Below, piece by piece: positions 1 through 56,108 of a stretch of 56,108 bases of DNA. Origin of the DNA: Ignavibacteriota bacterium. Its GTDB lineage: Bacteria; Bacteroidota; Ignavibacteria; UBA10030. Both the position numbers and the translations under genes were made by a program. Each line of letters begins with the position of its first letter. Position 1 is the first letter of the stretch. Location: contig PLMK01000042.1 of assembly GCA_003142475.1 (NCBI GenBank), positions 29,079 to 85,186 on the forward strand, given 5' to 3'. A model generated the notes under the pieces. The model was not told the DNA's origin. It saw nothing but the letters and a program-made list of their open reading frames with translations, and searched no databases.

Positions 1-355
1 AATCAGTTGATACTGCTCGAAACTCAATCGGCAACTTTTCTATTCTTTTCTCACCGATCAACTTATGAATGAATTTTTTTACTCGTGCATTGTCAACAAT
101 CCCGGATGCGGAGAACTTCGGTATGAGTATCTTGGCCATAGTGAATTTATCTATCGTTCGCACAACTTCTTCCATTGATCCGGCATCGAACCCTGAGGCG
201 AATAACCCTCCGATAAAAGCACCAATGCTGGTTCCCACAACAAAATGAATGGGGATGCGATTTTCCTCCAGACACTTGATGACACCGATATGTGCAAGTC
301 CGCGTGCACCGCCGCTACCGAGGACTAATGCAATATAGCTTTTATGAAGGGACAT
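1..355 (-). CDS. Patatin-like phospholipase, N-terminal part (cut by window edge)
   Basis: Read from an ATG at 355 towards the left edge, the frame stays open for 118 codons and runs off the window, so only the N-terminus is present. Residues about 12-18 carry the glycine-rich oxyanion-hole motif GSGGARG and about residue 44 lies in GTSIG, the GxSxG nucleophile elbow of patatin/RssA-type serine lipases. The catalytic Asp (DG[GA] motif) would lie outside the window. No signal peptide is visible, so it is probably cytoplasmic or periplasm-independent, as in the RssA/YlbK group. It lies 124 bp downstream of the efflux operon in the same orientation. The lipase fold is supported by two motifs; the substrate is unknown. 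Confidence 0.85.
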
Positions 356-479
356 AGTTCGTTCATGCTATACGCTTAGAATATATTGAAAAAACATCAT
401 TACTACAGTTTAGCGTTCATTTCGCACTGTATTGCGGTGGATTCCATCCTGAGCAAAGTGGTTTTTGAAATATTTGATT

Positions 480-1823
480 TTATCTTCCTGTTACCTGCAA
501 ATAGGTAACAAGGTTCTTTCGATAACCGGCTTTGGCATCTGTAAGCTGATTATTCATCTGTTGCTGTAGTGCTTGCGCTTCCAGCAAATCTGAAAGATTG
601 CTCATGCCATTATTGTAGCTATCCTGATTCACTTTTAGATTTTCCTCAGCCTGCGTTTTCGCTTCTTCACTCAAGAGTACTTGTTTGTACGCATCAGTAA
701 AATCCTGCCAGGCTTTTTGCATTTGCAAGAGAAGCAATTCAGAGTTATCCTTCATATTGTTCTTGGCAATCTGCTCTTGTACATTTCGCTCTGATAATGA
801 GTGCGAAGCTTCCCACCACCCTGAGATTGGAATAGAGACAGTTCCAAAGACCATTCCCAATGTTCTGTCTTTGCTTTCATCAAGCTTCATATACAATCCA
901 CTGACACCAATAGCGACCTGTGGAAGATATTCGCCAAGTTTCATATTGCTTTGCAATTCTTCAGCACGAACAGATGCTTGTAAAAGACTGTATTCCGATC
1001 TGTTCTTTAACGCTTCTGTATGATCCACAAAGTATGACTGCGGAACACCATCGATTACCAATGAATCGGAAAGTATGAGAGTTGAATCGTACGGTAGACC
1101 GATATACTGACAGAATGCCATGGCAGCAAGTTTCTTTCCATTTTCTAATTTGGATTTATTAAGAAGGATTTCGCTGCGCTTCACTTTTACTTTGAGCAGA
1201 TCGTTTTTCATTACCATACCGGATTTATATGCATCTTCCACTTGTGCTGACAAGCTGTTTAACATTTCTTCATATCGTTGTATAGTTTTAAATTTTTCAT
1301 TCAACGATACTATCTGCCAGTACTGCTCTTCCGTCCTCAGAATTACTTCATTCTGTGAAAGCTTATTTTTCTGTTCACTGACATCCTCGCCCAGCAATGC
1401 CAGACGATTGCCATTCCAGATTCTACCCCCGGCAAAGATTGGCTGAACGGCAGTTAACATTCCAAACGTTCCTGATTTCATCAGTCCCATTGTTGATGCG
1501 GGCATATATGCAAATAGTTTTGTTGTTAATAAACTAGAAAGGTCTTTCCCGTCATAGACAGGCAGATTACCGCCATTCGTGGATATTTCCATGAGATTCT
1601 TCTGGGATTCAAACATCGCACCGCTGGCGCTAATAGATGGGAAGTATTTTGTAACCGCCGCTTTCCGTGTTTGTCGGGAAGCTTTAATTTCCAAGGCACC
1701 ATTTTTTACCTTGGCATTATTCTGCAACGCGAGCTGTTTGCATTCATCCAATGTCAGCGCTCGCTGCGCAAAAACAGGAAGCGCGAAAATCAAGAGAAGA
1801 CAAATCACAATATAGTTCTTCAT
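480..1823 (-). CDS. TolC-family outer-membrane efflux channel
   Basis: A 447-residue protein with an N-terminal signal peptide (hydrophobic stretch ending near FALPVFAQ) and the two-fold repeated, helix-rich organisation of TolC-type channels. It starts with LTLDECKQLALQNN, the usual opening helix of the family, and the second repeat near residue 390 has KVNQDSYNNGMSNLSDLLEAQ-like wording typical of the last helix pair. The length is normal. It would form the trimeric outer-membrane exit duct for the RND pump encoded just upstream; its ATG overlaps the pump gene's stop by 4 bp, indicating translational coupling. It is the last gene of the TetR-controlled operon. Substrate cannot be read from the sequence. 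Confidence 0.93.
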   Translation of the reverse strand: MKNYIVICLLLIFALPVFAQRALTLDECKQLALQNNAKVKNGALEIKASRQTRKAAVTKYFPSISASGAMFESQKNLMEISTNGGNLPVYDGKDLSSLLTTKLFAYMPASTMGLMKSGTFGMLTAVQPIFAGGRIWNGNRLALLGEDVSEQKNKLSQNEVILRTEEQYWQIVSLNEKFKTIQRYEEMLNSLSAQVEDAYKSGMVMKNDLLKVKVKRSEILLNKSKLENGKKLAAMAFCQYIGLPYDSTLILSDSLVIDGVPQSYFVDHTEALKNRSEYSLLQASVRAEELQSNMKLGEYLPQVAIGVSGLYMKLDESKDRTLGMVFGTVSIPISGWWEASHSLSERNVQEQIAKNNMKDNSELLLLQMQKAWQDFTDAYKQVLLSEEAKTQAEENLKVNQDSYNNGMSNLSDLLEAQALQQQMNNQLTDAKAGYRKNLVTYLQVTGR

Positions 1824-4800
1824 AGTTTTTTACTTTCTTCAACTTTGTCAAAATCTTTTCTATGGAACAAATAGTATAGCACGGGCAACTCCAGCAGTGA
1901 GAGCACGAGTGCAAAAAGCAGTCCGAAACATATTACGGCTCCGAGCGGTCCCCAAAGTGAGGAGCGGCTTGCAATCATCGGAATAACACCGACGGCTGCT
2001 GCAGCTGACGTGAGAAATATGGGGCGCATTCTTCTCTTCCCGGCGGAAATTGCTGCATCTTCCAGCGAGTGTCCATGTTCATTGCGAAGCTCTTCTGCAT
2101 ACGAAACAAATATTACACCGTTACGGACAACGATTCCAAATAAACCAATTAATCCAATAAAGGCAGTTGTTCCGAATGGATATCCTGTTACGAAGACTCC
2201 GAATGCTGCACCAAAAACACTTAACGGGAGTGTCACCATGATGAGAAGTGATGTTTTGATATTTTTGAACTGAAACATCAAAACGAGGAAAATAATTATA
2301 ATACTTACAGCCAATGAATAATAAAACGGCGTAATATTCTCCTGAGTCATTTGATAATCGCCGCCGTATTCGATAGAAACACCGGGAGGCAAGTCCATTT
2401 TATCGACAAGAGGTTTAATTTTATTAAATACTGTTGCAGGAAGCATTCCTCTTTTTATTTCCGCGAAAACAGTTATAGTTCGTATCCCGTTGCGCCGGAC
2501 AATCTCTCCTTCTGTCCAACCTGGCTTTATCGTTGCCAACTGACGAACCGGAACAGAGGAAAACATAAATGGAGAAGTTACATATTGATTCATGATATCG
2601 CTGGGGCTGGATTTAATCTTTTTATTGATTTTTAACTTCACATCAACGGGATAATCTCCTTCCCATACGGTCGAGATCGGGAATCCTTTGGTTCCAACCA
2701 TCAACGAATACGCAAGAAGCGAGTTCGAATATCCAAGCCGGGCTGCTTCATCCGTCTTTACGACCAGATCAGCGGATTGCAGGGGCTGTTCATAATCGGT
2801 ATGTATGAACTCGACATCCTTGAATTGGCGCAAAATATCAGAGACACGATTTGCCGCCTCTTTGATGGTCTGGATGCTATCGCCCGAAATACGGATCTCG
2901 ATTGGAGCCTTGAATATTTCGAACGCCAACTGCTTCCATTTTATATTGGCGAGGGGATATTTGCCTTCCAATTTCTTGCTGTACTCGTCAAGAATATCAA
3001 CAGTAGCCTTGTTCGATTCCGTTACCACAACCAATTGACCATAACTCTTTGCAGGAAAATTTGGTGCATAGAGAGCATTAAAACGTGGTGAGCTTGTTCC
3101 AATGAATGACGTCACGACCTGAACGCGCGCGTCTTTTTGAAGTATTCCTTCAAGATCGGTTATGACCGAGTCTGTTTTCTGCAGAGAACTTCCGGTAGGC
3201 AAAAATACTTCCACCGCAAACTGGTTCCTTTCAAGTTTTGGGAATGACTGCTGCGGAGTAACCGCAATCAATGCAAGTCCTGTTATGAACGAAAGACCAC
3301 CTGCAAGGACGACCAGTTTTTTCCTTCTGAACGCTTTCTCGAGTACTCTGTCATAGAACTTCTGGAGTGTATCCAGGAATGTTGTTTTCCCCTTTTTTGT
3401 TGGATTGTTTTTTATTCCGGTTTTAATAAATGTGTAGCTTAACAACGGTATTACCGAAACCGAAAGCAGCAATGATATAAGTAGTGCGTACGTAATGGTT
3501 ATTGGAAGCGATCGGGTAAATTCACCACCGGTACCACTCATAAATAATGGTATTGGCAGAAAACACGCTATGATGATAAGCGTAGCGGAAAGCACGGAGC
3601 TGAAGAGTTGAGTCACGCTTTTTGTCCCTGCATCAAACGGGGTCATACCCTGATCCAGCTTCTCTATATAATTATCTACTATAACGATAGCATCATCCAC
3701 GGTTATACCGAGGACAATAATTAAGCCTGCAAGCGAAACGGTTTGCAGATCCATTCCATTTACCCACATAATTCCAATCGCCGTTAAAATAGAAGTTGGA
3801 ATTGCAATCGCTGCAATTCGGGCGACTCTCAATGGAAGCAGCAGGATCGTTACCAGTATTACCGCTATCATCGCGGCCGCAAATTCTTTGAGAAAGTTTG
3901 CAATAGCTTTCGATACAACTTCGGGAATATTGGAAATCGTGATGATTTTTACGTCCGGCGGGAGGAAAACAGAAAATTTATCGATGGCCTTTTGTACTGC
4001 CGTTCCAAAATGAACGACGTTTTCCCCTGATTTCATTTCAAGAGAAACCAGCAGGCATTTCTTTCCATTGACGCGGATATAAGAATCCATATCATCGTAT
4101 TCACGTACCACTTTTGCAATATCTTTGACGCGTACAACATTGCCCTGCGGATCGGAATAAACAATTTGATTCGCTACATCCTGTTCAGTTTTGAAGTTTG
4201 AAGAAATATGAATGGGATGCACATATTTACCGTCATCTATCTCCCCCGCATAATTTACAGTGCTTTGAGGTTTCAGAGCAGCAAAAACTTGTATTGGTTT
4301 TATGCCATAGTTCGCAAGCTTTGCATCATCCATATAAATACTGATTTGTTCCTTCTGCAAACCATAGTGTTTCACTTTTGAAACTGACGGTACTTTTCGC
4401 ACATCATCTTCAAATGACTTGATATAATTTTCAAGTTCTTTATAGGTCTTCGTTTCGGACTGAACGGCAAGCAGAATCGCAGAAGTACTGCCAAAATCAT
4501 TATCCGCCGTCAAAGAAGCCACGCCGGAGGGCAGTTCGCCTTTCAGCTCGTTCAAGCCATGACGAAGTTTCAGCCAGAATCCATCGACATCTTTTTCGTT
4601 TTCTGAAACCTCAACATAGATAATCATGAAATTTTCTTTAGAGACAGAATATGTCTTAGTGCGATTGACCGATTTATATTGGAATAAATAGTTTTCCACT
4701 TTTGCGGTCAATTGTTCCTCTACTTGTTGAGAAGTAGCGCCGGGATATAAGCCAATCACAATACCTGTTGACACGGTAAACGTCGGATATTCATCGCGCG

Positions 4801-4909
4801 GCATCTGGAACAGCGCCACGACTCCCACAAGAACAGCAATAACAGTAAAGATATATATCACCTGTTTATATCGCAGGAGCAGGTCGAGCAAGGTCATCTT
4901 CTTTTTCAT
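1820..4909 (-). CDS. RND-superfamily efflux pump, AcrB-type inner-membrane subunit
   Basis: At 1,029 residues this is a full-length RND permease. TM1 is near residues 14-33; the two large periplasmic loops follow TM1 and TM7. The proton-relay motif of TM4 is visible as GITVDDAIVIVDN around residue 400, with the paired Asp residues expected in hydrophobe/amphiphile pumps. The C-terminal half has the second six-helix block, including GLIGLFGIVVRNGVIFVSYA, which parallels TM10-TM11. It should use the proton gradient to push substrates through the membrane-fusion protein and TolC-like channel encoded on either side. The spacing to the upstream fusion-protein gene is 23 bp. Drug, bile-salt or lipid export are all possible; metal (CzcA) specificity is less likely but not excluded. 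Confidence 0.95.
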   Translation of the reverse strand: MKKKMTLLDLLLRYKQVIYIFTVIAVLVGVVALFQMPRDEYPTFTVSTGIVIGLYPGATSQQVEEQLTAKVENYLFQYKSVNRTKTYSVSKENFMIIYVEVSENEKDVDGFWLKLRHGLNELKGELPSGVASLTADNDFGSTSAILLAVQSETKTYKELENYIKSFEDDVRKVPSVSKVKHYGLQKEQISIYMDDAKLANYGIKPIQVFAALKPQSTVNYAGEIDDGKYVHPIHISSNFKTEQDVANQIVYSDPQGNVVRVKDIAKVVREYDDMDSYIRVNGKKCLLVSLEMKSGENVVHFGTAVQKAIDKFSVFLPPDVKIITISNIPEVVSKAIANFLKEFAAAMIAVILVTILLLPLRVARIAAIAIPTSILTAIGIMWVNGMDLQTVSLAGLIIVLGITVDDAIVIVDNYIEKLDQGMTPFDAGTKSVTQLFSSVLSATLIIIACFLPIPLFMSGTGGEFTRSLPITITYALLISLLLSVSVIPLLSYTFIKTGIKNNPTKKGKTTFLDTLQKFYDRVLEKAFRRKKLVVLAGGLSFITGLALIAVTPQQSFPKLERNQFAVEVFLPTGSSLQKTDSVITDLEGILQKDARVQVVTSFIGTSSPRFNALYAPNFPAKSYGQLVVVTESNKATVDILDEYSKKLEGKYPLANIKWKQLAFEIFKAPIEIRISGDSIQTIKEAANRVSDILRQFKDVEFIHTDYEQPLQSADLVVKTDEAARLGYSNSLLAYSLMVGTKGFPISTVWEGDYPVDVKLKINKKIKSSPSDIMNQYVTSPFMFSSVPVRQLATIKPGWTEGEIVRRNGIRTITVFAEIKRGMLPATVFNKIKPLVDKMDLPPGVSIEYGGDYQMTQENITPFYYSLAVSIIIIFLVLMFQFKNIKTSLLIMVTLPLSVFGAAFGVFVTGYPFGTTAFIGLIGLFGIVVRNGVIFVSYAEELRNEHGHSLEDAAISAGKRRMRPIFLTSAAAAVGVIPMIASRSSLWGPLGAVICFGLLFALVLSLLELPVLYYLFHRKDFDKVEESKKL

Positions 4910-4932
4910 ATTTACGTACTCTCTCTTCGCTT

Positions 4933-5967
4933 TTAATTCACAATTTGCACAGAGGCATTATCTATGAGCTTATGCTGGCCTGCCACAACGACCGAATCGT
5001 TTATTTGCAATCCTTCCTGGACTTCAATACCGCTGTCCAGCAATTGACCGGTCACAATATATTTACGCATTGCTTTATTCTGCGATGAAACGATATACAC
5101 GAAATTCTTTCCCAACTCATCTACCATAACGGACCTGCTCGGAACAACCACACCATGCACGACACTTGGCATCTCAATGGTTGCAGAACAGATCATTCCT
5201 GGCTTTATGGACAAATCTTTGTTTGTTATTCCGATCTTTATCTTATAGGTATGCGCTATTTGATCTGCAACGACACCGATTTCTTCCACGACACCGTCAT
5301 AGTGCGCAGATCCCAAAGCACCAATTGTTATATTTGCCTTTTGTCCTTTGTGAATCAGGGCGATTTCGTTTTCTGAAACCGATACACGAGCAAACACTTT
5401 ATGAATTTTCACAATAGTAATCGAGACAAGGTTCGGCATAGCTGTCATTCCGGGATCGATTGATCGTTTGCCGATAAACCCATCAGTGGTTGCGCATAAA
5501 TTGCAGTCGTCTAAATTTTTCTTGGCGATGGCCGCCGCCGCTTTTGCTTTTTGCAAACCGGTTTCCACTTCTACATATTTTACATCCGATAGATTGCCAT
5601 TTTTATGCATCGGCGTTAAACGATTATAGGCATCTTCTGCCTGCTGCTCGGTCGCTTGCATCATCGCATAGGTATTTTGAGATGTTGCATTGTCTAATGT
5701 TGCAAGAAGTTGTCCCTTCTTAACAAATGCTCCTTCGGACACATATACTTTCGACACAGTTCCCACCGAAGAAAAACTGAGCGGAATCGTTTCAGATTCC
5801 TCTATGGTGCCGCTATATGCAAGCTCCTGATTCGCATCGGCGAGTTTAACTTTTTCTACTTGTACCTTAACAGCATTATTTTGATCGCCTGAATTACTGG
5901 AACAGCCCCAAACTGATAAGACGTTTCCAATAAAGAAGATGACAAGGAGATTCTTTTTATTTTTCAT
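4933..5967 (-). CDS. RND efflux membrane-fusion (periplasmic adaptor) lipoprotein
   Basis: A 344-residue HlyD/AcrA-type adaptor. The N-terminus is a lipoprotein signal: a charged start, a hydrophobic run and the sequence LSVWGCSS, with Cys22 as the likely lipidated residue. The biotinyl-lipoyl-like half domains flank a short alpha hairpin: VSEGAFVKKGQLLATLDN near residue 80 and DGFIGKRSIDPGM near 160. The beta-barrel and membrane-proximal domains follow. It would bridge the RND pump and the TolC-like channel. A clear ribosome-binding site (AAAGGA, 8 nt before ATG) supports the start. The 61-bp gap to the upstream TetR gene contains a 21-bp inverted repeat that is a good operator candidate. 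Confidence 0.92.
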   Translation of the reverse strand: MKNKKNLLVIFFIGNVLSVWGCSSNSGDQNNAVKVQVEKVKLADANQELAYSGTIEESETIPLSFSSVGTVSKVYVSEGAFVKKGQLLATLDNATSQNTYAMMQATEQQAEDAYNRLTPMHKNGNLSDVKYVEVETGLQKAKAAAAIAKKNLDDCNLCATTDGFIGKRSIDPGMTAMPNLVSITIVKIHKVFARVSVSENEIALIHKGQKANITIGALGSAHYDGVVEEIGVVADQIAHTYKIKIGITNKDLSIKPGMICSATIEMPSVVHGVVVPSRSVMVDELGKNFVYIVSSQNKAMRKYIVTGQLLDSGIEVQEGLQINDSVVVAGQHKLIDNASVQIVN

Positions 5968-5989
5968 AATTTATTCCTTTGGATTATTA

Positions 5990-6010
5990 GACCAATATAG
6001 TATTATGGTC
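5990..6010. promoter_or_regulatory. Candidate TetR operator upstream of the pump genes
   Basis: A 21-bp imperfect inverted repeat, GACCA...TGGTC, in the gap between the TetR gene and the membrane-fusion gene. It matches 14 of 21 positions of a second element at 6615-6635 in front of the TetR gene, with the same length and symmetry. Two such sites flanking a tetR gene is the usual arrangement for a self-regulating local repressor. The assignment is an inference. Confidence 0.55.
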
Positions 6011-6028
6011 GAATTGTTGATAAAAAAA

Positions 6029-6601
6029 TTAAAGTCCGTTTGCGATAAATCGGGCAGCTATATCAATCTGAGCGGTATCATCATTTTCCAATAATAAATA
6101 TAGCTCGAGGGCGTGCATCATTCCTGTGATTGTCTTTGCAGCGATCTTTACTTCCCTTTTTTGAATAAATGTGAACTCTTTGTTTTCCAAACCTAATTTC
6201 AAGATTCCTTCGATGTATCGTTCCTCTTGTCCCTGAAACACATCACGCAATTTTTTAATAAAATTTTGATTTCGTTTAATTTCTTCCCGGATAATAGTAT
6301 ATGCACTGATCCTGCTTTTCATCTCATTGATTGATTCTACAATATATTTAATCAATCGTTCTTTTGCAGTTTTTGTCTCTTCTGCTAATTCTTTCGCTTT
6401 TTTTAGTATCTTCTCAAACTCACTAATGACTACGGCATCAAATATTTCTTCTTTACTCTGATAATAGTAATAGAGTGTACTCTTTCCTTTACTTGCTTCG
6501 CGGGCAATATCTTCCATCGTGGTTTTTTTGCTTCCCCATTTTTGGAACACACGTTCAGCAGCTTTTAAAATTTCTGCTCTAACAATATCGTCTTTATCCA
6601 T
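6029..6601 (-). CDS. TetR/AcrR-family transcriptional repressor of the efflux operon
   Basis: A 190-residue protein with a standard TetR N-terminal helix-turn-helix: ILKAAERVFQKWGSKKTTM then DIAREASKGKSTLYYYYQSKEEIF (residues about 10-55), which is the family's most conserved block. The C-terminal two thirds are helical, variable and would form the ligand pocket and dimer interface. It is the first gene of the efflux cluster and is followed directly by the adaptor, pump and channel genes in the same direction. The likely role is repression of its own transcription and of the pump genes until a pump substrate binds. Two matching 21-bp dyads, one before this gene and one after it, support local control. 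Confidence 0.93.
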   Translation of the reverse strand: MDKDDIVRAEILKAAERVFQKWGSKKTTMEDIAREASKGKSTLYYYYQSKEEIFDAVVISEFEKILKKAKELAEETKTAKERLIKYIVESINEMKSRISAYTIIREEIKRNQNFIKKLRDVFQGQEERYIEGILKLGLENKEFTFIQKREVKIAAKTITGMMHALELYLLLENDDTAQIDIAARFIANGL

Positions 6602-6614
6602 ATATAGTCCTTTC

Positions 6615-6635
6615 GACTTATTACGTATTGTAGTC
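6615..6635. promoter_or_regulatory. Candidate TetR operator over the tetR transcription start
   Basis: A 21-bp element bounded by GACT and AGTC, 14 bp upstream of the TetR start codon and just downstream of a sigma-70-like -10 box. It agrees at 14 of 21 positions with the element at 5990-6010. A repressor bound here would cover the predicted +1 position. Confidence 0.55.
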
Positions 6636-6637
6636 TA

Positions 6638-6666
6638 ATAATAGCATAAGTTTCAGATAATATCAA
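6638..6666 (-). promoter_or_regulatory. Sigma-70-like promoter of the TetR/efflux operon
   Basis: On the minus strand there is TTGATA (6661-6666), a 17-nt spacer, then TATTAT (6638-6643). Both hexamers are one or two bases from the general consensus and the spacing is ideal. The predicted start would be near 6631, inside the candidate operator at 6615-6635. Bacteroidota-type sigma factors prefer other elements, so this is a pattern match only. Confidence 0.5.
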
Positions 6667-7034
6667 TTTTTTAATAATGATAATTGTCGAAAATCGCTGA
6701 GCGGACATTGTCGTGGGGGGAAAGAATCAGGCTTGCGACAATCGACACAAACTCGGTACCGTTAATTTACATCTGGTCAAGGATTTCCTTCCAATGGCAG
6801 CGGGTGAATCGAAAGCTTTTGATCGCGAAGAGAAAACCTGAAGAATTCCTACGTCGTTTGCACAAATTCTTTCATCCGTTTGTTGATGATTTTGACGTAG
6901 CTGCTCGTCCAATACTAAAGCTTGGGGACGATGGTGAGATCTCCTGATGATGAACGAGTGCTACTTACGATAAGGGAAATAGTGGTTTCAGCAATCTGAT
7001 AGAATCAGTACAATCCAACGCCCACTCACACAAT
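6667..7034. other. Gene-free gap between TetR promoter and TamL stop
   Basis: An 87-codon open frame on the plus strand (TTG at 6684, stop near 6947) fills much of this gap, but it has no recognisable motif, no ribosome-binding site and a rare start, so it is not called as a gene. The stretch may be a remnant of lost sequence. No terminator hairpin with a T run was seen. Confidence 0.4.
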
Positions 7035-9341
7035 TCAATATGGATATCCAATAGCAATATTAAATGTAAGGTTATTCTTTCTCCACGACGGATCGCCAAA
7101 ATTAATCTTATTGACAACCCAACGCTCGCCCTGGGGCAAATATGGGACGCGCAATGGGAACGCAAGGTCAAACCGAAGAATAAAAAAGGACAGATCAAGC
7201 CGCAGGCCGAACCCAGTTCCAACCGCTATCTCATCGAGGAATGTCTTACTGGAGAACTTGCCGCCGGGGCGGTTCGGGTCTTCCTGCATCAGCCAGATAT
7301 TACCGGCATCAACAAACAGTGCACCTTTGACAATACTGATTATGGGAAACCGGTACTCGGTATTTGCTTCAAGTTTGATGTCCCCTGCCTGTTCCAAGAA
7401 AGATTTTGCAGCTATACTATCAGGAGTTCTGTACGAACCGGGGCCAAGACCCCATACACTAAATGCCCGTACACTATTGCTTCCCCCGATATAAAATTGT
7501 TTCACATAGGGCAGTGTTGCGGAGTTCCCATACGGGACGCCTATCCCGGCGATCAACCTGCTGGAAATCGACGCTCTTTGATCAATGGTATTGTAATAAT
7601 ACCGCAAGTCGATATCAAATTTGTAGTACTCCGAATATGTCGTCCCCAATATTTCATAGGGAGTATTGGGTGTCGCTGGATGCTTGATGAACAGCGATTG
7701 CCCAAGCTGCAACAGGTTCCCTGAAAGATCTATGCTTCCTTTGAAGTACAAGTGGTTCTTCTGATCCTTCTCCAGCTGGTCGTTGTACGTGAAGGAATAA
7801 TTCTGTCCGATGATAAACTGTTCCTCAAAACTTTTTTGTAACAAGGGATTGACACTCAAGAGGTCGTTGAATTTTTGGGTTGTATTTGTCAGATGCGCAA
7901 ACGTAATCGAGAGCGGATTAAAATTGTGTTCCTTGCTGATGGATTCCTTCCAGTTGTATCCAAATGAAGCATCTACCGAGAAAAGCTGATAGTAGAGCAA
8001 TCGATTCAATAAATTGAATCCAAGCACGATGTGCGTCTTTGGCACGAAGAGGCTTGAGACATTGTTGAGTCTGAACGGAACAATGAACTTCGGCAGTTCT
8101 AATTCTCCACGCGTTCCGATTTCATACGAATTTCCTCCCGATTGTCCCCCGCCAATAGGCATCTCAAGACCAGCTTCAAGACTCAGCGTAAAGAGTTCGG
8201 CCCCGCCGAACAAATTCCTGTTTCTATAGCTGGAGTTCAATACGGGACCCGCAAGATTGTTGGATTGGGAAACACCTTGCAACTCAAAGCGAAGGTTTTT
8301 TAACGACAGCGGCGTCAGATATATATGAGGTTCCAAGCGCGGAATGCCTGCCGAATCAGCATTGACAAATCGTATGTTCACAAATTTAAACACGCCAAGA
8401 TTCATGAGTCTGTTCAATGTGAGATCGTGTTTATTCCTGCTGTATGCGTCGCCTTTTTTAAAGAAAATTGAACGGACAATAACCTCAGGGTTAAACTTCT
8501 TATCAAGGTCAATATAGTTACAGCCGCCAATCCTCACAGTGTCGCCGGCAGGCATTGCGACACTGTCACGATTCAATGAATAACCGGAATAAATGTAGAT
8601 GTTCCCTATCGTATAGACACGCGCCGCCTCAATAGGGATATCTTTTTTGACTTGAAGGGTAATATCTATTGTTTTATTTCCTGCAGTACTATCTGCTTGG
8701 AAGACAAGGAAATCCGGAGAGAAATAGAAATAGCCCTTCTCCTTCAGCGCTGTGTCAATACGTTCCCGTTCCTTTTTGAGTTTTTCAAGATCGTATTGAT
8801 CTCCGGCGGCAAGCAATGTCCCTCCCATGGTGGAACGAATTGCTTCAACGAGCGTTGTGTCGGTCCTCTTCACAGTACTACCATTGATTCTGTACGGCGA
8901 GTGGACTGCAATGGTGTATTCAATATCTGCGGTACTTTCTTCTTCGCGTACTGTATATTGTACATCCGGCCAGAAGTATCCTTTACTTTCTAATAGAGTA
9001 CGCATCCTCCCGGCAATCCGGTCGGGTGCGGCAGATTGCAGCAATACCGGAGGTTCACCCAATGTCCCTTTGAAGAATCCGATGTTGTACAACCATAACT
9101 TCAAACGGAAGAGTCCAAGGAGTTTTCCATTCGGTTCCGGTTTGGCAAGCAATTCCAGCTGATTTTTTAATTCGCTTTTGTCTGGGATCGCTTCCTTCTC
9201 TATAATATTTACATCTGCTCCGGTATACAGCTTCTCGCCTTGAGCGAGATAAGCCGTGTTGCAACCGAGGTCAAAAACCGCGAGTGCCCAGGTGAGCGCA
9301 ACAATCAAGAGAGAATTGGACAGTGAAAATCTTATTCGCAT
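7035..9341 (-). CDS. tamL: TamL: BamA/TamA-family outer-membrane assembly lipoprotein
   Basis: A 768-residue Omp85-family protein. The N-terminus has a lipoprotein signal ending in VFDLGCNTAYLAQGEKLYTG, which matches the lipid-anchored start that distinguishes Bacteroidota TamL from proteobacterial TamA. POTRA-like repeats occupy roughly residues 50-350, and the C-terminal 400 residues form the beta-barrel with FYIGGSNSVRAFSVWGLGPG (the conserved lid-loop region of the surface-antigen domain) and a terminal aromatic residue (GYPY). It would work with TamB to insert outer-membrane proteins or move lipids across the periplasm. Its ATG abuts the stop codon of the TamB gene directly, so the two are co-translated. 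Confidence 0.9.
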   Translation of the reverse strand: MRIRFSLSNSLLIVALTWALAVFDLGCNTAYLAQGEKLYTGADVNIIEKEAIPDKSELKNQLELLAKPEPNGKLLGLFRLKLWLYNIGFFKGTLGEPPVLLQSAAPDRIAGRMRTLLESKGYFWPDVQYTVREEESTADIEYTIAVHSPYRINGSTVKRTDTTLVEAIRSTMGGTLLAAGDQYDLEKLKKERERIDTALKEKGYFYFSPDFLVFQADSTAGNKTIDITLQVKKDIPIEAARVYTIGNIYIYSGYSLNRDSVAMPAGDTVRIGGCNYIDLDKKFNPEVIVRSIFFKKGDAYSRNKHDLTLNRLMNLGVFKFVNIRFVNADSAGIPRLEPHIYLTPLSLKNLRFELQGVSQSNNLAGPVLNSSYRNRNLFGGAELFTLSLEAGLEMPIGGGQSGGNSYEIGTRGELELPKFIVPFRLNNVSSLFVPKTHIVLGFNLLNRLLYYQLFSVDASFGYNWKESISKEHNFNPLSITFAHLTNTTQKFNDLLSVNPLLQKSFEEQFIIGQNYSFTYNDQLEKDQKNHLYFKGSIDLSGNLLQLGQSLFIKHPATPNTPYEILGTTYSEYYKFDIDLRYYYNTIDQRASISSRLIAGIGVPYGNSATLPYVKQFYIGGSNSVRAFSVWGLGPGSYRTPDSIAAKSFLEQAGDIKLEANTEYRFPIISIVKGALFVDAGNIWLMQEDPNRPGGKFSSKTFLDEIAVGTGFGLRLDLSFFILRFDLAFPLRVPYLPQGERWVVNKINFGDPSWRKNNLTFNIAIGYPY

Positions 9342-12300
9342 TTATTTCACTTCTTTATCAGAATCCGGCTTAAGCGTGATGCCAAGAAGTTTTTCGAAAT
9401 CAATCGTGAACACGACGCCGGCGCCTGTTTTAGTGATATCGCCGTCAATGACTCCCTCGTACGTATTTTGTCTGAAGACCTGCAGTTGCCAGTGGCCGTC
9501 CTCGGTGAGTTTGTACAACACTTTGAGATCTCCTCCAAAATTGTTCAGTGAATTTTCCTGACTTCGTCGTCCTTCAAGGTCTACATCTCCACCGACCTGA
9601 ACAGTCACACGTTCAGAGAAAAGTTGTTTCGAGAGCGCCAATTTTAATTGGGTCCGTCCTTCGGCGGTACCGCTCGAGTAATCTTGATATGACTCCAACC
9701 CTACGTTAAGGTTCGCGCCGGCAAGGTATTGTTCGGATAAATGGTTCAATTGTGCTGAAAGAATTTGGCTGACACTTGAACGCGCATAATCGGAAATTCC
9801 TTCGTTTCCAACTGCGGAGGCAAGCGGGTTCTCCGAAACAAATCTGCCCAGCACCAGAAGGGCAAAGACTTGCTTATTGAGTTCGGATTCCTGGCCATTC
9901 AACTCGTTGATTTTCGCGTACACAGTTCCATTCAACACACCCCGTTGGTCAGACGGAAGATCGAGTTTGAAATGAATATCCGGCTTCAGAAGTTTTCCCT
10001 TCATTATAAGGTAAACCTGAATAGGAATCTCCTGCTTGTATTTATTACGTTCCTCCTGACTTATACCGGCAAGTTGATCCTGAACCAAATCCAGCACCGC
10101 GGTTTTTACGGTGTACATTGCGGTGATATCGACGTCAGCTTCATAGGGAGATCCCAACCAGGTGAGGCTGCTTCCTTCTTCAATGGCAAATTCCCTTTTG
10201 ATGAGACCCTCAAATGAAAGTTGATATGAGCCTTTGAGGATTTCATATCGCCCTGTAAGAGTGAGCTTTCCGCTCGGATCAATGGCGAAGCTCAATGTCG
10301 CTTCTCCCTGAATCACGAGAGAATCGCCTGCTATGGGATCGATCAATATCCGAAGTTTGGACTCCTTGTTGACCGTGATATTTGAGGTGAGATCCATGGA
10401 TAAAAGTGATAAAAGTTTTTCTTCCGTAGTATCCCTGTCTGACATAACGGCTTGTCGAGACATAATTGAGTTTGGAGGAGTCTTGGTATCGACAAATCGT
10501 ACAATGCCGCGACGCTCCTCCACCGCGAGCTCTGATTCCGGCATGACTAAAGCGAGATTGGTTCCCTTGTCCAACTCCGCCTGCATTGTAACTATTGGCC
10601 TGCTCTGATCTCCTTTTACAGAAATATCACTATCGAGAACCACCGTGCCATAATAAAGAGCGTCACGACTTGCAGGTTTGTTCAAAAGAAGAAACTTGTC
10701 CGTATGCATTCGAAAATCATATTTATAATTGCGGAAGTCCTCGGTAAAAAGATGACCGCTCAATGAAGCCTTGTTGCCGAGAGTATCGACAAGATCAAAT
10801 GATCGGAATTCGACTCCTCGAGCATCAATATCTATCTTGCCATTGTTGAGATGCTGATATGTGTCAAGGAATGGCAGGACAAATGCAGTATTGATGAAAT
10901 TTAACTCCCCGCTCATAGAAGGTTTCTTCGTTGTTCCCGTTACATGCAATCCACCGGTCATTGTTCCTGAGAGACGCTGCACGTTGCCGAAGGTAAAAGG
11001 CTCAATACTGGCAAGATTCACTTTTGTGAAATCACACATTAGGTCCAGACCGCTCGTACCTTCTTCACTCCGGTATTTTCCTTGCATGGCAATTTGGTTC
11101 CCATTGCCGGTGATGTCCATGTTCACTTCGTAGACATTTTCTGTTTGATTATTTGCACGCAGCACAACATCTCCAATAAGCTTTTGACCGAAGCTGAAGT
11201 CTCTAATTGTGAGGTCAGACGTGAACGCTTTACGTTTTTCCAAATTTTGCAATACAACATTCCCGGTGAGGATTCCACCGAGCATGCCGCTATCGCGCTC
11301 CACAACTTGCGATATAGTGGCAAGATTAAAATTGTTGAATTCAACTTTTAGCGGTGAACGCTGGCTTTTCTCGTCAGTGCTGTTAAGAGAAAGGGATTGT
11401 CCCGCATTTCGCAATACAACATTGTGTGCAATAAACTGGTTCTTGCCAAAAAGTAAATAATTATCAAAAGACACATCCCATGGTTGGTTTTGAAACACAA
11501 CTCCATCCTTGTTTAATTGTAGTTTGTATCCTTCTGGAACACTATGGAATTCTCCAGCAAGAAGTATTTTTTTGAAACCATCATTGCGGGTACTCTGTAA
11601 TACAACCTCAATGCTATCGTGCCCGGCATTTCCGGCAAACTGAAGATTTGTTACCCGAAACGTCGAATCAGTTATGGATACCACATTCAACTTTGCCTTA
11701 AGTAAATCGGCGTCAGAGGTGACTATGAGATTCAGGCTATCGATCTTAAAATCGTTATAATCAACCCTTGGGATATTGATGTTCACATTCAGGTTCTTTT
11801 TGTCACTATTATAATTACCTGTAATCGTTCCTGCAGACAATTGATGAAGTTCCGGAACCAATAAATCCGTGAGAGCGGTTGGATCGTGCAAGGTAATGTG
11901 AAATGTAAAAGCCTGAGCTTTAAGATTTTTCCTGTGTCGCTCTCCATGCAGGTTGAAATATTGAGTAAAATGTTCTTTCAACACTTCCGGCAAATCGCCG
12001 GCAGCTATTGTGCCGTCGAATTGAGCCGAGAAGATTGTGGATTCGATACCAATGTGGGCTTGTCCTTCTTTGTTGACCGAGGTACAGACAAGCGAATCTA
12101 TACTATATCGATCACGGTTTTTAATGATCACAACATTGCGGACATCGATTGTGCCATTGATATCGTTTATGTCCTGTCCTGTAAGGTCGGATGTAACGCT
12201 GCCGGCCATCCGAATGTCATCTGGAGTGAAGTTGAGCTGGTGCAGGTCGGCGCCTTTCAGATCGAATGTGAATTTGTACGTTGGATTATTTTCACCCGCA

Positions 12301-14318
12301 TTAACAGTGCCATTGAATATGAATGCAATATTAGAATCCTGAATCTCAGCTTTCCCTTCGAACATTTTCGGGCTTGCAGTTCCAATAATCGATAGTCGTC
12401 TGTAGGGATACCCATTCACAACCGCCTTGTCCACTTGAACATTCAATTGCGCTTCAATGTCATCTTTGTTTAATCCCGTTCCAACAGCGGATGCCTTCAA
12501 TGAAACAGGACCGAATGTTTCTGGATCGTTAAGAAGCGAACCGATATTGAATTCCTCTACGATGACATCTGCCTTCCATCGACTGGTTTTTAAGTTCGTT
12601 CCACCACCGGAGTTCAATTCCACATTTCCCTTCACGCTTCCGAAGCTGGTCTCGATAATGGATGAAGTGGAGAAATTCTTCAATGTGCCTTTGAAGTTTC
12701 CGCTCACACTCATAGTAGCAGGAATAACGATATCCTTTGGAAGCAATGTATCCACAATAATCGCTTGAATGTCAGTCCGGCCGGAAGAGAAGCGATGCAG
12801 GTTCACATCATAGTGCGCCGTCTCTATCTCCGGTAATCCGCGGATTGAACCGGTAAGATCGATTGTAGTGGAATCGCCCACCGTAGCCCGAAACTCTTCC
12901 ACTTGTAAGTCCCCTACAAGCCCTGAGAGTTGGGAAGTGAATCGTATCAACAAACCTGGTGTGTTCTTTATTGGAAGAGAAGGCTGGAAAAAAAGCAAAT
13001 CTGAAATGGCGAGGTAAGAATCTCCGATCGTCACCTTGACCTTCACAGTACCCTGGAGGTTTTTGAGTTCGGCCAAGGAAGAGTAGCCGAGAATAATATT
13101 CTGGCGTATGCGGCTGACCGCAGTTTCCACCATGAAGTTCGTAAGCTGCGCATGCAGAGAGTCCAGTAATAATCCGCCCGAAAGTTCGCGCACATCAAGT
13201 CCGGAATGTTCTCGAAAGGATGTATGATGGATGTCAGCCTTCATTCGATTTTCACTGAAGTATATGTTTTCTGCCCGCATCGTCAAACCATCAAGTCGGA
13301 GATGATTCGGATCTACACCTTTGGTCCTGGCCGCATCTTGAACATCATATTGGACGCTGTTGCCGCTGAGAATTAGTTGATCGAGACTGATAACCCAGGG
13401 CAAAACAGTGGCATCGGACTTTTCTATTTTGTTCTCCTTCCTGTTCGGTTGCACGACAACAATATTCGTGTTTTCAAGAAGGAATTTCTTGAGCGCTACA
13501 TGGTGCGATGGTATGTCAATCTTCTCTGCAAGGAGAGTCGACGTTCCGAGGTCAACACCATAGCGTTCTCTCGTTACGGTGTTTTCATAAACGAAATAAA
13601 CCTTTGTCAGCGATAGAGCTCCGACCCCAAGGTCGATGTCTGCAGATTTTGATTCATCGGGCGGTGATTCTTTTGTTTGTATAACACTCGCGATAGTATT
13701 CGCAAGAGATAATTCGTCGACGCGAAACTGCTTCTTCTCGATATCAAAATTATTGAGCGATGCATCCAGTGTGCCGAGCTGTAAGCGCAGATTCAGTCCA
13801 CTTACCTCATCATCGTATGTACCATGGACGCCGTTGAGACTCAATCTGCCAAACCGAATTTTCCAACCGGAGCCTGAAATAGTATCGGGATTAATATTAG
13901 CAGTAGCCGGATGGGGGCTGATTGCATTTAGGATGAAATCGAAATTGAAGCTGCTATCTGGTAAAGTACGGGTGATGTGGGCGGTGAGCGAATCGATCCG
14001 GACGTTATTCAACTTGATGTCGTTCGAGAAAAATCCAAGCAGGTTCACGTCCGCTGTCAGCGTTTGAATAGACAACAACGTGTCCCGTTGGCGGCTTTCA
14101 ATGAATATGTTATGCAGCACGATCGAGTTCGTGATAAATATATTGACAGAACCAACCTCGATGCGGGTATGCGTCTCTTCTGATATCGATGACAATGCCT
14201 TCTGCACAATGGTGCGCTGCACCAAGGGGAACTGCAGCGCAACGACGGCAAGGACGATCAATCCCAGTATGCCAGCAACTATCCATAAAACAGTCTTGAT
14301 GATACGACGGACGTACAT
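9342..14318 (-). CDS. tamB: TamB-family translocation and assembly module protein
   Basis: A 1,658-residue protein with one N-terminal membrane anchor (about residues 8-29, IVAGILGLIVLAVVALQF) and a very long periplasmic part made of repeated beta-rich segments, as expected for the lipid-groove fold of TamB/AsmA-like proteins. The C-terminal 400-500 residues carry the TamB (DUF490) domain; recognisable wording includes LTGRYEILKGSYQL and LTWLGSPYEADVDITA around residues 1330-1380. It spans the periplasm from the inner membrane and docks with the Omp85 partner encoded immediately downstream. Length is slightly above proteobacterial TamB and normal for Bacteroidota. Phospholipid transport and outer-membrane protein assembly are the family's reported roles. 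Confidence 0.93.
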   Translation of the reverse strand: MYVRRIIKTVLWIVAGILGLIVLAVVALQFPLVQRTIVQKALSSISEETHTRIEVGSVNIFITNSIVLHNIFIESRQRDTLLSIQTLTADVNLLGFFSNDIKLNNVRIDSLTAHITRTLPDSSFNFDFILNAISPHPATANINPDTISGSGWKIRFGRLSLNGVHGTYDDEVSGLNLRLQLGTLDASLNNFDIEKKQFRVDELSLANTIASVIQTKESPPDESKSADIDLGVGALSLTKVYFVYENTVTRERYGVDLGTSTLLAEKIDIPSHHVALKKFLLENTNIVVVQPNRKENKIEKSDATVLPWVISLDQLILSGNSVQYDVQDAARTKGVDPNHLRLDGLTMRAENIYFSENRMKADIHHTSFREHSGLDVRELSGGLLLDSLHAQLTNFMVETAVSRIRQNIILGYSSLAELKNLQGTVKVKVTIGDSYLAISDLLFFQPSLPIKNTPGLLIRFTSQLSGLVGDLQVEEFRATVGDSTTIDLTGSIRGLPEIETAHYDVNLHRFSSGRTDIQAIIVDTLLPKDIVIPATMSVSGNFKGTLKNFSTSSIIETSFGSVKGNVELNSGGGTNLKTSRWKADVIVEEFNIGSLLNDPETFGPVSLKASAVGTGLNKDDIEAQLNVQVDKAVVNGYPYRRLSIIGTASPKMFEGKAEIQDSNIAFIFNGTVNAGENNPTYKFTFDLKGADLHQLNFTPDDIRMAGSVTSDLTGQDINDINGTIDVRNVVIIKNRDRYSIDSLVCTSVNKEGQAHIGIESTIFSAQFDGTIAAGDLPEVLKEHFTQYFNLHGERHRKNLKAQAFTFHITLHDPTALTDLLVPELHQLSAGTITGNYNSDKKNLNVNINIPRVDYNDFKIDSLNLIVTSDADLLKAKLNVVSITDSTFRVTNLQFAGNAGHDSIEVVLQSTRNDGFKKILLAGEFHSVPEGYKLQLNKDGVVFQNQPWDVSFDNYLLFGKNQFIAHNVVLRNAGQSLSLNSTDEKSQRSPLKVEFNNFNLATISQVVERDSGMLGGILTGNVVLQNLEKRKAFTSDLTIRDFSFGQKLIGDVVLRANNQTENVYEVNMDITGNGNQIAMQGKYRSEEGTSGLDLMCDFTKVNLASIEPFTFGNVQRLSGTMTGGLHVTGTTKKPSMSGELNFINTAFVLPFLDTYQHLNNGKIDIDARGVEFRSFDLVDTLGNKASLSGHLFTEDFRNYKYDFRMHTDKFLLLNKPASRDALYYGTVVLDSDISVKGDQSRPIVTMQAELDKGTNLALVMPESELAVEERRGIVRFVDTKTPPNSIMSRQAVMSDRDTTEEKLLSLLSMDLTSNITVNKESKLRILIDPIAGDSLVIQGEATLSFAIDPSGKLTLTGRYEILKGSYQLSFEGLIKREFAIEEGSSLTWLGSPYEADVDITAMYTVKTAVLDLVQDQLAGISQEERNKYKQEIPIQVYLIMKGKLLKPDIHFKLDLPSDQRGVLNGTVYAKINELNGQESELNKQVFALLVLGRFVSENPLASAVGNEGISDYARSSVSQILSAQLNHLSEQYLAGANLNVGLESYQDYSSGTAEGRTQLKLALSKQLFSERVTVQVGGDVDLEGRRSQENSLNNFGGDLKVLYKLTEDGHWQLQVFRQNTYEGVIDGDITKTGAGVVFTIDFEKLLGITLKPDSDKEVK

Positions 14319-14392
14319 TTTTGGCTTATGCTCTATTGAAAATGTAGCGGGTATATGTTCCTCCTACAGTTAGGGAGTATGACGTCCAATAC

Positions 14393-15502
14393 TCAGTCGC
14401 TGTCCGATATGGCAGAGTCCTGCTTCGATGAATCAATGATACTCATAAGAAGATCGACATCTTCATAACTTGTGTTAACCTTATTACATAAGATAATAAC
14501 AACAGATTTATCTGCCAGACGCCTCACAAACAAACTGCTATACCCACGCCACCAGCCGGCATGATATACAATTTTATCTCCGTTGTTTGATGTCTCGATG
14601 CGCCATCCGTATCCGTAATTTTTTTCGTTTTGTTTATCATAACTGAAAGGGGTAAATGCTTCCTGTAAGGTACTCTGTCGTACTAATTTTTCCGTATATA
14701 GGCATTGATCCCATTTGAGCATATCTTCCACTGTGGAGTAGATACCTTTATCGCCTACCGTACCGCTTAGATAGTCTTCCGTCGCCCTCCGTTTATTTTG
14801 TTTATATCCCACGGTAGGGTATTTGACATCTTCAATTTTCTTTTTATTGGACACAAAGGACATCTTCATACCCAATGGTTTGAATATATGCTTCTCAAGA
14901 AATGCGGAATACGATATGCCTGAGACATGCTCAATGATGCAAGCAAGAACTACATATCCGGTATTACTGTAATAATATTCTTCGTCCGGCGCGAAGACTA
15001 AAGTTGGGCGGTATTCGATCATTATATTCATCAGGTCTGTATTTCTCATAGGCTTTTTATTATTCTTCCAGTACCTTTTGGCAAACCTCATGTATTCCGG
15101 CAGGCCTGAGCGGTGTGAAAGCAATTGATGAATAGTAATATTATTATATGGAAATTTCGGAAAGAAAAGTTGTACGGGATCGGTAAAATTCAATTTCCCC
15201 TCATCATGCAGCATCATAATGGCCATTGCGGTAAATTGCTTTGTGATTGATCCGATCTGGAAGACGGATTTAATATTCAATGGTGTTTTCAATTTTAAGT
15301 CGGCATAGCCAAAAGTTTTCTTATAAATTACCTTCCCCGCTTTCGCGATTAGTACGTTGCCATTAAATCCTTCCCGTGCGGAAAGAACCTGAAAGAGTGA
15401 ATCCATCCTCAATGCAATCTCAGAGGACTCCTGAGAAGCTGAACCTTGTCCGTTGCCAGCGGAATACCACAAAAGTATTAAGAAGAAAAAAGTGCTATTC
15501 AT
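14393..15502 (-). CDS. Class-C beta-lactamase-like serine hydrolase
   Basis: The protein is about 369 residues from the ATG at 15502, which follows an AGGA ribosome-binding site and begins a signal peptide (MNSTFFFLILLWYSAGNGQG). The open frame extends 32 codons further upstream, but that part looks non-coding. The three active-site motifs of the family are present: SITK (S-x-x-K nucleophile) in FQIGSITKQF, YSN in EEYYYSNTGY, and HAG in IVYHAGWWRG, which stands for the KTG box. The family includes esterases, D-peptidases and penicillin-binding-like enzymes; most genomic copies are not resistance enzymes. It sits between TamB and the cyclic glucan synthase with no obvious operon partner. Periplasmic location is likely; the substrate is unknown. 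Confidence 0.88.
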   Translation of the reverse strand: MNSTFFFLILLWYSAGNGQGSASQESSEIALRMDSLFQVLSAREGFNGNVLIAKAGKVIYKKTFGYADLKLKTPLNIKSVFQIGSITKQFTAMAIMMLHDEGKLNFTDPVQLFFPKFPYNNITIHQLLSHRSGLPEYMRFAKRYWKNNKKPMRNTDLMNIMIEYRPTLVFAPDEEYYYSNTGYVVLACIIEHVSGISYSAFLEKHIFKPLGMKMSFVSNKKKIEDVKYPTVGYKQNKRRATEDYLSGTVGDKGIYSTVEDMLKWDQCLYTEKLVRQSTLQEAFTPFSYDKQNEKNYGYGWRIETSNNGDKIVYHAGWWRGYSSLFVRRLADKSVVIILCNKVNTSYEDVDLLMSIIDSSKQDSAISDSD

Positions 15503-15591
15503 TGCATCCTGATAACGTTCATTGTTTTTAATAATGATATAAGAATATTTATGGGTGTCAATTAAAAACATCTCTCTCAAACGCGAAGGTG

Positions 15592-15648
15592 ATCCCACTC
15601 AATATCATGATAAATTCTCTAAGGTTAGAATAAAACATGAGTGGGGAT
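15592..15648. other. Hairpin after the glucan synthase gene
   Basis: ATCCCACTCA (15592-15601) can pair with TGAGTGGGGAT (15638-15648) with one bulged base across a 36-nt loop, about 100 bp downstream of the glucan synthase stop. It lacks a T run in the minus direction, so terminator function is uncertain. Confidence 0.25.
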
Positions 15649-15746
15649 GATTGCCTATTTTTTTACATTAGCATTTATGATTTATTTATTTTCTAAATTG
15701 TTTAATATTAAATCAACTCATTTAGAAATGGAATTAGGCAAATTGA

Positions 15747-18700
15747 TTATTTGGATGAACTAAGTTGTACTATTCTTACCTCAATCGAATGTACCTGACG
15801 GTCGTCAACAAGAAAAATACTTTTATCATCAATCTTAACTCCATCAACGGTTACACTTGGATCGATATCATTACTCTGTATCTGAAGAATGGTGATGTTG
15901 TAAACAGTTTCCCGGTAACGGTAAAATACTTTATACGTTTCCCAATCTGCAGGGAGGCAGGGCTCAATATACAGCTTGTCTACTTCAAGCCTCAGCCCAA
16001 GGAGCGATTCCATTATAAGTCGGTACATCCATCCGGCAGAACCCGTGTACCAAGTCCACCCACCACGACCGATGTGGGGTGCAAGCGCATAAACGTCAGC
16101 CGCGACCACATAAGGCTCCACTTTATATGTGGCAATACCTTTCAGAGATTTTGCATGGTTCACAGGATTGATGATTGCTAGCAGTTCCCATGCGTGTTGG
16201 CTGTCGCCTAAAGTAGCAAACGCCATCGCCGCCCAAATCGCGGCATGTGTATACTGTCCACCATTCTCTCTTACGCCGGGGACGTAGCCCTTTATATATC
16301 CGGGATTCAAATCCGATTTGTCGAATGGCGGATCCAAAATTTGGATCAATGCATCGTTCCGGCGAACAAGACGATTATCCAATGCACTCATAGCCATGTG
16401 CAATCGTTTTGCATCCCCTACGCCAGAAAGTACTGCCCAACTCTGCACAATAGAATCAATTTTGCATTCCGGATTACTCTCCGATCCAAGCGGCAAGCCA
16501 TCGTCAAAGTAAGCCCGGCGGTACCACTCACCATCCCAGCCGTTCTGTTCAATATTCTGGCGTAACGTAGTTGCTTCCTTTTGACAGCTTTCAGCGAATT
16601 GAACGTCGCCCTGCTTGTTAGCAACTTTCGTGAACTGCATAAGCACTTCATAAAGGAAGAACCCCAACCAGACACTTTCGCCTTTACCATGTATACCAAC
16701 CATATTCATACCATCGTTCCAATCACCTGTTCCAATGAGCGGTAACCCGTGCTCGCCAAACCTGAGTCCTTTCAATATAGCTCTTACACAGTGCTGGTAT
16801 AGGCTATCGGTTTCTTCTGACCTGTTTGGAAGATCAAAATAAGAGTCATCCTCTGCATTAAGTGTGCGACCCTCCAGAAAATTTACAGGTTCATCTAGCA
16901 CTCCAGAATCCCCGGTACTCAGTACATAACGACACGTTGCAAAAGGCAGCCAGAGGTAATCATCCGAACAATGAGTTCGTACACCTCGGCCAGACGGCGG
17001 GTGCCACCAATGCTGTACATCTCCTTCCTTGAATTGACGACTCGCGCTGAGGAGTAGATGTTTTCGCATGAGACTCGGCTCGGTATGAATGAGTGCCATG
17101 ACATCCTGCAACTGATCGCGAAAACCAAAAGCTCCGCCGGATTGGTAATATCCGCTCCGAGCCCAAATGCGACAAGCTAAAGTTTGGTATAAGAGCCATC
17201 CGTTTGTAAGAACATTTACAGAAGGATCAGGTGTCTCAACCTGCACTGCACCAAGCGTGTGATTCCAATATTGCCATACTGATTCTAATGCGCTTCGCAC
17301 GGCAATTGATCCCTGGAAGCGTTGAACCAGCTTTATAGCCTCAAAATAGCCATGGCCAACACCGAGTTTAAAGATGATCTCACGCTCTTGCCCATCGTCC
17401 AGCTCGAAAGGAATTTGGATGGCTGCGCAAGGATCCAACGCGGCTCCTATCTTACCGGAAAGATGCGAACGGGTCATCGCTGCCGGATTTCGAAGCGTGC
17501 CGTTGCGTCCAAGGAATTCGGTGCGATCGCAACTAAATGTATGAACCTCATCTTCCGTTTGAAAGAAAGCAATACGATCGGAAAACTCCGAATTATATAA
17601 ATTTCGTGCATAGATTGCGCCACTGCTGGAATCAATTTCGGTAATCACGTGCATAATCGATTTCGGGCGCAGATCGCCCAGCACTAATTCCACATAACCA
17701 GTAACAGAGAGCTTTCGCGGCTTGCCTGACTTGTTCCGTATTTTCAATACGGAAAACTTGATCGGCGCATCCATTGCTACATAAATCCATAGCTCCGAGC
17801 TAATGCCCTCCTCTGTGTGCTCGAAAACGCTGTAACCAAACCCGTGACGGGTAACGTAAGATCCAACTCCACGACTGGGTAATGGAGTGGGTGACCAGAA
17901 GTGCCCTGTCTCTTCATCACGAATGTAAAATGCTTCACCGCTCGAATCACTCACCGGATCATTGTTCCAGGGTGTAAGACGAAACTCGTGGGCATTCTCA
18001 TTCCATGTATATGTTGGACCGTTCTCTGAGACTATGGTTCCGAAGTCCGGGTTTGCCAGTACATTTACCCATGGTGCCGGCGTCACTTGCTTGCCTGAAG
18101 TTGTGATTATGTATTCATGTCCGTCAGGAGTGAACCCCCCATATCCATTGAAGAAGATCAGATCTTTTCGGGGGAGATCAGACTCATCCTGGTGGTAGGC
18201 TTGATAGGCTCGAATCCGCTTAAAACGCTGGACAGGTACTTCTGCAATACTACGATGATTGACCTGTGTTTCAAGAGTTCCTCGTTTATCAGAAATGATA
18301 ATGCGAGCGACTGTTTGGATGAGAATGCGGTCCTCATTCGATATCTGGTCTGATTGCCTCACGAAAATGCCGCCTGGTCGATCAACATTATTGGCTTCGA
18401 CATCTGCGGCGATCAGCCTCATGATTTGTTCTTGGAGTTGTTGCCGGTAACCAGCATGATCTTCGTTCCAGATTATTAGATCAACTGTGAGTCCTTTTAT
18501 GCGCCAATATGCATGAGCCTGTACTATCTGGCGCACCAGGTTGATATTGGACTGATCTTCAATTTGCAGTAGAACAATAGGTAAATCTCCGGAAATAGAA
18601 TAGCCCCATAGACCGGATTGTCCTCTGCGATTTTTTATAATCACGCTCGGTTCGGCACGAAGGGAGGAATTAGCATAGATGACTGAATTTGCGAGACGGC

Positions 18701-21700
18701 AGTAAAGTTGCGCATCGGCTTCTGTAGCATCAATCTGTCGCAGCACAACCTGGTTATGAGTCCATGCAAGTTCGAAGACACGATTTGCGAGCCGCCGATC
18801 CTGGTATTTATCAATAAGGCTTATGGCTTGATCGCGGGTTTCACCGATTCCAAAAACCATGTCTATCTTTACTGTTTCTTCAGGTTCGAGTATTATGTTA
18901 TATCGAATCGCAACAATTGGGTCCAGGACAGAACCCTGACTGTTAGAGAGGGGCGTTAAATCTTTCATCACCTGAGGAGCCGAAATTGTATTTCCGCGAC
19001 CAATAAATTGCATTCGATCAGTCTCGAAGGACACTTCTTTTGTATTCGCTCCACGTACCGCCATCATGTGAAACATCCACAGTGTTTTGTCTTCGGTGGA
19101 ACGAGGTCTGCGAGTGCAAAGGATTGCCTGTCGCTCGCGGATAATCTCAGTCTGAACAAATAGATTACTGAACGCTGGATGCAGCGCGTCCGAGGCAGAC
19201 GACGCAAGTACGACTTCCGCATAACTCGTAACATCGATTACCCTGCGTGTCCGGGAGCGGTTGGTGAGATGAATACGGCGCAGTTCAATATCATCTTCCG
19301 GTGAGACTACAATCTCGGTATGTATATCAAAATTGTGGTCCCGGCGGCGAAATTCAGCATGTCCTTCAGAAAAAATAGCTTCATAATTTTTCGAGCGCTT
19401 ATGCGTCGGTTGATATGCGGTTGACCAAAACTCTCCGCTGGCTAAATCGCGGATATAGCAAAAGGTACCCCAGTTGTCACAGGTACTATCTTCATGCCAG
19501 CGAGTGACAGCAATATCTTTCCATCGACTGTAACCGCCACCTGCGTTTGTAATCATCACGTTGTACCTGCCGTTCGACAATAACTGTACTTCTGGAATCG
19601 CTGTGTCGGGGGTGTTAATTTTGCGCACCGGGACTTCAGGAATACCGGAACTCGTATGAGTGTCGGTGAGCCCAGAAGAATGCAAATAGAACAACGTGGT
19701 TTTTGGAATCCTCTCCTGAAGCAACAACATTGTTGCTTCGAACAACGGATCTGACTCAAACCGCTTCTGCATAGGACGATCCAGGATGAGATAAGCCAGA
19801 GAAAGGAGGCTCATACCTTCATGATGCGCCATGAAAGATTTAACCACCACACTCGATTGCCGTCGTGGAAGGCGTGATGCAGTATAGTCTACTGCTTCAT
19901 AGAAGCCATATTTTCCTAACATTCCTTGAGTGGCAAGTTGCTGAAGGTTTGCACACGCCTCCTCAGGTTTCACCATCAGTGCAAGTGCCGATGCGTATGG
20001 CGCAATAACAAGGTCTTCTGCCAGTCCGCGTTTGAAACCCAACCCCGGTACACCAAATGCCCTGTATTGGTAATTGAGATTACCATCGACTGTGTTATAA
20101 CATGATTCAGAGATACCCCAAGGAACACCGCGCAGTCTTCCATATTCAATTTGTTGGTTCACAGCCGCTTTATAAGTTTGGTCAAGCAGTGTGTTTTCGT
20201 ATGTTGGCATCACCAAGAGCGGCATGAGGTACTCGAACATTGAACCGCTCCAGGAAATGAGAATTGTCTCACCTCCAACAATAGTAAGCAATCGCCCTAA
20301 AGCAAACCAGCTCTCCTGTGGCAATTGCCCTTGTGCAATCGCCACGAAACTACTCAATCTAGATTCCGAAGCCAACAGGTCATAATAACTTGAATCCCGC
20401 CGCTTTTCGTCAACACTGTACCCAACAGACATGAGGTGGCGTGTTTTGTCATAGAGAAAATTATACTCCATGGTGGAGAGTTCGCTTGATTGAATTGCAA
20501 GATTTTTGATAATCGCAATCCTCTCATTGGCACGTTTGCTGGCATCTATAATCGACTGTCGAAACTCATCAAGCCGTTCATTTTTCCCAGGTAGCAATTT
20601 TGTATCAAGTTTTGCTAGTTCGCTTAGAGTTGGTATCTCATCGTTACAAGAAAAGCAGTTCTTCCTTTCTGGAGAAACCGGCAGGACAAGCCATGGAGCG
20701 AGAAACGTCAACTCATCAAGGGCGCTCCGACACTGCTTGGCCAGGGCATGTGCCCACCTTGCAGCTTCATTATCAGAATTTGCAATAAAATTACCTTTTA
20801 TTTTATCAGTGGATGTTGCCAACCGCTCTAGGTTTTGCCATGCTTCCGCAAGGGTGACAGGCGGGAAATTGACAGTGAACTCTATATTTTTCTGAAGTTG
20901 AAGGAGTTGATCATGATCGACTCCTTTGACAATATCTAGGAGGATTCTCAGAGTATCGCTTATCCCTTCGAACAGTTGTAGTCCCACAATTTTTTGATCG
21001 GGAAGAGCGAGAATACCCTGGCGTAGTGTAAGCATGAGACCCGCAAGGTTCCCACTGTCGACTGATGAAATGTAAAAAGGTCGCAGCGGCATTAAAGATT
21101 TTGTGTCATACCAGTTGAAGAAATGTCCTTTGTATCGTTCCAAGGTTTTCATGGTTCGGAATGCATTGGACGTACGATCAATAAGTTCCCCGGTAGAAAT
21201 GTAGCCAAAGTCATACGCAGATAAATTCGCGAGGAGTGCCAGCCCCATGTTAGTCGGCGAAGTGCGGTGTGCTACCACAGCAACAGGATTTTCTTCAAAG
21301 TTATCAGGAGGCAGCCAATGATCTTCCGGACCAACAAAAGTTTCAAAGAAAGACCAAGTTTTCCGGGAAAGATCCCGTAAAAATATTTTCTGAGTAAGAG
21401 TTAATCTTGCTTTGCGTCGTGCGAGAGGCAAACTTATCCACCATACAATAGCAGGGGATGAAATCCAGAGAAATAATACTGGAAAAACGACAGAAGGCAT
21501 AGTCTGTTTTGAAAACTCGAAATAGATGATTGTAAAAATAGCAACGATAGGGGATATCCACATCGTTCCAAAAGAGCCGAGTAGGTTAATGCAACTATTG
21601 CTGCCAATAACATTGGACGGATTCCATTCGAGAAGTCTTTTGTGGGAAATCAGCATTCGCCACAGAGTGCGGATAATAGCATCCTGACTGAAAAACGCCT

Positions 21701-24440
21701 CATAGGGGAGAGTTATGAGTGTAAAAGCTGCTTGAGTGAAATGCATGCCGGAGGACCGCGCTACGGCAGCGAGGTGCTGACGCATAAGCATATCTGCCGG
21801 TTTCTGGAGCACATCAAGGATAGAGATGCACACAGCAGGAATGAAAATAATTCCGATCGCCGACAAGGTCCAAAACCAGGCTTGTGGCAAGACTATCCAG
21901 CCGAACAGAAACAAAAGTGTCATTGCAAAAGGGATGACGCTGCGTCGAAGGTTATCAAAGATTTTCCATCGGGACAACCATGATAGAGAGTTCTTTTGGA
22001 AACCACCACTCAAACTGGGAACGAATGGCAGCAGCCACCGCACTAATTGCCAATCACCTCGAATCCAACGGTGTCGGCGGTTTACATCAGTGTTGTAACG
22101 GGATGGATATTCCTCATATAACTGAACATCACTCAACAGCCCTGCGCGAGCATAACACCCTTCGAGAAGGTCGTGACTGAGAATTTTATTCTCCGGAAAG
22201 CGCTCATTGAGTGTCCGCGTGAAAGCATCAACATCGTAAATACCTTTACCAATGTATGATCCCTCGCCAAACACATCCTGATAAACATCAGAGACTGTGC
22301 GTGTGTATGGATCGATGCCCGGCTGACTTCCGTACAATCGCGCATAACGTGAACGGTTTGTTCCCGGAAGGCTCACTGCAACGCGTGGCTGCAAAATAGC
22401 ATACCCCTCGCATGTGCGCTTTTTGCTTTCATCGTAGCGTGCACGGTTCAGGGGGTGAGCCATAGCTCCTATTAACTGACATGCTGAGTCGCGAGGGAGT
22501 TGTGTATCTGTGTCAAGTGTAATGATATACTTTATGTGTTGTAAAACTTCAGTCTTCCCGATAACAAGAGAGAAGGGAATTTTCGATCCGCCACGCAACA
22601 GAGAATTCAATTCCTCAAGCTTGCCCCTTTTACGTTCATATCCCATCCACATCTGTTCTCGAGGATTCCAATGTCGCGAGCGATGAAAAAGGAAAAAAGA
22701 ATCGTTGTGTGAACCTTTGTATTTTTCATTAAGCTCTTCAATTTTTTTACTCACCAACAGTACAAGTGATTCATCCTCAGGCAGGGATTCTTTATCGGAA
22801 TCTTGAAAGTCAGTCAGCAGACTAAAGTGCAGATTGTCATGGCGGTTTGCCAGAAACCGCACTTCCAATGACTCGATCAATTCTTTGATGTTCTGTGCAT
22901 CCATCAACATAGCTGGGATTACTACAAGAGTGCGTGATTCCGGTGGAATTCCTCCAGAGAAGTCCATTTTCGGCAACGGTTGGGGCATCGCCAATAATGT
23001 TGATAACCAGTTCGCGAGCGCAACCGCGAGTTGGCTTGCACATAAAAAAAAGAGAATACCGAAAAGTCCAAGCGCCCAACCCTGTAATCCCTCGGCATAG
23101 GCTTTCGCAAGTAAACCGGCAGTGAAGATCATTGTCATCAGTAGAATGGAGCCGATGTAAATCAGCAAAGGTACCCGGTTGCAAGTTTTTCTGAGAGCCG
23201 CGAAAGCAGAAAAGCGTACCTTCGCCAAAGCCTCGAGCTGTCTCAATCCTTTATCGATCAGATAGAATCCGACATGGGCAGTTCTGTCCTCGTTGCCCTT
23301 CTTCACAGCGCCTTCTTGCGCCAGTCGGACTGCTATTTGCGCTACTTCTTCTTCCGATGGAGGACTACTCTTCGCGATCTTCTCTATTACATGACGATAG
23401 CGGTCGCGTGTGGTAAAATCCATTTTACCGTAAACTCCGCCCAGATCTTTACACAATATCTGTTCGACAGCGCTCATCGTCTCGACAAACTGAGGCCAAT
23501 CCATCGATTCCAAGAATCTGAGACTGCCGATACTGTTGCTGACAGAAACCTGATCGGCAGCCTGTTCTTGGTTACCCAGCTGTACTAATTTTTCAATCGT
23601 CAAACCAGATTCAGAAAGCCGCTGCTCAATCCAGGTTAACGGCGATACCAGAGTATGGCTTAGACTCTGAAGCCTGCGTGCAAATTCCGAAACGAATGAG
23701 GTGGTCATTGGCGGATCTGTCCTCGCCATATCTGCAATTATCAGAATGAGGCTCTTCGGGTCCTTCTCGGCAACTTCGATCATCTTGTCCGCCCAGGAAT
23801 CAGCCAAATCTCGATCGATCCTCCCGGCAGCAACTTGTACTGCAACCCGGCGGAGATTCTCGATCAACGCTAACCGCAACATTGTAGGGACAGCCCAGAG
23901 CTCTCCTAATTTTAATGTTGTGATAGTCTGGTACGCAGCTACGAAACGGCTGAGGTTTTCCGGATCTACCCGACCATCGCCATGCGAAATAATTTCCTGC
24001 GCTATATCATAGACACGCGGAAGACCTTTCGATGGACCATTTAACAGACGGGGCAATTCCCGGCTATACCCTTTTGGTAAATGCCTCTTGCCCGTGCGAA
24101 TCTGCTCTTCGATCAAATAAAAGTTGTCCAGCAACCATTCACCGGCAGGTGTAATCTGTTGGTTTGCCTTAACTGTCTCAGTCAAAAACTTGTGGACTTC
24201 GAACAAATAGACTTCGTTCTCAGCCAATCGTGCCAGAAGGTGCTGGTCCGGGAAGCGTTGGAAGCCCACTGTATGCAAACTCGCGAGCGTCTTGCCGTGC
24301 TGCTCCATTTGATCAGCGCTGAATAACTCCGAGCGCATCGGCAGTTCACTGCTAACAAATTTTTTTGCACGAAAATTCTCACTAAGCTGAACCTTTAACC
24401 GCAATAAAGATTCATTTATTTTCGGGCTGATTACCTTCAT
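15747..24440 (-). CDS. ndvB: NdvB/Cgs-type cyclic beta-1,2-glucan synthase (GT84-GH94)
   Basis: At 2,897 residues this matches the unusual size of Brucella/Rhizobium Cgs. The N-terminal region is followed by membrane helices near residues 425-485 and a GT-A-like glycosyltransferase domain with DTDTQLPRD (metal/UDP-glucose binding) and RRHRWIRGDWQ (the Q/RxxRW-type motif). More helices follow at about 830-1010, then a glycoamylase-like domain (LGKYGFYEAVDY near 1520) thought to set ring size. The C-terminal half contains two GH94-type sugar-binding/phosphorylase segments, with the catalytic-Asp motif GDWNDGMN near residue 2,570. It would use UDP-glucose to build and cyclise a periplasmic glucan at the inner membrane. 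The ATG follows GGGAGAATT. An alternative is a long GH94 phosphorylase of other specificity, but the domain order favours cyclic glucan synthesis. Confidence 0.9.
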   Translation of the reverse strand: MKVISPKINESLLRLKVQLSENFRAKKFVSSELPMRSELFSADQMEQHGKTLASLHTVGFQRFPDQHLLARLAENEVYLFEVHKFLTETVKANQQITPAGEWLLDNFYLIEEQIRTGKRHLPKGYSRELPRLLNGPSKGLPRVYDIAQEIISHGDGRVDPENLSRFVAAYQTITTLKLGELWAVPTMLRLALIENLRRVAVQVAAGRIDRDLADSWADKMIEVAEKDPKSLILIIADMARTDPPMTTSFVSEFARRLQSLSHTLVSPLTWIEQRLSESGLTIEKLVQLGNQEQAADQVSVSNSIGSLRFLESMDWPQFVETMSAVEQILCKDLGGVYGKMDFTTRDRYRHVIEKIAKSSPPSEEEVAQIAVRLAQEGAVKKGNEDRTAHVGFYLIDKGLRQLEALAKVRFSAFAALRKTCNRVPLLIYIGSILLMTMIFTAGLLAKAYAEGLQGWALGLFGILFFLCASQLAVALANWLSTLLAMPQPLPKMDFSGGIPPESRTLVVIPAMLMDAQNIKELIESLEVRFLANRHDNLHFSLLTDFQDSDKESLPEDESLVLLVSKKIEELNEKYKGSHNDSFFLFHRSRHWNPREQMWMGYERKRGKLEELNSLLRGGSKIPFSLVIGKTEVLQHIKYIITLDTDTQLPRDSACQLIGAMAHPLNRARYDESKKRTCEGYAILQPRVAVSLPGTNRSRYARLYGSQPGIDPYTRTVSDVYQDVFGEGSYIGKGIYDVDAFTRTLNERFPENKILSHDLLEGCYARAGLLSDVQLYEEYPSRYNTDVNRRHRWIRGDWQLVRWLLPFVPSLSGGFQKNSLSWLSRWKIFDNLRRSVIPFAMTLLFLFGWIVLPQAWFWTLSAIGIIFIPAVCISILDVLQKPADMLMRQHLAAVARSSGMHFTQAAFTLITLPYEAFFSQDAIIRTLWRMLISHKRLLEWNPSNVIGSNSCINLLGSFGTMWISPIVAIFTIIYFEFSKQTMPSVVFPVLFLWISSPAIVWWISLPLARRKARLTLTQKIFLRDLSRKTWSFFETFVGPEDHWLPPDNFEENPVAVVAHRTSPTNMGLALLANLSAYDFGYISTGELIDRTSNAFRTMKTLERYKGHFFNWYDTKSLMPLRPFYISSVDSGNLAGLMLTLRQGILALPDQKIVGLQLFEGISDTLRILLDIVKGVDHDQLLQLQKNIEFTVNFPPVTLAEAWQNLERLATSTDKIKGNFIANSDNEAARWAHALAKQCRSALDELTFLAPWLVLPVSPERKNCFSCNDEIPTLSELAKLDTKLLPGKNERLDEFRQSIIDASKRANERIAIIKNLAIQSSELSTMEYNFLYDKTRHLMSVGYSVDEKRRDSSYYDLLASESRLSSFVAIAQGQLPQESWFALGRLLTIVGGETILISWSGSMFEYLMPLLVMPTYENTLLDQTYKAAVNQQIEYGRLRGVPWGISESCYNTVDGNLNYQYRAFGVPGLGFKRGLAEDLVIAPYASALALMVKPEEACANLQQLATQGMLGKYGFYEAVDYTASRLPRRQSSVVVKSFMAHHEGMSLLSLAYLILDRPMQKRFESDPLFEATMLLLQERIPKTTLFYLHSSGLTDTHTSSGIPEVPVRKINTPDTAIPEVQLLSNGRYNVMITNAGGGYSRWKDIAVTRWHEDSTCDNWGTFCYIRDLASGEFWSTAYQPTHKRSKNYEAIFSEGHAEFRRRDHNFDIHTEIVVSPEDDIELRRIHLTNRSRTRRVIDVTSYAEVVLASSASDALHPAFSNLFVQTEIIRERQAILCTRRPRSTEDKTLWMFHMMAVRGANTKEVSFETDRMQFIGRGNTISAPQVMKDLTPLSNSQGSVLDPIVAIRYNIILEPEETVKIDMVFGIGETRDQAISLIDKYQDRRLANRVFELAWTHNQVVLRQIDATEADAQLYCRLANSVIYANSSLRAEPSVIIKNRRGQSGLWGYSISGDLPIVLLQIEDQSNINLVRQIVQAHAYWRIKGLTVDLIIWNEDHAGYRQQLQEQIMRLIAADVEANNVDRPGGIFVRQSDQISNEDRILIQTVARIIISDKRGTLETQVNHRSIAEVPVQRFKRIRAYQAYHQDESDLPRKDLIFFNGYGGFTPDGHEYIITTSGKQVTPAPWVNVLANPDFGTIVSENGPTYTWNENAHEFRLTPWNNDPVSDSSGEAFYIRDEETGHFWSPTPLPSRGVGSYVTRHGFGYSVFEHTEEGISSELWIYVAMDAPIKFSVLKIRNKSGKPRKLSVTGYVELVLGDLRPKSIMHVITEIDSSSGAIYARNLYNSEFSDRIAFFQTEDEVHTFSCDRTEFLGRNGTLRNPAAMTRSHLSGKIGAALDPCAAIQIPFELDDGQEREIIFKLGVGHGYFEAIKLVQRFQGSIAVRSALESVWQYWNHTLGAVQVETPDPSVNVLTNGWLLYQTLACRIWARSGYYQSGGAFGFRDQLQDVMALIHTEPSLMRKHLLLSASRQFKEGDVQHWWHPPSGRGVRTHCSDDYLWLPFATCRYVLSTGDSGVLDEPVNFLEGRTLNAEDDSYFDLPNRSEETDSLYQHCVRAILKGLRFGEHGLPLIGTGDWNDGMNMVGIHGKGESVWLGFFLYEVLMQFTKVANKQGDVQFAESCQKEATTLRQNIEQNGWDGEWYRRAYFDDGLPLGSESNPECKIDSIVQSWAVLSGVGDAKRLHMAMSALDNRLVRRNDALIQILDPPFDKSDLNPGYIKGYVPGVRENGGQYTHAAIWAAMAFATLGDSQHAWELLAIINPVNHAKSLKGIATYKVEPYVVAADVYALAPHIGRGGWTWYTGSAGWMYRLIMESLLGLRLEVDKLYIEPCLPADWETYKVFYRYRETVYNITILQIQSNDIDPSVTVDGVKIDDKSIFLVDDRQVHSIEVRIVQLSSSK

Positions 24441-24445
24441 AATTC

Positions 24446-24461
24446 TCCCATGGAGATGGGA
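24446..24461 (-). promoter_or_regulatory. Small hairpin overlapping the ndvB ribosome-binding site
   Basis: On the minus strand TCCCAT-CTCC-ATGGGA can fold into a 6-bp stem with a 4-nt loop. The 3' arm contains the GGGA of the ribosome-binding site, ending six bases before the ATG. It might limit translation initiation. The fold is short and unproven. Confidence 0.3.
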
Positions 24462-24587
24462 AAGAAAATTCGAGTGTACCTTGTTTCAATTTGGATATAA
24501 ACTAAATTACATAGCATAGTGAATAACCAGACTAATGTGAGAATTAACAACAAACTACAAAAGATGTTTCGATAAAGAAATCATTCA

Positions 24588-24657
24588 AAAGGATGAAAAT
24601 GGGGTTAATCCTTTTTGGGGACCAAATAGGTGATTATGAACTGGATACAATTTACCA
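24588..24657. repeat. Diverged direct repeat, copy A (upstream of ndvB)
   Basis: About 70 bp that align with 26867-26935 at roughly 70% identity by eye with a few single-base gaps. Shared blocks include AAAGGATGAAA, GACCAA and ACTGGAT. Copy A lies about 150 bp upstream of the glucan synthase start, in the same orientation as copy B lies to its own downstream gene. The rest of the gap 24441-24792 shows no gene. Confidence 0.5.
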
Positions 24658-24792
24658 TGATTCAAGTCATCGCAAAGACCTTTATCAAAGGAGTTGTGAA
24701 TGCAAGAAAGAGTGCGCCCCTCTGCTGCAAAAACGAAATGTTTTTGCTTGTCCGGGCATTTTTGTTTTTATGGGACGAGAAGGAATTAATTT

Positions 24793-25125
24793 TTAAGCTG
24801 AACGCTGTTTGTGAAGTCCCACCGGATGACCTGCCATATCCTTTGCACTGGCGTCAACTTTAATGCCAGGAATGATTCCCGCATCGGTGATGACTTTTTG
24901 CTTTTTAGTCAAATCGACGGTAATGTATTGCTCTTCTTTATTCACGACGACCAGCGCATACGGGGAAATTAATACCTGCCTGTCCGTAAACCAGTCTTCT
25001 GTATTGGCGACTAGATAGCGAATCGTCTAGTAGTGATCATCGAAGTAAAATTCTTTGACCTTCTACATATTTCCGTCGAGGTTGTGCAAGTTGCAACCAT
25101 TTAGTGTTTTTGCTTTGGTCAGCAC
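24793..25125 (-). pseudogene. PRC-barrel domain protein, broken by two stop codons
   Basis: Read on the minus strand from a GTG at 25125 to a TAA at 24793-24795, the frame is 111 codons long with internal TAG codons at 25063-25065 and 25027-25029. Between and after them the wording is that of the PRC-barrel family: KVKEFYFDDHY, TIRYLVANTEDWF, DRQVLISPYALV and VDLTKKQKV. The second stop falls exactly where homologues have Trp (DDxxWTIRYLV). PRC-barrel proteins of this type are small stress- or photosynthesis-related proteins of unclear role. Reading frame and most conserved residues survive, so the decay is recent or the stops are sequencing errors. The normal ATG is also lost. Confidence 0.75.
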
Positions 25126-25319
25126 AATAGTAATCTTTTTTTTAGATTTCTTTTTATTTGCCGTTATCACCTTAATCGCTCTCAAAGTGTCGGGCCATCG
25201 GCAAACGATTTTTGAAGATTCGATTATTGGATATTCTTTTGATGGGCACTATTGGCATTTCATCCCGGTTGTTGAGTGAATAGTTTGATTTTTGCTTTCA
25301 TGCATTTGATTCTTTTGGA

Positions 25320-26231
25320 TCATCGCAATCCAATTGCCATTTTTGAGAGATCGCTCGTGACACGGGATTGATTTCCCCAATCGCTCCAAGTAACACCTTC
25401 GGCGCGAATAACACGGAGGCGTTTTGCATTTGGCTCTATGATGGTTTTGGAAAAACCATACGACGGCAACCTTGTGAATTGGCCATCCAGCTTTTCAATT
25501 CCACCCGGTGAGGTAAGCAATTGTTTCATTGATTCCACTTGATGATACACCTTTGGCAACGATTTTCGATAGAGGTGCAATACCGTCTCTGCCTGCGCTG
25601 CAAATACCATTGAATTCCAGAGAAATTTTTTCGTATACAAAATGTTGGCAAGTTTTATTGGCGGTTTCTCGATAAATCGTTCAATAGAATAGTACCTATT
25701 TCCTTGATAACGTAAGAACGATGTTGATGGTTCAATCCATCCGTAATTTGTATCAGCATCTGTCGAAGGAATGCCTACGAGGACTACTGTCTCGGGAGAG
25801 CGATGGACATAATCCACAGCAGATTCCACAAAATTCATAAAATGTTCTTCTTCCAGTATAAAGTGATCCGATGGGAACACGGTGATACATGCAGAAGGAT
25901 CCTGTGCTAATATTTGTACAACGGGAAAAAGAATACTCACTGCCGTTTCGCGATTACACGGCAATACGATAAGGGATTTTCTTTCCGGCTCTGGAATCTC
26001 TGCGTGAACGTATTTCAAATGCTGGCTGTTCACGACGATGCGCATGCGTTGCAGTGGAACGATGCGTTTCACTCGCTCAATGGTATGCCGAAGTAAAGAA
26101 CGCATTCCAACGATATTCGCAAATTGCTTCGGTCGATCTATATTTCGCCGAGTTTTCAAATAATCGCGCATTCGAACGCCATCACCACCTGCCAGGATAA
26201 TAGCCCACAAATGTTCGTATTTCTTTCTCAA
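25320..26231 (-). CDS. Mannose-1-phosphate guanylyltransferase-like nucleotidyltransferase
   Basis: A roughly 303-residue nucleotidyltransferase. The pyrophosphorylase signature appears at the N-terminus as WAIILAGGDGVRM, followed by the RPKQF lysine motif, and the metal/sugar-phosphate motif FPSDHFI appears mid-protein with EKP near FIEKPP. These are characteristic of GDP-mannose pyrophosphorylases. It lacks the extra phosphomannose-isomerase domain of long ManC/AlgA enzymes. The open frame extends upstream to a TTG at 26309, but the TTG at 26231 has a GGAG seven bases ahead and gives the usual short N-terminus before the signature, so that start was chosen. It would make GDP-mannose from GTP and mannose-1-phosphate in the cytoplasm; another NDP-sugar is possible. 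Confidence 0.82.
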   Translation of the reverse strand: MRKKYEHLWAIILAGGDGVRMRDYLKTRRNIDRPKQFANIVGMRSLLRHTIERVKRIVPLQRMRIVVNSQHLKYVHAEIPEPERKSLIVLPCNRETAVSILFPVVQILAQDPSACITVFPSDHFILEEEHFMNFVESAVDYVHRSPETVVLVGIPSTDADTNYGWIEPSTSFLRYQGNRYYSIERFIEKPPIKLANILYTKKFLWNSMVFAAQAETVLHLYRKSLPKVYHQVESMKQLLTSPGGIEKLDGQFTRLPSYGFSKTIIEPNAKRLRVIRAEGVTWSDWGNQSRVTSDLSKMAIGLR

Positions 26232-26378
26232 AAATATTCTCCAGTAAGTCTGAATGTTTTCTATAACTTCATTACACCATACATCTATTTGTCTATTCTT
26301 TGATTGCAACTTTCAACAACGTGGGCAGAATTTTCTTTATACCGTAGCATGCACATAACTTCTCTTTTTTAAAAATAA

Positions 26379-26783
26379 CTATTTGACAATCCTTTCATGT
26401 AACATTAAAATGTACCGGTATGCTTGTTCGCCTCCTTTATCTTCGTCCAAATCTTTGTGGTCATCTCCCCCCAAACTATAAAAGTTATTCTCTTCGTCTT
26501 CACTTCCCATTTTTTCTTGTCCATCATCCAATTCTGAACCAGGAACATCTAAATCGCTGCCAGATTTATTTTCAACAAAATATTTTTCGATACTTCCGGC
26601 TTTATTATTGTCACTTCAATTCTTAATTTTGGAAATTTTCTCAGGATTTATATTCTTCTCTTCTTTATATTGATCATAAATGTCTTCGCTGGCAGGATAT
26701 AATGGGTATCCCGGAATATTTATTTCCCATTTTTTGTCTGCCTGCTGATCAGGTAGATTAGTATGGTTATCTTTTTCTTTCAA
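26379..26783 (-). pseudogene. Acidic small-protein gene interrupted by one TGA
   Basis: On the minus strand a 134-codon frame runs from a possible TTG at 26783 to a TAG at 26379-26381, with a single internal TGA at 26616-26618. The first part contains INIPGYPLYPASEDIYDQY; the second contains DLDVPGSELDDGQEKMGSE and ENNFYSLGGDDHKDLDEDKG. I recall this combination from uncharacterised acidic proteins widespread in Bacteroidota, where the two parts form one chain of similar length. The function is unknown. Either the gene has been inactivated by one substitution or the base is an error. The antisense open frame over this stretch is a shadow of its acidic codon pattern. Confidence 0.65.
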
Positions 26784-26866
26784 ATTTCACATTAATGTTA
26801 GAGATGAAAAACCTTCATTGCCTGTGAATGAGTATACCGATGACTACGCTGGGAAGTAATAGCCCG

Positions 26867-26935
26867 AAAGGATGAAATAGGGATTAATTCTATTAGGAGA
26901 CCAATATTTGATAATAGACTGGATGAAATCTACTA
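26867..26935. repeat. Diverged direct repeat, copy B (upstream of the acidic protein gene)
   Basis: Counterpart of 24588-24657. It ends about 85 bp upstream of the acidic small-protein gene on the minus strand. The two copies sit at a comparable distance in front of minus-strand genes, which is more consistent with a shared control region than with a random duplication. Confidence 0.5.
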
Positions 26936-27385
26936 AAAATAAATTTTACAAAAGGAGGATTCGCTCCAAGGAAAGCGTAGTATAGACTTTTTGATATCTC
27001 AACATAGAATAATCTCCTTATTTCATGAAATGCTTGAATAAATAGTTTTCTTTTTAGATGAATGAAAATCCGATACGGAGGGTTTCAGGATAATTTAGTA
27101 ATTTATCACTATTAATCTGACAATATACAATAATCGAATGGAAATGTTATGTTCAGCAACTCCCTGTTTTTATTAAAATCATTAAAAGGATCTTCTACGA
27201 TCAGGCTGAGTTTGTATGAGTCCCCTTACTACGGGAAAGGCCGATTCTGAAAAGTTTCGGCAACTATTTTTCATGACCCCGCTACATACCCACGACTTTA
27301 AAATTCTACAAAATGAAAACTGTAGTGCTAAAAATAGAAATGACTACGTTATTTTCTAGATTAATTTTGTACAGTGGTTCTCTAT
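26936..27385. other. Gene-free gap downstream of the galactanase gene
   Basis: No open frame with recognisable content, no RNA gene and no strong hairpin was found. A weak CTACA/TGTAG stem near 27309-27327 lies past the galactanase stop on the minus strand and might help termination. Confidence 0.4.
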
Positions 27386-28705
27386 TTATTTCAATAACAT
27401 CAGTTTTTTAACTAAGTAACTCTTTTCTGTTTCCAGGCGGCAAAAGTATATTCCAGAAGTAAGTCGCGAAGCGTTGAAGATAGAACTGTGCGACTTACCT
27501 GCTTTCAAATCTTGATTTATCAAGCTTGCCACTTCTCGGCCCAGCACATCGTACACCTTTAATAAGACATGGCTGTCTTCGGCAAGTGTGAACTCGATTG
27601 TAGTTGTTGGATTGAAGGGATTGGGATAAACGTTGAGTGCATAATGAGAAATAATTTCTTCCCGATTTATAGAAGTAATAACCGTATCTAAAAATGCATC
27701 CATTGCAACTGTCGGCTTTTTTGTAGAGGGATCCCATGCACCAAGGTTATAGCCCTGCCAGCTATAACATTCGGGTTCCCAATAAAAAACACCTAAGCCA
27801 CCTATAGATTTTGTTTTTCTTATGAGGTCTACAAGAAAACTATTTGCTGTCGCCGCTTGGTAATAGAGATATCCTGTTTCGGTTACCATGACCTTCGTTT
27901 GATACCTAGCAATCATATCCTTCATGTTTATGAGTGCCAAACTATCATCAGTATTCCACGGCAAAGGCGGGTTAGTCCAATATGGATACACGGACATTCC
28001 GACGATATCCCACTTGGCGCCGTTGCTTTTCAGGCCGTCGAAAATCCGTCTGTACATAGAATTGTTGTGTCCGTCAGAAAGATGAACAATTACCTGGATA
28101 GTGGTATCAACAGCTTTAACAGCATTATATCCGCTTAAAACCATTGCAGCAAAGTTGTTCATATGGGTCGACGCTCTTCCATCTTCCCACAACATACCAT
28201 CATTCGTCTCATTCCCAATTTGCACCCACGCTGGTGTAACACCAATTGTTTTTAAGGTGTCCAATATTTCATATACATGATGGTACACATCTGAATCTAA
28301 TTGTGCGACGGTATGACCTACCCACGCTGCAGGTTTCGTTTGGTGACTGGGATCTGCCCAAGTATCACTGAAATGAAAATCAAGCATCACTCTAAACCCT
28401 AAGCTGTCTGCCCGATGAGACATATAAGCCACGTCTTTTTTGCCGCAATACTTGCCGGTTGGATTAACCCACACCCTGAACCGGAGTGCGTTAATTCCGT
28501 GTTCCTTTAGAATAACCAGGCAGTTCTCTTGAACTCCCGAATCATTATTGAATACATATCCTTGCGCCTCCATCTGCGATAGCCAGCCGATATCCGCACC
28601 ATTTGCAAATTGTGAACGTACCTCCTGAGGTTGAAATAGAAATAATAAAGAGAGAATTGATACCGGTAAATGTTTTGTTAAAGACAATACTTTGAATTGC
28701 TTCAT
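27386..28705 (-). CDS. GH53 endo-beta-1,4-galactanase with T9SS sorting domain
   Basis: The ATG at 28705 follows AAGGAGAG and starts a signal peptide (KHLPVSILSLLFLFQPQEVRSQ); the frame extends 11 codons upstream without support. The catalytic domain covers about residues 25-340: DIGWLSQMEAQGY at the start, the acid/base Glu in WVQIGNETNDGM and the nucleophile Glu in VMVTETGYLYY, all characteristic of family GH53. The final 80 residues are a T9SS type-A sorting domain (NVYPNPFNPTTTIEF ... GIYFCRLETEKSYLVKKLMLLK region), so the enzyme should be secreted and probably surface-attached. It would cut galactan or arabinogalactan I backbones outside the cell. It is the last gene of the galactan operon, 37 bp after a second GH53 gene. 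Confidence 0.93.
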   Translation of the reverse strand: MKQFKVLSLTKHLPVSILSLLFLFQPQEVRSQFANGADIGWLSQMEAQGYVFNNDSGVQENCLVILKEHGINALRFRVWVNPTGKYCGKKDVAYMSHRADSLGFRVMLDFHFSDTWADPSHQTKPAAWVGHTVAQLDSDVYHHVYEILDTLKTIGVTPAWVQIGNETNDGMLWEDGRASTHMNNFAAMVLSGYNAVKAVDTTIQVIVHLSDGHNNSMYRRIFDGLKSNGAKWDIVGMSVYPYWTNPPLPWNTDDSLALINMKDMIARYQTKVMVTETGYLYYQAATANSFLVDLIRKTKSIGGLGVFYWEPECYSWQGYNLGAWDPSTKKPTVAMDAFLDTVITSINREEIISHYALNVYPNPFNPTTTIEFTLAEDSHVLLKVYDVLGREVASLINQDLKAGKSHSSIFNASRLTSGIYFCRLETEKSYLVKKLMLLK

Positions 28706-28742
28706 TAAATCTCTCCTTAAACTTATAATTACAGGCAATCTG

Positions 28743-30389
28743 TCAGTTATTATACCGGAATGCTTTTAGTGCGGGAAGTGTGTTACCATTGAAATCGAAC
28801 AACGTACTATTTGAGACAGCATTGGGGCTTCCCAATTCCCATCCAACTCCAGGTACTGCGATCATCACCGGGTCCCAATACAAGTCCCCGATGACACTTC
28901 CATTATTGACAGTCTTCAAACCGTTGAAAAACTCATAGAGAAAATCCCTTTGTCCAGCAGGCGAACTATGGTAGACGGAATCATACGGGCCGTTATTGTT
29001 GAGTTGTCCTATTTTTCCGCTTAGAATTGTTGGGTTCCAATTGTACCCGGTTTCCATGATCATGATACCCTTGTTAAATTTAGCACTTACATAATTCGCC
29101 CAATCGCGAATTTGCGAAACGGTTTTTTTAGTCCAGAAGGGATAATAGGAAGCGCCAATGAAATCAAACTGCAAACCGTATTCCAGGCATTTGCCGAAGA
29201 ACCAAATGTACTTATCGGAATTGCCGCCATCATCGAGATGGAGTATTATTTTTGTGGGAGGCGATACAGCTTTGACAGCTTTATATCCCTCCTTAAGAAG
29301 ATCGCTCATCGATCTGAAGTCGTTTGAGGGTCCGGACGGAAGGAGGATTCCGCCTGCGATCTCATTCCCCAACGAGACAAATTCAGGCGTTGTTCCCTGT
29401 GCCTGCATCTTGTTCATGAAATTGAAAGTATAATTGTACACAGCGGTTTTAAGATCGGTGAAACTCAATGAATCCCACTCATGAGGTTTTCCATTCGACC
29501 AGTAATCGCTGTAATAGAAAGTAAGTACAATCTGGAAACCCATAACTTTCGCACGCTTTGACATGGCCAGTATATCCGCTGGGTTTTGAAAACCTGCAGG
29601 AAGGCGTTTAGAAGGGATGAAATTTGGATTGCCGGGATCATTATAAAGCCTCAGGCGCACTATATTGAACCCATGGTCCTTGAGTATCTGCAGACAGTCC
29701 TTTTCCTTGCCATTGTCGAAAAATTTTCCTCCCATCGATTCTATATAGCTTAGCTCAGAGATATCCCCGCCTTTTAAAAATACATACGGTTTACTGTCCC
29801 TTACAAGCTGCAGATCATCTACCTGACACCAATTTTCGGCATTCGCATCCGATGAAAGACTGATCGTACATCTTCCATTTTTGACCGTGACGCCCCTTAC
29901 AACAACATGAGCCCACGTATCCGCAACCGGAAGGCTTGTCAACCTCTGAATATCTCCATCCACCTGCATCGCAAGAAAACAAAAGTTTTGACCTCCGCTA
30001 TTCCTGATCCAAGCCCAGAGAGAATAATAACCATTCGACAGACCTGTCAGTGTCTGCGATGTAGTGACTTTGTACGCTATCCCCTTTCTATGTTCGAGCG
30101 CATATTTGCCGGAATATCCGCCCTCCACAGTGCGGCTCGCATCAGAATTATTTAGATCCGCAGATGTGGTCCATCCATGTGGGAAAATCGTCGGCGCATC
30201 CAACTCAAATCCGCTGTTGACAATCACAGAATCCGGAAAATCATTTACAGTGGCAGGGTTGTCATCTTTTATCTGGCGCGCACTAAGCAGAGAAACATAT
30301 GCTGCACACACGAAAATAAGGGATACGCTATACTGCAATATGCTGCGCTGCGCAGTTCCGGCGGGGATCAGGCGTATAAATTTCATCAT
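28743..30389 (-). CDS. GH53 endo-beta-1,4-galactanase with N-terminal carbohydrate-binding module
   Basis: About 548 residues from the ATG at 30389 (a GTG two codons earlier is possible). An N-terminal signal region (YSVSLIFVCAAYVSLLSA) is followed by a beta-sandwich module at about residues 55-200 (NSGFELDAP ... WCQVDDLQLV) resembling the galactan-binding CBM61 type that accompanies GH53 in other bacteria. The GH53 domain follows: GGDISELSYIESMGGKFF, acid/base Glu in FVSLGNEIAGGI and nucleophile Glu in IMIMETGYNWNP. Unlike the neighbouring galactanase it lacks a T9SS sorting domain, so it is probably periplasmic and acts on imported galacto-oligosaccharides. CBM61 is my best guess for the module; the GH53 call is firm. 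Confidence 0.92.
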   Translation of the reverse strand: MMKFIRLIPAGTAQRSILQYSVSLIFVCAAYVSLLSARQIKDDNPATVNDFPDSVIVNSGFELDAPTIFPHGWTTSADLNNSDASRTVEGGYSGKYALEHRKGIAYKVTTSQTLTGLSNGYYSLWAWIRNSGGQNFCFLAMQVDGDIQRLTSLPVADTWAHVVVRGVTVKNGRCTISLSSDANAENWCQVDDLQLVRDSKPYVFLKGGDISELSYIESMGGKFFDNGKEKDCLQILKDHGFNIVRLRLYNDPGNPNFIPSKRLPAGFQNPADILAMSKRAKVMGFQIVLTFYYSDYWSNGKPHEWDSLSFTDLKTAVYNYTFNFMNKMQAQGTTPEFVSLGNEIAGGILLPSGPSNDFRSMSDLLKEGYKAVKAVSPPTKIILHLDDGGNSDKYIWFFGKCLEYGLQFDFIGASYYPFWTKKTVSQIRDWANYVSAKFNKGIMIMETGYNWNPTILSGKIGQLNNNGPYDSVYHSSPAGQRDFLYEFFNGLKTVNNGSVIGDLYWDPVMIAVPGVGWELGSPNAVSNSTLFDFNGNTLPALKAFRYNN

Positions 30390-30448
30390 GCTCACAGCTT
30401 GCTATTTTGTTTAATTATAATCGAAATGAGATTCCTTGAACGGTCAGC

Positions 30449-31288
30449 TCAGACTGCAACATTACCTCTTCTTTCTTCAAGCATACGGCGTGTTTCATGC
30501 GCACGTTCTGCAGTAATAGGATAGAATTTTAAAGCAATAATTGCAAATAATGCTGTGATCGATGTGGCGCCAGATAAGAACAGGCGCATGATAAGGAATG
30601 TATTGGGATCCTGAGCACCGCCAAGTTCACTCCTAAAACCAGCGAGCCAAATGGTCAAGCCGACACCCAAAGAAGCTAGTGACAATGCCGATTTCTCCAG
30701 CCATGAGAACACCGCACCAAACACACCTTCACGGCGCTGGCCGTATCGCAATTCATCTTCATCGCATATATCAGCCATCATGGATTCAAGCAGGATCTTC
30801 ACAGCAACCCACATCGGTCCGCAAAGAAGTGGATCGATCAGAATAATAGGATCAATTGCAACAGTGCCGATATAATATAAATTGTGGCCTGGTTGAAAAA
30901 TGAACCATTTCATAATACCGCCAAAAACATTTAACGAGTAAACAATATAGAGGGCTTGTTTTTTACCAAATTTATTTGCGATCCATGTGATGAGTGGAAT
31001 AAATGCAAATCCGGTGATAGCATAACCCGATGAGAGTAAGCCCTTCCATATACTGCCAAGTGCAATATCGCCGTTTGCCATATAATAGACCATGACAAAA
31101 TGATCTATATTTGAAGCCAGTATACCTGCCAGAGTATTTAATATAATGATGCTGATCAGTATCTGGAATGGCCGGCTCTGGAATGCTTCTCTGGCGGTTG
31201 TGAACAGTTTTACTTTTTCCTGACGTTCGATTTTTTTTGCAAAACGTTCTCGTACAAACAGACCCGGAAGCATGCCTATTCCACTCAT
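30449..31288 (-). CDS. GPH-family sugar:cation symporter, C-terminal part after an in-frame TAG
   Basis: This frame is the direct continuation of 31304-31918: the TAG at 31304-31306 is followed, without any shift, by five codons and then the ATG at 31288 used here as a nominal start. It holds the second half of a 12-helix transporter, with the C-terminal signature MMADICDEDELRYGQRREG and FSWLEKSALSLASLGVGL, typical of glycoside-pentoside-hexuronide (MelB/GPH) symporters. Its role would be uptake of galactosides across the inner membrane. On its own it lacks the N-terminal sugar- and cation-binding helices, so it is unlikely to function unless the stop is read through or is an artefact. Confidence 0.75.
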   Translation of the reverse strand: MSGIGMLPGLFVRERFAKKIERQEKVKLFTTAREAFQSRPFQILISIIILNTLAGILASNIDHFVMVYYMANGDIALGSIWKGLLSSGYAITGFAFIPLITWIANKFGKKQALYIVYSLNVFGGIMKWFIFQPGHNLYYIGTVAIDPIILIDPLLCGPMWVAVKILLESMMADICDEDELRYGQRREGVFGAVFSWLEKSALSLASLGVGLTIWLAGFRSELGGAQDPNTFLIMRLFLSGATSITALFAIIALKFYPITAERAHETRRMLEERRGNVAV

Positions 31289-31303
31289 GATAATAATTCC
31301 AAC

Positions 31304-31918
31304 CTACCACGCCACTATTATGACGCCTGTCATTTCCACTTTACTACCTGGGGGCAGTTTTGACGCAAAATACGCCGAGCTGATAACTGCAGCCAGCGGA
31401 ATGATCCATTCATATAAAAATTCTCCCGCCTTATGAAAAAAAGCAACATATGCCATGACATGATTACGCTCGTTATAATCGGGTGTCATTTCATATGTTA
31501 AAGCTTTAAATGGCACAGCAAAAACAGAATAAAAGGTATAAAAGAGAATCTGCATAAGTATAAAATAGATAATCTTCAATGTAGGGCTCCAGGCATCAGG
31601 GACCATCCATATAAAACCGAAAGTGATTCCCATTAATATTGCTCCGACAACAATAAATGGTCGGCGCCGTCCCCATCGGGAATGAAAATTGTCAGAAATT
31701 TTACCCATAAGAGGATCAATAAATGCATCTAAAAATCTAGGAATTGTCAGTGCTATACCAACCCATGCTGCGTTTAATCCAAGTATCATGACATATGCAG
31801 TTCTGGCAACTGTATTAATACCGATATAACCGAACATATTGCTGAATCCACCTACACCCAGCGCTATCTTTTCCCGAAAATGGACTTTATCTTCAGATTT
31901 AAGTTGTGACTTTTCCAT
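31304..31918 (-). CDS. GPH-family sugar:cation symporter, N-terminal part ending at an in-frame TAG
   Basis: The 204 residues have the N-terminal half of a GPH symporter: GVGGFSNMFGYIGI, the DPLMGKISDNFHSRWGRRRP loop motif between helices 2 and 3 (DPxxGxxxDxTxxRWGRxRP in the family), and helices to about residue 195. The frame stops within a helix, at TAG after VIIVAW, where homologues continue into the RExF loop; the next codons in the same frame read VGIIIMSGIGMLPGLFVRERF in two pieces. The ATG overlaps the GH42 stop as TAATG. Together with 30449-31288 this is one gene of about 490 codons with a single nonsense codon. Confidence 0.82.
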   Translation of the reverse strand: MEKSQLKSEDKVHFREKIALGVGGFSNMFGYIGINTVARTAYVMILGLNAAWVGIALTIPRFLDAFIDPLMGKISDNFHSRWGRRRPFIVVGAILMGITFGFIWMVPDAWSPTLKIIYFILMQILFYTFYSVFAVPFKALTYEMTPDYNERNHVMAYVAFFHKAGEFLYEWIIPLAAVISSAYFASKLPPGSKVEMTGVIIVAW

Positions 31919-33993
31919 TATGACTTTCTTTCCTTTGTCCTTAGAATGTAAACACCATATTTAGCTAGATGGAGAATGTTCTCATATACAGCACCGGTAA
32001 GCAGGTCCTCATACTTACCTTCGGGCAGCTTAACATGTTTTTCAGTCTCTCCATGATTCAGATAAAAATTATAGTCCTCTCCGTTTCGTGAACGAACCAC
32101 CAATTCAACTTCTTCAGGCAGCGGTGACACTTTGATATTCTGCTCACTCAGGATCTTGGATAAAAAGTCACGCATGAAATCTCTGTCCGGTCTTGTAGCC
32201 ACGTAGTATGCTTTTCCATCTCCAAATTTATTCTCCGTAAGAGACGGTGCTCCTGAATAGTAACCATCGGTAAAAGCGGCGAGTGTTTTCGCCGTTATCG
32301 GATGAGCAACATCACACCAAATAGAACAGCCGTAATCTTTACGAAAGCCTTCTGCATTTTCCGTCATCAACATTCTGTTCTTGCCGCCGGGAGGCAGAGG
32401 ATTATATTCTTCAACTTTCACTCCCAGCACATCCTTCAACGGACCAAGATAACCGTCTAAAAAAACACCGACGAATTCATCAATGACCCCTGAGAAATAA
32501 GTGGTGATGAATATGCCGCCCTTTTTGACAAAGTCCTGTACGGCCTCTTTCAATCCGGGTTTTATCATATGCAAAAGCGGTGCGACGACTATCTTGTATT
32601 TTGAAAGATCATAATCGATACCGATGACATCTACAGGAACATTCAAGTCGTGAAAGGCATTGAAATAATATTCCAGTTCGCCGAAATAACTCACCAACAC
32701 CGTGGGAAAGGGCTGGCCGTTGGCTGACCAGAAAACTTCATTATCCAATGATTTTGTACCGCGACCATACGGACTATCTACTGACCACCAGGAATCGTTA
32801 TCCAATAGAATAGCAACTTCAGAATTCACTTTTGAATCGGCAATATCTTTTACTTTCTTCAATTCATTACCTAAAGCGCTGATCTCTTTGAACACACGGG
32901 AGTTCTCACCATAGTGCGGAACCATACCGCTGTGGTACTTCTCGGCCCCTTTTTTGGAAGCTCTCCATTGAAAGAACATCACCGAATCAGAGCCGTGAGC
33001 CAAAGCTTGATAACTCCAAAGTCGCATCAGGCCGGGATGTTTGGCTATGTTCACAGGATACCAGTCAACCTGTGAAGGAGCCTGTTCCATCACCATAAAA
33101 GGTTTGCCCAGCAGAGAACGCATCATCGAATGTCTGAGAGCAGCCCATTTATAGGAATTAAGATCACTGGGATTCGGATAGAAATTCAGCGAAGCAACAT
33201 CCAGATTATCCCTGAAAAGAAAGTGGTCAAATTTACTCCAGTCTCCTTCAAAATTTGTAGTGACAGGAATATCTGGCGTGATTGTTCGAATCACATCGTA
33301 TTCTTCCTTGTACAGTGTGAAGAAACTCTCGCTCAAGAATCGTTTATAGTCCAGCAGCTTCGTTGCGTTGCGGCCGCCGGCGCTTGCACGCGGAGTATTG
33401 ATCTCCTTCCAATTAGAATATTTTTCGCTCCAGAAGACCGTACCCCAACATTCATTTAGATTGGCCAATGTCTTATATTTTTTTTTCAGCCATTTCTGAA
33501 AGTTTTTCTCGCAGTTCTTACAGAAACACATGCTGTTCTTGTTTGCATATTCATTATTGATATGCCACAGCTTCAATGCTCTGTGCCCTTTGTAATGAAG
33601 CGCCATTTCTTTAGCAAGCCTTCTCACTGCTTTTCTATAACTCGGACTGTTGATGCAGTAGGTCTGCCTCGAGCCGCAAGCGGGCCTCTCTCCTGTTTCC
33701 CTCATGAAGAGAATATCATCATACTTTTGTGTCAGCCAGTTGGGCTGTGCTGCCGTTGATGTCCCCAGGCAGACATCGATACCATTGTCTGCAAGCAGAT
33801 CCATGACCTTATCAAGCCAGCCGAATGTAAATGTGTCCTCATCAGGCTGCAGCAGTGCCCACGCAAAAATACCGAGACTGACCATGTTGACATTCGCCTG
33901 CTTCATGAGGTGAAGATCTTCTTCCCATATTTCCTCAGGCCATTGTTCCGGAAAATAATCTCCGCCAAATATTATTTTGCGATCATCACTCAT
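31918..33993 (-). CDS. GH42 beta-galactosidase
   Basis: A 691-residue enzyme with the GH42 start GGDYFPEQWPEEIWEEDLHLM. The acid/base Glu is in LWHINNEYANKN and the nucleophile Glu in MVMEQAPSQVDW. The metal-binding cysteine cluster of the family is visible as CFCKNC just after the acid/base motif. C-terminal trimerisation (beta-galactosidase type A domain 3) and small beta domains follow. There is no signal peptide, so it acts in the cytoplasm on imported galactosides, releasing galactose from the short oligosaccharides made by the GH53 enzymes. It lies 16 bp after the GH112 gene and overlaps the transporter start by one base, consistent with a single operon. Confidence 0.95.
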   Translation of the reverse strand: MSDDRKIIFGGDYFPEQWPEEIWEEDLHLMKQANVNMVSLGIFAWALLQPDEDTFTFGWLDKVMDLLADNGIDVCLGTSTAAQPNWLTQKYDDILFMRETGERPACGSRQTYCINSPSYRKAVRRLAKEMALHYKGHRALKLWHINNEYANKNSMCFCKNCEKNFQKWLKKKYKTLANLNECWGTVFWSEKYSNWKEINTPRASAGGRNATKLLDYKRFLSESFFTLYKEEYDVIRTITPDIPVTTNFEGDWSKFDHFLFRDNLDVASLNFYPNPSDLNSYKWAALRHSMMRSLLGKPFMVMEQAPSQVDWYPVNIAKHPGLMRLWSYQALAHGSDSVMFFQWRASKKGAEKYHSGMVPHYGENSRVFKEISALGNELKKVKDIADSKVNSEVAILLDNDSWWSVDSPYGRGTKSLDNEVFWSANGQPFPTVLVSYFGELEYYFNAFHDLNVPVDVIGIDYDLSKYKIVVAPLLHMIKPGLKEAVQDFVKKGGIFITTYFSGVIDEFVGVFLDGYLGPLKDVLGVKVEEYNPLPPGGKNRMLMTENAEGFRKDYGCSIWCDVAHPITAKTLAAFTDGYYSGAPSLTENKFGDGKAYYVATRPDRDFMRDFLSKILSEQNIKVSPLPEEVELVVRSRNGEDYNFYLNHGETEKHVKLPEGKYEDLLTGAVYENILHLAKYGVYILRTKERKS

Positions 33994-34009
33994 ATTTTCT
34001 TTTCAATGA

Positions 34010-36199
34010 TCATGTACAAATCCGATCGAACTCATCCCATGCGAACCATTTCATTTCCAGCGGCTTCAAGAAGATATTCGCCGATCGTCCATCCGCATTG
34101 TAAACTGTGGTGTTCCGATCCTGCTCGGAATTGTTTATGACAACGAACTGTTTGACCTCAGGATAGCAGGCGCAATCAGTATTGATATCGGTACTGAACC
34201 ATCTTCTCAATCCATCTTCCTGCCCGGATACCCACAGGATGGTGCGGTATAATATTCGCATGTTCTGCGCGTTGTGTAAATAATTCGTAAAATAAACAGA
34301 CCTGCCCTTGCCAAATTTGTTCGTCGAAAGGAGCACAGCATTCGGAGTGCCGGCCAACAATTCAGCACACTCACTATTCAAATGAACGGATGATCTGACA
34401 GTACCGAGGTCTATTTTCTCCACTGCATCTTCAAGTATAAAATGCCTTTGATTCACATCGGGTCGGATATTTTTTGCCCACGAAAGCCTGTTGCCGATCT
34501 CCTTCTCCACTCCAAGAACATCTGCAAGCTGGAAAAATCGCCCCTGGTATTCGTACGCTGTCGAATCCTCGACACCGACAAATCCGCCTCCGTTATCAAC
34601 CCAGGCGCGTATTTTCTCCACGATCTCCGGATCAGCCCAGTTTTTGCCGCCGCTCCATGAACTTCCAACGCTGCCCCAATTGATGATGGTCCCGATTTCT
34701 TCACTGATGCCATTCTTACGTATGTCATCGAAACTTATGAATTCGATCTCTGCAGGGAATCCGCTTAAGAACTCGGGGATATGTCCCTGCGGCCAATTAT
34801 CGTTATGCATCCACGAACGCATCCTGCCCCAGCAATCTAACAATGCCACTTTCTTTGCAACGTTACACGGAATTGTCTTTTTGGTTTTGTCAAGAACAGT
34901 TCGAAATTCGTCAGCCAATTCCTCGACATAATTCAAGAAATCAGGATATTTGACAGCGAGATCGAGATAGCCGCCGAATCCGATCCTATCAACACAGCGT
35001 CTTAGTAATGCTCTTCGGATACTTTTCCACCACTTCTTGCACTCTTTGATTGGGTCGCCGTTGCCTTTGAAAACCGGTTCATCCTGAAGATTTACTTCGA
35101 AGAAGTATGGATACAACCTGACCTCTTTGATAATATCTCCCGGAACGTCGGAGATCCTTCTAAGCTCCACGCCACTTAGACAAGGTCCGATGATGCCGTC
35201 GAAACCGAGCTTTTCAAATCCGTCCAGATAAGGTTCCGTTCCGATCCAATGGTCACAGAAAAACAATATTGCTTTCTTGTTGGCCCCGTGAACTTTCTCA
35301 ACACACTTCTGAGTGTAGGCACGTACAAATTCCTGAACAAAACCCATCCAATCCAAAAATTGTTTTTTGGGAATCCTATATGACGCATTGAAGTAACCTT
35401 CATCGACGATATCTTCGCTTCGCAGGCGATATCCCTTTTGCTTTTCAAACTCATCCAATGCGAGAGCACTTATCGGATCCAAATACCCGCTCCAATCCTG
35501 GTAAACATTCTCTCTCTTCTCGTTTTTTATCAGAGGAAATTGATAAATCATGGAAGTGAAGCGGACATAATCCGTATCGGGATGCGTCTCAAGCCATTGA
35601 TCAAGATATTTCAACAGATGTTCTCCCGTCTGGGGCTGGCGCGGATCGACTCCCATCTGATGATCACCGGTCCAATTATTTGTGATATAATTGTACATCG
35701 AGGTCGATTCCCAGATTTGATACACGAGGAAATTGATAGTGTAGACATGCCACTTGATGGGATTCCTTATCAGAACTTCGCCGCTTTCCAGATACCGCCA
35801 ATCTCGAACATCGATAACTTTATTCGCAGTACGGTCGACGACTTCCCAGTATTTTTCAGGAGCATGGTCCGTATCTATCCTGAACTGTTCCTGGCTGTAT
35901 CCCTTTTGAATTTTAATCTTCAGTTCGCCGTCGGCGTTGCATGTAACGGGATATGACATAAGGAATTTCTGCTGGCATTGACCGGGATGGGATTTCGCCC
36001 ATGCCTGGTCAGCTCTTATAAGACAGATGGTGGAGTAAACATCGGGTCCTATGCAGAGTATCTCCGGCGAAAGTATGGTCCCGTCGCTGTCGCGAACCGC
36101 ATCGACTCCCCATTTTTCGCATAGCATCTTCACTTCCTTGTCCATTCCTTTCTGGGCAGGAAGCGTGAAATGGCCTGTTAATTTATTTTGTGTCGTCAT
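34010..36199 (-). CDS. GH112 beta-galactoside phosphorylase (galactosyl-rhamnose or galacto-/lacto-N-biose type)
   Basis: About 729 residues from the ATG at 36199 (a TTG four codons upstream also opens the frame). It follows the Bifidobacterium galacto-N-biose phosphorylase plan closely: GRFTLP-like opening (GHFTLPAQKG), WGVDAVRDSDGT, KYWEVVDRT, the acid-catalyst region FCDHWIGTEPYLDGF, and C-terminal GGFVGVEDSTAYEYQGRFFQLADVLGV. GH112 enzymes use phosphate to split a galactosyl bond and release alpha-galactose-1-phosphate in the cytoplasm. Members act on Gal-beta-1,3-GalNAc/GlcNAc or on Gal-beta-1,4-L-rhamnose. The galactanase and GH105 neighbours favour the rhamnose substrate, because that linkage attaches galactan to rhamnogalacturonan I; the sequence alone does not settle it. 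Confidence 0.9.
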   Translation of the reverse strand: MTTQNKLTGHFTLPAQKGMDKEVKMLCEKWGVDAVRDSDGTILSPEILCIGPDVYSTICLIRADQAWAKSHPGQCQQKFLMSYPVTCNADGELKIKIQKGYSQEQFRIDTDHAPEKYWEVVDRTANKVIDVRDWRYLESGEVLIRNPIKWHVYTINFLVYQIWESTSMYNYITNNWTGDHQMGVDPRQPQTGEHLLKYLDQWLETHPDTDYVRFTSMIYQFPLIKNEKRENVYQDWSGYLDPISALALDEFEKQKGYRLRSEDIVDEGYFNASYRIPKKQFLDWMGFVQEFVRAYTQKCVEKVHGANKKAILFFCDHWIGTEPYLDGFEKLGFDGIIGPCLSGVELRRISDVPGDIIKEVRLYPYFFEVNLQDEPVFKGNGDPIKECKKWWKSIRRALLRRCVDRIGFGGYLDLAVKYPDFLNYVEELADEFRTVLDKTKKTIPCNVAKKVALLDCWGRMRSWMHNDNWPQGHIPEFLSGFPAEIEFISFDDIRKNGISEEIGTIINWGSVGSSWSGGKNWADPEIVEKIRAWVDNGGGFVGVEDSTAYEYQGRFFQLADVLGVEKEIGNRLSWAKNIRPDVNQRHFILEDAVEKIDLGTVRSSVHLNSECAELLAGTPNAVLLSTNKFGKGRSVYFTNYLHNAQNMRILYRTILWVSGQEDGLRRWFSTDINTDCACYPEVKQFVVINNSEQDRNTTVYNADGRSANIFLKPLEMKWFAWDEFDRICT

Positions 36200-36241
36200 A
36201 TTCAATCTCAATTCAGATTACTAATCCTGATCTATGATATC

Positions 36242-36475
36242 TCAGTCCTCATCCTTAGCCAGGATATCCTCGACAGTATAGCGTTTAAGCATATCCTTGT
36301 ATTTACTTTTATAGAAAGAATAACGTAAAAGTATATCCGGCTCGGTTCCTTCCCAATTACACCTTCTGCAATAAAATTGATCCGCTTCTTTATCATAAAG
36401 CAGATCAAAATCAATGTCGCGAAAGAGACAATTCGGACAGCGATAATTTATTTTGCCTTTTCTACCTTGAGACAT
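36242..36475 (-). CDS. Small zinc-ribbon protein in the galactan operon
   Basis: A 77-residue protein with two CxxC knuckles, CPNC at about residues 13-16 and CRRC at about 36-39, spaced as in a zinc ribbon. The rest is charged, with an acidic tail (EDILAKDED). The ATG has a GAGGAG site eight bases ahead, and the gene begins 28 bp inside the end of the 611-residue gene, so the two are translationally coupled. I do not recognise a named family. A zinc ribbon could bind nucleic acid or a partner protein; the operon position suggests a role tied to the large unknown protein next to it. Confidence 0.72.
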   Translation of the reverse strand: MSQGRKGKINYRCPNCLFRDIDFDLLYDKEADQFYCRRCNWEGTEPDILLRYSFYKSKYKDMLKRYTVEDILAKDED

Positions 36476-38283
36476 GTCACTAACTCCTCGTTAAGTCCGA
36501 TCTTTTTTATGATGCCAATTTTTATATTTGGTGCGAACGAATACCCTTCCTCATAATAACCTTTACAGTTATCGCTGCCGGGGATCAAACTGACTTTCGT
36601 CTGAACCTGAGGAATAACAGCTTCCACACATTCCACATTCTCTGCGAAGTATTCTCTGCACCGGTATTCATAGTTCAGCGAATTGCATGAATTGTCTTTG
36701 CCAATCACAGTAAGCGTACATCCGGTCAGATCTTCCGGATACTCATTCGTACCCCAGCAGGAAGCGAGGAATTCATCCATCTCCACTTTTGCCGACGGAT
36801 CGCTTAATCCAACGATCTTGCGGCTGATCAGAATCTCTCCTGTATTTTCTTTGAAGGTATAGGTCGTTGCGAGTGTAACGATCAAATTATTAAATTCAAT
36901 TTCAACCGGTTTTACGCCAAGTATTCTGCAATCTTTTCCCTCGCTGTAAACGCTGGTACTGCGGCATGAACTGATATCGACCTCTTCTGAACCATAGCGG
37001 ACTTTGGCGCTTTTGATCGATCCTTCGCCTGCATAGTGAGTGAATGCGCCTGCCCGGTACCGAGAGTGAACGATGTAAGGATAGGACGCATCCTGATGCG
37101 CCTTGGTACCAACACCGCAGGGACGTGTTAATTTTGATGCATAGGGACGAAGATCCGTTATAGCTCCGCCTTGTTTCAGATCGACCTGAACTCGGAACTT
37201 TGAATCTGCATACCAGAAAGCCTGATTCTTTGTACCAAAGATGAGGTCCTTCCAGAGGCCGCATATCGGTCCGCTGCGAGGCTGATTCTTGCGGAACCAA
37301 TCGGCGAACTCTGTCATGGTCATATCTTCTACTTTGCCTTCTTTTTTCAGCTTTCCATAATAGGCAAGGAAATCCTCATAACTTTTCTTAAGGATCCTGT
37401 AGTCTGCTTCCCAGCGCCCGCCTTTGCCCATCCAGCCAGGGCCGACATATACAAGATTGTACGTGAAACCCTTGTTGTATTTTTTCATCACCTGGTATTG
37501 GTCGACAAGATTATACATATACGGCAAACGGTCGCCGTCATAGATCAGGCCGCGTATGATATTCTGCGGATGTGTGCCGAACATATCTCCGGCATTATCC
37601 ATGATCGCCAGAAGATCACGCGAAAGATGAGGCATCGCTACGATGCCGATATCATCATTTTCATCCTCTGCGATCGCATGAGTATTCTTCTTTGAAGGGA
37701 TCCAGGCTGTCCACGGAGAGCCGTCCATCAACGTATACCATGAAGAGTTCGTATGACGGAATACTTTCGGCCCTTCCTCAAAGCATGTCGCTACCGCGGT
37801 CTTCACCATCGGATATTTTTCTTTGATGAAGTTAATCAGCTCTGCATCCATAAAGTACGAGCCTGTTGATGTCGGATAGAAACCGAACACTTCTTTGAAG
37901 CGTTCAAAGGAATCTATGACGATCCTCTTCTTCATGTCCATCGAAAACAGCCAGATCGCCAGTTCCTTCGACTTGTATTTCTCGCGGAACTCTTTGCAAT
38001 TCACACCGAGAAATGTATGGCCGATTTCATCGTCGAATTCATCATGATATTTTTTCACCAGAGCTATGCACTCATCATTATAGAGACTGGAATAAGTCAT
38101 TTGAATGGTCGTCCTCAGCCCGTTCTTATGAGCGATCTCCTGCTGCAAACGGAAAATATCAATGGATTCTTTGACCACGTTGGCCTTGCTGACCTCTGCC
38201 GTTTGTCCTTCCTGCGCACTTGTGTCGATGTACTCAGGTACCAGTTCAGGTCGGTGGATCAAATTAAGAATAAACTTATCCAT
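36448..38283 (-). CDS. Unrecognised 611-residue protein heading the GH112-GH42-GH53 operon
   Basis: The start is well supported (AAGGAG seven bases before ATG) and the protein has no signal peptide, so it is cytoplasmic. I cannot name a family. Residues about 1-340 alternate helices and strands and resemble the barrel of polysaccharide-deacetylase/GH57-like proteins: GLRTTIQMTYSSL, RFKEVFGFYPTSTGSYFMD, IGIVAMPHLSRDLL. Residues about 370-611 look like an all-beta domain of the kind appended to glycosidases (FRVQVDLKQGGAITDLRPYA, ILISRKIVGLSDPSAKVEM). The first-gene position before GH112, GH42, a symporter and two GH53 genes argues for a carbohydrate enzyme, perhaps acting on the reducing-end sugar. 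No catalytic pair can be assigned with confidence. Confidence 0.8.
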   Translation of the reverse strand: MDKFILNLIHRPELVPEYIDTSAQEGQTAEVSKANVVKESIDIFRLQQEIAHKNGLRTTIQMTYSSLYNDECIALVKKYHDEFDDEIGHTFLGVNCKEFREKYKSKELAIWLFSMDMKKRIVIDSFERFKEVFGFYPTSTGSYFMDAELINFIKEKYPMVKTAVATCFEEGPKVFRHTNSSWYTLMDGSPWTAWIPSKKNTHAIAEDENDDIGIVAMPHLSRDLLAIMDNAGDMFGTHPQNIIRGLIYDGDRLPYMYNLVDQYQVMKKYNKGFTYNLVYVGPGWMGKGGRWEADYRILKKSYEDFLAYYGKLKKEGKVEDMTMTEFADWFRKNQPRSGPICGLWKDLIFGTKNQAFWYADSKFRVQVDLKQGGAITDLRPYASKLTRPCGVGTKAHQDASYPYIVHSRYRAGAFTHYAGEGSIKSAKVRYGSEEVDISSCRSTSVYSEGKDCRILGVKPVEIEFNNLIVTLATTYTFKENTGEILISRKIVGLSDPSAKVEMDEFLASCWGTNEYPEDLTGCTLTVIGKDNSCNSLNYEYRCREYFAENVECVEAVIPQVQTKVSLIPGSDNCKGYYEEGYSFAPNIKIGIIKKIGLNEELVTCLKVEKAK

Positions 38284-38384
38284 TCATACGCTCCTTATCT
38301 TTATATATCCTTATATTCATTTTGCTGTCCAAATATTTTTATGATCATTCAAAGAAAAATAAATTCATATCACGCTGTTCCATC

Positions 38385-38418
38385 CAAACGTATTTTTTAC
38401 CGACCTATATTACACAAA
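38385..38418 (-). promoter_or_regulatory. Bacteroidota-type promoter candidate for the galactan operon
   Basis: On the minus strand TTTG (38415-38418) and a perfect TAnnTTTG box, TACGTTTG (38385-38392), are separated by 22 nt, about 100 bp upstream of the 611-residue gene. The spacer is two or three bases longer than usual for this promoter class. Confidence 0.45.
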
Positions 38419-38589
38419 GTAAGTTCATTCATAGCCACGACCATTACGCCATGAAAAATTAGAATCCATTCGGGATCAGTCACATGCAGATCGATTATTT
38501 CATGAGAAGAATTTTGCGCAACAGATTCATTCATTTTTCACTATATAAATTCTTTACGTTTTCTATTTGTTAAATCATTTCAATAAAGT

Positions 38590-38623
38590 GAAGCCTCGAC
38601 CCGCGTTAAGAAGTCGAGGCTTC
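38590..38623. other. Perfect 11-bp hairpin between the beta-helix gene and the galactan operon
   Basis: GAAGCCTCGAC and GTCGAGGCTTC pair over 11 bp around a 12-nt loop. Neither strand has a T run after the stem. It is placed where a terminator or an RNA structure would separate two minus-strand units. The rest of 38284-38948 holds a promoter candidate and a second hairpin but no gene. Confidence 0.6.
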
Positions 38624-38884
38624 GGGGGTTCGCATCTTTCATAGGAGTGGTAAAAGACACGAGGGTTTCAATTATGCTCACATAGCTATTGCATTGCCGA
38701 CATTATGTTGTTTATTTTGTCATGTGAATGAGGGTAATAAAAAATACTTTGATCCCGCCAAAAATGATTTAACCCTTTTCTTTTCACTATGAGCAACTTC
38801 AAAGTAGTCGCAATTCTGTAACTCTCTAATTTATAAAATAACGTTGATTTCCTTCCTTTGCCCCTCTTGTGTGTTCATCTCGCT

Positions 38885-38918
38885 ATGGTACCCAAAGTAT
38901 GCACTCTCTGGGTACCAT
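38885..38918 (-). terminator. Stem-loop just after the beta-helix gene stop
   Basis: ATGGTACCCA and TGGGTACCAT form a perfect 10-bp stem with a 14-nt loop, beginning 31 bp past the stop of the T9SS beta-helix gene. There is no T tract, so it may stabilise the 3' end or need a helper factor. Confidence 0.5.
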
Positions 38919-38948
38919 GCGCAAGATAACCTAGGAGGGGAAAAGTCC

Positions 38949-40670
38949 TTATTTCATCAAAATCATTTTCAATGTAGTCGTTGTTTCGGAACTCATCAGT
39001 TTGTAGAAATAAACACCGCTGCTTAAATTATTTGCGGTAAAAGTAACATTATGAGATCCTACATTTTGAACTTCGTTCACCAAAACTGCCACTTCTCTGC
39101 CGAGGATATCGAATACTGAGAGTCGCGTCATTCCTTGGGCTGCGAGTGTATAGGAGATCTTCGTGCTCGGGTTGAAAGGATTCGGATAGTTTTGGCTTAA
39201 TTCAAACTTTGCCGGCAATGAATTGAGTGTTTTGGAAACAGCTGTAATCTGTTCCGGGAACCAGTTCAAATCGCCGAGTGCTTTTCCATCTGTACCTGCC
39301 GCTGCAAGAGTGGTGCTTGAGTATCGCAAATTTTCCGGAACCGGATACCCTTGTGTTGTTGCCCAGTTTGAGGGAATTCCAGCTTCCCAGCTAATTACAC
39401 CAGCCGGATCAGTGATAGGCGGCATTTTATACAAATACGGACGATAACCATTTGCACTATACAGCGTGAAGCTTAAATCAATTAATGGCGCCATTGCATC
39501 GGCTGCAAGCGTATCAAGCGCTGGATTAAAACCTGGATCAGTGCTATCATTGTTTGCTATATTGATGAGGGGCCACTTTACTTTATCTGTGCCCATACCT
39601 GGTATAGCTGAAACAAAGACCATTGTTTGACAGCTATATGTGTTCCACTTAACTGTATCTTGCGGCGGCCAGCAATACACATTATTCGTGATATTGATAC
39701 TCCGGCCAGCTTCCGTCAAAGGCATAAACGGAGTTGTCAAAAGCGTATCTGATAGAGTATCTAAAGTGATTAAACCGGAGAACCATTTACCTGAACCTGC
39801 TGGGTTTCCCCACGATGTTGGTTGACTTGTCGAACCCACATTCCAAAAAACGTTATTACGGACTACAGCATTATTCATATTATAAAGCTGGAAAATACCT
39901 TGTTGCACGGTATTGTACATCGTATTATGCTCAAAATCTAAATATATTGGCGCACGGCTTCCGCCGCCCAACACCAATCCGCCAAAACAGAAGAAAGTAT
40001 TGTTACGGAAAATTGCCGTATCACAGGGAACTGCTATCGGATCACCAGTTTCGGTCCATGCAAATCCAGGATTTCCTGGTGAATCATGCACACTGTTCCG
40101 GAATTCGCAGTTCGTGATATAGAAACTGCAGTGAGCATGTGCCCAAGTATCAAAGAGATTCGGTGTTGCCTGAGGACCAACAATATTTTCAAGGACACAA
40201 TGATCGAAATAAAACACATGATAGTCTCCAACCGGCACAACAAAACGGCCTGTGTTTGAAGCGCTATCCGCACGTGTACCAACGAAATATAAACCTTTTA
40301 ATGTCAGCGTATCATTTCCCTGCGGTTCAAAATAATCACCGATCGATGAATTATCTTGCCTAATACCGGGCATAATCACAGGGGGCTTGCCGGTCACGGG
40401 ATTTACTTTTCCGATAACTGTAATGTTACCTTTGACTGTAATCGGCGCGTAGGAGAGAAACGATGTATCCTTCGAACCGGTATTCTGCAGAAGGAATACA
40501 GTATTTGGTTTAACATAGCCGCCAGCAATAGTATCGCTGTTGATAACAGCATCGAAAGAAACCGTGCTTGCCCATATACGAATAGTATCAGGAGCAGCCG
40601 CGATCATAAGTGATGAAAACGATAACAGCAGCAGCATTACCAAAGACATTGAAATTAACATTTGTCTCAT
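38949..40670 (-). CDS. Secreted right-handed beta-helix protein with T9SS sorting domain
   Basis: A 573-residue protein with a signal peptide (SLVMLLLLSFSSLMIAAA) and a GAAAGGA ribosome-binding site. Residues about 60-330 contain repeated short strands with Asn ladders (FYFDHCVLENIVG, FYITNCEFRNSVH, AIFRNNTFFCFGG, AVVRNNVFWNVGS), the pattern of parallel beta-helix proteins such as pectate lyases and related polysaccharide binders. The last 80 residues are a type-A T9SS domain (LSQNYPNPFNPSTKISYTL ... SGVYFYKLMSSETTTTLKMILMK region), so it is exported to the cell surface. It is co-transcribed with the TonB-dependent receptor 176 bp upstream. A lyase role on pectic polymers or a surface binding role are both possible; no catalytic motif was identified. 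Confidence 0.85.
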   Translation of the reverse strand: MRQMLISMSLVMLLLLSFSSLMIAAAPDTIRIWASTVSFDAVINSDTIAGGYVKPNTVFLLQNTGSKDTSFLSYAPITVKGNITVIGKVNPVTGKPPVIMPGIRQDNSSIGDYFEPQGNDTLTLKGLYFVGTRADSASNTGRFVVPVGDYHVFYFDHCVLENIVGPQATPNLFDTWAHAHCSFYITNCEFRNSVHDSPGNPGFAWTETGDPIAVPCDTAIFRNNTFFCFGGLVLGGGSRAPIYLDFEHNTMYNTVQQGIFQLYNMNNAVVRNNVFWNVGSTSQPTSWGNPAGSGKWFSGLITLDTLSDTLLTTPFMPLTEAGRSINITNNVYCWPPQDTVKWNTYSCQTMVFVSAIPGMGTDKVKWPLINIANNDSTDPGFNPALDTLAADAMAPLIDLSFTLYSANGYRPYLYKMPPITDPAGVISWEAGIPSNWATTQGYPVPENLRYSSTTLAAAGTDGKALGDLNWFPEQITAVSKTLNSLPAKFELSQNYPNPFNPSTKISYTLAAQGMTRLSVFDILGREVAVLVNEVQNVGSHNVTFTANNLSSGVYFYKLMSSETTTTLKMILMK

Positions 40671-40846
40671 GTTAATATCCTTTCATTATGATTGAGAGTT
40701 TATGAATTAATTACTCACTCCGATAGGTATCAGGTTCATGCACCGTATACCTTCGTACTTCACTGGAAACCATTTTATTAAATACTGCTCTCGTTGACCT
40801 CCTTCCTGTTTGTAAATAATTTTATGTGATTTGTTTTCGTCATCAA

Positions 40847-43825
40847 TTAAAAGTTCCATCGCAATCCAATATCTGCGGTTAAACCATAACTATTTTCTGA
40901 TACAGGAAGATTATTTTTTCGAATTGTATACAGGTCGGTTTCATTATTAAGATTGTTTACATCGCCATAGACTTCCATATTGAACCATGGCAATCCTTGC
41001 TTGATAACGATATCCCATCGTCGATATGTTGCTTTATCGGATCGCAGCATCCACCAATAGTTAGGTTGATTAAACACTTCTGATTGATAGATCATAGAAG
41101 CAAGAATAGAAAATTTCCCGTAATCGTACCCAATCGATAAATTCACAACATCTGAGGGCTGCTGATAGAGTTTATCGGTATACGACGTGTCTATAGGCTG
41201 AGGTACTCTTGTATTGGTCATAATTGTTTTCGTAAATTTTGCGGCAGAAAAGACGTGTGTATAGTTTACATTCAACACTAAATTATCCAACGGATGCGGT
41301 AAATACCAAAAATGCGTCTGCCATTCCGATTCAATTCCCCATACGTTTACACGAAACGGGTTGTTGATGTACGTTTGGAGAGTACAGACGCTTGCTGTAA
41401 GGAGATTTGCAAAAGGATACCCATTTGCCGCTGCTAACGATTTAGTAAGATAGACTTGTCCAGGATTATAGATCTCATTGTCTATTTGTTTTAAAAATCC
41501 ACCAACAGAGAACAACCCGATAGTATTATTATGTAGGGCAACTTGAGCGTCATAGTTATGCGATTGTTCAGGTAATAATGCCGTATTATTCCAATACATT
41601 GTATACAGACTTGCGTTGTACGCCCACGTCGGAACAAAACTTTGATAATCGGGATATGCCAGCGTGTTTGTATACGCAAGTCGAATACCTATTGCATCCG
41701 AAAGATCAATTTTAGCACTAACATCAGGCAGCCAATATCTGTACGTATTTTTCGCGGTTACCGATGAATCAGGCCAAGCTTGACTCGTATTCGTTACTAA
41801 ATAATTATTAAAATGTAACGCCGTGTAGGATGTTTTCAGCTCTTGATATCTTACACCAGGTATGATCATTAGCCATGAGCCCACATTTACTGTAGTCATA
41901 ATATATCCTGCAGTGCGAGCTTCATTTCCGGAATAATCTTGGTATCTACTTGCCACATAATTAGGATCAAATACCGGCTGGGAAGGCGATGAAATTGTCC
42001 CCGATCTGTACGATTTCAAAACATGCAATACTTGATCAAGGACATCTATATTCGCCGACGATACCATGGAATATCTGCCATTGAGAAAATTCCCGAAATT
42101 CACACTAGGATCAATAAGCCCTGCATAGCCAACTTTACCCGCTCCTGATGGATCCCAATTATATGGAGGGTTTTGTAAAAAAGGTAATTGCGTTACAAGA
42201 TATGCACGAACGGTCGCCTGAGTGCTCGGAGATCCAATATTCATAATGCCATCAGTCTCGTCATAATTGTAATACCTGGTTGTGTATTTATACACACCTC
42301 CGACCTTTACAGCCATAGATATTTGATCTGAAAGATTCAACTTTTTTTCAAGATCGAGAGATGCTTGTCGATCATCCTGTTTTGTAAAGCTGTTCCACCC
42401 TGTAAGGGTTGTCCACTGCATATTCGACGGATTAACCAGATTCTGACCCATCTGAGCAACCGCTGAAGGAGTGATGTTAAACGGAATTGATGTAGTTGCT
42501 GCGCTTGTAAAATTTGTATACCAACTATAAGGAGCAATATTGTCGGAATACGCATTCGAAAGTTTTGCGTTGATGGTCAACGAACCAAATGATTGTTTAT
42601 AGCTTAAAATGTTCGAGAGAACATCAAGATTGGCTGTTTCCCGCTGTGCCCCAAAAACATAAGATCCACCCTGAACTGTTGTAGGGTACAGTTCTGAATA
42701 TGTATCAGTGTTTGTTGACCCTCGACTGAAAAGATTGAGAAACGATATATCTCCTTCGGGCAGCTGATAATCCAATGTTACAGTGCCAGCATATCGTTTC
42801 TGAATGGACTTAATAAATTCAAGCGTTGTGGAATACATCTGGATACTATCGGGATAATTCCATGAATTTATTTTACTGTTGTCATAATACGCGCTCATTT
42901 GATCATTCGATAAATTTTGCCTTTGTACTATACCCTGCACAAACACACCAAACTTATCATCAAAAAATCTTTTTTCAACGCTCGCAACAAATTTGTAATC
43001 CCCTAACGAATACACGAGACCTTTATATCCTCCTTGTGCGATAAACGAAAATGTAGGCGCACCTTCAACATTCGATTTTGCACGGCGAATATCGAAGTTC
43101 ACTGTACCACCAATGGCGGCCGCATCCATATCTGGTGTTACGGTTTTATACACTTCAATTCCTTCGAGACTATTTGATGAAATCATACTTAAATCACTTC
43201 CGCGGTCGCTCGAACTTGTTGCAGGAAGAGCGACTCCTGCTATAGTAATAGAATTATATTTTGGTTCAAGTCCACGAATAACCACTTGCGTGGCTTCACC
43301 ACCGTTCCGTACAACTGAAACACCGGGCAATCTGCCAATGGATTCTGCTGCGTTGGCATCCGGGAGTTCCTGGATGCGTGCAGATGAAACTACATTCGTA
43401 ATATTATTAGAAGTTAACTGTTTATTAATGGCTGCGTCCTGACCTCGGGCCTGAGCTGTAACGATTACTTCTTGACCTTCAATTGCCTGAGGTGATAAAC
43501 GGAATTCCTGTTCAAATACACCATTTTCAGGAATTGTCACTTGTACGGTGACTGGCTGATATCCAATGTAGGAGGCCTTTAAAGTCTGCTGACCTGCCGG
43601 CACTCCATAGATAGTTATAGAACCATAAACGTCTGCAGAAGCCCCTAAACTTGTATTGAGAACTACTATGTTCGCTCCAATAAGCGGATCATTTGTTGTC
43701 TTATCAAAAATGTGTCCTTTGATAGTGCCAGATCCGGCAGCGTATAAGGATTGAAAGATTAAAGAAAATGCTATTACGACAGCACAAACAAGTGAAACCC
43801 GAAAACGAAATGTACCAATAGCCAT
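40847..43825 (-). CDS. TonB-dependent outer-membrane receptor with carboxypeptidase-regulatory-like domain
   Basis: A 992-residue receptor with a strong AAGGAG site. A signal peptide is followed by a carboxypeptidase-regulatory-like domain at about residues 33-118 (GTIKGHIFDKTTNDPLIGANIVV), then the plug domain (RIQELPDANAAESIGRLPGVSV, VVIRGLEPKYNSITIAG, VNFDIRRAK) and a long beta-barrel ending in a C-terminal Phe (IGLRWNF). The plug wording is that of the TonB-dependent receptor group found with surface carbohydrate genes. No SusD-like lipoprotein is encoded nearby, so it is not a classical SusCD pair. It would import oligosaccharides using TonB-coupled energy, most likely products of the galactanase. 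It is divergent from a membrane regulator that probably controls it. Confidence 0.92.
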   Translation of the reverse strand: MAIGTFRFRVSLVCAVVIAFSLIFQSLYAAGSGTIKGHIFDKTTNDPLIGANIVVLNTSLGASADVYGSITIYGVPAGQQTLKASYIGYQPVTVQVTIPENGVFEQEFRLSPQAIEGQEVIVTAQARGQDAAINKQLTSNNITNVVSSARIQELPDANAAESIGRLPGVSVVRNGGEATQVVIRGLEPKYNSITIAGVALPATSSSDRGSDLSMISSNSLEGIEVYKTVTPDMDAAAIGGTVNFDIRRAKSNVEGAPTFSFIAQGGYKGLVYSLGDYKFVASVEKRFFDDKFGVFVQGIVQRQNLSNDQMSAYYDNSKINSWNYPDSIQMYSTTLEFIKSIQKRYAGTVTLDYQLPEGDISFLNLFSRGSTNTDTYSELYPTTVQGGSYVFGAQRETANLDVLSNILSYKQSFGSLTINAKLSNAYSDNIAPYSWYTNFTSAATTSIPFNITPSAVAQMGQNLVNPSNMQWTTLTGWNSFTKQDDRQASLDLEKKLNLSDQISMAVKVGGVYKYTTRYYNYDETDGIMNIGSPSTQATVRAYLVTQLPFLQNPPYNWDPSGAGKVGYAGLIDPSVNFGNFLNGRYSMVSSANIDVLDQVLHVLKSYRSGTISSPSQPVFDPNYVASRYQDYSGNEARTAGYIMTTVNVGSWLMIIPGVRYQELKTSYTALHFNNYLVTNTSQAWPDSSVTAKNTYRYWLPDVSAKIDLSDAIGIRLAYTNTLAYPDYQSFVPTWAYNASLYTMYWNNTALLPEQSHNYDAQVALHNNTIGLFSVGGFLKQIDNEIYNPGQVYLTKSLAAANGYPFANLLTASVCTLQTYINNPFRVNVWGIESEWQTHFWYLPHPLDNLVLNVNYTHVFSAAKFTKTIMTNTRVPQPIDTSYTDKLYQQPSDVVNLSIGYDYGKFSILASMIYQSEVFNQPNYWWMLRSDKATYRRWDIVIKQGLPWFNMEVYGDVNNLNNETDLYTIRKNNLPVSENSYGLTADIGLRWNF

Positions 43826-43980
43826 TATATTCTCCTTAATGATTTATTGAGAGGTCTTTGATATTTCAAAAGCGTTCTCAGCCAGAAACAATTCATTTGA
43901 AAAAGGTTTTGTCTAGAATAATTAGTTGTTAAAGATAACAGATTTAAGTAAAGAGAAAATATTCTTAATTATAGCGATTG

Positions 43981-44240
43981 TTAAAACGGAATTCAGATTC
44001 TTTCAGGTCGAAGTAAAACTTATTCAATCAATACCATTATGCTTTCTCATTTTGTGTTTTATAAGACCTAGAAAGATTCAATACCGTTAAAAAGTGCAAG
44101 GAGAATGAGTATTATGCTTGACTATTTAGAGGATTATAAGTGATTTTGCAAAACTAAAACCGTTATAAAACCGTTTATTAACATTTTTAGGGGGTATTTC
44201 AATAGGGAAATATAGTGTTTGCTTTTAACGACGTTTATTA
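43981..44240. promoter_or_regulatory. Cluster of CCGTT/CGTTTATTA motifs between receptor and regulator
   Basis: The divergent gap holds repeated motifs: CCGTTATAAAA and CCGTTTATTAA side by side from 44160 and 44171 (11 bp apart, about one helical turn), an exact second CGTTTATTA at 44232-44240 inside the regulator promoter, ACCGTTAAAAA at 44083, and the inverted form TTAAAACGG at 43981. This is a plausible operator array for the regulator at 44254. The remaining gap 43826-43980 shows nothing else. Confidence 0.45.
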
Positions 44241-44249
44241 TATATTTTG
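44218..44249 (+). promoter_or_regulatory. Bacteroidota-type promoter candidate of the membrane regulator
   Basis: TTTG (44218-44221), a 19-nt spacer and TATATTTTG (44241-44249), close to the TTTG/TAnnTTTG consensus. It ends only four bases before the ATG at 44254, so the mRNA would be leaderless or nearly so. Confidence 0.4.
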
Positions 44250-44253
44250 ATTT

Positions 44254-45564
44254 ATGGCTGAGCAAAATAATGTAAATACACCCTCCAGTAAAGAAATAAA
44301 ATCCATCGTCAATGTCGTGCTGCAAAGCAAGGAGTTTAAAGACTCACCTATATATTCAAACCTGCTTTCGTACCTTACGCAATCCACTCTGTCAAAAAAT
44401 ATTCCAAAAGAAACTACCATAGCCATTGATATTTTCGGTAAGGATTCGGGTTTTAATTCAAATAAAGATTCGACAGTACGTCATCACATTCTCGTGTTAC
44501 GGGATAAACTAGATAACTATTACAAGAACGAAGGCAAAGAAGATAAATTCAGATTGATTATACCTAAAGGACATTATGAGATTCAACTCATACCTTCAAG
44601 AAATGAAAAACCAAAAATATTGAATCGTCTCATTTCATCACTTAAACGCTGGGAAGTAGCCGTTATCATAATCTTATTAATCATTAATCTCTTTTTCATT
44701 TTTCGTCTACCAAGTGTAAACACTCTCTCTTCCATCACTCAAACGCAATATTCTGTCGATCCCCAGGATGAGGTCTGGAGTCCTTTCTTTAAAAATGGTT
44801 ATCCTGTGAGTATTATTTTAGGGGATGATTTTTGGCTGGATGAATACTGTCCGGATTACAAACGTTACCGCCAAGTTCGGGATTGGAAAATATCTTCCGA
44901 GAATGATTTATCAGATTTTTTAATAAAATATCCTAAAGCAAATTTAGTAAAGTCCGAAATACCAGGAATTCCATTCGGTGCTACCGATAATTTATTGGAT
45001 GTTCTTCACGTCGTATATCATTTTCAAAATGATGTATCCCTCTTCATGTCTTCAACACTCTCTCTTGATAAAATTCGAGATCATAACATCATCTATATCG
45101 GTGAATTCAAAAACCTACGAATTTTAAATAAGATTTTTTACAAAACGCCTCTTCGTTATCAGTATTACCCAGACGAACGCTTGTTTATTCTTGATGAAAA
45201 AGGTAACGTCCGAGATTCGTTTCTCCGGGTTGAAGCACCTTACGAGCAACAAAATAAATATAACGTGGATTATTCACTATTAGTTAAAATGCCCGGATTC
45301 ACGAAGGAAAATTTCATGTTCATTGTTGGATTTGGGTACGGCGGACGTTTGGAACGCACAAAAATGCTTGCAAATACTGAATTGCGGATGAAATTTATAG
45401 AAGATATCAAGAAGGTAAATAAATCTGTACCGGAATATTTTATTGCTCTCTTCGAAGTCAAGAGCATCGAAAGGACCGGATTTACTAACGAACTGAAATA
45501 CTTTAAGGAAATCCCAGGAAATTTCTTTTCAGAATCCTCACAGGATAGCAGCAAATCGAATTAA
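44254..45564 (+). CDS. Membrane-anchored winged-helix regulator with extracytoplasmic sensor-like domain
   Basis: A 436-residue protein, the only clear plus-strand gene here. Residues about 15-113 match the winged-helix-like domain often found at the N-terminus of adenylate-cyclase/TolB-type regulators: SNLLSYLTQSTLSKNIPKE, FGKDSGFNSNKDSTVRHHI, LRDKLDNYYKNEGK and IPKGHYEI. One transmembrane helix lies at about 133-152, with basic residues before it, placing the DNA-binding part in the cytoplasm. Residues 155-436 form an extracytoplasmic domain with no named family (VSIILGDDFWLDEY, HNIIYIGEFKN, FMFIVGFGYGG). The arrangement parallels CadC/ToxR one-component regulators. It is divergent from the TonB-dependent receptor gene and probably controls it and itself. 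Confidence 0.78.
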   Translation: MAEQNNVNTPSSKEIKSIVNVVLQSKEFKDSPIYSNLLSYLTQSTLSKNIPKETTIAIDIFGKDSGFNSNKDSTVRHHILVLRDKLDNYYKNEGKEDKFRLIIPKGHYEIQLIPSRNEKPKILNRLISSLKRWEVAVIIILLIINLFFIFRLPSVNTLSSITQTQYSVDPQDEVWSPFFKNGYPVSIILGDDFWLDEYCPDYKRYRQVRDWKISSENDLSDFLIKYPKANLVKSEIPGIPFGATDNLLDVLHVVYHFQNDVSLFMSSTLSLDKIRDHNIIYIGEFKNLRILNKIFYKTPLRYQYYPDERLFILDEKGNVRDSFLRVEAPYEQQNKYNVDYSLLVKMPGFTKENFMFIVGFGYGGRLERTKMLANTELRMKFIEDIKKVNKSVPEYFIALFEVKSIERTGFTNELKYFKEIPGNFFSESSQDSSKSN

Positions 45565-45891
45565 CGGCAAAGAATAATGCTGCTTTATAGATTTTGTGTG
45601 TTTTAATTTGCAGCAACTCTGAAGATCAATCCAGGTGTTTTTTTATACGATATTACGATTGCAATTTTTGTTCATAATAGTGTTTCGTAAATATCGAAGA
45701 GTCGAAGAGATAGCCCAGGATGATCGCAGGAAATATTCTTTTACTAGTGAAATGAGAGGATATTGTTTTACACAACCAAGATGCTTTCATAGCCTGATAT
45801 CATTCTTTGTTCTAGCTATATCAATGAAGCGATAAGGAATCCGTGATTCTTTTTTTGATAATAGCCAACGAAGTACTTTGGGATGAAAATA
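45565..45891. other. Gene-free convergent gap
   Basis: The gap lies between the 3' ends of the regulator and the GH105 gene. Short open frames here have no recognisable content. No hairpin followed by a T run was identified on either strand. Confidence 0.4.
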
Positions 45892-47028
45892 TTATCTCAG
45901 CAAAGCCGTTGCGCACCACAGCACAGGCGCCTGACCATGCAAGTCTCCAACATTTCGTTTGCGATCATAATAATACTGAAGTTCATTCTTCTTACTTGTC
46001 CCCTCACATACTTCATGTGTATCCGCATGATCATCAATTGTTTTTATGATGCCGAGCCATCCTTTTCGTGCAGCAGGCCCATATATTGTTTCATCCAGTA
46101 GCCCGTTTTTGACTCCGGTGATAAAAGCAAATGTAAACATTGCGGAACATGAAGTTTCCGGCCATGCGTCTGCTTTATCAATGAGTTGATGCCACATACC
46201 AGTTGTGTCCTGATATTTCAGCAGCGTTGCCATCATTTTTTTATACCCTGCAAGTATTCTGGCTTGTTGAGGATGATCGGCATTCAACTCTTTCAACAAG
46301 AGAGACATACCACTCGCCATCCACCCATTTCCGCGTCCCCAGAAATATGGAACATCAGGTGCATGATAGAAGAGGCCGTTAGATTGCTGCAGTGAATCAA
46401 GATACATGACCATCTCCTTCGCTGCTCTGTCTAAATATTTTTGGCTGCCTGTTGCACGATACGCTTGAGTTTGCACTGCTGTAATCATAAACATATCATC
46501 GATCCACAATCGGGTTTGCCAGGTTAGTCCTTGTTCATAGAAGGAATGAGATTGTGGCGTCACTCGGGGCCCTTCCGGTGGTCCCCATTGCTTGTCGGCC
46601 ATTTGTATTCCTACATCCAAATATTTTTGTTCTTTGGTTTGTAGATATAACTCAAGCGGTACTGCTCCAAAAACTGTAAAATCGACGTGATCAGGAACAG
46701 GAACCATGGTTTTTGCAGAGTCGAAAAGCGGTGTAAAACGATCGACAAGATGTTGAAGCAATACTTGATCATTTATGATGCCGGCAAATTGCAACGCTCC
46801 GTACCAGGTGCAAACTTCGGGATATGTAATAGTGGTTGATGTATTGATGGCAGAATGAGGAGTCGCGACAAAACGTTCGGCAACCCGTCTTCCGATTTCT
46901 TGCGGAGAAGATCCATCCGGCCATGATAAAAATTCATGAAAGGATTTTCTCTGTGATAGCAGCTGGGTATAACACCCAACTATAATGAAGATGCTTATGA
47001 GAAATACCCACCGCACGATTTTGTTCAT
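45892..47028 (-). CDS. GH105-type unsaturated rhamnogalacturonyl/uronyl hydrolase, lipoprotein
   Basis: About 378 residues from the ATG at 47028, which starts a compact lipoprotein signal (MNKIVRWVFLISIFIIVGC); ATG codons at 47037 and 47064 are also in frame. The (alpha/alpha)6-barrel family is recognised from TWQTRLWIDDMFMITAVQ (catalytic Asp in the WxDDMFM motif), YFWGRGNGWMASGM, and MWHQLIDKADAWPETSCSAMF. GH105/GH88 enzymes remove the 4,5-unsaturated uronic acid left by pectin or rhamnogalacturonan lyases. A periplasmic, lipid-anchored location is likely. It is convergent with the regulator gene and close to the receptor and beta-helix genes, which supports a pectin/rhamnogalacturonan theme for the region. 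Confidence 0.9.
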   Translation of the reverse strand: MNKIVRWVFLISIFIIVGCYTQLLSQRKSFHEFLSWPDGSSPQEIGRRVAERFVATPHSAINTSTTITYPEVCTWYGALQFAGIINDQVLLQHLVDRFTPLFDSAKTMVPVPDHVDFTVFGAVPLELYLQTKEQKYLDVGIQMADKQWGPPEGPRVTPQSHSFYEQGLTWQTRLWIDDMFMITAVQTQAYRATGSQKYLDRAAKEMVMYLDSLQQSNGLFYHAPDVPYFWGRGNGWMASGMSLLLKELNADHPQQARILAGYKKMMATLLKYQDTTGMWHQLIDKADAWPETSCSAMFTFAFITGVKNGLLDETIYGPAARKGWLGIIKTIDDHADTHEVCEGTSKKNELQYYYDRKRNVGDLHGQAPVLWCATALLR

Positions 47029-47085
47029 CGTAATCATCGGCGCTCTTGGGAGTGATTGTGACATTCGATTTGTGAGAGTGTTTAC

Positions 47086-47111
47086 GCTGAAAGTATATTA
47101 AAGTTTTCAGC
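47086..47111. promoter_or_regulatory. Inverted repeat upstream of the GH105 gene
   Basis: GCTGAAA and TTTCAGC flank a 12-nt AT-rich centre, 22-58 bp upstream of the possible start codons. It is a candidate operator; no known regulator was matched. Confidence 0.35.
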
Positions 47112-47387
47112 CAAAGTCGAGGGTTTTTGTCCCATTACTTAAGGCATCCACTAAAGTAAAAAGGTGTACATGGGAAGAAAATTAAAATGAATCCATTTCT
47201 AGAGCAAAGCGACTAATTAGTAGTGTTCAATTTAAGTGTCTTTTTCCAAACCCATCTTTGCATATCAATTTACATCCATGCTTTCTTGATAATTACTAAA
47301 ATCGCTAAAAGGAGACTCAAACTCTAAACTGAATTCGGTGAGGTTCACTTCTCTGCTATAAAAAGAACTTATTCCGAAAATATTCGG
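47112..47387. other. Gene-free gap between GH105 and the receiver gene
   Basis: No recognisable coding content. The 77-codon open frame ending at 47265 is mostly a reading through the leader-like repeat at 47388-47486 and is not called. Confidence 0.4.
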
Positions 47388-47486
47388 CTTCCTCTCAGTA
47401 TATGGTGTCAAGAGTCCCGCTGTACGGGATGCCGAACAGCAGCTTTTGTTCCAGACACAGCCGAAAGTTTGCTCGTCTAATCTGCT
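47388..47486 (-). repeat. 99-bp leader-like repeat, copy 1 (no gene follows it)
   Basis: Aligns without gaps to 52430-52528, with about three quarters of positions identical. On the minus strand it ends in a TGAGAGGAAG ribosome-binding-like block, as copy 2 does, but no start codon or gene follows. The hairpin arms (47417-47427 and 47432-47442) carry two mismatches. Its other end overlaps the stop codon of the receiver gene, marking a likely rearrangement boundary. Confidence 0.75.
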
Positions 47487-47970
47487 ATTTTTCTTCACTG
47501 TCCCTTAATGCTTCTTCCGTTTGTTTGCGTTCCTGAATAAGCTTCCACTCGCGCAAAATGCGCTCTATCGTGTGGGGCATTTCCTTAAAAGCTTCCGTAG
47601 ACTTCACTATATAATCGAGCGCTCCAGCTTTCTTCGCCTTGACAGCAATTTTCTCATCGCCAGAACTGGTAATTACCACGATTGGAAACAATCCGGCTTC
47701 TGGCGGAGACGTCAGCACTTCTAAAGCTTTTCCATCGGGGAGGTGTATGTCTATCAAAGCTATGTCCGGCAATGAAGTCGCAATGATGTTGCGATACTCC
47801 TTCAATGAGCCTGCAACCTTCAATGTATAATTCGGTTTAGCGGATTGAATAGTATGACGCATGACTGCAACATGTGTCGGTTCATCCTCTACAAGAAGGA
47901 TATATGGCGAATGTGATTTGGGGGATGAGGAGATTTCTGGATTTGTGTGCTTTTTCTTAAAAAGTGCCAT
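47485..47970 (-). CDS. Receiver-domain protein ending in a sensor-kinase linker (truncated hybrid kinase?)
   Basis: About 161 residues from the ATG at 47970, preceded by AGGAG; 11 upstream codons are unsupported. After a basic start (MALFKKKH) comes one receiver domain: acidic pocket in LLVEDEPTH, phospho-acceptor Asp in IALIDIHLPDG, Thr/Ser in VVITSSGD and Lys in DYIVKSTE. The C-terminus, RILREWKLIQERKQTEEALRDSEEK in two parts, is the coiled linker that in the neighbouring hybrid kinase leads into a PAS domain, but a TAG ends the protein there. It is either a stand-alone response regulator or the front of a kinase whose PAS and kinase parts were lost; the leader-like repeat overlapping the stop favours loss. 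Confidence 0.85.
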   Translation of the reverse strand: MALFKKKHTNPEISSSPKSHSPYILLVEDEPTHVAVMRHTIQSAKPNYTLKVAGSLKEYRNIIATSLPDIALIDIHLPDGKALEVLTSPPEAGLFPIVVITSSGDEKIAVKAKKAGALDYIVKSTEAFKEMPHTIERILREWKLIQERKQTEEALRDSEEK

Positions 47971-48237
47971 GGTAATACTCCTGCTATATTGTATACCGCA
48001 CAACTAACTTCGGAGATACTTTTAAAAAGTTCGCTGTACAAAATATTCAGCCGCACTATGGTTATACAATTCTTCTTCCGATCATTTATTTTCTTACTTA
48101 TTTTGTTAATCGTTTTTTCATTTAGATCTCCCTTAAGGTTCTTTGCACATTAGGACATATACCATCCGAAAATTTTGCGTCAGTATATTCGTTGATATAC
48201 TCTTCAGCCTATCCCCAATATCCTTATATTGATAAAT

Positions 48238-51200
48238 TTATTTTTCCCTTTCATCCAACACTTCTCGTAATTTCCGCAGAACTTCATCTGGACTGTATGG
48301 TTTCTGAATAAAACCTTTCGCTCCGGCTTTATAAAGTTCAGACTTCACATGCGGTTCAAAGAATCCGCTCGCGAAAATTACACTGACATTCGGATCAATA
48401 TCTCTAAGTTTTTTATGCACATCCGTCCCCGTCATTCCCGGCAAGCCCATATCGGTGAGGACAATATCAATCTCTTTCTTATGTTGTTTGTACACTTTGA
48501 TCGCATCGTTGCCATCCTGTGCTGTATATACTTTGTATCCTTTGGATTCAAGCAAAAGACGCACTATCTCTATGAGGGCATCTTCATCCTCTATAAGTAA
48601 TAGAGTCTCTGTACCGCCTGTTGTAAATGGCTCAGCTGATAAAGAAGCATCTGCCTGTTGTTCACTCATTATCGGAATTGGGAAGTAGAGCCGAAATGTC
48701 GTTCCTCGTCCCAATACGCTCTCCACATCGATGAAGCCATGATGTGACTGTACAACTCCATAGACAACAGCGAGGCCAAGTCCGGTTCCCTTCCCTTGTT
48801 CTTTTGTCGTAAAGAATGGATCGAATATTTGGCGGCGCGTCGCCTCATCCATTCCTTCACCGGTATCGGTAACACTGACACAGATATATGAATCTTGGTC
48901 AGCGGCGGGGAATTTTTCTTGTACTTGGCCCTTAGTTTGTTTCTCAGCTCTGATGGTTAGCAAACCACCTTTTGGCATGGCATCCCGGGCATTCACACAG
49001 AGATTCAACAGCACTTGATGGAGCTGTGTGCGGTCGGCAATGATTAATGGAAGTTCTTTATCAACATCCTCTATTAAAGTGATTATTTTTGGGAAGGTTT
49101 GCATGAACATAGAGATAAGCTCATGTATCAAATCGACGATGCTCATAGGTTCGGATATGACATCCGTTTTCCGGGCGAATGTGAGAATCTGCCGAACAAG
49201 TGCAGCGCCACGCCCGACAGCATTGTTAATGATTCCCAGACTTTCACGAAATTTTTCCGGACTCAACGTCCCTTGTTCCATAATCGTGGAGTACCCTAAA
49301 ATAATCCCGAGGATGTTATTGAAGTCATGCGCAATACCGCCGGCAAGCGTGCCAATGCTCTCCATTTTTTGTGATTGAAATAATTCCTTTTGGAGTTTCT
49401 TCTGTTCTGTGATATCCTGTCCTTGTGCAATTGTAGATACAAGTGTCTGGCCATCTGCTGCATAGATTTTTGCTGAACTCCATAGGACACTGTGAACATT
49501 CCCATCCTTGCAGAGAATAGGAATTTCAACCGTTATTTGGTGATCGCCCTCTGAGGTTTGTACAATGAGAGATAAAGAAGATTTTCTGCTCTCGGCAGGG
49601 AAAAGCATTTCCAGATGCTTACCGATAACATCGTGAATCGTATAGCCCGTTAGCCGTTCTAGTGCCTGATTGAACCGTGTGATTTTAAAATGAGGATCCC
49701 AGACAATAATGGGCGCATTCGCGAAACTAAGTAGGTTCTCAAGATAGTCGTGGGTTTCCCGCAGCGTTTCTTCCGCCTGCTTGCGCTCGGTGATGTCCTG
49801 CACCGTCCCGACGATGAAAATAAGATTCCCCACGTCATCATATTTGCCCAGGAAAGTCGAGAAATAGTATCCGATACTTTTGTCCGGACGGAGGAACCGT
49901 TGTTCATATGAGCCCTTTTCATGAGATTCCATCGCCTTCCGTATCAATTCTTTATCTCGCTCGTGATCCTTGGGCCACGGTGATAATGCCATGATTGAAT
50001 CGATTTGTGGAGTGAATGTTTTAGGATCAAGTTGAAATGTTTTGAACACTTCCTCCGACCATTCAACATCACCAGTCCTCACGTCCCATATCCAATGGCC
50101 TAATTGAGCCATTTTTTGAGTTTCATTTAGTTGTCTTTCGCTCTCGCGCAACGCCTCTTCGGCTTGCCTGCGCTCGGTAACGTCAATGGTGTACCCAGCA
50201 AGGTAACGTGGCTTTCCTTCGATATGAAGTGGAAATTTAATTGTCGTATAGTATCGGCCATTGAGTTCCTCATCAACAATAATCTCTTTACCTTCTTTTA
50301 GAATTCTCATATCGTCTGCAACCATACTCTTAGCAAGCTCGGATGGAAAAAGGTCTTCCATGTTTTTACCAAGTAATTCCGCCATCGGTTTGCCCAGCAT
50401 TGTTTCAAAGTTTTTACTCAGCCGAATTGCGCGAATATTCTCATCTTTGAAGAAGACATACACTGGACTGTGATCCATAAATTGTTTGAAAATTTCCTCG
50501 CTATCTCGTAATGCTTCTTCTACCCGCTTGCGCTCAGTGATATCATGAATAATTGAATGAAGAACATCTTTTCCCTTCATTTCGATTCTACTGCTAAACA
50601 CTTCAACATCTCTAATCGATCCATCGGCCCTGCGGTGACAAAATTCAAAGTGGGTTCGCCCTTCCAATTTCACTTGATGCATTAGATCATTCACTTCTTC
50701 ATGGATAAGTGTATTGATCTGATGTATATTCATTTGCTTAAGCTCTTCGCGTGTCCATCCATAGTACTGGACCGCAGCATTATTCGCATCAAGAATTGTA
50801 CCAGTATCGGGATCCAAAATAATCTTGATCGCCGAATGATTCTCGAACAATTTCCGATAGCTTTCCTCACTCTCCCGCAAGGCTTCTTCTGCCTGCTTGC
50901 GTTCTGTGATGTCACGTGCAGAAGATAAGGCACCAGTCACATTTCCACTTCTATCCTTAAGTACACGGCACCACCAGGCAAGCAGACGCTTCTCTCCATC
51001 TTTTCGCCGCTGCCAGCTCTCTATGTAGATTATATCTTCATTGCCATTGAAGAGAGGCTGAGCAACATTATAAGTATCTTGATCACCTTCGAAGTAATAA
51101 GAAGCCTCTTTTCCGATGACATCATTGCCAAAGAAATCCATTCCGGCTTTATTTGCCCAAGTGTAAATTTTCTTATTATCAACTTCCATGATGATGTCAG

Positions 51201-52422
51201 GGACAGCCGCGAGTATAGCTTGTTGGCGCATATTAACGGCGGATAATTCTTCCTCTGCCCGTTTGCGTTCAGTGATGTCCAACATTGAAACAACAGATTG
51301 GTGAGTTGCTGGGATTAATCCAATAGATAGTGTTGTGTCCCTGACCTCTCCCTTGGCGTTGAGTAAATGAACATCATATCGGTTGGGAACGCTCTCGGGT
51401 TTTTGATAGCGTAGTTGACTATTTCTCCTCATCAGTTCAAGACTGTCAGGCGCAACATATTTTGTCCAGCTTGTTCCAACCAATTTTTCTGGAGAGTAAC
51501 CTGTTACAGAAAGACATTCATTATTAGCTAACGAAATAATCGTATTCTCATCAACAATCATTGTTGCATTGCCAGTGTTCTCGAATATACTTCGATAAAC
51601 ATCCTGTGATTTCTTCAATTCCTCTTCCGCCCACTTGCGTTCGGTGATATCTGTGATAGTACCAACATAACCGACTATTTTATTCTTCTCATCCTTTTCC
51701 GGAACTGCTTGACCTATCACCCAGGCAATTGTTCCATCCTTCCGAACAAAACGATATTCTGCATAAGAAGCATTGTGTGCATGTATTGCTTTTTTCCAGC
51801 CGCTGCTCAGCTTTTCTTTATCGTCATTATGAACTGCGTTGAACCATCCGTTTCCCAATGCTTCTTCTTTCGACAAGCCTGATATTTGGCACCATCGCGG
51901 GTTTACATACGTAGTAGATCCTTCCGCATCTGTCTGAAAAATCCCTACGGGCGAATTTTCTGCAAGCACCTGAAATCGTTGCTCACTTTCGCGCAATGAA
52001 TCTTCTGCCAGATGACGTGTTTGTTTTTCCTTGACTTCGTCAAGCGCACGTTTAATAGCTAATGGAAGTCTTGCCATACGATCCTTTAAGACATAATCGA
52101 CAGCTCCCTTCTTTATAAGATCTATGGCAATATCTTCTCCGATCGATCCAGAGACGCAGATAAAGGGAATTTCCGGACGCAAGTCGTTGGATAATTGCAA
52201 TGCCCCGAATGCATCGAATCCAGGTACACTGAAATCACTTAAGATGATGTCATAATTATTACCGCGAAGTAAAGAAGTAAACTCCTTTTTATTCTCAGTA
52301 CATTTTATGCTGAGATCATATCCGGCATCTATCAGCAATTCTCTGATGATCTCGACGTCTTTCAGCGAGTCCTCAAGATACAGGACTTTTAACGATGTCT
52401 TTTCAATCGTCTTTTGTTTCAT
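48238..52422 (-). CDS. Hybrid histidine kinase: receiver, seven PAS, kinase core, receiver
   Basis: About 1,394 residues. The ATG at 52422 has GAGAGGAAG ahead of it; the 28 codons upstream read through a hairpin and were excluded. Order: receiver (LYLEDSLKDVE, DIILSDFSVPG) at residues 1-125; seven PAS units separated by DITERKxAEEALRESEE-type linkers, beginning at roughly 140, 265, 390, 515, 640, 755 and 885; HisKA with His in GGIAHDFNNILG near 1030; HATPase with VLLNLCVNARDAM, DTGEGMDE and GKGTGLGLAVV; and a C-terminal receiver (DIVLTDMGLPG). There are no membrane helices, so it senses cytoplasmic or diffusible signals. The kinase type is that of soluble hybrid kinases using the C-terminal receiver in a phosphorelay. 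Confidence 0.93.
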   Translation of the reverse strand: MKQKTIEKTSLKVLYLEDSLKDVEIIRELLIDAGYDLSIKCTENKKEFTSLLRGNNYDIILSDFSVPGFDAFGALQLSNDLRPEIPFICVSGSIGEDIAIDLIKKGAVDYVLKDRMARLPLAIKRALDEVKEKQTRHLAEDSLRESEQRFQVLAENSPVGIFQTDAEGSTTYVNPRWCQISGLSKEEALGNGWFNAVHNDDKEKLSSGWKKAIHAHNASYAEYRFVRKDGTIAWVIGQAVPEKDEKNKIVGYVGTITDITERKWAEEELKKSQDVYRSIFENTGNATMIVDENTIISLANNECLSVTGYSPEKLVGTSWTKYVAPDSLELMRRNSQLRYQKPESVPNRYDVHLLNAKGEVRDTTLSIGLIPATHQSVVSMLDITERKRAEEELSAVNMRQQAILAAVPDIIMEVDNKKIYTWANKAGMDFFGNDVIGKEASYYFEGDQDTYNVAQPLFNGNEDIIYIESWQRRKDGEKRLLAWWCRVLKDRSGNVTGALSSARDITERKQAEEALRESEESYRKLFENHSAIKIILDPDTGTILDANNAAVQYYGWTREELKQMNIHQINTLIHEEVNDLMHQVKLEGRTHFEFCHRRADGSIRDVEVFSSRIEMKGKDVLHSIIHDITERKRVEEALRDSEEIFKQFMDHSPVYVFFKDENIRAIRLSKNFETMLGKPMAELLGKNMEDLFPSELAKSMVADDMRILKEGKEIIVDEELNGRYYTTIKFPLHIEGKPRYLAGYTIDVTERRQAEEALRESERQLNETQKMAQLGHWIWDVRTGDVEWSEEVFKTFQLDPKTFTPQIDSIMALSPWPKDHERDKELIRKAMESHEKGSYEQRFLRPDKSIGYYFSTFLGKYDDVGNLIFIVGTVQDITERKQAEETLRETHDYLENLLSFANAPIIVWDPHFKITRFNQALERLTGYTIHDVIGKHLEMLFPAESRKSSLSLIVQTSEGDHQITVEIPILCKDGNVHSVLWSSAKIYAADGQTLVSTIAQGQDITEQKKLQKELFQSQKMESIGTLAGGIAHDFNNILGIILGYSTIMEQGTLSPEKFRESLGIINNAVGRGAALVRQILTFARKTDVISEPMSIVDLIHELISMFMQTFPKIITLIEDVDKELPLIIADRTQLHQVLLNLCVNARDAMPKGGLLTIRAEKQTKGQVQEKFPAADQDSYICVSVTDTGEGMDEATRRQIFDPFFTTKEQGKGTGLGLAVVYGVVQSHHGFIDVESVLGRGTTFRLYFPIPIMSEQQADASLSAEPFTTGGTETLLLIEDEDALIEIVRLLLESKGYKVYTAQDGNDAIKVYKQHKKEIDIVLTDMGLPGMTGTDVHKKLRDIDPNVSVIFASGFFEPHVKSELYKAGAKGFIQKPYSPDEVLRKLREVLDEREK

Positions 52423-52429
52423 TTGATTA

Positions 52430-52528
52430 CTTCCTCTCAACATGTGGTATTGGGAGTTCCGCTGTACGGGATACCGTACAGCGGCATCTGCTCCCGACAC
52501 ATTCACAAGTTTGTCAGTCTGTTCTGCT
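52430..52528 (-). repeat. 99-bp leader repeat, copy 2 (5' leader of the hybrid kinase)
   Basis: Partner of 47388-47486. This copy leads directly into the ribosome-binding site and ATG of the hybrid kinase. It contains a perfect hairpin (52459-52484). No other copy was noticed in the window. Confidence 0.75.
52459..52484 (-). promoter_or_regulatory. 11-bp hairpin with tetraloop in the hybrid-kinase leader
   Basis: CCGCTGTACGG and CCGTACAGCGG pair perfectly around GATA (TATC on the minus-strand RNA). It lies about 37 nt upstream of the start codon and does not cover the ribosome-binding site. No T run follows, so it is more likely a protein-binding or mRNA-stability element than a terminator. 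Confidence 0.6.
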
Positions 52529-52602
52529 TACTGTCAGGATGTAAATTCTGACGGTACAAAAATACTTTTTTTACATCGTCTATTTTTTAAATTTATCTAT
52601 AT

Positions 52603-53040
52603 TCATTCTGGTGGTAATTCGTTTATGACTGCCCAAAATATACCAACCTGCTTCACTGCTTCCATAAAATCTTGAAAATCTACAGGCTTCACTACATAAG
52701 CATTCGCTCCCAATTCATAGCATCTCTTTAAGTCCGGCTCTTCACGAGAGGATGTCAGCATGACGACCGGGAGCATTTTCAGCGTAGGATCACTTCGTAT
52801 AGCTTTAAGTACTTCTATGCCGTCCATGCGTGGCATTTTAATATCGAGCAATACCACCGCCGGATTCCCCTGTCTGCGCATTTTATATTTACCTTCGCAG
52901 CACAGAAATTCCATCGCTTCCAAGCCATCTTTTACAACAGTAACTTGGTTGGCGAGATTATGTTCTGACAAAGCTTCAAGTGTTAATTCGACATCTTTTG
53001 GATTATCCTCTGCTAACAATATTGTTCTTAGATCGCCCAT
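52603..53040 (-). CDS. Single-domain response regulator (Rcp1-like)
   Basis: A 145-residue protein that is almost entirely one receiver domain: acidic residues in ILLAEDNPKDVELT, phospho-acceptor Asp in VVLLDIKMPRMDG, Thr/Ser in VVMLTSSREE and Lys in AYVVKPVDF. The insertion after CCEGKYKMRRQGNPA is typical of phytochrome-associated regulators of the Rcp1 class. There is no output domain. Its start lies 13 bp inside the end of the upstream sensor kinase, so the two are translationally coupled and the kinase is the probable phospho-donor. It may pass the phosphate on or act by protein binding. Confidence 0.93.
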   Translation of the reverse strand: MGDLRTILLAEDNPKDVELTLEALSEHNLANQVTVVKDGLEAMEFLCCEGKYKMRRQGNPAVVLLDIKMPRMDGIEVLKAIRSDPTLKMLPVVMLTSSREEPDLKRCYELGANAYVVKPVDFQDFMEAVKQVGIFWAVINELPPE

Positions 53041-55688
53041 GACTTCTCCTGTTTATTCCTTGGTAAGGTAAAATAAAATGTCGCTCCTTTATCAAGCTCA
53101 GCTTCAGCCCATGTCCGCCCTTTGTGCCGTAAAATTATGCGGCGTACATTCGCCAGTCCAATTCCGTTTCCTTCAAATTCATCCATAGAATGGAGGCGCT
53201 GAAAAACTCCAAACAGCTTCTGCGCGTACTGCATATCAAATCCTACTCCATTATCCTTCACAAAGAATACAAATTCCTTGATCTCTTCATGAACACCAAT
53301 TTCTATTCTGGCGTTCTCTCTTGTTCGAGTAAACTTAACAGCATTGCTCAACAAATTCACCCAGACCAATTTCAGCATCGCTGCATCACAAAACACTGAT
53401 GGCAGACTGCCGATAATCCATTCAATCTTGCGCTTTGGACTTTCCCGCTGCAAAGTTTGTATTACTTCTTGAATTGTTATATTCATATCTATATCCGACT
53501 GGCACATATCAGTCCGTCCAGTTCTGGAGAACTGCAGCAGATCATCAATGAGCATACCCATCTGATGCACAGACTCGGCGATAGAGGTTAGATAATGCTG
53601 TCCTTTTTCTGAAAGGTCGGATTTACACTTTTTCACAAGCAGATCAACATATCCGCTGGCATGCCGCAACGGTGCACGCAGATCGTGCGAGACAGAATAG
53701 GAAAATGCTTCAAGTTCTTTGTTCGCAGCTTCGAGTTGTGCGGTGCGGTTCACAACACGCTGTTCGAGTTCGTCATTGAGTATACGAATTTCTTCTTCCG
53801 CGCGTTTACGCTGTTTTTCGCTTTCCATTCCTTCAAGTGCGAAGGAAACATTGCTTATCACTTCATCAAGAAGGTCAATTTCTTCCTTATCAAAGAAATG
53901 AGGAACAGAAGAATACAGAGTAAATGCACCAATAACTTTTCCGAAGGGTTTTATTGGCAACGCAATGGAAGATCGATATCCGCGCTTTAGTGCATCTTCT
54001 TTCCATATGGCCATTCTCTGATCAAGAGCCATATCATCACAGACACAATGCTTTCCTTCTCGAATAGCTGTTCCGGTTGGACCGCGTCCTTCAGGGACAT
54101 CACTCACAGATATTTCTTTTATCTTTGAAAGATATCCATCTTCGTTTCCGGCAAAAGCAGCAGGATAAATAGATTTTGTTTCTTCATCTGCTAATCCAAT
54201 CCATGCCATTTGAAATTTTCCAAATTCAACGGCAATCTTACAAACATCTTTAAATAATACATCTTTGTCCCTCGTTCTTACGATTGCTTGGTTGATTTGA
54301 CTGGTCACCGCATAGACACGGCTTATTTTGATAATTTCTTCTTCAGCTTGCTTACGCTTGGTAATATCGGTGATAACAGCAATACGTCCGGTATGCCCTT
54401 CATAAGAAATACCATGTGAATGAGCTTCTATAGTAATTCGCGTGCTATCCTTTTTTAGATGATGCCATTCTCCGACATAGGCGTGTCCATGTAATTTATC
54501 ACTCAGATTAGCAACTTCTTTTTTTTCCAATTCAGGATATAGATCTGTAAGATGAAGCGCCGATGCTTCTGTTTTGCTATACCCATAGTGCGCCACAAAA
54601 GCATCATTCACTGCCAGCATGTTGAGACTGCCTAATTCGTAAATCAACATAGGAAGAGGGTTTTGTTCAAAGAGATAGCGATAGTGAGTTTCACTTTCCT
54701 GAAGGGCGGTCAAAACGACTTCCCGCCTTCTTTGTTCCCTGCTGATCACTTGGAATCTAACAATGAGATACATGCAAATCACACAAATCATCAACAACGC
54801 GATTGTGATTAAAAACATGTTTGTCCTGAATCCCGATAGGGATGCAAGGACCTCATCTTCTGGCGTGGCAATGACGATAGACCAGTAGGTATTGCCAAAA
54901 GTAATAGGCATATAGACGGCATGCTTCAGAACTGTTTCATGAGAAGTATCCCTCGTTCTATTATAATGGTATACTGCGACACCTTCTTTCCCTTTGAGCA
55001 TTTCATTAACCATAGAAATGATTTCGGGAAAATCTTTGTAGATCTCATAAACATTTCTACCAATGCGATCAGGGAACGGGGAGGCAATCTCTATCCCTTT
55101 CTCACTGACTACCCAAGCATACCCGCTTTCTCCAATGTGGATATTCTCAATATATTTTTGTGCAATCTTGTCAAAGGATAAAAGGAAAGCTATTGTTCCA
55201 TCATACATGCCGTTTTTGAACACAGGAACATGTATGGCTACCGTTCTAAAACCCTGAACAGCCATAAAAACATCACTGACAACAACCTTGTGAGTTTTCA
55301 TGCTCAGGCGAATATGATCCTGGTGTGAGATATCTTTTTCAATTGATTCTTTTGAAGGAACCGTGTAGGTAATTTTCCCTTGTGCATTGACACGCGTAAT
55401 ACCTTTTATTTCATCGGAATGGAGAGTTTGATAGTCCATTATAATTCGTTTACCAAGAGCATTTGATTCTATGATTTCGGGAAAAAGAGAGAGCAAATTC
55501 AGTTTACTGATTACATCAGTCATGTAATCTTTGATTCCTTCAGCAGCTTGTTGAGCGTGGATCGTCTGGTTGCTATTCATATCTTGGATCATCCGCTCTT
55601 TGACATCAGAGTAGATGGTATACAACGCTACAGCGAACAAGATCAATACGCCTAGAAATGTCAGCATGAAATATTTTCCATATTTCAT
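53028..55688 (-). CDS. Membrane histidine kinase: cache sensor, PAS, GAF, kinase
   Basis: An 886-residue sensor. TM1 is at about residues 7-26 and TM2 at about 293-316 (MFLITIALLMICVICMYLIV); between them is a dCache-type extracytoplasmic domain with SGYAWVVSEKGIEIASPFPDRIG. Cytoplasmic domains follow: PAS at about 335-455 (LFEQNPLPMLIYE), GAF at about 475-640 (FGKFQMAWIGLADEETK, GPTGTAIREGKHCVCDD), a coiled coil, HisKA with His near 670 (SYSVSHDLRAPLRH), and HATPase (WVNLLSNAVKFT, DNGVGFDMQYAQKLF, GNGIGLANVRRI). The kinase core is of the phytochrome-like class that pairs with Rcp1-type regulators, which fits the overlapping gene downstream. The ligand is unknown; small organic acids or amino acids are usual for dCache domains. 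Confidence 0.94.
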   Translation of the reverse strand: MKYGKYFMLTFLGVLILFAVALYTIYSDVKERMIQDMNSNQTIHAQQAAEGIKDYMTDVISKLNLLSLFPEIIESNALGKRIIMDYQTLHSDEIKGITRVNAQGKITYTVPSKESIEKDISHQDHIRLSMKTHKVVVSDVFMAVQGFRTVAIHVPVFKNGMYDGTIAFLLSFDKIAQKYIENIHIGESGYAWVVSEKGIEIASPFPDRIGRNVYEIYKDFPEIISMVNEMLKGKEGVAVYHYNRTRDTSHETVLKHAVYMPITFGNTYWSIVIATPEDEVLASLSGFRTNMFLITIALLMICVICMYLIVRFQVISREQRRREVVLTALQESETHYRYLFEQNPLPMLIYELGSLNMLAVNDAFVAHYGYSKTEASALHLTDLYPELEKKEVANLSDKLHGHAYVGEWHHLKKDSTRITIEAHSHGISYEGHTGRIAVITDITKRKQAEEEIIKISRVYAVTSQINQAIVRTRDKDVLFKDVCKIAVEFGKFQMAWIGLADEETKSIYPAAFAGNEDGYLSKIKEISVSDVPEGRGPTGTAIREGKHCVCDDMALDQRMAIWKEDALKRGYRSSIALPIKPFGKVIGAFTLYSSVPHFFDKEEIDLLDEVISNVSFALEGMESEKQRKRAEEEIRILNDELEQRVVNRTAQLEAANKELEAFSYSVSHDLRAPLRHASGYVDLLVKKCKSDLSEKGQHYLTSIAESVHQMGMLIDDLLQFSRTGRTDMCQSDIDMNITIQEVIQTLQRESPKRKIEWIIGSLPSVFCDAAMLKLVWVNLLSNAVKFTRTRENARIEIGVHEEIKEFVFFVKDNGVGFDMQYAQKLFGVFQRLHSMDEFEGNGIGLANVRRIILRHKGRTWAEAELDKGATFYFTLPRNKQEKSWAI

Positions 55689-55950
55689 GTTATTAGCCCA
55701 TTGTAAACCGCTTTGTATCTACCATGATGACAATCCTGAAGGCTTGAGAAAATTGAACGATATAAAGAGAAATAATTTTGAAAGATTTGTTTTGGTAAAA
55801 TTCGGAGGGAAAACTGATCACAATTATAAAAATTCATTTTTGCACGCATACTCTTTCCTCCAATCCCTTGTTGGTGTACAGAGTTCTACTAATACTAATA
55901 TCAGAGTAATAAGTCTTTAAGCGAAAATCAAGGCGCGTCCTGCATACAAA

Positions 55951-55984
55951 AAAGCCCGTTTCTGTAATCACAGAACCGGGCTTT
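55951..55984. terminator. Rho-independent terminator, probably bidirectional
   Basis: AAAGCCCGTTTCTG and CAGAACCGGGCTTT pair with one mismatch around a 6-nt loop. On the minus strand the stem is followed by TTTTTTG, a good termination tract; on the plus strand by TTTTATCTTT. It probably ends a minus-strand gene lying beyond the right edge, since no plus-strand gene precedes it. The rest of 55689-56108 shows no gene. Confidence 0.8.
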
Positions 55985-56108
55985 TATCTTTGCTAACAGT
56001 CGTATTTTTTGCTGCTTTACATCCTAACCATAAATTTCTTATAACAATCGTTGATCCCGCCCCCAATGCAAATTTGAAATGAAATTATCTATGAATTTTG
56101 CGCGTGGG

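Follow-up and report, generated by a model that had tools for sequence, protein, structure and literature searches.

How is a carbohydrate-utilisation locus controlled when the gene facing its TonB-dependent receptor encodes a DNA-binding protein anchored in the membrane? The question was raised by a stretch of 56,108 nucleotides from an Ignavibacteriota bacterium (GenBank assembly GCA_003142475.1, contig PLMK01000042.1, positions 29,079 to 85,186), referred to below as the window. The original prediction held that the gene at 44254-45564 could encode a one-component regulator which reads periplasmic oligosaccharides directly and switches the locus on, in place of the hybrid two-component or anti-sigma systems usual in Bacteroidota. 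The reading favoured here, with a probability of about 0.7, is that this membrane-bound regulator senses a fragment of beta-1,4-galactan and turns on the divergent genes from a predicted repeat.

Domain architecture of the regulator

The regulator gene (44254-45564, plus strand) is an open reading frame with an ATG start encoding 436 amino acids, and its layout was delimited with a 43-member family alignment. An N-terminal, OmpR/PhoB-like winged-helix (wHTH) domain (residues ~13-113; 44290-44592, plus strand) is followed by a single predicted transmembrane helix (residues ~135-153; 44656-44712, plus strand), located in the only hydrophobic segment found by hydropathy (residues ~126-153), and by a C-terminal part of ~280 residues. 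This part contains an unnamed, putatively extracytoplasmic sensor domain of ~250 amino acids (residues ~169-420; 44758-45513, plus strand), defined by homology to the outer domains of relatives. One segment above the hydropathy cut-off of 1.6 was observed in 40 of the 43 family members, the exceptions being L052 and L070_2, with a second segment, and L069, with none. The count of lysine plus arginine was higher before the helix than after it in 37/43 members, which argues for an N-in/C-out topology; judged by charge, the DNA-binding domain of this single-helix protein is placed inside and the sensor outside. The three-part architecture of the original prediction was thus recovered by open reading frame, hydropathy and alignment.

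The host genome is 3.58 Mb in size, and the regulator has one match in it. Among named records, the nearest with an orthologue are two metagenome assemblies labelled 'Ignavibacteriae', in which the identity is 85% and 73%. Compared with two other species of the genus, the identity was 87/80% for the outer domain and 90/82% for the wHTH, and only 71/35% for the linker plus membrane helix. This contrast in conservation between the outer domain and the linker plus helix shows that the former is genuine coding sequence and not a chance extension.

When compared with Pfam on its own, the window regulator gave no match at E ≤ 10, PF00486 (Trans_reg_C) included. PF00486 was reached at E ≤ 1 by 33 of the 43 family members (best 7e-5), and in a profile-profile comparison the family wHTH matched PhoB/OmpR/CpxR/CadC with a probability of 67% and a pairwise E of 5e-5. 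In this alignment, the family pattern 'VRxYIxNLRKKL' lies on PhoB 'VDVHIRRLRKAL' with the recognition helix in register, and the family 'IPKGHY' falls on PhoB 'VRGTGY'. These comparisons give moderate support to a wHTH of the OmpR/PhoB-like type. Proteins annotated as adenylate cyclase on Sphingobium and Rhizobium plasmids were matched by tblastn in the wHTH only (28% of the query, 32% identity); with the PF00486 matches, this bears out the predicted likeness to adenylate-cyclase-type regulators. Three or four paralogues with similar recognition helices were observed per genome in G234, G265 and G056.

The outer domain and the spread of the family

The outer domain could not be assigned in the original prediction, and this did not change. 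The window regulator matched nothing in NCBIfam at E ≤ 1 and a single PDB sequence by chance (E 2.7), and the family profile likewise gave one chance match among PDB sequences (E 0.52). When the 43 members and four more were compared with Pfam, only scattered single matches, taken as chance (lowest E 0.0024), were obtained besides PF00486. The possibility of an enzyme, raised with the prediction, gained nothing from this remote-homology search, in which no enzyme family was found. AlphaFold, given three sequences in each run, returned a pLDDT of 34.2 for the full-length protein and 35.0 for the outer domain. A relation to archaeal S-layer domains, considered on account of a similar motif, was rejected, as the Granulicella proteins showed no S-layer match in Pfam at E ≤ 10.

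Family members were found in Ignavibacteria, other Bacteroidota, Granulicella (Acidobacteriota), Catenovulum and Novosphingobium. Matches to the window protein at E ≤ 0.001 were present in 20 of 294 relatives' genomes (its own included), at 38 places, one of which covered the wHTH only. A tblastn search of 72,556 plasmid records with the window protein gave, among the matches listed, query coverage of 80% or more in 4 records (Catenovulum, Persicobacter and two of Novosphingobium humi); among the 20 records listed, the match on rhizobial, Sphingobium and Ruegeria plasmids was restricted to the wHTH, two of these proteins being annotated as adenylate cyclase. The wHTH, membrane helix and outer domain could be aligned over their full length in 43 rows, from which the wHTH-only matches L047, L073 and L074 were excluded. 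The profile of these 43 members matched at least 23 of 391 genomes in a class sample (at least 22 beyond the wHTH) and at least 15 of 395 in a phylum sample (at least 12 beyond the wHTH), all lower bounds because at most four candidates per genome were scored.

The Granulicella proteins came from a profile search of six named plasmid records. On Granulicella tundricola pACIX901, four proteins were matched in the wHTH and the outer domain separately, with E values of 1e-11 to 1e-7 for the outer piece. By hhalign, the outer domains of Ignavibacteria and Granulicella gave a pairwise E of 2e-12, and profile-profile comparison with the other plasmid-borne relatives gave 2e-40 for Ignavibacteria and 2e-13 for Granulicella; the probability in the negative control, the outer-domain profile against an E. 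coli wHTH set, was 0.8%. These values among the three groups indicate that the outer domain is one homologous family present in at least three phyla. Among viral contigs, two degenerate DNA patterns selected 8, none of which carried a family member by HMM. Two family members adjoin convergently on a Novosphingobium humi plasmid (L070; 8977-10245, plus strand, and 10248-11699, minus strand), and a second close pair was seen in L147.

Genes adjoining the family members

As predicted, the window regulator is divergent from a TonB-dependent receptor gene (40847-43825, minus strand), whose product has CarbopepD_reg_2 and Plug domains by Pfam. The upstream gene is divergent in 56 of the 58 members having one on the contig: 36/36 from the Ignavibacteria class, 8/8 from other Bacteroidota, 4/4 from Granulicella and 8/10 on other plasmid records. 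Genes were called mechanically for this count, same-strand ORFs of less than 110 amino acids being skipped as probably spurious, and one further member sits at a contig end, outside the 58. A TonB receptor, recognised by HMM, was the upstream gene in 20/36 Ignavibacteria-class members; it was present within four divergent genes in 26/36, and none was called in 10/36. The expected link of homologues to transport or carbohydrate genes therefore holds for many members, not for all. Within four divergent genes, a receptor was called for 2/4 Granulicella members, 1/8 from other Bacteroidota and 2/10 on other plasmid records; these low counts arise because the 'carboxypeptidase regulatory-like' genes of Granulicella were missed by the HMM, which was trained on Ignavibacteria and can miss receptors elsewhere, and because other neighbours are different genes.

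Pfam families of 40 upstream proteins, taken from the best 25 of 47 families, were CarbopepD_reg_2 (20), Plug (12), TonB barrel (10), GH2 (3), sulfatase (2), HYDIN/ASH-type (2), DUF1573 (2) and GH43 (1); two Novosphingobium members (L070) were excluded, and a short ORF beside L033 was swapped for the next gene. On the downstream side, no family occurred in more than 3 of 41 members among the first 25 of 49 families. CarbopepD_reg_2 has a base rate of 24-47 domains per genome in 12 genomes, at which chance would seldom place a divergent receptor beside a given gene; the synteny is given without a p-value, as it was counted among related members only.

Outside the class, the neighbours were more diverse. 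Five upstream proteins from other Bacteroidota comprised two with DUF1549/DUF1553 (followed by DUF1501), two GH2 and one without a match, and the two Persicobacter plasmid members had GH2 upstream, in one case followed by GH30. Genes of the DUF1549/DUF1553 type followed by DUF1501 were seen divergent from L139, L140 and L071; such genes are known mostly from Planctomycetes. The five Granulicella members examined (four on pACIX901 and one of two places on pACIX902) carry no annotation beyond 'hypothetical protein', and each of them has a receptor, a receptor-like gene or a sugar gene as its divergent neighbour. The five sets were a receptor-like gene then a xylanase, a receptor then GH1, an alginate lyase then a receptor-like gene, GH16 then a receptor-like gene, and a beta-1,3-glucanase; the member near the xylanase is ACIX9_RS20075. 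Two of the three Catenovulum members (the third, L145, lacked annotation) had a cytochrome gene and a DUF1553 gene as their divergent neighbours, with a beta-galactosidase, or GH43 and GH115, nearby.

The predicted galactan locus

The divergent gene set of the window lies on the minus strand and was assigned by Pfam. Together with the receptor it comprises a secreted protein with a Por secretion tail (38949-40670), of which a 62% identical counterpart also follows the receptor in L148 (blastp), an unassigned protein of 611 amino acids, a lacto-N-biose-phosphorylase-family enzyme (34010-36211), which we take to be GH112, a GH42 beta-galactosidase (31918-33993), an MFS_2 sugar transporter over two ORFs (30449-31918), a GH53 endo-beta-1,4-galactanase (28743-30395), another GH53 endo-beta-1,4-galactanase with a Por tail and a 71% identical copy in L148 (27386-28738), and a nucleotidyl transferase that is likely a sugar-phosphate nucleotidylyltransferase (25320-26309). 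By what is established about these enzyme families, such a set is indicative of pectic beta-1,4-galactan and rhamnogalacturonan I. The two adjacent transporter ORFs encode the N- and C-terminal halves, separated by a frameshift that is either real or made by the assembly. Convergent with the regulator is a GH88-family hydrolase of the unsaturated uronyl hydrolase type (45892-47064, minus strand; Pfam); no further operator site was found near this gene, and its membership of the regulon is without operator support.

GH53 was scanned for in 18 genomes chosen from the genus and family, and was present in three, the same three that carry a regulator orthologue of at least 73% identity. It was absent from the three other genus members, which have no such orthologue, and from three members of the family whose regulators are all distant. 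The sole GH53 genes of G001 and G005 are in the regulator locus, ~6 and ~13 kb away, and G000 has another GH53 elsewhere in the genome that is interrupted by a stop. The regulator of the third species (L003/L150) shows 73% identity to that of the window, and a GH53 is retained in its locus, while the receptor next to it aligns with the one in the window at only 27% identity over 251 amino acids. Retention of regulator and GH53 beside a receptor that is not orthologous favours sensing of a soluble galactan product over sensing of one particular receptor.

The predicted operator

When the divergent regions of the three orthologues were aligned, AAAACCGTTATAAAACCGTTTAT at 44156-44178 stood out as one long invariant block of 23 bases. 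It is an 11-bp direct repeat, AAAACCGTTAT AAAACCGTTTAT (44156-44178, no strand assigned), in which AAAACCGTT occurs twice with an offset of 11 bp, and wHTH proteins of the OmpR/PhoB type typically bind direct repeats at this spacing (the PhoB box). Most of the flanking intergenic DNA is no longer alike in the third species; closer to the regulator start codon, there is further sequence common to the window and L002. The putative operator ends ~75 bases before the regulator start codon and lies 330 bases from the receptor start. The perfect repeat pattern occurs once in the genome, and with up to 2 mismatches 17 matches were counted genome-wide, compared with 18 for the reversed control; as this is no excess, only one operator site is supported in the genome.

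A motif close to ACnGTTAATTACnnGTTA was obtained de novo from 26 upstream regions (20 Ignavibacteria-class and 6 plasmid-borne, after removal of 17 with proteins more than 55% identical), and its strongest self-similarity was at 11 bp in three runs, which used the same data with different starts. Its log-likelihood was 87.4-89.7, compared with 56.6-71.5 in 20 shuffled sets, given equal starts, and 59.4-66.8 in 10 control intergenic sets, which came from one shared pool and held fewer bases (3931 versus 5639 in one measured). An 11-bp peak was also seen in 4/20 shuffled and 2/10 control motifs, and it is the likelihood that separates the real motif. In a simple period scan, 6/42 regions had p<0.05 at period 11 (L065 excluded), three of which were the window and its two same-genus orthologues; no clear peak was observed with an 18-base comparison window. 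For 16 new regions, period 11 was the highest on average, yet only 1/16 reached p<0.05; the gene starts of L142 and L147 may be miscalled and their upstream regions may be wrong.

Trained on the 20 class regions, the motif was found at p<0.05 in 3 of 22 other regions (L068 of Catenovulum, L139 and L140), with combined p values of 0.007 and 0.017 for two widths, and at this level in 0/4 Granulicella and 0/4 Novosphingobium regions. For the lineage of the window, the case for the predicted operator is strong; for the class as a whole it is fair, and outside the class it is unproven. By eye, a shared sequence close to TTTAACnGTAGCTATAACGG, with TTTAAC at 11-bp steps, was seen in three genomes, upstream of L141, L144 and Persicobacter L069.

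Proposed mechanism and alternatives

The invariant 11-bp repeat and the co-occurrence with GH53 make control of the locus by the regulator, and a galactan-type signal, likely. Beyond the anatomy, the synteny and the repeat, the mechanism is modelled on OmpR/PhoB- and CadC-type proteins. The outer domain would detect directly, in the periplasm, a beta-1,4-galactan fragment derived from pectic galactan or the side chains of rhamnogalacturonan I. The signal would cross the membrane through the single helix, and the cytoplasmic winged-helix domains of two molecules might then sit side by side on the repeat at 44156-44178. So positioned, the regulator would activate transcription of the receptor and of the galactan genes divergent from it, and probably also of its own gene.

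The same parts could be arranged differently. That the regulator instead represses the divergent unit and its own gene until an inducer relieves the repression is unlikely: a repeat ~75 bases from the regulator start and 330 from the receptor start is compatible with auto-repression, but OmpR/PhoB- and CadC-type wHTH proteins are mostly activators which recruit RNA polymerase, and the repeat has a single genomic site. It is also unlikely that the outer domain takes its signal from the divergent receptor, either from the plug or from the N-terminal CarbopepD_reg domain, and not from a sugar, as a form of surface signalling like that of FecA-FecR, which uses another domain. The receptors that are the next divergent gene in 20 of 36 Ignavibacteria-class members, and CarbopepD_reg_2 in half of the 40 upstream proteins, would fit such a contact. 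Against it, no secretin/STN-type signalling domain was found in the window's receptor by Pfam at E ≤ 1e-5. Moreover, the genes upstream of L139, L140, L141 and L144 are of the DUF1553/DUF1501 or GH2 type, and among their first four divergent genes the HMM, which can miss receptors, called none; and the 73% identical regulator of L003/L150 faces a receptor that is not an orthologue.

Sensing of a galactan fragment was further weighed against two other roles for the outer domain. That it is an envelope-stress or general sensor (redox, pH or misfolding), its link to sugar genes being a by-product of gene clustering, is very unlikely. Some members have neither receptor nor sugar neighbours, and the best-known membrane wHTH proteins respond to pH or bile; against this stand the sugar genes or receptors divergent from all five Granulicella members and near two of three in Catenovulum, and the co-occurrence of GH53 with the close orthologue. 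Redox sensing in particular fits poorly with the 30 of 43 outer domains that contain no cysteine. Hardly probable at all is an enzyme, glycan-modifying or phosphorolytic, fused to the DNA-binding domain. Near-invariant polar residues in the 43-member set (D191 in 42, R209 in 40, D339 in 42 and K345 in 38) would fit this reading, but only D339 is kept in the four Granulicella sequences as aligned, where K345 is replaced by R, and the searches of Pfam, NCBIfam and PDB sequences gave no enzyme family.

Relation to known systems

In its general plan the protein resembles the transmembrane transcription regulators of the ToxR/CadC type, with an N-terminal OmpR/PhoB-like wHTH, one helix and a C-terminal outer sensor, and a gene adjoining its presumed target. 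It differs in a sensor unrelated by sequence to any named family, in the ties of many members to TonB receptor or carbohydrate loci, and in having no obvious toxS-like partner gene beside it within the window. As in the hybrid two-component systems of Bacteroides, a single protein local to a carbohydrate locus would lead from periplasmic sensing to DNA; the DNA-binding domain of those systems is AraC-like, whereas here it is OmpR-like, and neither histidine kinase nor receiver domains were among the 24 Pfam families for the 43 members or in the window protein. FecIR-type sigma/anti-sigma systems likewise use an inner-membrane protein for locus-specific control of a TonB receptor operon. No FecR domain was matched by Pfam in the 43 members, the window neighbours are the GH88 and receptor genes with no sigma gene, and the window's receptor, unlike those of FecIR-type systems, is without a signalling domain. 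The wHTH-adenylate cyclase proteins of rhizobia and sphingomonads have a similar DNA-binding domain (32% over ~120 amino acids), but their C-terminal part is annotated as cyclase and the outer domain here lies outside the match; no cyclase, TPR or TolB beta-propeller C-terminal part was among the 24 Pfam families for the 43 members. Closest in kind are the Granulicella tundricola pACIX901/902 proteins, which share the wHTH, membrane helix, homologous outer domain and divergent receptor or carbohydrate genes; their outer domain is ~16% identical in the profile alignment, and no shared operator motif was found.

Proteins of this general plan have been described before, whereas the sensor family itself, its association with carbohydrate loci and its operator seem to be undescribed in the papers searched. 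A census of 50,302 transmembrane transcription regulators reports enrichment in Bacteroidota and, slightly, in Acidobacteriae (PMC10269533). Its main text does not contain 'TonB' and contains 'carbohydrate' once; the supplementary lists may hold family members (PMC10269533). The family is not described in the available portions of papers on Solibacter (PMC3174227), Catenovulum (PMC7953866) and Granulicella (PMC7074687). No title or abstract fitting the sensor family was found in the literature searched, a body that leaves out most subscription papers.

There is an even chance that the outer domain represents a periplasmic carbohydrate sensor of a new class and that the family forms a fourth general route for the control of TonB-receptor/glycosidase loci in Gram-negatives, besides hybrid two-component systems, ECF/anti-sigma systems and soluble regulators. 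Such a route would extend over Bacteroidota with Ignavibacteria, Acidobacteriota and Pseudomonadota, with one protein per locus, one operator per protein and each outer domain tuned to its own glycan, beta-1,4-galactan for the window member. Among the Acidobacteriota and Ignavibacteria are abundant degraders of plant material, and the papers found say little about how sugar loci are regulated in them. A family recognisable by sequence, divergent from a presumed target and, for at least one class, equipped with a predictable operator would allow a putative switch to be assigned to many loci. The neighbouring enzymes would supply a candidate signal for each locus, GH53 here predicting beta-1,4-galacto-oligosaccharides. 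Should glycan binding by the outer domain be borne out, biosensors would gain a new sensor domain.

Other genes of the window

Two further regions of the window were noted. A protein of 2897 amino acids (15747-24440, minus strand) combines glycoamylase and GH94 domains with a weak match to a glycosyltransferase, and is presumably of the cyclic beta-1,2-glucan synthase type. Near the GH88 gene, the reading frame at 47485-52506 (minus strand) encodes, as read from sequence, a 1422-amino-acid sensor kinase with a receiver and many PAS-like repeats, and it adjoins a gene for a protein with a receiver domain.
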